Below are positions 1 to 26,516 of a stretch of DNA of 26,516 nucleotides, one piece after another. The DNA comes from a virus, in the IMG/VR virus record IMGVR_UViG_3300023119_000101, positions 1 through 26,516 of that record; one strand, given 5' to 3'. The notes beneath the pieces were generated by a model that worked only from the letters and a program-made list of their open reading frames with translations, made no database searches and was not told the DNA's origin. A program made the translations under genes and the position numbers. Each line of letters opens with the position of its first letter. Position 1 is the stretch's first letter.

Positions 1-681
1 TTGGTATTTTGCGTCAGGCTTTTTGAGCTCTGCTGTATCTTTACCTTTACGGTCTTTGGCCTGGTGGCTTTCTTTTTTATTAGTCTTTGCATCTACAAAT
101 CTTCCAGTTTTCTTTGCTATAAATTTTTCGCAACCGTGTGCATTTGCAATAACTTTTGCGGCTTCGACTTGATGTTGATTATGTTCAAATATTAAAAAGT
201 CCCAACGTGCTCTGCCGCCGGCGGCAGTAAATGCTTTCATATTGCGACTTACATTGTCCCATACAACACCTTGCCTGTATATGTGATTAGTGTCCCTAAG
301 GCCGTCCACGCTGAAAATAACAGCACCCATTCTACCAAAGACTTGGGCCAGTTCACACCACCATGCTTCATTTTTTGCTCCTCCATTTGTATTCATGCTT
401 AACCATATGTTAGGGTTATGCTCTCTAAAGTATTTGAATATTTCTAATGTATCTCGTGCAACAATAGGATCACCCAAGTTGCCACACATATACATTGTGT
501 TTAACTGTGATATAAATTCAGGTGTGAAGATACTTTTACAGTCGTCAAGTGTTAATTCATCTAGATTAATGTGTGGATTAACTCCTTCTCCGTTACAATT
601 TCTATCACACATAGGGCAGGCAGCCTGACAGTTCTGTGTAACTTCTAAGTGGATTGTTTTTATATCTTCTAATTTATACAT
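1..681 (-). CDS. Radical SAM protein, C-terminus cut by window edge
   Basis: The frame is open from an ATG at 681 to the window edge, giving 227 residues with no stop, so the C-terminus lies outside. The radical SAM signature CX3CX2C is at Cys18, Cys22 and Cys25 and would bind the 4Fe-4S cluster that cleaves S-adenosylmethionine. The usual GGEP loop is represented by CGNLGDP (residues 66-72). The motifs MNTNGG and SVDGL follow in the places expected for the half-barrel. A lysine-rich stretch near the visible end may link to a C-terminal SPASM or twitch domain that cannot be seen. The start overlaps the stop of the 74-residue gene by 8 bases. No strong Shine-Dalgarno is visible, so translation is probably coupled. 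The enzyme class is clear and the substrate unknown. Confidence 0.9.
   Translation of the reverse strand, partial: MYKLEDIKTIHLEVTQNCQAACPMCDRNCNGEGVNPHINLDELTLDDCKSIFTPEFISQLNTMYMCGNLGDPIVARDTLEIFKYFREHNPNIWLSMNTNGGAKNEAWWCELAQVFGRMGAVIFSVDGLRDTNHIYRQGVVWDNVSRNMKAFTAAGGRARWDFLIFEHNQHQVEAAKVIANAHGCEKFIAKKTGRFVDAKTNKKESHQAKDRKGKDTAELKKPDAKYQ
212..227. repeat. Perfect 16-base GC-rich palindrome inside a coding region
   Basis: CTGCCGCCGGCGGCAG is identical to its reverse complement and stands out in AT-rich DNA. It lies inside the partial radical SAM gene, where it encodes part of an Ala/Gly-rich stretch. It may be a chance result of GCC and GGC codons. No function is assigned. Confidence 0.5.
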
Positions 682-898
682 CGTGTACCAATTTAACTTC
701 TGCACCTGGGCCTGCTTTGCTAGGCAAGTCTCCGTACTGTTGTACATACCATCTAATAACAGCCTTGTACCAGTTTTCGCTATTATGATGTGCTTGCTTA
801 TTAAACTGCCAAATATTATTATTAGTTGCTTGCATTGTACTTAATGCTCTAGCACTTTCTTTTTGTAGCTGTCTAAGTGTTAAACTATCTAAGTCCAT
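674..898 (-). CDS. Small hypothetical protein (74 aa) in the accessory operon
   Basis: I do not recognise this 74-residue protein. It looks soluble and mostly helical, with no signal peptide or membrane segment, an aromatic-rich centre (NWYKAVIRWYVQQYG) and a flexible-looking C-terminus containing SKAGPGAEVKL. It overlaps the SGNH gene upstream by 10 bases and the radical SAM gene downstream by 8, which supports a real gene with coupled translation. Its position directly before a radical SAM gene allows the guess that it is that enzyme's partner or peptide substrate. It lacks the repeated Cys, Gly-Gly cleavage site or core repeats that would mark a typical RiPP precursor, so this is only a possibility. 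Confidence 0.7.
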   Translation of the reverse strand: MDLDSLTLRQLQKESARALSTMQATNNNIWQFNKQAHHNSENWYKAVIRWYVQQYGDLPSKAGPGAEVKLVHDV

Positions 899-1677
899 AA
901 CTTTTCTTTTAGCCTCTCTGCAAGTTCTATATGATCTTTTATAGGCATATGTCCTGTACTTGAAAATCTTGGCTTATCAAAATGATCACAAATGTCTTTG
1001 CCGCCAAGTGTATCAATCATTTTATCTCTAATTAAATTAGTCATAGATTCATACTCTTTACCTGCTTCGTTAAAATGCTTATCGTTAAGTAATGGATTAC
1101 CTACAAAATAAAGATCAATATTCAAAGTGTCTGCCAGTTTTATAAGGCCGATTAGTTGATTGGCCATTATCATATGTAAGTCTGTCCAGTTAGCGTTTAA
1201 CACAAACCAATCAGATATAATTTTTTCTTCTTTTGTTTTAAATCCGCCAGTTCTATTTAAGATAAGAGTGTTGTTTGGATTTTTTGGATTAGGAAACCAC
1301 AACCTGCCAGCATTAGTAAGTCCAATTAATGCCAAAACTTTCTTATCTTGAAATCCTAAATTAATAAAATCTTTATAAGCATTTAAACAAATATTTGTTA
1401 TACCATTTCCGCTAATAGCACTATTAATTACTTTTGTATTTGTAATCTTTCCTAGTTGTGCAGGATATGATAGTTCTAATTCTAACGGTGATATATAATC
1501 GTTTAGAGTGGTATTCTTTTTTTCTAAAAACTTTACTGTAGATTTTTCAACTTTTTTAATGTTATCAATCCAACCACTAAAAGTTTGTAGAGGATAATTC
1601 GGTCCTAGATATAACTTATCTACTAAATCTCTTCCGGAAGTAAAGCTATCGCCGTTTGCATATATTAAATCATACAT
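889..1677 (-). CDS. SGNH/GDSL-family hydrolase-like protein
   Basis: The 262-residue protein starts with a beta strand running into NGDSFTSG (Ser11), which is SGNH block I with the nucleophilic serine. A block II-like SGNG follows at 89-92 and a block III-like GLTNAGR at 119-125. The C-terminal GHMPIKDH (His243, His249) followed by an amphipathic helix matches block V. The Asp normally three residues before the catalytic His is absent. Family members are esterases, lipases or carbohydrate acyl-transferases/deacetylases, so removing or adding an acyl group on a glycan is plausible. I chose the ATG at 1677 because GAGGA lies 6 bases before it; the TTG at 1683 would leave no spacing. It overlaps the methyltransferase gene by 8 bases and is a distant paralogue of the SGNH gene at 5464-6264. 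Confidence 0.8.
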   Translation of the reverse strand: MYDLIYANGDSFTSGRDLVDKLYLGPNYPLQTFSGWIDNIKKVEKSTVKFLEKKNTTLNDYISPLELELSYPAQLGKITNTKVINSAISGNGITNICLNAYKDFINLGFQDKKVLALIGLTNAGRLWFPNPKNPNNTLILNRTGGFKTKEEKIISDWFVLNANWTDLHMIMANQLIGLIKLADTLNIDLYFVGNPLLNDKHFNEAGKEYESMTNLIRDKMIDTLGGKDICDHFDKPRFSSTGHMPIKDHIELAERLKEKLWT

Positions 1678-2437
1678 AACCAATCCTCATAAATCTTGTA
1701 TACTTATCTAATGGTAATTCTCCTGTAAATAATACTTTACTTAATGGTGTCATTTGTTCAAAATGTAAAATATCTTTTGCACAATTTACATGATCTTCTA
1801 CTTCAAAATAGTTATTACTTTGTAGTAAAACTAGTTTTCCTTTAGGTATTTTTGTAAACCATTTATCAAATTCTTTTATATGTTCACAACTTGTATTGAT
1901 AATAGTGTCAGGAACATCAGTAATAGGATAGCTCATTCTATTATTTTTATTTGACCAATAAGTCCACTTATGTTCACTATAATCAATGTCCATAATATTT
2001 TGTGTTAGTGCTTTAAATTTCCACTCTTGTTGATACCAAGGAAAATTAAATGTTTCTGCAACTTTTACAACAGAATCGTCGATATCAAAACTTCTAATTT
2101 TATCTACATTCATTTCGCTTTCAAACAATAATGTAGCAAGTGTTCCATACCATCCCGCACATAAAAATACAGTGCCTAAATCGTTAGTAACTTTTTCTAA
2201 TTCTCTAACTGCCCATAACTTACTTTCAAGTTGTCCTCTACTAAAGCAGTCTTTGTTAAAACTTTCATCGTCTTTATATTTTCGTAAACCTTCGACAAGT
2301 TGACTGTCTGTAAACTTTTGTACAAGTCTAAATAATGCATACTTGTCGTCATTAAGAACTAGTTTACGTAGATCAGTATAAAAGGAATTTGTAGGATATA
2401 ATATTTCTAGCCTATCAAGTAGTTCATGTATTTCCAT
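1670..2437 (-). CDS. Class I SAM-dependent methyltransferase-like protein
   Basis: The 255-residue protein has a helical N-terminus (about 1-85) followed by a Rossmann-like core. Motif I is VFLCAGWYGTLA (90-101), with the strand and Gly-rich turn that bind SAM. The acidic motif II is IRSFDIDDS (114-122), where the Asp would hold the ribose. PDTIINTSCEHI (176-187) fits motif IV and its following helix, and a strand KLVLLQSNN follows. There is no DPPY or Pro-Cys motif, so it is not a typical DNA methyltransferase. A sugar, small molecule or protein is the likelier substrate, which is inference from its glycosyltransferase and radical SAM neighbours. The ATG at 2437 is preferred to the adjacent TTG at 2440 because AAGGAG lies 7 bases before it. 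It overlaps the preceding gene by 14 bases. Confidence 0.75.
   Translation of the reverse strand: MEIHELLDRLEILYPTNSFYTDLRKLVLNDDKYALFRLVQKFTDSQLVEGLRKYKDDESFNKDCFSRGQLESKLWAVRELEKVTNDLGTVFLCAGWYGTLATLLFESEMNVDKIRSFDIDDSVVKVAETFNFPWYQQEWKFKALTQNIMDIDYSEHKWTYWSNKNNRMSYPITDVPDTIINTSCEHIKEFDKWFTKIPKGKLVLLQSNNYFEVEDHVNCAKDILHFEQMTPLSKVLFTGELPLDKYTRFMRIGYV
1684..1688 (-). promoter_or_regulatory. Ribosome binding site deciding the SGNH start
   Basis: GAGGA lies 6 bases before the ATG at 1677. It abuts the in-frame TTG at 1683 directly, which excludes that codon as the start. Confidence 0.65.
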
Positions 2438-3728
2438 CAAACTGCTCCTTTAACCAATCAAAGTCATTAATTTTGCGTAATGCATCTGCATTGCCTTTAT
2501 TAGCAGTACCGTATTCTGTGCCTGCTTTGGCTCCTGCAATGGCATACTCTCCGTAAGGACGATCTGCACCTTCTGAACACCATATGTTTAGCCGCTCATC
2601 TGTTTCTGCATCATTTTGTCTAGCAATAGTTTTACTTGATAACTTAGCACATTCTCTAAACGCACTTTTCCAAGTTTCAAAAGGTGCTGTGTTAAATGCA
2701 CTCAAATTACTAACTTGATTAATTGCTTTAAATTTATTACTAATACTTGTAGTCATATCAGTTGAATTTACATCCATGTCAAGCACTTGTTGTCTTGGTA
2801 GTAGTTTTACACCACCGTATCCATAAACTAAATCATTAATAGGATTTTTACTTCTAAAAACATGAACTCCATCAGCATTCCATGCTTCGACTTGATAATC
2901 AAAATTAAAATCATCCATAATTAATGCATCGCCGTCTACTACATAAAACAAATCTGTTTTGCAAAGTTTAGCCGCTTCTTTGTGTGCATTGTGAATACCT
3001 TTTACTCCATGCACACGTTGAGCTCTTGGAAAACGTTTTAGCAGTTTTTCATAGTTATCATCCGCATTAGGTTCTTGGTAACTAATAAACACAATATCAT
3101 ATACAGGAACTTTCGGAACACTTGCTTGAATATCAACTTCTTTCTTTTTAACGAAAAATCTATTGTCTACTTCTCGCTGACTTAGTGTTTCTCCTGTATA
3201 GAACAAACAAATACCATCATGGTAATCACCATTTTTAAAAATATGTGTGAACTGATCATAGTAAGGAACATGGTAATCAAAATCAAATGTTGGTGTTACA
3301 TCTGGCCACACTGCATAGAAAAAATCTGTCTTGCTATTTTTAATTGCGTCCAAGTAATCTTGATACGTAGCAACTTCAAACTTGTTATAAGGGGTTTGTT
3401 TTGATGCAACAATTTCTATTTCTTTTCTGTTAATCCAGAATCTGTGACTTTCTTCTCGTTTGTTTACTGCATACGTTTTAGGCAGTAATACAAGTCCGTC
3501 ATAATATTCTCCATTTAAAAATAAATGTGCTTTGTCTTGACTGTATTCGTCAACCTTATAACTAAAATCATAGTCAACTGTTATTCCATCAAAAATGATA
3601 TAAACAAAATTAGTCAAAGAAATACTTTGTGCTTCTATTATACTCGAAGCACGTTTCATAATAGGATAGCGTTTTTTATGTATTCGATAGTTTTTAGGAT
3701 TTTTACCTACATAAACAATATCATACAT
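2424..3728 (-). CDS. Triple-repeat glycosyltransferase-like protein (GT-A type)
   Basis: The 434-residue protein carries three related segments (about 2-109, 111-203 and 209-330) and a C-terminal helical region. The third segment is clearly homologous to the N-terminus of the 307-residue protein at 8991-9914. Both have YDI, a SYxEPNA motif, RVHGV, an AHK helix and VDGD (here Asp265 and Asp267), then YGxGGxK. VDGD fits the metal- and nucleotide-sugar-binding DxD of GT-A glycosyltransferases. The first two segments keep the surrounding pattern but not the DxD: they read FDGI at 46-49 and WPDV at 141-144. They may be non-catalytic binding modules. The ATG at 3728 has GGAG 7 bases upstream and overlaps the radical SAM/SPASM gene by 8 bases. 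Transfer of a sugar is likely; donor and acceptor are unknown. Confidence 0.7.
   Translation of the reverse strand: MYDIVYVGKNPKNYRIHKKRYPIMKRASSIIEAQSISLTNFVYIIFDGITVDYDFSYKVDEYSQDKAHLFLNGEYYDGLVLLPKTYAVNKREESHRFWINRKEIEIVASKQTPYNKFEVATYQDYLDAIKNSKTDFFYAVWPDVTPTFDFDYHVPYYDQFTHIFKNGDYHDGICLFYTGETLSQREVDNRFFVKKKEVDIQASVPKVPVYDIVFISYQEPNADDNYEKLLKRFPRAQRVHGVKGIHNAHKEAAKLCKTDLFYVVDGDALIMDDFNFDYQVEAWNADGVHVFRSKNPINDLVYGYGGVKLLPRQQVLDMDVNSTDMTTSISNKFKAINQVSNLSAFNTAPFETWKSAFRECAKLSSKTIARQNDAETDERLNIWCSEGADRPYGEYAIAGAKAGTEYGTANKGNADALRKINDFDWLKEQFDGNT
2445..2450 (-). promoter_or_regulatory. Ribosome binding site deciding the methyltransferase start
   Basis: AAGGAG lies 7 bases before the ATG at 2437, inside the end of the upstream glycosyltransferase-like gene. 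It supports the ATG over the TTG at 2440. Confidence 0.65.
2739..3725 (-). repeat. Three tandem protein repeats within the glycosyltransferase-like gene
   Basis: The coded repeats lie at about 3402-3725, 3120-3398 and 2739-3104. Repeats 1 and 2 share Tyr-rich strands, an xFxNGxYxDG turn (LFLNGEYYDG and IFKNGDYHDG) and a closing I/KKEVxIxAS-like strand (KEIEIVAS and KEVDIQAS). Repeat 3 keeps the fold pattern and alone has the intact DGD. Boundaries are approximate. Confidence 0.65.
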
Positions 3729-4692
3729 TCATGTACTCCTTTAAACTAAAGTTTGTTCCTAACATATAATCTGTGCTTGCATTGGGATCATTTGACCAAA
3801 CTAATACCTCTGGATCTTCATACAAGAAGTCGCAGTTTTTACAATAAGGTATGCTATCAAAGTCTTCCATTTCATGTGCCTTACGAAGTTTATTATATTC
3901 GTCGCCATACCAAATATCTTCTATTGTTTGATTTTGCGTATGCCCTAATACACTGAGGCTTTCATTAGGTGGTCCCATAGTTTGACAACAAGGTGTTACT
4001 GCACCTGTAAGTCCGCCATTACCTCCGCTACGAATAGTAATTTCCGGAGCAAAAGGACGGCCGCAAGTTCTGCGTGTGCTAGGATCTCTTTTATAATTAG
4101 GATCGTAATTACCGCTCCAGTTGTGCATCTTCCAAACGTAACCTATAATTCCTAGTGCGTCAATAAAGTTTTTCCTATACAAATATAGCTCATAGTCAAC
4201 CGCACTATTATCTAATATTAAATGATAACTGCTCAAAATGCAAGAACTTTTTGTCTTTTCTATGTAATCTTTTGTATTCATAATAACGCCTTTTAGATGA
4301 TCAAAGTTATCTGTTTTCATCCATTTAGCGTACTGTTCTTTGTCATAGCCAATACAACTAAAACGTATAAAATCAATGCCAGCATCAATTACTTGCTTCA
4401 TAAAATCGCCAACTAGAAAACTGCCATTTGTATACATGAAAGTTTTAAATCCACGTTTTTTGCAGGCTTCAATATACTTAGGTAAATCTTTTGCCATTGT
4501 TGGCTCGCCACTACCTTCAAGATTGATTACAGGCTTACCTGGTAGTTGATCAAGAATTTTTTCGAATTGCTCAAGAGGCATTTTGCGTGTCCATTCTTTT
4601 CCACGACCGGTAGTTTGAGGACACATATCACAAGTGTAATTACATCCACCAAACACTTCTACAACAGCTCTTTCTAAATTAGGCAATTTCAA
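3721..4692 (-). CDS. Radical SAM enzyme with SPASM domain
   Basis: The 323-residue protein has CNYTCDMC at Cys17, Cys21 and Cys24, an EGSGEP loop (59-64) and TNG (88-90), all radical SAM core motifs. A C-terminal SPASM-like domain follows, with Cys210, Cys235-Cys236, Cys284 and Cys287, plus the characteristic IEDIWYGDEYNKLR helix. SPASM domains hold auxiliary iron-sulfur clusters in enzymes that modify peptides, proteins or sugars. Closely similar cores occur in peptide maturases and in sugar-modifying dehydratase or epimerase families, so the substrate is open. The start is a TTG at 4692: a stop lies two codons upstream, the next Met lies inside the cluster motif, and AAGGA sits 8 bases before the TTG. 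It overlaps the upstream gene by 14 bases. Confidence 0.9.
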   Translation of the reverse strand: MKLPNLERAVVEVFGGCNYTCDMCPQTTGRGKEWTRKMPLEQFEKILDQLPGKPVINLEGSGEPTMAKDLPKYIEACKKRGFKTFMYTNGSFLVGDFMKQVIDAGIDFIRFSCIGYDKEQYAKWMKTDNFDHLKGVIMNTKDYIEKTKSSCILSSYHLILDNSAVDYELYLYRKNFIDALGIIGYVWKMHNWSGNYDPNYKRDPSTRRTCGRPFAPEITIRSGGNGGLTGAVTPCCQTMGPPNESLSVLGHTQNQTIEDIWYGDEYNKLRKAHEMEDFDSIPYCKNCDFLYEDPEVLVWSNDPNASTDYMLGTNFSLKEYMNV

Positions 4693-5467
4693 TTTTTATA
4701 TCCTTGTCTAAGTATGTAGTTGTTAGATATGGTGCAAGCAAGTATGCTTTTAACACACCTCTTAAATTTTTTGCATAAGCAAACACTGTGTTTTCTCCAG
4801 TATCCCAATCAACATATTCTTTTGTAATAGTATCAAAGTTATGGTTTAAACTTGTGTTCATCCAAAACTTTTTAACTTCAAAGAAAATATTTTCTGTACT
4901 AGTATTCATAGCAGTTTGTTCAAAATGAACATGCGGTATAAGAGATCCATGATCTGCTGTTAACATCATTACGATTTCTTTGTACTTATAGTAATCATGT
5001 AACTCGGTTTTGTTGTTAAAAATACGTTTCCATTTTACTTTTTTGCCACCAGTATTAAATGCAAGGCATTCAATTTCATCTGGTCCAAACAAGTCTAATA
5101 CTTTATTTCTAGATCCGCCCGGATGAATAAACCATTTTGCTGTATCTGCATTGCCTCTTGACACCCAGTGAGCACCTACAGGATTTTGCATTTTTCCATC
5201 ACGCAGAAAGTCTCTAGTTAACCAAACACACTTAATATATGACTCTGCGTTTTGTGCCCAACTAGTCCAGCTTTGCTCTTTAAAGTACTCTGGATAATGA
5301 TGTACACCTGTTTCAAAAAATCTTTTAATATCTTTAATTAACTGTAGGGTGTCAAACTTAATATCTTTTTTTGGTATGTCCAACAAACCTAAATGTTCTT
5401 CAGCATGTTTAAACTTATAGAATAAGTTCCAGTGTTCCTTTGGCATTGGTAGTGTTTTATAAATCAT
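4679..5467 (-). CDS. Hypothetical protein with IHPGGSR motif, possibly ParB-like fold
   Basis: I do not recognise the family of this 262-residue protein. It has a helical Trp/Tyr-rich N-terminal half. A central block, NPVGAHWVS then WFIHPGGSRNKVLDLFG (roughly 95-128), resembles the pattern of ParB/sulfiredoxin-like proteins, where a conserved H/G/R turn leads into a helix and then a short hydrophobic strand (here EIECLAFN). Such domains can bind nucleotides and hydrolyse them or transfer phosphate, so a nucleotide-dependent role in the pathway is conceivable. That is a guess from one motif. The C-terminal half contains LTADHGSLIPHVHFEQ with several His residues that might bind metal. The start overlaps the stop of the SGNH gene as ATGA, and AGAGGAAG lies about 13 bases upstream. 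Confidence 0.75.
   Translation of the reverse strand: MIYKTLPMPKEHWNLFYKFKHAEEHLGLLDIPKKDIKFDTLQLIKDIKRFFETGVHHYPEYFKEQSWTSWAQNAESYIKCVWLTRDFLRDGKMQNPVGAHWVSRGNADTAKWFIHPGGSRNKVLDLFGPDEIECLAFNTGGKKVKWKRIFNNKTELHDYYKYKEIVMMLTADHGSLIPHVHFEQTAMNTSTENIFFEVKKFWMNTSLNHNFDTITKEYVDWDTGENTVFAYAKNLRGVLKAYLLAPYLTTTYLDKDIKIEIA
4701..4705 (-). promoter_or_regulatory. Ribosome binding site for a TTG start
   Basis: AAGGA lies 8 bases before the TTG at 4692. An in-frame TAA two codons upstream rules out any longer form. Confidence 0.6.
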
Positions 5468-6264
5468 AATAATTTTTTAACTTCCTCTGCAAAAATTTTA
5501 TGAGCTTCAAGGTTGAAATGCCCTCCTGGCATTTTTGACATAGGAGGAGCAATCAAAGACATATTAAGTTTTATGTCGAGGTGTTTTTTAAGTTCGTTTA
5601 TCATAGGAACACGCTCATCTTCTTTGTACCAATTATTAATATGTGTTAAACTCCAGTTCCATAAACAACTATCAAGCAAATATAATTTTATTTTGTTTGC
5701 TCTACAGTATCCAATAAGTCCTTGTATACTGTTCCACGAGTGGTAAAACAAATCTACAGTGTTATGATGCAGATACCAATATTCAGTAACTGCATAATCA
5801 GGACCTTTGCCTTGTGTAAGTGTATGACTGTAGAGCTGTTTAAACGGTTCTTCGTAGTTATTTTGAGTATGCGAACTAGGATGAGCATAACGATCACAAC
5901 TAGTTAACATTACTATTGCTGTAAGATTCTTACTTCCTTTTAACTTTTCTAGTTTATAAATTGTACGTAAACAAATTTCTTGATTACTTAATCCACCATT
6001 AGATATATTATAAACAGTATTTTTCTTATTATTTAAATATGCCGGCCATGCCATACTTTTTTCTAATTCATAGTATTCAAATCTTTTGTCTCTAGGTAAC
6101 GCTTCTACACAATCTTTAAACTTCCTATCCAGTTTTTGAAGATACGGAGGTATTTCTGTGGTATTATCTATACAGTTTTGCGTATACCCAGGAATTAAAT
6201 TGTCAGCCGCCAGTTCTACACCTGCTGTAAAACTATCTCCAGCACAAACTATTGTTCTTCCCAT
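5464..6264 (-). CDS. SGNH/GDSL-family hydrolase-like protein
   Basis: The 266-residue protein has block I CAGDSFTAG (Ser11), block II SNGGLSN (88-94), a block III-like TSCDR (121-125) and block V GGHFNLEAH (His249 and His255) before a C-terminal helix. The acidic residue usually three before the catalytic His is replaced by Pro. No signal peptide is visible, so it would act in the infected cell or be carried on the particle by another route. Activity on an acyl group of a carbohydrate or lipid is the family expectation; acyl transfer in either direction is possible. AGGAG lies 10 bases before the ATG. It overlaps the radical SAM gene upstream by 16 bases and the IHPGGSR gene downstream by 4. 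Confidence 0.8.
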   Translation of the reverse strand: MGRTIVCAGDSFTAGVELAADNLIPGYTQNCIDNTTEIPPYLQKLDRKFKDCVEALPRDKRFEYYELEKSMAWPAYLNNKKNTVYNISNGGLSNQEICLRTIYKLEKLKGSKNLTAIVMLTSCDRYAHPSSHTQNNYEEPFKQLYSHTLTQGKGPDYAVTEYWYLHHNTVDLFYHSWNSIQGLIGYCRANKIKLYLLDSCLWNWSLTHINNWYKEDERVPMINELKKHLDIKLNMSLIAPPMSKMPGGHFNLEAHKIFAEEVKKLL

Positions 6265-7607
6265 GAGTCATGTACTCCTTTACAATATTCATAGAAATCT
6301 GCATACTGTGGAAATGTCTTAAGCAAGTTTGTTCCTAGTCTTTTATCATTTTCTGTAAAGAAACTATAAAAGTCTCGTTGTCCGTTTTTAATTTTCTGTG
6401 GGTCTACAGGATTTTGATACATATAATCTCGTACACGTTGCATTTTAGCAACTTCTACATCTGTAAAATAATCGCTATTTGCTTCCATATACTTTAAATG
6501 CTCGTCCATATAGAATTTAAAACTATCAGGTAAAATGTTTAGCATCCAATGAGGCGGTTCTTTTAAGTAAGGCGTATCAAATCCAATTGCATCTTTGCCA
6601 TACTGTTTACGCCATTCAATTACTTTGGCCAGGAAATTGTCAAATGTAGCAACACACAGCACGTTAAAAGTACACATAATGTTTACTTTGAATCCACGTT
6701 CAATTGCTTGTTTAAAATTGCGTTCCCAATGATCGCATTTTAAACCTGTACGCATATACTCTGCTTGTTCTCCCCAACCTTCAATTGATGTAAACAAACT
6801 AAACTTACGAATTTTCTTTTGTTCTAATAAACTTTCAATCCTATCATACAGTCTATCAATCTTGTTCGTTGTTACGCCAAGATTACTGTTTAAACTTATT
6901 TCTAGTTGCGGTGCAGGTTCTTTCTCGAGCAAATCAAAAAACTGCATAGCACCCGGATTCATTAAAGGCTCACCACCTGTAATTCTTAGTGTATGCAAAT
7001 CTTTACGTAGGTCGGGCCACCATTTCCAAAATGCTTCAATATACGGATTTTCATCTTTAGGTGCATAGTAACGTCCGTTGTCTAAGAATTCAATACCATA
7101 TTGATTATATGTTAGATCATAATTACCATGTTTTTTGATTTCATCCATCCACAGTGTGCTTGCTTGTGGGCAACAGTAACCGCAACGATAGTTACATCCG
7201 TTGCCAAAACTAACTTCAAGATACTTTGGATTTACATTTTCAAGATAATTTAGTTTTGCTAGATTTTCAATTTCTGATTCTGCCCAGTCACTCGAACTAT
7301 GAATCATTCTGTCTGAAATTTGATCGCCTTCAAGATCTTCAATGTTCCAACAATAATAACATTCTTCTGGACGGCCTCCTTCGAGCATTGTCTTACGTTG
7401 TTGCTTCTTCCAACTTGTATTGTGCAATGCACTAGGATCTGCTTTAATTTCATTAAGAGGAATATGCTGAGGTCTTGGATGATAACAACTGTGATTATCG
7501 CCCGTGTGTAAGTATAATGTTTCATGCAACCATTTCATTGCACAAAATCCTACACCAACTTTGTTTAATCTATCACGTACTTCTTTAATTTTATTAACTT
7601 GCGTCAT
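6249..7607 (-). CDS. Radical SAM enzyme with N-terminal twitch-like cysteine domain (copy 2)
   Basis: The 452-residue protein has two Cys sets. The N-terminal one (Cys22, Cys41, Cys83, Cys86) includes HSCYHPRPQHIPL and ECYYCWNIED and looks like a twitch-type domain for an auxiliary iron-sulfur cluster, placed before the core instead of after it. The radical SAM motif CNYRCGYC is at Cys138, Cys142 and Cys145, with GGEPLMNP at 211-218. A conserved C-terminal block (RLGTNLLKTFPQ) matches RRGTDFLNTFPE in the adjacent copy, and the two proteins are collinear throughout. It belongs, from memory, to the phage-associated twitch radical SAM group, whose substrate I do not know. AGGA lies 8 bases before the ATG, and the gene overlaps its upstream copy by 14 bases. 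Confidence 0.9.
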   Translation of the reverse strand: MTQVNKIKEVRDRLNKVGVGFCAMKWLHETLYLHTGDNHSCYHPRPQHIPLNEIKADPSALHNTSWKKQQRKTMLEGGRPEECYYCWNIEDLEGDQISDRMIHSSSDWAESEIENLAKLNYLENVNPKYLEVSFGNGCNYRCGYCCPQASTLWMDEIKKHGNYDLTYNQYGIEFLDNGRYYAPKDENPYIEAFWKWWPDLRKDLHTLRITGGEPLMNPGAMQFFDLLEKEPAPQLEISLNSNLGVTTNKIDRLYDRIESLLEQKKIRKFSLFTSIEGWGEQAEYMRTGLKCDHWERNFKQAIERGFKVNIMCTFNVLCVATFDNFLAKVIEWRKQYGKDAIGFDTPYLKEPPHWMLNILPDSFKFYMDEHLKYMEANSDYFTDVEVAKMQRVRDYMYQNPVDPQKIKNGQRDFYSFFTENDKRLGTNLLKTFPQYADFYEYCKGVHDSWEEQ

Positions 7608-8994
7608 TCCAAAAGTCCTTTAGCTCGGGAAAAGTATTTAAAAAATCTGTTCCTCTGCGAGCATCATGCTGAGAGAAAAACAACTTAAAATTTTTCTCTG
7701 CTAATTGTTTGTTAAAATTTGTGTCTGCTGTAATCCATTGTATAAGTCTTTTAACTTTACTGATTTCAAAATCACTAAATCCTTGAAATTCGTTGCCGTC
7801 GCCGTCTTTGTTTGCTTCCATAAATTCTACACAACGTTCTAGTTCTGTAACGTGTTCAGGCATAAGTTTAGGATTTAAATAATCTGGATTTGTAAGTTGT
7901 GGAATATCAAACCAAATCATTTGTCTGCTTGTACTATATTGCTTACGTAACTGTAATATATTTTGTAAGTATTCGTAAATGCCAAAGTAACTTAGTGTAT
8001 TAAAAGTAATAATAAAAGTTAAACTGTGTCTGTCGCATTGTTCCAAATACTGCTTTACATTTTTTAACAATGTATCAAATTCTAACCCGTTGCGAATGTA
8101 TTCTGCTTGTTTACCCCAACTGTCTAAACTTGCAAACAACATAAAATGATCTACACAAGGAGCAACATCCTGCATTGCATCGATAAACTTTTGCCATTGA
8201 CCTTTAGGCGGACAACAGTTACTTGTAATACTTAAATGCAAATCTTCTTTTGGATTATTTTTTACATAGTCAAAAATCTTAAATGTGTTTTTATCCATTA
8301 AAGGCTCTCCGCCTGTCATACGAAAAGTTTGTAGTGTAGGATAAATTTCAGGAAACCATTTCCAAAATGCTTCAACATAAGGATTGTCCGGGCTGTTGTT
8401 TACCGGCTCCATATATTGCATGTCATTGTGTTTTCTATCAGCAAGCATATACGGTCCTTGCTTATCAATTTCTTTCATCCATTCTGTGCTAAGAACAGGT
8501 GAACAATAAGAACACTTAAAATTACATGCCTGATTAAAATTTACTTCTACATAGCGTGGGCGAGCATTGCCGTCAATGCCTAACTGCTTTGCTTCTTCAA
8601 TAAGTCCTGGTTCAAATACGTCTTTACTTCTGTATGCTCTGTCACTAAGTTGATTGCCGCTATCTTCAATCTGCCAACAAAAATCGCATTCAGGCGGACG
8701 TATACCGTTTAACATTAGTCCACGTTGTTGCTTTTTATGTTCTGTGTTGTGCAACGCACTAGGATTGTCTTCTAATTCTTTTAGAGGAATATGATGGCTT
8801 TTAGGATGATAACAACTGTGTGTTTTTCCTGTGGGGATATGTATGCTTACATTAAACCATTTAGCCAAACAGAAACTAGGACTGACTTTGTTAAGTTCTT
8901 CAAATACATACTCCGCATCGTGCATGTATCTAGATTCAAACTTGCCGTCAATCTTACGTAGTTCATTTCCTTTTATATTTCTATTATACTTCAT
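7594..8994 (-). CDS. Radical SAM enzyme with N-terminal twitch-like cysteine domain (copy 1)
   Basis: The 466-residue protein is a clear tandem paralogue of the next gene. It has the N-terminal Cys set Cys42, Cys61, Cys103 and Cys106 (HSCYHPKSHHIPL and ECDFCWQIED). The core motif CNFKCSYC is at Cys157, Cys161 and Cys164, and GGEPLMDK is at 228-235. Its N-terminus is about 20 residues longer than that of the copy. Both retain all visible cluster-binding cysteines, so neither looks like a decayed duplicate, and they may act on different substrates or as a heterodimer. The ATG overlaps the stop of the upstream glycosyltransferase as ATGA. A role in making an unusual sugar or modifying a protein is inferred from its neighbours only. 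Confidence 0.9.
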   Translation of the reverse strand: MKYNRNIKGNELRKIDGKFESRYMHDAEYVFEELNKVSPSFCLAKWFNVSIHIPTGKTHSCYHPKSHHIPLKELEDNPSALHNTEHKKQQRGLMLNGIRPPECDFCWQIEDSGNQLSDRAYRSKDVFEPGLIEEAKQLGIDGNARPRYVEVNFNQACNFKCSYCSPVLSTEWMKEIDKQGPYMLADRKHNDMQYMEPVNNSPDNPYVEAFWKWFPEIYPTLQTFRMTGGEPLMDKNTFKIFDYVKNNPKEDLHLSITSNCCPPKGQWQKFIDAMQDVAPCVDHFMLFASLDSWGKQAEYIRNGLEFDTLLKNVKQYLEQCDRHSLTFIITFNTLSYFGIYEYLQNILQLRKQYSTSRQMIWFDIPQLTNPDYLNPKLMPEHVTELERCVEFMEANKDGDGNEFQGFSDFEISKVKRLIQWITADTNFNKQLAEKNFKLFFSQHDARRGTDFLNTFPELKDFWNDAS

Positions 8995-9914
8995 TCAGGA
9001 TCTATTACAAACTGCTCTGTGCTGTTTCTACTTGGGTTTTTATATACTGTCTTAAAAAATTTGCTTTGATTAGGTAATAGTGGGTTAGCATCAATTGGAA
9101 TTTCTAACTCATTAATTAAGTCATTGCCTAATCGCTGTATGTGGAACAATAACTCAGATCCTTTGTCTTTTTCATTTTCCCACATATTGTTTAGATATGT
9201 AAAATCACGAACGTTAATGTAATCCCAATCTGTACACATTGTCATATAAAGCCCTTGTCTTGCTCCGTAGATTGCCCATAAGCCGTTTTCTACATCTGCA
9301 CCCACCATTAACCAAATCCAAAGCCTGTGTAAATTTTTCCAATGTCCGTTTAAAAAGTCTTGCTTACTTGGCTTGACGCCTTGATCAAGTGCCATCTTAA
9401 CGCCTTCACGGAAGCCAGCTCTCCATGCTTGGTGTGGAGTTTCGTTATTATGCACAAGACTATAACAACTGTTTTGCTGAATGTATTTTAAATCCCAACA
9501 AAAGTCTACTTGTGCATGTGGATTGTCTGGATCGGCATTTTCGTGTGTACGCATATTAAGTACATAATCTTTAGGCCAGCATTTAAGGCCGCCATTGCCA
9601 TACATAAGTCCGTTGATTGCATTTTGTCCACACCAACTAATAACACAATTTTCTAATTCTGCATTTTCATCAAAGTCTAATTCTTGTTGTAAGAAATCCG
9701 CTGATACAGTATTATCACCATCGACTGTGATAAAGCGAGGAGTTTCACTTAGTTCTGCACAGGCTTTGTGTGCCGCATCTGATCCTTCCACACCGTGTAC
9801 TCGTTTTGCCCAAGGAACTTTTGTAAGTAAATCTGCATAATTCTTTTCTGCATTGGGCTCGTCGTATGACAAGTAGATAATGTCATAGTCAATAATTTTT
9901 ACCTTTTGTGTCAT
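8991..9914 (-). CDS. Glycosyltransferase-like protein (VDGD motif, GT-A type)
   Basis: The 307-residue protein opens with YDIIYLSYDEPNAEKNY (about 10-26), followed by RVHGVEG and an AHKAC helix. VDGD (Asp65, Asp67) is the likely metal and nucleotide-sugar site, and YGNGGLKCWP (105-114) the likely acceptor loop. The order and spacing match the third repeat of the protein at 2424-3728, so the two form one family in this cassette. The C-terminal part is helical and Trp-rich, including HQAWRAGFREGVK, which corresponds to ETWKSAFREC in the relative. I would call it a family-2-like or related glycosyltransferase, but no closer assignment is possible by eye. Both ends overlap neighbours by 4 bases as ATGA, indicating coupled translation. 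Confidence 0.75.
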   Translation of the reverse strand: MTQKVKIIDYDIIYLSYDEPNAEKNYADLLTKVPWAKRVHGVEGSDAAHKACAELSETPRFITVDGDNTVSADFLQQELDFDENAELENCVISWCGQNAINGLMYGNGGLKCWPKDYVLNMRTHENADPDNPHAQVDFCWDLKYIQQNSCYSLVHNNETPHQAWRAGFREGVKMALDQGVKPSKQDFLNGHWKNLHRLWIWLMVGADVENGLWAIYGARQGLYMTMCTDWDYINVRDFTYLNNMWENEKDKGSELLFHIQRLGNDLINELEIPIDANPLLPNQSKFFKTVYKNPSRNSTEQFVIDPE

Positions 9915-10447
9915 TTAATTTCCTCGATAACGTACTTGTCGAAAGATCCTTTAGTGTATATACTATACTCATTTGGTCTAAAAGTAAACCTAACTTGCTT
10001 AGGTTTGGTAAAATTAACCTTAATTAAGTCTAACAAATAGTGAGGATTATCTTTTTTAGTAATACTAAACGAAAAATCTTGATCTAAAAGTGTTTTATCT
10101 TTGAGTTTTTCAAGCAACTGAGGATTTAGATTAAACACAATTATGTTTTTATTATATTTTACTGTTGCTTTTATATCGTAGTCCTCGTTTAGCTCTCTAA
10201 ACTTATGAATAGAGTCATATACAACCGTTTCTTCTTTTCGATTGACTAACTTAAAATTTTTAACTTTTGTGTCATATACAACTTTATATACATCTTTGTT
10301 TTCCTTAAAAGAAAGTATAGGCTCTACTTGATCAAATTTAACCTCGATATAGTCAGTACCGTCCTCAAAACTAGGTCCAACACTTATAATGTCACCGGTC
10401 ATTCTTTCAAATGTAACATACTGCGGTGGTGTAAAGTCAACCTGCAT
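9911..10447 (-). CDS. Hypothetical beta-rich protein (178 aa)
   Basis: I do not recognise this 178-residue protein. It alternates charged and hydrophobic residues in short strands (YIEVKFDQV, VYKVVYDTK, FSFSITKKD, QVRFTFRPN) and has no Cys, signal peptide or membrane segment. This suggests a small all-beta fold, such as an Ig-like or fibre-associated domain. The opening phrase TFERMTGDIISVGP resembles the start of small structural proteins in marine myophages, from memory and unchecked. It lies between glycosyltransferase genes, overlapping the upstream one by 11 bases and the downstream one by 4. A carrier or acceptor for the glycan is one idea; there is no direct evidence. Confidence 0.75.
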   Translation of the reverse strand: MQVDFTPPQYVTFERMTGDIISVGPSFEDGTDYIEVKFDQVEPILSFKENKDVYKVVYDTKVKNFKLVNRKEETVVYDSIHKFRELNEDYDIKATVKYNKNIIVFNLNPQLLEKLKDKTLLDQDFSFSITKKDNPHYLLDLIKVNFTKPKQVRFTFRPNEYSIYTKGSFDKYVIEEIK

Positions 10448-11261
10448 AAGATACCTCTAATTTTTTAATCATTTCATCTGTAAGAAAATCGTTTTCTGTA
10501 TAGTGAACAACTTCTCTTTGTTTATAATTGCCAAAGAATAAATCTCCGTCATAGTAACTAGGTATTTTTTCTTGCCAACTAAATGTTTCTTCTGACCAGC
10601 CTTGTATTTTTGGCTTCATATGAACAAATCTTGGAAAGTCTTTTGTTTTATTTGTAACTTGATCTTCAATTCCTAATAACTTAACTGCGATTGCCGCAGT
10701 TCTATCCATACTAGGTTCTTTAGGATACTTTTTAGGAGAATATTTTCCATAAAATAACTCCCAATTATTATTAATCAATTCTACCATTTTATAAAATTCT
10801 AATGCTATATCAGATTTTTTAAAATAATGAAACGCCATATAGATGTCCGGCAGGTCATTTACATAAAACATTTCTCTGTAATAGTTATATTTTACAGGAG
10901 TGCCTCTGTAAGTATTAATATGGCTAGTAAAATATAATTCATACTTGGCTAGATAGTCCCACCAATGGCTTATATCAGTGCAAAAGAACATATCACTGTC
11001 AAGAACAACTGTTTCTTCATATGGTGATACATGATATAACTTCCATCTATGCTCTGTAGCAAACCTATCAGTAGCAGTATCTTCCAACCAGGGTGTTTCA
11101 ATTACCTCATCAAACACTTCTCGATAGTAATTAGGAATAGGCGTATGTGTTACCAAAGAAACATTGTTTATTTTTTGTGTTTTTTTGATGCTCAAGGCAC
11201 ATACATATGCTTGTTTTACATAATCTAAACCTTGTGCAAAAATTAAATAGCCTTTACTCAT
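10437..11261 (-). CDS. Glycosyltransferase-like protein with DSD motif (GT8-like)
   Basis: The 274-residue protein begins with a Rossmann-like strand (GYLIFAQGLDYVKQA). After HRWKLYHVSPYEETVVL comes DSD (Asp88, Asp90), the DxD that coordinates metal and the diphosphate of the sugar donor. This arrangement, with the start of the chain holding the nucleotide and the DxD near residue 90, resembles GT8-like nucleotide-sugar transferases. It is a tandem paralogue of the preceding 285-residue protein: both start MSKG, share xxHRxxxYxxSPYxET before the DxD, and keep a two-strand region after it. It overlaps that gene by 8 bases. No membrane segment is seen, so it acts in the cytoplasm. Donor and acceptor are unknown. 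Confidence 0.8.
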   Translation of the reverse strand: MSKGYLIFAQGLDYVKQAYVCALSIKKTQKINNVSLVTHTPIPNYYREVFDEVIETPWLEDTATDRFATEHRWKLYHVSPYEETVVLDSDMFFCTDISHWWDYLAKYELYFTSHINTYRGTPVKYNYYREMFYVNDLPDIYMAFHYFKKSDIALEFYKMVELINNNWELFYGKYSPKKYPKEPSMDRTAAIAVKLLGIEDQVTNKTKDFPRFVHMKPKIQGWSEETFSWQEKIPSYYDGDLFFGNYKQREVVHYTENDFLTDEMIKKLEVSYAG

Positions 11262-12111
11262 TTGCTAACGCCTTATTAATTGTATCATTAAGTTCGTACT
11301 TGTTCATAATATGTACATCTAAATCTTTTACTGTCAAACAAGTGTACTGTCCGTGATACCCTTTCTTTTCAATCATTAATTCTATTTTGTTATCCTGAAC
11401 TTTAAGAGGAATATCTCTATCAAGAGTGTAATACATCTTGGTTGGCAAATCTTTAACAAAATCGCCTGAAGAAAATCCGTTTAAAATATGTGCGGCAATA
11501 GCAAAAGCATGATCGTTCCTAAAAGTTACAGTACCAACGTTGAAAGTCATTGCATAATGGTCATAATTTTCTTCAACATGTCTAAGTGTATCAAAGAACA
11601 GTTTAGCTTTTCTTGATTTTTTAAAATAAACTGCTGTTGCCCAATAAAAGTCAATACCACTATCATTAATATAATTAAATTCTCTAGTATTTCTCCATCT
11701 TGCCAAGTCAGTAGCATGTCTATTAAACATTAGGCTTTGCTTTGCATTGAAACATTTAAGTAACTGCTTGCTATTAATAATGTAATCTGTATCTAGCAGG
11801 ATTGTTTCGTTGTATGGCGATAGTTCGTAAGCCATTGATCTATGTTTATTATTAAATGGCAAGCTATTCCAATGGAATGGTCCATTATAGTAACGCTTCC
11901 ATGTTGCAGATTTACTTTTTTCTACAGAAATAATTTGATCAAACATATCCTTTTCCTTAGGATATGCTTCTTCAATGTATTCTGATTCGCTAGTGATAAG
12001 AGTTACAGGCAATCTAAGAAATTGCTCGGAACGTTTTGCTAAAAAAATTGCTTGCTTCACATAATCAATCTGAGGATTGTTAAATGCAAAGCATATAATA
12101 CCCTTTGACAT
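11254..12111 (-). CDS. Glycosyltransferase-like protein with DTD motif (GT8-like)
   Basis: The 285-residue protein starts MSKGIICFAFNN, has KHRSMAYELSPYNETILL before DTD (Asp107, Asp109), and continues with strands typical of the GT-A fold. It is the upstream member of a tandem pair with the 274-residue protein and keeps the DxD, so both copies look active. The C-terminal part (GYHGQYTCLTVKDLDVHIMNK) is a short strand-rich extension with a conserved-looking His near the end, which often completes the metal site in GT8-type enzymes. Its start codon shares one base with the stop of the small gene before it (TAATG), so translation is probably coupled. Likely cytoplasmic; specificity unknown. Confidence 0.8.
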   Translation of the reverse strand: MSKGIICFAFNNPQIDYVKQAIFLAKRSEQFLRLPVTLITSESEYIEEAYPKEKDMFDQIISVEKSKSATWKRYYNGPFHWNSLPFNNKHRSMAYELSPYNETILLDTDYIINSKQLLKCFNAKQSLMFNRHATDLARWRNTREFNYINDSGIDFYWATAVYFKKSRKAKLFFDTLRHVEENYDHYAMTFNVGTVTFRNDHAFAIAAHILNGFSSGDFVKDLPTKMYYTLDRDIPLKVQDNKIELMIEKKGYHGQYTCLTVKDLDVHIMNKYELNDTINKALANE

Positions 12112-12455
12112 TAATCTAGTAGTCCTGAAACTGATCTGTTTTTAATTAGTTGCGAATATTCTGTATGATATTTGTTAGAGGCACTAAAGTAAACATTTGT
12201 AACCTCTGTCAAAAACTTTTCTAAGTTCTTAATTTCAAACGGAGTACCGTTGTCATCTGTTAAAACTGCTGAAGTTTGTTTTGATTGCACTAAAAAGTTA
12301 ACAAAATTTACAAGATCTTTTGTGGCTGTAAATTTGCCGCCTTGTGTATAAAACACAAGTTCGTCTTGATATCTATCTTTTAGTACTTGTTTCTGATTTT
12401 GAAGTGTGATATTGTAATTTGAAAAATCTATTGCCTGTTTTAGTCTATCGTCCAT
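12111..12455 (-). CDS. Small conserved-looking phage protein, first gene after the sigma-70 promoter
   Basis: This 114-residue acidic/polar protein (MDDRLKQAIDFSNYN at the start) has a helical N-terminus, a short strand around FYTQGGKFTAT, and the C-terminal RSVSGLLD. From memory it resembles a small protein found near structural genes in T4-like cyanophages, function unknown; I could not check this. AGGAG lies 6 bases before the ATG (12462-12466), and the exact-consensus promoter ends about 26 bases upstream, so this is the first cistron of the accessory operon. It has no Cys, signal peptide or membrane segment. Because it precedes the glycosyltransferases in the transcript, it could be a structural leftover from the block to its right or a true part of the cassette. 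Confidence 0.8.
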   Translation of the reverse strand: MDDRLKQAIDFSNYNITLQNQKQVLKDRYQDELVFYTQGGKFTATKDLVNFVNFLVQSKQTSAVLTDDNGTPFEIKNLEKFLTEVTNVYFSASNKYHTEYSQLIKNRSVSGLLD

Positions 12456-12480
12456 AAGATACTCCTACACTGTATTGTGT

Positions 12481-12509
12481 ATTATAAACTATTTAACGGG
12501 CAATGTCAA
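12481..12509 (-). promoter_or_regulatory. Exact-consensus sigma-70 promoter for the accessory operon
   Basis: On the minus strand TTGACA (12504-12509) and TATAAT (12481-12486) are both perfect matches, separated by exactly 17 bases. An A/T-rich tract (TTTAAAAAACT) lies just upstream of the -35 and could act as an UP element. Transcription should start near 12474, giving a leader of about 19 bases with AGGAG 6 bases before the ATG at 12455. The 66-base gap holding it is the longest in the window, and the -35 lies 12 bases past the stop of the fibre-like gene. This is the host-polymerase promoter type used early in infection, unlike the NATAAATA motifs to the right. No terminator hairpin is visible in the gap, so read-through from the virion genes is possible. 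Confidence 0.88.
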
Positions 12510-12521
12510 GAGTTTTTTAAA

Positions 12522-13448
12522 TTATGAAAGGTTTCTTGCATTAGCAAACACAGGCTTATTAACATTAACACTGTTTACGTTATTTGGTCTATTACATTGC
12601 ACTGTGCTTGTTGTTCTCGGCGTTACTGCTTCGTCGAAGTTTGGATTTGGACCTTTGTCGTCGTTGAAATAAATTCTAAAACGTAGTACAGGTCCGTCGG
12701 TTGCATCTTCTTTTGCCTGAATTGTAAAATCGTTATCGGCATAAGAGCTTGCAGTTTTTGTAAAAATAGTTTGATACGATGTAGTTAAATCAGTATGTCC
12801 AATAACTGTGCCTTCTGATCCATTGCTTGTAGCAGAATGACCAAATCTTACTAGTCCAACATTAGTAAGTAAGTTTCTCCAGTCAGTATCAATTGCACCG
12901 CCTCCTGAAGCAAGACTTCCACTAAACACAATTTCGCCGCCAGCATTAAAAAATGCACGTCTATGATCACTTGCTGTCATATTAGTTGTAGTGCCGTCAC
13001 CATTAGTAACGTTGTATGCTTGGAAAGTTACAGTAACTTCATGATAAATTGTGCCGTTCCAGTCTGTGTCTGTAAAGGACGAAACACCCGTTTCAACACC
13101 AGACTGTCCTGTAGCAATATTTAAACGGTCGGAAACAACGTCTAAGCTCAGTGCTTCAAACTCTGCCATACCTTTTTTAGTAGTAGGATTAGAATCTTCA
13201 ATTAAGTCGCCAACTGCCATATCAGCAATTTCGCTAGGCAAAGAACCTGTCTGGTGTACCCTTGCTTTCTTAATATCTTCAAACAGCCTTGACATATGAT
13301 CTGCTTCGACTGTTGCATTTGCTGAAACTTGGAAACTTGATAGTGCCTGCCCGTATCCTTCGTCGCCTGCACCTTTACCCATTACACCGTTAATTCTTGC
13401 TTGTAACTGGTTGTAACGAGCCGCTGTAATTGTATCGCCTACTGCCAT
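12522..13448 (-). CDS. Tail-fibre-like virion protein (308 aa)
   Basis: The 308-residue protein opens with MAVGDTITAARYNQL and contains GVMGKGAGDEGYGQ (22-35). I know this head from T4-like cyanophage structural proteins, where a short helical domain precedes a beta-rich shaft. The middle and C-terminus are rich in Thr, Ser, Gly and Asn with alternating strands (YHEVTVTFQAYN, GGEIVFSG, TIQAKEDA, VLRFRIYF), as expected of a fibre or adhesin domain. A late-promoter motif lies 28 bases before its ATG, consistent with late expression. It is the last virion gene before the sigma-70 promoter. It could be a fibre, a fibre-attachment or a baseplate-associated protein; the exact position in the particle cannot be told. 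Confidence 0.8.
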   Translation of the reverse strand: MAVGDTITAARYNQLQARINGVMGKGAGDEGYGQALSSFQVSANATVEADHMSRLFEDIKKARVHQTGSLPSEIADMAVGDLIEDSNPTTKKGMAEFEALSLDVVSDRLNIATGQSGVETGVSSFTDTDWNGTIYHEVTVTFQAYNVTNGDGTTTNMTASDHRRAFFNAGGEIVFSGSLASGGGAIDTDWRNLLTNVGLVRFGHSATSNGSEGTVIGHTDLTTSYQTIFTKTASSYADNDFTIQAKEDATDGPVLRFRIYFNDDKGPNPNFDEAVTPRTTSTVQCNRPNNVNSVNVNKPVFANARNLS

Positions 13449-13476
13449 TGTTAACTATCCTATTATCTACTAGTTT

Positions 13477-13484
13477 TATTTATA
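13477..13484 (-). promoter_or_regulatory. T4-type late promoter motif TATAAATA
   Basis: TATAAATA on the minus strand, 28 bases before the ATG at 13448, matches the T4 late consensus and the NATAAATA form described for cyanophages. It overlaps the stop codon (13480-13482) of the preceding fibre gene. Confidence 0.7.
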
Positions 13485-14961
13485 CTTTTAAAAGACATTC
13501 AACAAGTTTTTCTGATGCGTCACTATTTGATTCTAAAGCAATACCTACTAAGTCACCGGCACCTTCTGCAGATGCAAGCCCATTCTGTGCAACAAAAACT
13601 CTATCGCCTTTATTAACAGCACCAAGAATTCTAACAGGAACACGCCCTTTAAGTGCAAGTGCTTCACCTTCTGCATCTGCATTCATTAAGTATGCTGGCT
13701 TTTCACTAATTACACCAACTGCAACGTCTCCAGGTTGTGCAACGTCTGCTTCAAAATCTTCATTAGCTGAAATTGCCATTACTGTGCCAACCGGTGAATC
13801 TCCAGTTGCAGTACTGTATACTTCTGCTAAGTCAGCATATTTTGCTTGTGTAGCAGTACCGATAAATTCGTTTGCTGTAATATTTGCACTAGCATCTCTA
13901 ATTGCAACTGTGTTGTTTGTTGCAGAAGTAGACCCTGGTAAGTCACTACCACTTACTCTTACAGCAGAACTTGATGTAGCAAGACCATTGAACGAATTAG
14001 CATACATTGTTCTCCATTTAAAACTAGCACTTCCTAGATCAAACGAAACTGTTGTAAGTGGATTGATGCCTGTTTCTAATACCTGTGCAACGTCGACTTC
14101 TTGTGCGTTATCAGTAACGCTAAATTTAATTTCGTTGCCTACTTGGTTTTTAATAACACCTTCATTGTCATTTTCAATAGCAATTAATAAATCGTTTGAC
14201 GTTCCTACTGTTAGTCCAGCGTCTGTAAATCTTGCAATAGTATTAAATACTGCATCTTCGCCTGGAGTAGATTGAATAAAGTTAGCCGCGTCAACTCCGC
14301 CTAATTTAAGTGCGTTTGTGGCTGTACCCCAATATCTATGATCCGAACTTGTGACACCTAGTGTACTATCTGTAGTATTACGGAGTGTTAATCCTTGACG
14401 TATAACATCAAATCCAGTAATAGCATTTTCACTATCGCTACTATCAATTGTAAATTGTGTAGAGCTAGTTATAAAAATTGTTTCGTCATTTACAACTGCT
14501 CTAATAACTGTTTGAATGTTTCCTACAGTATCTCTAACTTCTGTAGTAACCATTTGGGTAATAGTATCGCCTTGGCTTTGTGGTCCAATTAAAACAAATC
14601 CTCCGTCTCCGGAATTAGCATACAATTGATTGTTCTCGTTATCCCACCAAAAATCGCCTTCTGTTAATCCAACTGGCTGTGTTGTGCTTACTTCTGCACC
14701 GCCTGTTGTACGGAATTTTGCACCGTCATAAAATTTTAATTTACTGTTCGAACTATCAAACCAAATCTGTCCGCTGATAGGTCTTGCAGGTGATTGTGAA
14801 CTACTGAAGTTTTCAAGCAGTGAAACTAGATTTTCATTTTCAATTTCACCATAGCCTGCATAGTTTTTACCAACTAACTTCAGATCCGTTGTTTGGTCAA
14901 TGGTACCGTCCTCAACAACTGTAAGTTGGGTTCCGTTTGTCCTATTAATAATGTATGCCAT
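13480..14961 (-). CDS. Tail-fibre protein with shared N-terminal module and YADLAE C-terminal domain
   Basis: The first 130 or so residues (MAYIINRTNGTQLTVVEDG, NYAGYGEI, LLENFSSSQSP, GQIWFDSSN, LYANSGDG, LIGPQ) form the module shared with the next two upstream genes, probably for attachment to the tail. A Ser/Thr/Asn-rich middle has fibre-type repeats such as WGTATNALKLGG. The last 124 residues (370-493) begin AKYADLAEVY and continue with VGVISEKPAYLMN and GRVPVRILGAVNKGDR. This domain recurs at the C-terminus of phage fibres and may be a chaperone-like or self-cleaving tip. I do not see a defined catalytic motif. Its ATG has a CATAAATA motif 26 bases upstream. The 493-residue length is normal for a fibre subunit. 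Confidence 0.85.
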   Translation of the reverse strand: MAYIINRTNGTQLTVVEDGTIDQTTDLKLVGKNYAGYGEIENENLVSLLENFSSSQSPARPISGQIWFDSSNSKLKFYDGAKFRTTGGAEVSTTQPVGLTEGDFWWDNENNQLYANSGDGGFVLIGPQSQGDTITQMVTTEVRDTVGNIQTVIRAVVNDETIFITSSTQFTIDSSDSENAITGFDVIRQGLTLRNTTDSTLGVTSSDHRYWGTATNALKLGGVDAANFIQSTPGEDAVFNTIARFTDAGLTVGTSNDLLIAIENDNEGVIKNQVGNEIKFSVTDNAQEVDVAQVLETGINPLTTVSFDLGSASFKWRTMYANSFNGLATSSSAVRVSGSDLPGSTSATNNTVAIRDASANITANEFIGTATQAKYADLAEVYSTATGDSPVGTVMAISANEDFEADVAQPGDVAVGVISEKPAYLMNADAEGEALALKGRVPVRILGAVNKGDRVFVAQNGLASAEGAGDLVGIALESNSDASEKLVECLLKV

Positions 14962-14987
14962 TTTATTATTACCCCTGAATTACAATG

Positions 14988-14995
14988 TATTTATG
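14988..14995 (-). promoter_or_regulatory. Late promoter motif CATAAATA
   Basis: CATAAATA on the minus strand lies 26 bases before the ATG at 14961. It fits NATAAATA, and its distance to the start is like that of the motif at 13477-13484. It ends just before the stop codon (14997-14999) of the upstream fibre gene. Confidence 0.6.
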
Positions 14996-14996
14996 C

Positions 14997-16790
14997 TTAT
15001 ACGCTAGATGTTAAATCTTGTATATAAGCCCATTGGCCCCCTACTACTCTAAATAGTTTCAATGTTCTGTCTACAGTCAATGCCACATTACCACTAACGT
15101 TAGTAAATGTCAAGTCTGCGATAACACTTTCAGAACCATCATCATTACCGTTTCCGTCTAATTTCTGTACTGCAACTGTAGTTTTTTGTAGTGCCGCAAC
15201 AAGATCTGCTGATTGGAAAGTTGCTGTTGCACTTGTTGTATCAGTACAATGTATTTTTGCTTCACTGCCGTTTTCTTTAGTATTAGCAGGTGCAATATCT
15301 TCTAACACACTTGCTATTTGGTTATTTGTTAAACCTGTAATATCTAAAGCAAGTGATAGTGTTTCTGTATTAATTGCACTATCTACATAGGCTTTTGTTG
15401 CTACATCCTGAGCATTTGTAGGATCTGCAACGCCTGTAATCTTTTGATTGTTTGTAATATTAATATCGCCGGCACTGGTGATATTTAATCCGCCACTTGT
15501 TGTAGTTATAGTTGTACCGTTAATATTAGTATTGTCTACATCTAATGATGTTAGTGTGCCAATGCTTGTTAAGCCAGGTGCTGTAGTTCCTGTAATAAGA
15601 GTTACACCGCCTGATCTTAATGTATTATTTTGAATATCTATGTTTACATTAGATGTCCAAGAATTAGTAACTTGGTTCCAAAGGAATTCTTTGCCTCCTT
15701 GTGCAGACTGTAATATAATGCCGCCGCCATCTGCTTGTAAATCGCTAATTAGTGTACTATCATCTGTAATACCTAATTCAATATTTTTATCTTTAACACG
15801 TAGTACTTCAGTTTCAATACCAATTCTTGAACCTTCAATAATTAAATCGCCGCTAATTCTAGCGTCACCATTTACATCTAATGTATACTCAGGCAATGGT
15901 TGGAATAATCCAATATGTTTGTCTGTTGTTTTGATTGTAATTGCATCAACCGGACCGTCTGTTGTTCTAACACGAACTCTGTAGTCATGTCCAGTAAGTT
16001 GGTTTTCAGTAACAAACGTTGTACCTAGTACATAACTTTTATTGTTTTGTGATAAACCAACAGTAATACCATTACTATTTTGTACAATTAACGATCCGCT
16101 TGTAGTACCGTTTGTATCTGCTGGAAGAAACTGTGCCGCACGTCTTAAGTTTCCATTTGCATCAATAAGTGCATCTGCTTGAGCCGCTGTACCGTTCCAT
16201 CTAAAATCAACTTCAGCAGTATTAAATCCTTTTTTAAGTTGTCCACTAAATCCCGGAATTTCTTGTCCAACACCCGGTGTAAAATCAATGTTAGCAAACA
16301 CACCAACAATACTGTTACCAATGTAAAACTTAATAACTGTACGACTTGTATTCTGTGTGTCAAGTATTGTATCAACAACTGTTCCTGTAATACCTTGGAA
16401 TGCACTATAGTCTGGACCAACTAATACTAAGTCAGTACCATCAAAAAAGTACATTTGGTTTGTTTCGTTGTTGATCCAAAGGTCGCCAGCAACCATGTTA
16501 GGCTGTTGTGCAGAAACAATAGGGCCGCCGCCTGTAGTAAACTCTGTTCCTGTATATACTTTTAGTCTATTAGTACTTGTATCCCACCAAAGTTGACCTG
16601 CTAATGGATTTGCCGGTGCGGAAGTGTTAGCAAAATTTTCAAGCATTTTAACAAAGTTTTCGTTAATGCTTTCGCCAAACCCTGTATAATTACGACCAAT
16701 GAGCGAAATATCAGTTGAAGTTGTATCTAACTGTCCATCTGCTAGGTCAGTTAATAGTCCTCCATTTGTTTTATTAATTTGATAACTCAT
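14997..16790 (-). CDS. Tail-fibre protein with shared N-terminal module (597 aa)
   Basis: The N-terminal 130 residues (MSYQINKTNGGLL, NYTGFGES, MLENFANTSAPANP, GQLWWDTSTN, QMYFFDGTD, LVGPDY) match the module of the two adjacent fibre genes. The middle includes LDVNGDARISGDLIIEG and LQSAQGGKEFLWNQ, typical beta-helix or shaft segments. Near residue 465 is KITGVADPTNAQDVATKAY, a motif frequent in phage fibre shafts. The C-terminus (LKLFRVVGGQWAYIQDLTSSV) differs from both neighbours, so each copy has its own tip. The start shares one base with the upstream stop (TAATG), and AGGGGG lies just before it, indicating coupling. Receptor-binding or structural role at the tail is expected. Confidence 0.85.
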   Translation of the reverse strand: MSYQINKTNGGLLTDLADGQLDTTSTDISLIGRNYTGFGESINENFVKMLENFANTSAPANPLAGQLWWDTSTNRLKVYTGTEFTTGGGPIVSAQQPNMVAGDLWINNETNQMYFFDGTDLVLVGPDYSAFQGITGTVVDTILDTQNTSRTVIKFYIGNSIVGVFANIDFTPGVGQEIPGFSGQLKKGFNTAEVDFRWNGTAAQADALIDANGNLRRAAQFLPADTNGTTSGSLIVQNSNGITVGLSQNNKSYVLGTTFVTENQLTGHDYRVRVRTTDGPVDAITIKTTDKHIGLFQPLPEYTLDVNGDARISGDLIIEGSRIGIETEVLRVKDKNIELGITDDSTLISDLQADGGGIILQSAQGGKEFLWNQVTNSWTSNVNIDIQNNTLRSGGVTLITGTTAPGLTSIGTLTSLDVDNTNINGTTITTTSGGLNITSAGDINITNNQKITGVADPTNAQDVATKAYVDSAINTETLSLALDITGLTNNQIASVLEDIAPANTKENGSEAKIHCTDTTSATATFQSADLVAALQKTTVAVQKLDGNGNDDGSESVIADLTFTNVSGNVALTVDRTLKLFRVVGGQWAYIQDLTSSV

Positions 16791-18808
16791 TAGCCCCCTA
16801 CTCCTGTATAAATGATATAGTTCATTGTTGTGAACGGTTGCATAACATCAAATGGCTCGCCAACTGAACTTTGAGTCAGGATACCACCGGACGTTGGATA
16901 TGCTTGTCCTGCTTGCGAACCTGTTGGTGCATCGTATTGAATACCTTCTGGGTCTGTAGGAACACCTTGAATATCTCTAATAACATAGTACTGGTCACCT
17001 GATGGTCCACGTAAATCGTGTTCGTGTTCTGGTAAGTTTTCAACAGCAATGTTTTTCTTCTCATCACCACCTGATTGTCCAATAACATCTGCTGAAACGT
17101 TTGTTACCCTGCCCGAGCTTGATCCGCCCATGTTGTCAGCACCTAATGGTTGTCTACCTCTTAAGTCAGGTACAGCAAAGTTACCTGAAGTTGTAAGTGC
17201 TTGGTCTTTATATCTATAACTAATAATTCTAAACAGTTCTAAGTAGTCAGCAATTCGATACTCACTACCATCACACAATAACCATCCTGCAGGTGCAACA
17301 GCACCTGCATATGGAGTAACTACACCAATTGGTGTAGTTGGAACAGCATCAAGCAAGTTACGCTGTGAGATTTTATATACACCCGGTGTACCTGATGTTC
17401 TGTTAATAATAAATTCGTCGTCAATATTTGACACAGAAACTTCTGTCTTATCAGCAATAAATGTATTACTAATTGTTGTTTCAAACTGTTTAGTTGTGCC
17501 GCCTGTTTGTCCATCAAATGATATTTGCGTCGAACTAACGTCACCTGTAATTTGGAATGTTGTTGCTTGTGCTAGTTTGTTTGTGCTACCAGAACGTCCT
17601 GATACTGTACCAGTAACGTTACCAACTAAGTTACCAGTAAACGATGTAGCATAAACATTTGCCCACTTAGTTGTACTAGTACCTAAATTATTTGTATTGT
17701 TGTTTTGTGGAACAATATTTGAAGAATTAATTTGGTCATTAAATGTTGCTTCTTGTCCAACAAACAGTTTTTTAGCAATACCAATACCGCCTGTTGTTCT
17801 AATACTACCTGTACCAATACTGCTTGAATCTGTAGTGCTGTTTACAATTAATTCACCACTGCTTTGAATATTACCAGTAACGTCTAGTGCTTCTACTGGG
17901 CTTTGGTTATTAATACCAACTTTTTCTGTAGAGTCGACTCTTAGTACATTTTTCTGCACACCTAAGTTGTTTACTCGCAAATCAATACTTGCACCAGATG
18001 TTAAATTACTAATAACGCCTGAACTTCCTTCTACAGCAAAACTAATAAGTCCGTCTTGTCCAACTTGTAAACCAGTGTTATTTCGAATAACAATAGGGCT
18101 AGTTGTTGTACTTGTAATGTCTGTTCTTAAAAAGTTAGTAGATGGTACTGTTGCATCTCCAACAACTAATCCTTCTGCTTTTTCTGCTGTACCGTAGTAC
18201 TTTAGTGCATCGCCTGTTGCGTTTACTGACGATAAATTAAAGCCTGGCTTAATTCCTGTAAATCCCGGAATAGTTGCTTTAGGTGTAAATTCTTTTGTAG
18301 AGTAAATTACAATAACACGACCTTGTACTTCAACTTGTAACACAGTGTAGTTAATATCGTCTGTACCAACTAGTACTGTCGGTTTAGTACCAGTAAGCAA
18401 ACCGTCACTGAATTCAGGACCAACTAGTGTCCATCCAGAACCTGTAAAAATGTACAACTGGTTATTGTCTGTGTCGCTCCATAAATCGCCTGCAATAGCA
18501 GTAGCGGCGTCTGGCTCATTGTCACCTTTCTTAATACCACTAGCATTTACCCAACTAGTACCGTCATAAATTTTAAGACTGTCAATTCCTGGAGTATTAT
18601 CATACCATAGTTGACCTTCAACTGGGTTTTCTGGAGCAGTAGTGCTTGCAAAATTTTCTAGTATTTGTAGGAAGTTTGTACCAATAACAGCACCATAACC
18701 ACTAGATCCTGAACCAGGAATTCTTAATGTTGTAGTGTCATTAATAGTTCCGTCTTCAACGGTAATGCTTCCTTTGTTAGGGTCTGTATAGTTAATATTA
18801 TAAGCCAT
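16790..18808 (-). CDS. Tail-fibre protein with phage tail-collar domain (672 aa)
   Basis: The first part of this 672-residue protein (MAYNINYTDPNKGSITVEDG, LENFASTTAPENP, GQLWYDN, LYIFTGSGW, LVGPEF) is the shared attachment module. The middle is a repeat-rich shaft containing NNLGTSTTKWANVYATSF. Around residues 491-560 is a phage tail-collar domain: PIGVVTPYAGAVAPAGWLLC, then FAVPDLRGRQPLG and MGG. In T4 this domain is found in gp12 and relatives. The C-terminus ends QPFTTMNYIIYTG, typical of collar-domain fibres. Its ATG shares one base with the stop of the 203-residue gene. It may be a short-tail-fibre-like subunit, but homology to T4 gp12 beyond the collar is not evident. Confidence 0.9.
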   Translation of the reverse strand: MAYNINYTDPNKGSITVEDGTINDTTTLRIPGSGSSGYGAVIGTNFLQILENFASTTAPENPVEGQLWYDNTPGIDSLKIYDGTSWVNASGIKKGDNEPDAATAIAGDLWSDTDNNQLYIFTGSGWTLVGPEFSDGLLTGTKPTVLVGTDDINYTVLQVEVQGRVIVIYSTKEFTPKATIPGFTGIKPGFNLSSVNATGDALKYYGTAEKAEGLVVGDATVPSTNFLRTDITSTTTSPIVIRNNTGLQVGQDGLISFAVEGSSGVISNLTSGASIDLRVNNLGVQKNVLRVDSTEKVGINNQSPVEALDVTGNIQSSGELIVNSTTDSSSIGTGSIRTTGGIGIAKKLFVGQEATFNDQINSSNIVPQNNNTNNLGTSTTKWANVYATSFTGNLVGNVTGTVSGRSGSTNKLAQATTFQITGDVSSTQISFDGQTGGTTKQFETTISNTFIADKTEVSVSNIDDEFIINRTSGTPGVYKISQRNLLDAVPTTPIGVVTPYAGAVAPAGWLLCDGSEYRIADYLELFRIISYRYKDQALTTSGNFAVPDLRGRQPLGADNMGGSSSGRVTNVSADVIGQSGGDEKKNIAVENLPEHEHDLRGPSGDQYYVIRDIQGVPTDPEGIQYDAPTGSQAGQAYPTSGGILTQSSVGEPFDVMQPFTTMNYIIYTGVGG

Positions 18809-19419
18809 TATTCATTGAATCCTGATAAACTTTGTACCCTAACTGTGTAATCAATTTGAATAAGTCTATTCAACGATTTTTGTACTGGGTGAAAAATTAC
18901 GTGTGTTAGCAATCTACCTTGTCCGTCTGGACTGTATGCTAACAAACCTAGTTCGTCAAATACATATAAACTGTTTGCATTTGCGGAATTATCAATAGCA
19001 TCTTGTCCATCTGGCTCACCGTAGTCTAACAAACAAGTTACTAGAATGTCTGTGTAGTTTGTGCCGCTTACGTGGCGTGTTTCAATCTTGTTTCTAGTAG
19101 GATCAACATTGTTTACACTTCTATCATCTACAATTTTCTTAAATGTTTGGCTATATAGGCTTGCATTTGTACCTGTGCTGTTTGGTGTTAAGTATGTAAT
19201 AATACCAGTAGGATCAATGCTAGTACCACCATTACCAAACGCCATTTCATATATGAAACCTGTGCCTTGATTACTTAAACTTTCTGCTAACGAGATACTC
19301 ATATTCTCGTAATGAATTGCATTTCGCTTGTCTACAATAACCTCTCCGGAAGAGGGGTCCCATATCTTAATATGGCCTTGTAGTAACGTACCGTTTGTGT
19401 CTTTAAATTTGTCTGTCAT
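18808..19419 (-). CDS. Virion structural protein-like (203 aa)
   Basis: This 203-residue protein starts MTDKFKDTNGTLLQGHIKIW and contains GFIYEMAFGNGGT, VNNVDPTRNKIETRH and a strand-rich end (RLIQIDYTVRVQSLSGFNE). The style, with strand-turn pairs and no signal peptide, and its place between the giant structural protein and collar fibre, fit a baseplate- or fibre-associated protein such as I remember from cyanophages. No catalytic motif is visible. An AATAAATA sequence lies upstream and AGGA is close to the ATG, so it may begin a late transcript that also covers the three fibre genes. Its stop is fused with the next start (TAATG). Confidence 0.75.
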   Translation of the reverse strand: MTDKFKDTNGTLLQGHIKIWDPSSGEVIVDKRNAIHYENMSISLAESLSNQGTGFIYEMAFGNGGTSIDPTGIITYLTPNSTGTNASLYSQTFKKIVDDRSVNNVDPTRNKIETRHVSGTNYTDILVTCLLDYGEPDGQDAIDNSANANSLYVFDELGLLAYSPDGQGRLLTHVIFHPVQKSLNRLIQIDYTVRVQSLSGFNE

Positions 19420-19438
19420 TTTTTGATCCTATACACTA

Positions 19439-19446
19439 TATTTATT
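19439..19446 (-). promoter_or_regulatory. Possible late promoter motif AATAAATA
   Basis: AATAAATA on the minus strand lies 19 bases before the ATG at 19419 and fits NATAAATA. It overlaps the stop (19442-19444) of the giant gene. It is weaker than the other two because the first base is not T and the spacing to the ATG is shorter. Confidence 0.45.
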
Positions 19447-22400
19447 CAGGTAGCTCGGCTTCTTTGGATTTCAAGAAGCGTGTGATTGAATTTTCTACAT
19501 CTTCTAGTGATTCTCCAAGCGGCGTCCATAGTTTTCCTTGTTTTTTAACTATAATTATGCTTTCTCCTAGCACAGGGGTTCTAGTAAGAACTAAGTTGCT
19601 ATTTTCAACAGTAAATTCTGCTGGAACAGTAACATCGCCTTCCGGCGAATCTTGATTGACCGTGATATCAAATACTTTTACGGCTGATTTTCTTAGTCTC
19701 TTGCCTCCGACAAACACTTCTAGTTCATTTACCGATGACGGTGTGTACCCTAAATCAAAGGTATTTGTACTGTCGTCGCCGGTGTGTTTAACTTGTACTG
19801 TTTCATCTTTGTATGGAATAGTTTGTGTATAACCTTGATTATACACAACACTGCCTGCATCATGTACATGTTTAACACCTGTTCCTAGTGTGCCTCGTGT
19901 AAGTTGTTTTAGTTTGTTACCTTCTTTAACAAAATACTCAATTCTTTCGCTGTTAATAAAAATTACACCTGGTAAGTTAATTGCACTATTTGGCTCTGGT
20001 AATCCTTCGGCATTTTCAAGCACAATCTTATTATCAAACACGGATAAATCTTCTGCTAGTCTGTATGCACGATCATCACCTAAACGTTTATATACAGTTC
20101 TATTAAAGATATCTTTAAACTGTCTAAACGCAAATCTATTAGAAGTAATACCTGTAGTACCAAATTGAATTATGTCAATCTGATCGTTGTCTGCTATTTC
20201 ATTTAAAATTTTAACAAAGTTTCCATCTTCTGTAACATAGTAGTCTACATTAGGAGTTAATAGATCTCCGTTAATAGTTACCCAAGCATATTGAGAGTCT
20301 TTTGCTTTAATATCTAATTTAATAAGTCCATTTCTTAATCTGTGATATTCTTCATGGTCATCGGTACCAACTGTTAATGTTACCCTATTAACTGCATCGA
20401 GTCTTGTTCTTTCAATTGCTTGTACATCATGTTTTGCAAAATTATATATAGACACTGTGTCACCGTCAGCAGGGGCATCATTTAATGTTACTGTTGCTAC
20501 GGTGTCAGCAACTGTTAAAGTATAATCTGCATCAGCAGTTACAAATATTTGAAGTCTGTCACCATCTTCTCCTACTCCATCAAACAACTCAACTGAGCTG
20601 TTAAACGGTCTAATGATATAATCAACTGCTGGCACAAGTGCTTCGCCGTTTAGTAGTAAAACAATATCATCACTGCCTAGTTTGCCTGGAGGTTGTTGGT
20701 ATGTTCTTAACTGATATTCTCTTGCTGTTGAAATAACAAATTCTTCCTTGTATCCTGCGGAAAGTATCTTGTTATTCTTTTTAACAATAATATTTGATAA
20801 TAAAGGTATTGTTGCAAATGGAATTCTTGACAATGCAAATGCAGAAGTTGATCCGTCACCTGTAAACGTATCAATACCAATCTGACTAAATGTTTTTTCT
20901 GTCCCGGTATATATTGCAAAATTAATAACTTTGCCTTCTTCCGGCGGCAAACCAAAGTCAAATCCAATTTTATTATTAGCAGTTTCTATAACAACATATT
21001 CCGGTTCTTCTCCATCCATAGAAAGATATGAATTTGATTCTTCTGTATAAGGAACATTTGATTCATATACAATAGTGCTTCCGTCTGTTTCAAACGTTCC
21101 AATATCTAAAATACCATTACCATTTGAGGTTAATGAAATAATATTAATTTCATCTGTGTTTGACAACGCACTATCAAATGTTACAGTTTTGTCTTTGTAG
21201 TTTACAGTATAGTTACTAACAACTATGCCGTTAACTTTAACTATAAGTGCATCTTTGTTTTGTGGTAGGAAGTCAAACTTGTAAGTTAATACACTACTAT
21301 CTGCAGAATATACATTACTGCTGATTTCACTTCCGCCAGTTCCTACTCTGTGGAACACTTTAATATCAACTGTATCTAAAACTTGTCCTGGAACTAGTTC
21401 TTCGGGACCTTTCGATGTAGTCGGTGTTACAAAACCGTCACCGTCAATATTAATATCTTCTGCATTAATACCTTTTGCTGTTGTATATCTTAAATTGCCT
21501 CCATCAACAAGTGTATCATATGACTTAGGGTCAGGAATGAAACTACCATCACTAGTTTCTTTGCGGATAACAATAATGTCGCCTGCTTCTGTTGGAATTA
21601 ATTCTTCATCAATAGTTACTGTTGTAGTTGTGCCGTCGCCTGTGATACTACGCATTTTAGCATTTTTGTTTGTGATAGACGTACTATCTTCACTGCTTGT
21701 CCATGCTTCGTCGTCAATACGTACACCATTTAAGTATACATTGTAAACAACTCCATTTTCTAAAGGCTGATTTAATTCAAATACACTTGTGCTTCCATCT
21801 AGAACAAAAACTTCATCTTCGTAAGTAGTATCAAATACATCAAAAGCACTTTCATTCCATCTGTCGGCGTTCCAACCTGCTCCGCCGCCAAAGTCAATAC
21901 TTGTAACTTCTACGCCGCCGTAATCAACACCATCCATTAGCTGTGATAAATCGTTTGCAAGTTGTCCAGTAGTAGGATTGTACAGTAAATTAATTCTATC
22001 TTGTGCATCTAACAGTTCTGTACCTTTTTTGTACTGAACTGTGATTTCGCTATTTGCATTAGGTGCTGTATTAAATAGGATTCTGCCTTTATATCTATCG
22101 TACCCTTTAGTAGTATCCTTCTTGTTATCATATGTGTATTGACTTCTTAACGCCTCAACACCATTTACAAGCACTGTAATATTAGTGCTAATAACATTCA
22201 TAGGATATTTTAGTTCAAATACTTGTTGATTAGGCTGTGATGTAAATGTTTCAGTTTCATCAAGTGTTGTAATTAAGAAATTACCAGTAGTTCTATCAAA
22301 TTTAACAACAACATGAGCACTTCTAATTTTTCCGTTGCCTAGTTGTGCGGCCGCTCTACCAGCAGATCCGTCATCATCAAGACTTCCTTCAATAATAATT

Positions 22401-25400
22401 TCAGGTGGTGTAATATATCCAGATCCTGGCTTAGTAACTTTAATGTTTGTAATCTTGCCAGCACCAATAAATGCTTCTGCTTTTGCACCAGAGCCGCCAC
22501 CGCCTACAATTTTAATAATAGGTTTACTTAGATAACCGCTACCGCTATCAGCAATAACAATATCTGTTAATTCAAAGCCGACATTTTCTGCCCAATGTCT
22601 ATTTGGATATGAACTAATATCTGCAATGCCAGTTAAAATCTCACCATCAACAACTTGTACTTCTGGTGCATGTATTTTACCTAATACTGCATTGTACTTA
22701 GGAGGTAGATCAAAGTCTGTTGCTACAATACTGTTAGTTTCAGTTTTTTCATATGAGCTAACATATTCTCTAACCTTAGTCTTAAATGGCTTTGCTTCAT
22801 TGACATAATCTTCGTAACTAGACAAGTTATCATTTTGGAATGTAATCTTTTGTGCTAGATCTCCAAAGTTGTGTTTTGCTTTTACAAAACTTGTTTTAAA
22901 TGCCCAGTCTACAAAATTCTGTTCTGAGAATACATAACGCAATCCTACAAAGAATAATTTATTCCATTCAATTTCTAAATCATTAATATAAATTTTGTTT
23001 TTAACTACATCTAAAATAATTCTTAATTCAGTAATTGGTTGTACATCATAGAATTGACTATCGTAACTGATACCGTCGTAACCTGTATTAGAAATTAATG
23101 TATCGTAGATTTGTTGTTTAAACTGAATAGTTCCGTTTTGTCTACCAATAGTTTCATAGTTTACAGTATAATCTACATTTTCTTGATCATCAACTTTACG
23201 TAGCAATAGCCAACCGCCGCTACCAATACTTGTGATCTTAACAACTTGACCGACTGTAACATTGATGCTATCTAACTGATATGCATAATCAATTGTGTGG
23301 TTAATTACCGTAAACTGATTATAGCCAGTCTTGTACCAATCAATATATTCCCAATATAACGATACATCATATGCCTGGCTTTCTACCCGGCTATAAGTAC
23401 CTGAATAAGAATATATTGCCCATCTGCCGCCGATGTTTTCATCGCTGTTTACTAATACAGAGAACTTTCTAATTGAAATTCTTGCACTATTTGAATAGTT
23501 TTTACCAGATTTAAGAATACGTACTCTTGCAATAGATCCGTTTTCATCTATAGTAATATCTAATTCTGCATCCTGACCTTTTGAATCAATAATTTTGTAC
23601 GTAGGTGCAACTGTGTAGCCTTGACCTTTGTCAGTAATAACAATATCTACAATTCGACCGTTTTCGATTACAGGACTAATTACAGCCGGTTTAGCAGAAC
23701 TTACGTTTACAAATCTTAATTCTGCAACAGTATCAACAGTAGTATCGTATTTTCTTTCTGCAAATGCTGGTGCAGGATCTTTATCGTCTAAACTAGAAAT
23801 ATCATATGCATCTAAAATTAAAATGTCTTTAATAACATAATTAATTCTTTCAATAGTTTGCTTGAGTGCTTCTTTTCTATTTACAAACCAACTTTGTCTT
23901 GGTACATTTTGATTACCATACTTTTGTTTTGCACTTAGATTTAAATCAGGCACAGGACGGTTTTGTAAATCATAACCAACTAAACTGTCAATCCACTTAT
24001 CTTCAACAATCTTAGAAGGCTTACTTGTTTTAAGTCCGTCAGTAACAATTTGATATTCTCTATGAATGTTTTGTTGTTGATTTTCATTAATCCAATATCT
24101 AATGCTTAGTGCAATATCGTTATCTCTAATTAAACTTTCACAATTATGTAAAGCAAATTGACTATTGCTATTCATTGTTAGATACTTGTAATTTTGACTA
24201 TCTGGATCTTGGATATACTGTGATACATCATACGCACTTACAAATCTACCCGGAACGTTTGGAATTGTTTTCTTACCTTTGACCCAGAAATAATATTTTG
24301 TGCTAAACGTTTTGCTCGCAGTATCATAAACACGTTTACTACTATATGCATTATCTCCGTAAAGAGATTTTCCGCTTATTCCAGCAACGATTCCAGCTTC
24401 AGTGTCTGCCCGAGCGTCCCATCTTGACGGAATAACAGTTGATTCAACCCATTCGTAAATATCAATTGATGCTCCAGTAAACAGTTTGTTAAATTTGTTT
24501 GTGCTTGAAATAATATCACCTTGGTATGGATTTACAAATTTTGCTGTAGATATATCCCACCAAATTTTTCCAACAAACTCATCTGTTGTAGGATTAAGAG
24601 TATCTTCGTTTGCTGTATTATCAACTACAATATTATACTGTGCAATATCATAAGGTGTTTTAATACTAATTTCTTGTTCAGCAGGTCCTGCAATAGCACC
24701 TTGAATTGGATCTAATATATCTACATATGTAAGTAATTCATTAGTTTTAGTATCATAAAGGAACGCACCATTAAACTTACTAATATCAACTTGATCAATT
24801 GGTGATCTTAATTCAGACCACATAAAAGTATTTTTATCTTTTCTAAAGTCAATTACTTTACCGTTAATATTATTTCCATCTTCAACTTCTTCAGTGTACA
24901 AAGTTAATCCTACGTACACGTGATTATTAACAATTTTAAAGTTGTCTGCAAAGAAAATTACATCCTTATTATATGAAAGTGTTTGTCCGTACAAAAACTT
25001 GTTATTGTAGTTTTCATATAACTCAATTGTTCCACTGTCTTGATCAACTTGAGTAAATTGTGTAACTTTATTATCAAACGAAGTTTGATCGCCATCAAAT
25101 GATGTTTTGTTAACAATATCACCGCCTACACTACCTACTGCAAGTGTTCCGTTGTTATATTCAACTCTACTACCAAACTGTACGTTTAGTCCTTGATCTG
25201 GTCCATAAACTGTTTGAGATAAAACAAATGTTCCGTTTTGCTGTTGGTAACTGTAAACTGCACCGTTAGCTCTATTAATTGTGTCATTTCTTGACGCACC
25301 AATAAAGACAACCTTACCGTCATTTGAAATAGATACATCGCTACCAAAATTTTCATCTTCAGATAGGTCACTTTCTAAAAGTTGTGAATACTGGTATCTT

Positions 25401-26516
25401 CCGTTGTTTAATCTGTATACTGCAACTTTACGTACAGGATTTAGTGGGTCATAATCAACAGTAACAACAAGTACTTGTCCATCTTCACTTACATCGTACT
25501 TTTCGCCAAACGCAAACAAGTTAGTTTGGTTTAGTGTACTATCGCCAATTTCGATACCAGATGTATTTGGCATGAATCCTAAGACATCGCTTGCTTCGGT
25601 TACAACTTCCCAGAACTGAGAATTAAACGGTTGTGCGATTAGGTTTGTAGTTAAACGATAAATTTCACCCGAATATAATACTAGTTCATTTTCGTAATAG
25701 TCAATTGTAGGATCAAATACGCCTCTGTAATTAGGATCCTTGTTTAACAACCAGTCTGTATCTGCATCTTTTTTGTATACATAAATTTTGCCAGGAAGGG
25801 TAGTAGTTCCGTTTCCTTTAGCATGTATTAATGCTAGATAGGTATTATTATTTTTTCTAATTTTAATTTGATTACCAAACTGTAGCCCGTCTACTGCATC
25901 TGGAACTGTATAGTATCCTAAAGTATTATAGAGCAAGCCGCCGGACTTTTCAAAAAATCCTACAACACCTTCGTTGGTTCTTCCACTTGGATCAGCACTT
26001 ACATCAATTGGAATATTTCTTACCTCTGTCCAGTCAAGGTTTAATCTATTTGGAGGAGTGCTTGTTCTAGTAATACCTGATTTTGTATTTTCAAAGTAAA
26101 CAAAATATTCTAAATCTCCTAATACAGTAGCAGGAGATACTGCTATATTTTCTCCTGTATCAATAACAATCGCTCTACCTGCATTTGTTGTTGCAAGTTC
26201 TGAAGAAATAATATTACCAATAAGTCTTTCTGTTGAATCATTTAGGAAGAAAGAACAGGTACTAATGTCATCGTTATCGGTACCTAAGCTCCAACCGTCT
26301 GTAGCATTTTTAACAAAAATCTTAACTCTGTCAAACAATCTAATAACGTTTGCAACTGTTGCACTAGCATTTGTAGTTTGGTCAATGACTTGATCGCCGA
26401 CTTCCGGAATAAATGGATTTCCTTGCAAGTCAAAGTTAGTATACAAAACTACAATTTCACCGTCCCAAATATCATCCACAGTATGTGTGGCCCCATTTAG
26501 ATAGTCAAATGTTAAT
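19442..26516 (-). CDS. Giant modular virion structural protein, N-terminus cut by window edge
   Basis: The frame is open from the right edge to the stop at 19442, giving 2357 visible residues, so the true protein is longer. The GTG at 26479 is an internal codon, since 12 in-frame residues precede it without a stop. Visible parts in order: a strand-rich start; a carbohydrate-binding-like segment (about 25600-25730, RGVFDPTIDYYENELVLYSG, ending FWEVV); FG-GAP or beta-propeller-like repeats (25110-25515); a long unassigned region; GSGY repeats (23490-23655 and 22395-22575); and about seven Ig-like repeats (19520-22240). No catalytic site is evident. Such huge proteins occur in marine T4-like phages as fibre or baseplate-periphery components, probably reaching to the cell surface. 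Late expression is expected. Confidence 0.88.
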   Translation of the reverse strand, partial: LTFDYLNGATHTVDDIWDGEIVVLYTNFDLQGNPFIPEVGDQVIDQTTNASATVANVIRLFDRVKIFVKNATDGWSLGTDNDDISTCSFFLNDSTERLIGNIISSELATTNAGRAIVIDTGENIAVSPATVLGDLEYFVYFENTKSGITRTSTPPNRLNLDWTEVRNIPIDVSADPSGRTNEGVVGFFEKSGGLLYNTLGYYTVPDAVDGLQFGNQIKIRKNNNTYLALIHAKGNGTTTLPGKIYVYKKDADTDWLLNKDPNYRGVFDPTIDYYENELVLYSGEIYRLTTNLIAQPFNSQFWEVVTEASDVLGFMPNTSGIEIGDSTLNQTNLFAFGEKYDVSEDGQVLVVTVDYDPLNPVRKVAVYRLNNGRYQYSQLLESDLSEDENFGSDVSISNDGKVVFIGASRNDTINRANGAVYSYQQQNGTFVLSQTVYGPDQGLNVQFGSRVEYNNGTLAVGSVGGDIVNKTSFDGDQTSFDNKVTQFTQVDQDSGTIELYENYNNKFLYGQTLSYNKDVIFFADNFKIVNNHVYVGLTLYTEEVEDGNNINGKVIDFRKDKNTFMWSELRSPIDQVDISKFNGAFLYDTKTNELLTYVDILDPIQGAIAGPAEQEISIKTPYDIAQYNIVVDNTANEDTLNPTTDEFVGKIWWDISTAKFVNPYQGDIISSTNKFNKLFTGASIDIYEWVESTVIPSRWDARADTEAGIVAGISGKSLYGDNAYSSKRVYDTASKTFSTKYYFWVKGKKTIPNVPGRFVSAYDVSQYIQDPDSQNYKYLTMNSNSQFALHNCESLIRDNDIALSIRYWINENQQQNIHREYQIVTDGLKTSKPSKIVEDKWIDSLVGYDLQNRPVPDLNLSAKQKYGNQNVPRQSWFVNRKEALKQTIERINYVIKDILILDAYDISSLDDKDPAPAFAERKYDTTVDTVAELRFVNVSSAKPAVISPVIENGRIVDIVITDKGQGYTVAPTYKIIDSKGQDAELDITIDENGSIARVRILKSGKNYSNSARISIRKFSVLVNSDENIGGRWAIYSYSGTYSRVESQAYDVSLYWEYIDWYKTGYNQFTVINHTIDYAYQLDSINVTVGQVVKITSIGSGGWLLLRKVDDQENVDYTVNYETIGRQNGTIQFKQQIYDTLISNTGYDGISYDSQFYDVQPITELRIILDVVKNKIYINDLEIEWNKLFFVGLRYVFSEQNFVDWAFKTSFVKAKHNFGDLAQKITFQNDNLSSYEDYVNEAKPFKTKVREYVSSYEKTETNSIVATDFDLPPKYNAVLGKIHAPEVQVVDGEILTGIADISSYPNRHWAENVGFELTDIVIADSGSGYLSKPIIKIVGGGGSGAKAEAFIGAGKITNIKVTKPGSGYITPPEIIIEGSLDDDGSAGRAAAQLGNGKIRSAHVVVKFDRTTGNFLITTLDETETFTSQPNQQVFELKYPMNVISTNITVLVNGVEALRSQYTYDNKKDTTKGYDRYKGRILFNTAPNANSEITVQYKKGTELLDAQDRINLLYNPTTGQLANDLSQLMDGVDYGGVEVTSIDFGGGAGWNADRWNESAFDVFDTTYEDEVFVLDGSTSVFELNQPLENGVVYNVYLNGVRIDDEAWTSSEDSTSITNKNAKMRSITGDGTTTTVTIDEELIPTEAGDIIVIRKETSDGSFIPDPKSYDTLVDGGNLRYTTAKGINAEDINIDGDGFVTPTTSKGPEELVPGQVLDTVDIKVFHRVGTGGSEISSNVYSADSSVLTYKFDFLPQNKDALIVKVNGIVVSNYTVNYKDKTVTFDSALSNTDEINIISLTSNGNGILDIGTFETDGSTIVYESNVPYTEESNSYLSMDGEEPEYVVIETANNKIGFDFGLPPEEGKVINFAIYTGTEKTFSQIGIDTFTGDGSTSAFALSRIPFATIPLLSNIIVKKNNKILSAGYKEEFVISTAREYQLRTYQQPPGKLGSDDIVLLLNGEALVPAVDYIIRPFNSSVELFDGVGEDGDRLQIFVTADADYTLTVADTVATVTLNDAPADGDTVSIYNFAKHDVQAIERTRLDAVNRVTLTVGTDDHEEYHRLRNGLIKLDIKAKDSQYAWVTINGDLLTPNVDYYVTEDGNFVKILNEIADNDQIDIIQFGTTGITSNRFAFRQFKDIFNRTVYKRLGDDRAYRLAEDLSVFDNKIVLENAEGLPEPNSAINLPGVIFINSERIEYFVKEGNKLKQLTRGTLGTGVKHVHDAGSVVYNQGYTQTIPYKDETVQVKHTGDDSTNTFDLGYTPSSVNELEVFVGGKRLRKSAVKVFDITVNQDSPEGDVTVPAEFTVENSNLVLTRTPVLGESIIIVKKQGKLWTPLGESLEDVENSITRFLKSKEAELPE
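19520..22240 (-). repeat. About seven Ig-like repeats in the giant protein
   Basis: Each unit has the pattern F-x-L before a turn, then a strand with V-x-x/LNG (VLVNGVEAL, VYLNGVRIDD, VKVNGIVVSN, VKKNNKILS, LLLNGEALVP, VTINGDLLTP, VFVGGKRLRK), a Y-T or V-D-Y strand, and a closing I-x-V/I strand. Approximate units on the DNA: 22020-22240, 21560-21800, 21125-21290, 20690-20860, 20540-20720, 20155-20360 and 19520-19770. This beta-sandwich pattern is usual in phage fibres and may bind glycans. Confidence 0.7.
22395..22575 (-). repeat. GSGY repeats in the giant protein (pair)
   Basis: Two adjoining units read IADSGSGYLSKPIIKIVGGG and VTKPGSGYITPPEIIIEGS. The same type occurs again at 23490-23655 (ITDKGQGYTVAPTYKI and LKSGKNYSNSARISI). 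I recall these from large structural proteins of marine myophages; they form short beta hairpins. Confidence 0.7.
25110..25515 (-). repeat. FG-GAP or beta-propeller-like repeats in the giant protein
   Basis: Three units carry the FG...VSxDG...L/V pattern: FGEKYDVSEDGQVLVVTVDY, then FGSDVSISNDGKVVFIGAS, then FGSRVEYNNGTLAVGSVGGD, each with a following Y-x-x-NG strand. Repeats of this kind fold into beta-propeller blades used for binding surfaces. Confidence 0.65.

Follow-up and report, generated by a model that had tools for sequence, protein, structure and literature searches.

Islands in which glycosyltransferase and radical SAM genes lie beside tail fibre genes are already known from pelagimyophages. 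There, the fibre genes share a 'host recognition cluster' with GT8 glycosyltransferases and cassettes of radical SAM genes, and the authors interpret phage GT8 clusters as targeting the O-chain of the host (PMC7029224). In mycobacteriophages, virions are glycosylated by phage glycosyltransferases (Freeman 2023, as cited in PMC12619734). Furthermore, jumbo-phage clusters interpreted as systems for modifying capsular polysaccharide contain several glycosyltransferases each (PMC7824862), and Moraphages, which are aquatic jumbo phages, have four widely shared core glycosyltransferase groups (PMC12619734).

Here, a 26,516-nucleotide stretch of viral DNA (the window) carrying a block of fifteen genes is compared with these systems. 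In pelagimyophages and cyanomyophages, the host recognition cluster is located downstream of a giant VrlC gene. The block resembles it in its position after a giant gene and in combining fibres, GT8 and radical SAM genes; however, that island is called non-syntenic (PMC7029224), whereas the glycosyltransferase core of the window type is near-fixed in order. The block also differs in that the nearest deposited relatives of gp6 and v5, among the matches listed, are jumbo phages of the RaK2, PA5oct, SCTP-2 and Atu_ph07 kind. The original prediction took the combination of four radical SAM genes with this many transferases in one phage operon to be undescribed. It is not entirely new, as one pelagimyophage cluster has fibres, GT8 and radical SAM genes (PMC7029224), and our search of the open-access literature found no paper on a conserved glycosyltransferase and N-twitch core in jumbo phages. 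The mycobacteriophage system is similar in that phage glycosyltransferases act on virion proteins, and structure matches of the window's g11 include the glycosyltransferase of Che8 (E 8.6e-5). Yet its targets are capsid and tail tube, and radical SAM enzymes are unmentioned in that citation (PMC12619734). The capsular-polysaccharide clusters differ in encoding sugar-nucleotide enzymes, none of which was recognised in the block, and their report has a main text without 'radical' (PMC7824862); likewise, 'Radical SAM' is absent from the main text on Moraphages (PMC12619734).

The explanation we consider best, and hold tentatively, is that an aquatic jumbo phage of the T4 superfamily encodes its tail fibres in an operon whose distal half is this block. 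Its soluble glycosyltransferases may add sugars to the fibre proteins encoded next to them, and the enzymes encoded further out may tailor the product.

Layout of the block and affiliation of the phage

The block (1..12455) consists of fifteen minus-strand ORFs directly downstream of the tail-fibre genes. As originally predicted, it leaves no gaps, and neighbouring ORFs overlap at all 14 junctions. Thirteen overlaps span 1 to 17 nt, and that of g14 and g15 is 74 nt as called, or ~8 nt when g15 begins 22 codons later, as its homologues do. The last gene, g15, is cut by the window end. The predicted virion genes do adjoin the block but number six rather than five, v6 included:

v1, 12522..13448, minus strand: fibre-region protein
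v2, 13480..14961, minus strand: tail fibre protein (phrog_19602, 3.1e-15)
v3, 14997..16790, minus strand: fibre/virion structural protein (phrog_14394 and phrog_6002)
v4, 16790..18808, minus strand: collar-domain tail fibre (PF07484, 2.3e-15)
v5, 18808..19419, minus strand: jumbo-phage virion-region protein
v6, 19442..26515, minus strand: part of a giant baseplate-region protein, 4925 aa at full length in locus L088

The giant v6 gene, which we take from its position to be of the VrlC type, and gp6 are found upstream of the block. v5 matches 60 phage records, with 38 of the 40 matches listed being at least 310 kb, and relatives on viral contigs number at least 551 for v5 and at least 598 for g05. 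Most likely, the virus is a jumbo phage of the T4 superfamily that has RaK2, PA5oct, SCTP-2 and Atu_ph07 among its relatives.

Related loci were collected in three scans anchored on g07, g05 and v5, the best 80 being taken from each. L045 occurred in two scans, giving 239 distinct loci; several contigs recur among them, and near-identical contigs were kept in the locus counts. Core and radical SAM genes were counted with profiles built for this analysis and trained on the first locus set. The gene order of the block was found again in most loci examined and is thus beyond chance.

The glycosyltransferase core and its candidate substrate

All four glycosyltransferase-like proteins of the original prediction (g02, weakly, g03, g05 and g11) were recovered. 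Together with two small proteins, the core genes are:

g01, 12111..12455, minus strand: core protein of 114 aa
g02, 11254..12111, minus strand: GT8-like glycosyltransferase (weak)
g03, 10437..11261, minus strand: GT8-like glycosyltransferase
g04, 9911..10447, minus strand: core protein of 178 aa
g05, 8991..9914, minus strand: GT-A glycosyltransferase with a DGD motif, homologous to the C-terminal domain of g11
g11, 2424..3728, minus strand: GT-A glycosyltransferase after degenerate GT-like modules, assigned by predicted fold

g03 matches the GT8 structure glycogenin-1 over ~100 residues (E 6.9e-6, profile A2), and g02 has a weak profile match to glycogenin (E 0.06, profile A3). The AlphaFold2 model of g11 (pLDDT 93.6, pTM 0.77) matches GT-A enzymes in both Foldseek and VIA comparisons; these include B4GALNT1 (Z 11.9, 138 residues, rmsd 2.7), and IspD nucleotidyltransferases have the same fold (Z about 10-11). 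BLAST detected no internal repeats in g11, so the degenerate modules are proposed from secondary-structure elements that recur in the model, from variation in length and from visual inspection. Neither g03 nor g11 matched deposited phages at E 1e-3. For g04, weak matches to T4_Y03C and phrog_21175 were obtained, while g01 had no match in Pfam or PHROG and a single weak NCBIfam match judged to be chance.

Core order was counted in the 68 of 80 g05-anchored loci with more than 3.6 kb upstream. Here, the order v1-g01-g02-g03-g04-g05 is near-invariant, with g02 and g03 each present in 68/68 and g01, g04 and the upstream v1 each in 67/68, and g11 is usually present. When v5 alone served as anchor, g02, g03 or g05 was seen in 47 of the 56 loci (out of 80) with at least 9 kb downstream. 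In the other nine, the region is filled by extra fibre genes (four) or the locus stops at v1 or g01 or shortly beyond (three), and L242 and L243 have no cassette. Nor does a cassette follow v5 in Vibrio phage 2.275.O. At least one radical SAM gene occurs in 47 of 55 g05-anchored loci; the other eight all retain g11 and contain no CxxxCxxC ORFs. As the core occurs without radical SAM genes, it is the minimal unit.

The fifteen genes are therefore a conserved core plus a variable distal set and not one conserved unit, the radical SAM, methyltransferase-like and SGNH-like content differing between phages. The original prediction of one pathway stands as far as the operon-like block and gene fusions are concerned, but it is not supported for all fifteen genes: scattered or single occurrence in related phages, which it named as a sign against a pathway, applies to a large part of the distal half, whereas the core shows no such pattern. 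Relatives carry fused g05-g11 ORFs in six cases and g05-g11-g12 ORFs in three (L179, L181 and L200), which supports that g05, g11 and g12 may act jointly.

Among the three roles originally proposed, decoration of the fibres is in our view the best. The block would act on the fibres of the virion itself, ahead of its assembly, the four glycosyltransferases building a glycan in the host cytoplasm on a co-expressed fibre protein, and g01 and g04 could serve as structural or adaptor parts. v1 may be the likeliest substrate of the core; its predicted model (pLDDT 93.0) gave a best Z of 6.8 against solved structures, with no convincing relative. A C-terminal repeat of v1 was also considered as the modified substrate and rejected, as the v1 C-termini inspected have no Cys/His repeat. 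The fibre-modification reading is favoured by the glycosyltransferases sitting next to structural genes, their folds, the core order, the existence of the core without radical SAM genes, the fusions, the cassette in the same slot of cultured phages (see below) and the absence of membrane-like segments: no block protein attains a 19-residue hydropathy of 1.8, and none of 247 homologues from eight families reaches this value.

Alternatively, the enzymes may remodel the host envelope, altering LPS or capsule and thereby blocking superinfection or masking receptors, and common selection by the receptor would explain their place beside the fibres. This role, which we find rather doubtful, has been proposed for the GT8-rich host recognition clusters of pelagimyophages (PMC7029224) and for jumbo-phage glycosyltransferase clusters, chiefly of cyanophages (PMC7824862). 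It agrees with the GT8-like character of g03 and, weakly, g02, and with the Bdellovibrionota tailoring genes that lie near GT2 genes (see below). However, synteny of the core with v1, g01 and g04 is kept in almost all loci where the fibre genes end, and the block proteins have no membrane-like segment and no match to export or lipid-carrier families in Pfam, although soluble LPS-core enzymes would pass the membrane-segment test too, making that argument weak.

Variable distal genes

On the fibre-modification reading, the swappable enzymes encoded distally (radical SAM proteins of the N-twitch and SPASM types, methyltransferase-like and SGNH-like proteins) could oxidise, epimerise, methylate or de-acylate the glycan, or a virion peptide. 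Each phage would thereby get its own surface, and the product could adjust how the receptor is bound or protect the fibres. The distal genes of the window are:

g06, 7594..8994, minus strand: N-twitch radical SAM protein (NF033640, 328 bits, cut-off 170)
g07, 6249..7607, minus strand: N-twitch radical SAM protein (NF033640, 308 bits, cut-off 170)
g08, 5464..6264, minus strand: SGNH-like hydrolase by motif only (GDSFTAG and GGLSNQEI blocks)
g09, 4679..5467, minus strand: accessory protein of 262 aa
g10, 3721..4692, minus strand: radical SAM/SPASM protein (Radical_SAM 2e-15, SPASM 1.5e-9, both cut-offs passed)
g12, 1670..2440, minus strand: putative class I methyltransferase by motif only (alignment A13)
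g13, 889..1683, minus strand: SGNH-like hydrolase by motif only (NGDSFTSG block)
g14, 674..898, minus strand: 74-aa candidate substrate or partner of g15
g15, 1..747, minus strand: radical SAM protein, cut by the window end (Radical_SAM 3e-6, below cut-off)

The predicted tally of four radical SAM proteins is upheld, with g06, g07 and g10 above their cut-offs and the incomplete g15 just below (28.0 against 29.5). The closest g15 homologues are about 355 aa long and have further C-terminal cysteines. g06 and g07 belong to N_Twi_rSAM (NF033640), exceeding the curated cut-off and having CxxxCxxC and extra N-terminal cysteines; C22, C41, C83, C86, C138, C142 and C145 (g07 numbering) are invariant across 28 sequences (alignment A4). 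g10 (22.9 bits), g15 (48.9) and a full-length g15 relative (41.3) fall below 170 and are not members. g07 has 217 relatives, and its sole matches in deposited phages are Vibrio phages K566/K567 (24%). Sixteen long records encode 2 to 11 N-twitch genes each, their presence in 16/16 being partly by construction, since the records were picked via g07, itself N-twitch. Our search of the open-access literature turned up no study of what the N-twitch family does.

The two SGNH hydrolases and the methyltransferase of the original prediction rest on motifs. For g08 and g13, these are GDS, GGxSN and H, and the sole PDB profile match, of g08, is a GDSL protein at E 0.23. g12 carries motifs that presumably are those of class I methyltransferases; it has no Pfam, NCBIfam or PDB match, and its lone weak PHROG match has unknown function. 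g09 gave no meaningful match; five ORFs of this family occur in the phage loci, including one on the longer contig to which the window belongs.

Among nine genes compared, g14 shows the strongest conservation, with a median pairwise identity of 0.76 (26 loci) against 0.69 for g15, 0.68 for g05, 0.51 for g12 and 0.36 for v1. It follows g12 directly or one gene apart in 28/28 loci, and a g15-like radical SAM gene lies at most two genes downstream in 20/28 and after three genes in 1/28; of the remaining loci, five end first and two (L152 and L153) have unlabelled ORFs there. Its PDB matches were judged spurious; they comprise designed repeat proteins, with E values as low as 1e-7, and, more weakly, antibody chains and others. 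Both its conservation and its neighbour would suit a pathway in which g11-g12-g13-g14-g15 matures g14 or a host metabolite into a non-virion natural product, as would the N-twitch arrays clustered on Bdellovibrionota chromosomes. We regard this as unlikely: g14, although a candidate RiPP precursor, has no recognisable core, being neither Cys-rich nor repetitive there, occurs in just 22 of 80 g05-anchored loci (many of them truncated), was not found in 16 Bdellovibrionota genomes (a search without positive control) and could equally be an enzyme subunit.

Finally, only the core may work with the fibres, the distal genes being unrelated cargo in a recombination hotspot. Distal content does differ strongly among loci, and TauD dioxygenases and a desaturase are found farther out in one phage. 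Nevertheless, the same families recur, as seen in the frequency of radical SAM genes given above, the g12-g14-g15 order is largely kept, and three loci encode g12 as part of a fusion with g05-g11. This explanation appears very unlikely.

Radical SAM arrays in Bdellovibrionota and a radical SAM cassette in cultured jumbo phages

Radical SAM arrays are not restricted to phages, as chromosomal clusters of N-twitch arrays occur in Bdellovibrionota. N_Twi_rSAM was above cut-off in 40 of 144 genomes of this phylum, to which a Halobacteriovoraceae MAG belongs, and in 0/14 controls. Phage and bacterial N-twitch sequences share up to 63% identity and interleave, forming 46 single-label clades among 147 tips in a midpoint-rooted FastTree tree (147 of 392 sequences after thinning; clades counted without regard to support, bacterial sequences from that phylum only). 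The arrays resemble the block in having relatives of g05, g11, g12, g15 and the N-twitch genes, in varying subsets, and differ in being chromosomal; v1, g01-g04 and g14 were not seen in the bacterial loci examined. An ordinary GT2 glycosyltransferase is encoded close to these relatives of the tailoring genes. No virion is involved for these relatives of the distal enzymes, an observation that counts against fibre modification.

Two cultured phages, Atu_ph07 and Phosso, the latter with S. meliloti as host, carry another radical SAM cassette in the slot that follows v5 and a fibre. The first of the radical SAM proteins encoded there is similar to peptide maturases, scoring below their cut-offs, and the cassette flanks a protein with a CHxSCHASCHxSRSRR tail. 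Direct homology to the window cassette was considered and rejected, only weak radical SAM similarity being found (best E 1.7e-5, to g06); the slot is thus common while the cassette is not the same. By counting annotated genes, which reproduces the published gp4, gp5, gp70, gp125, gp132, gp141 and gp181, the tailed protein is CDS 170 of Atu_ph07. It is the first gene inside 'CDS 170-215', a cluster of virion proteins from proteomics, though each of the three published clusters comprises exactly 46 CDS (PMC6102473). Their boundaries may therefore reflect a preset length, and CDS 170 itself may not have been detected.

It could be speculated, although we think it improbable, that N-twitch arrays represent an undescribed pathway common to predatory Bdellovibrionota and giant aquatic phages. 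The phage version, with its glycosyltransferase core and g14, would equip the fibres with a novel sugar or peptide modification formed by radical chemistry, an independent system in the same slot of cultured Rhizobiales jumbo phages would mature the CHxSCHASCHxSRSRR-tailed virion protein, and virion maturation by radical SAM enzymes would have arisen more than once. The two cultured phages make a related case of radical SAM action on the virion directly testable. The presence of the core in a widespread group of aquatic jumbo phages suggests that surface modification is routine there. Should virion proteins be targets of the radical SAM enzymes, phage particles would represent an unusual substrate class for the superfamily.

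Gene layout of the block and its source phage

The block beside the fibre genes (window 1..12455) is filled by fifteen ORFs, all on the minus strand and overlapping at 14 of 14 junctions.

1-12455, minus strand: block genes g01 to g15, with g01 starting at 12455 and g15 cut at base 1
12522-26515, fibre side: fibre/virion genes v1 to v6, with v1 from 12522 and v6 to 26515

Four radical SAM proteins are encoded (g06, g07, g10, and g15). In profile searches, g06 and g07 matched N_Twi_rSAM (N-twitch) with scores well over the cut-off and g10 matched radical SAM/SPASM, while g15, truncated by the window end, scores just below the Pfam cut-off for radical SAM; its closest relatives are ~355 residues long, with extra C-terminal cysteines. 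The four glycosyltransferase-like proteins have support of unequal strength: g03 has a profile match to glycogenin, g11 is predicted from a confident structure model with GT-A matches, g05 is homologous to the C-terminal domain of g11, and the match of g02 is weak. The SGNH and methyltransferase labels are putative, resting on motifs. Among relatives, g11 (window 2424-3728) ranges from ~220 aa to 875 aa, the shortest form consisting of the catalytic domain only (e.g., L013, 221 aa) and the longer ones having degenerate glycosyltransferase-like modules N-terminal to that domain (a long example is L083:5961-8588).

The virus record that forms the window is 26.5 kb long. A 44,775-base contig, the same at the protein level across the overlap except for g09 (99%), extends upstream into a 4925-aa protein and a baseplate-type gene series, the smaller genes of which carry names of our own interpretation. 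The gp6-like protein of this contig matched 64 records, and its N-terminal half is 41-44% identical to the 25 matches listed, all of at least 284 kb and including SCTP-2, PA5oct types, Vibrio 2.275.O, Atu_ph07, and RaK2-like phages. Matches of the fibre-side protein v5 number 60, and among the 40 listed, 38 records are at least 310 kb. For v6 there are matches to Synechococcus phages too, and of 16 related records, all incomplete, 2 contained a T4-type gp23. These matches make a T4-superfamily jumbo phage the most likely source. Two contigs with the fibre operon (L094, PBPT01000016.1, 335 kb; L099) sit in a Neomarinimicrobiota MAG, probably as jumbo phage in the bin, and a phage-core contig in a Bdellovibrionales MAG (L101, JABGUH010000022.1, 140 kb) gives a weak hint of host.

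Constant and exchangeable genes

Gene order recurs in a scan anchored on g07 (best 80 of 217 relatives), and two more scans, one using g05 and the other v5 as the anchor (best 80 loci each), free this result from dependence on g07. Among the 68 of 80 g05-anchored loci with more than 3.6 kb upstream, g02 and g03 are each present in all 68, and g01, g04, and v1 in 67 each. Of the 56 of 80 v5-anchored loci with at least 9 kb downstream, 47 hold g02, g03, or g05; four of the other nine have extra fibre genes, three stop at v1 or g01 or just beyond, and two lack the cassette. Radical SAM genes, counted with our own profiles in the 55 of 80 g05-anchored loci with at least 6 kb downstream, number at least one in 47, at least two in 32, and at least three in 26. 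In the remaining eight these profiles recognised none, and CxxxCxxC was absent from every ORF of at least 60 aa; g11 is present in 40 of the 55, including all eight. As many as 11 N-twitch matches were seen in one related record. By these counts, fibre protein and glycosyltransferases make up a near-constant unit, and the genes of the radical SAM, methyltransferase-like, and SGNH-like kinds are exchangeable additions to it. One related phage (L090:1687-4611) carries, farther out, a fatty acid desaturase together with two dioxygenases of the TauD family.

Separately from gene order, fusions tie the methyltransferase-like g12 to the predicted GT-A pair g05/g11. Six ORFs in related contigs fuse g05 and g11 into one protein, and three (890 to 1103 aa) fuse all three; the search for such fusions found no radical SAM partner.

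L179:7998-11174, g05-g11-g12 fusion
L181:8004-11315, g05-g11-g12 fusion
L200:7983-10655, g05-g11-g12 fusion

The small protein g14 (74 aa, window 674-898) is the most conserved of nine compared over 26 loci, with a median pairwise identity of 0.76, followed by g15 (0.69), g05 (0.68), g11 (0.63), an N-twitch gene (0.61), g12 (0.51), g02 (0.45), g03 (0.43), and v1 (0.36). It follows g12 directly or one gene apart in 28 of 28 loci, with a g15-like gene at most two genes downstream in 20 and three genes away in one; five loci end before any such gene and two hold unlabelled ORFs there. A family search gave no match for g14, nor was it detected in 16 Bdellovibrionota genomes in a search that had no positive control. 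Its role could be that of a substrate peptide or of a partner to an enzyme. Its PDB matches were judged spurious.

Cultured phages and cellular relatives

In the cultured Rhizobiales jumbo phages Phosso and Atu_ph07 (MF403008), v5 and a fibre are followed by a slot that encodes several radical SAM proteins along with a cupin-like protein and hypotheticals.

L085:22650-30799, radical SAM cassette of Phosso
L086:23424-31073, radical SAM cassette of Atu_ph07, same slot

The first radical SAM protein resembles the peptide maturases PapB, DynA, and HxsB with scores below the cut-offs, and precedes a ~300-aa protein that is ~42% identical overall between the two phages and carries CHxSCHASCHxSRSRR within its last 18 residues, 15 of them identical. 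Counting the annotated genes of MF403008 from its beginning, in agreement with the published gp4, gp5, gp70, gp125, gp132, gp141, and gp181, makes this protein CDS 170 of Atu_ph07. According to PMC6102473, virion proteins detected by mass spectrometry are mostly CDS 31-76, 170-215, and 284-329. CDS 170 is the first gene of the second range, but the ranges span 46 genes each, so their limits may be arbitrary and CDS 170 may itself have gone undetected. Another large phage on deposit, Vibrio phage K566 (L087:3761-21128), carries four genes with a radical SAM annotation in ~17 kb.

A g05 scan of genomes from bacteria and archaea yielded 26 loci, ten of which, including L101 from the Bdellovibrionales bin, keep the gene order of the phages around v1/g01-g03. 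Another six come from Roseobacter-type or Roseibium genomes and hold g05 alone, seven are other Bdellovibrionota records, and L097, L105, and L119 were placed in no group. The lone g05-like glycosyltransferase in L108, L110, L111, L112, L115, and L116 has 37-41% identity and no cassette. On Bdellovibrionota contigs, relatives of g05, g11, g12, g15, and N-twitch cluster in varying subsets, for instance in L104, where they adjoin genes that we read as MoxR-like and SppA-like. N_Twi_rSAM exceeded its cut-off in 40 of 144 Bdellovibrionota genomes and 0 of 14 control genomes; the first six Bdellovibrionota genomes inspected all had matches (2 to 20 each), and one genome holds 13 in ~30 kb. Nearby genes encode, among others, a GT2 enzyme and a QueC-like protein. 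N-twitch radical SAM arrays with unknown proteins lie on Bdellovibrionota chromosomes at L120-L121 (G018:C1:745-775 kb) and L123-L124. Our search of open papers found none on these arrays.

Proposed role of the block

Glycosyltransferase and radical SAM genes next to T4-like fibres are already known, as PMC7029224 reports. As far as the open literature found shows, the near-invariant core and the way it stands apart from an exchangeable layer of radical SAM genes are new, as are the fusions, g14, the connection with arrays in Bdellovibrionota, and the parallel system of the cultured phages. Hydropathy revealed no membrane-like segment in any block protein, and the block genes lie on the strand of the fibre genes and continue their series; from these observations and the near-invariant unit of v1 with glycosyltransferases, we infer cytoplasmic glycosylation of a fibre. 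Remodelling of the host envelope stays a serious rival, because published authors favour it for similar islands. In cytoplasmic fibre glycosylation, v1 or another fibre would be glycosylated by the block glycosyltransferases, and the variable distal enzymes would then tailor the glycosylated product.
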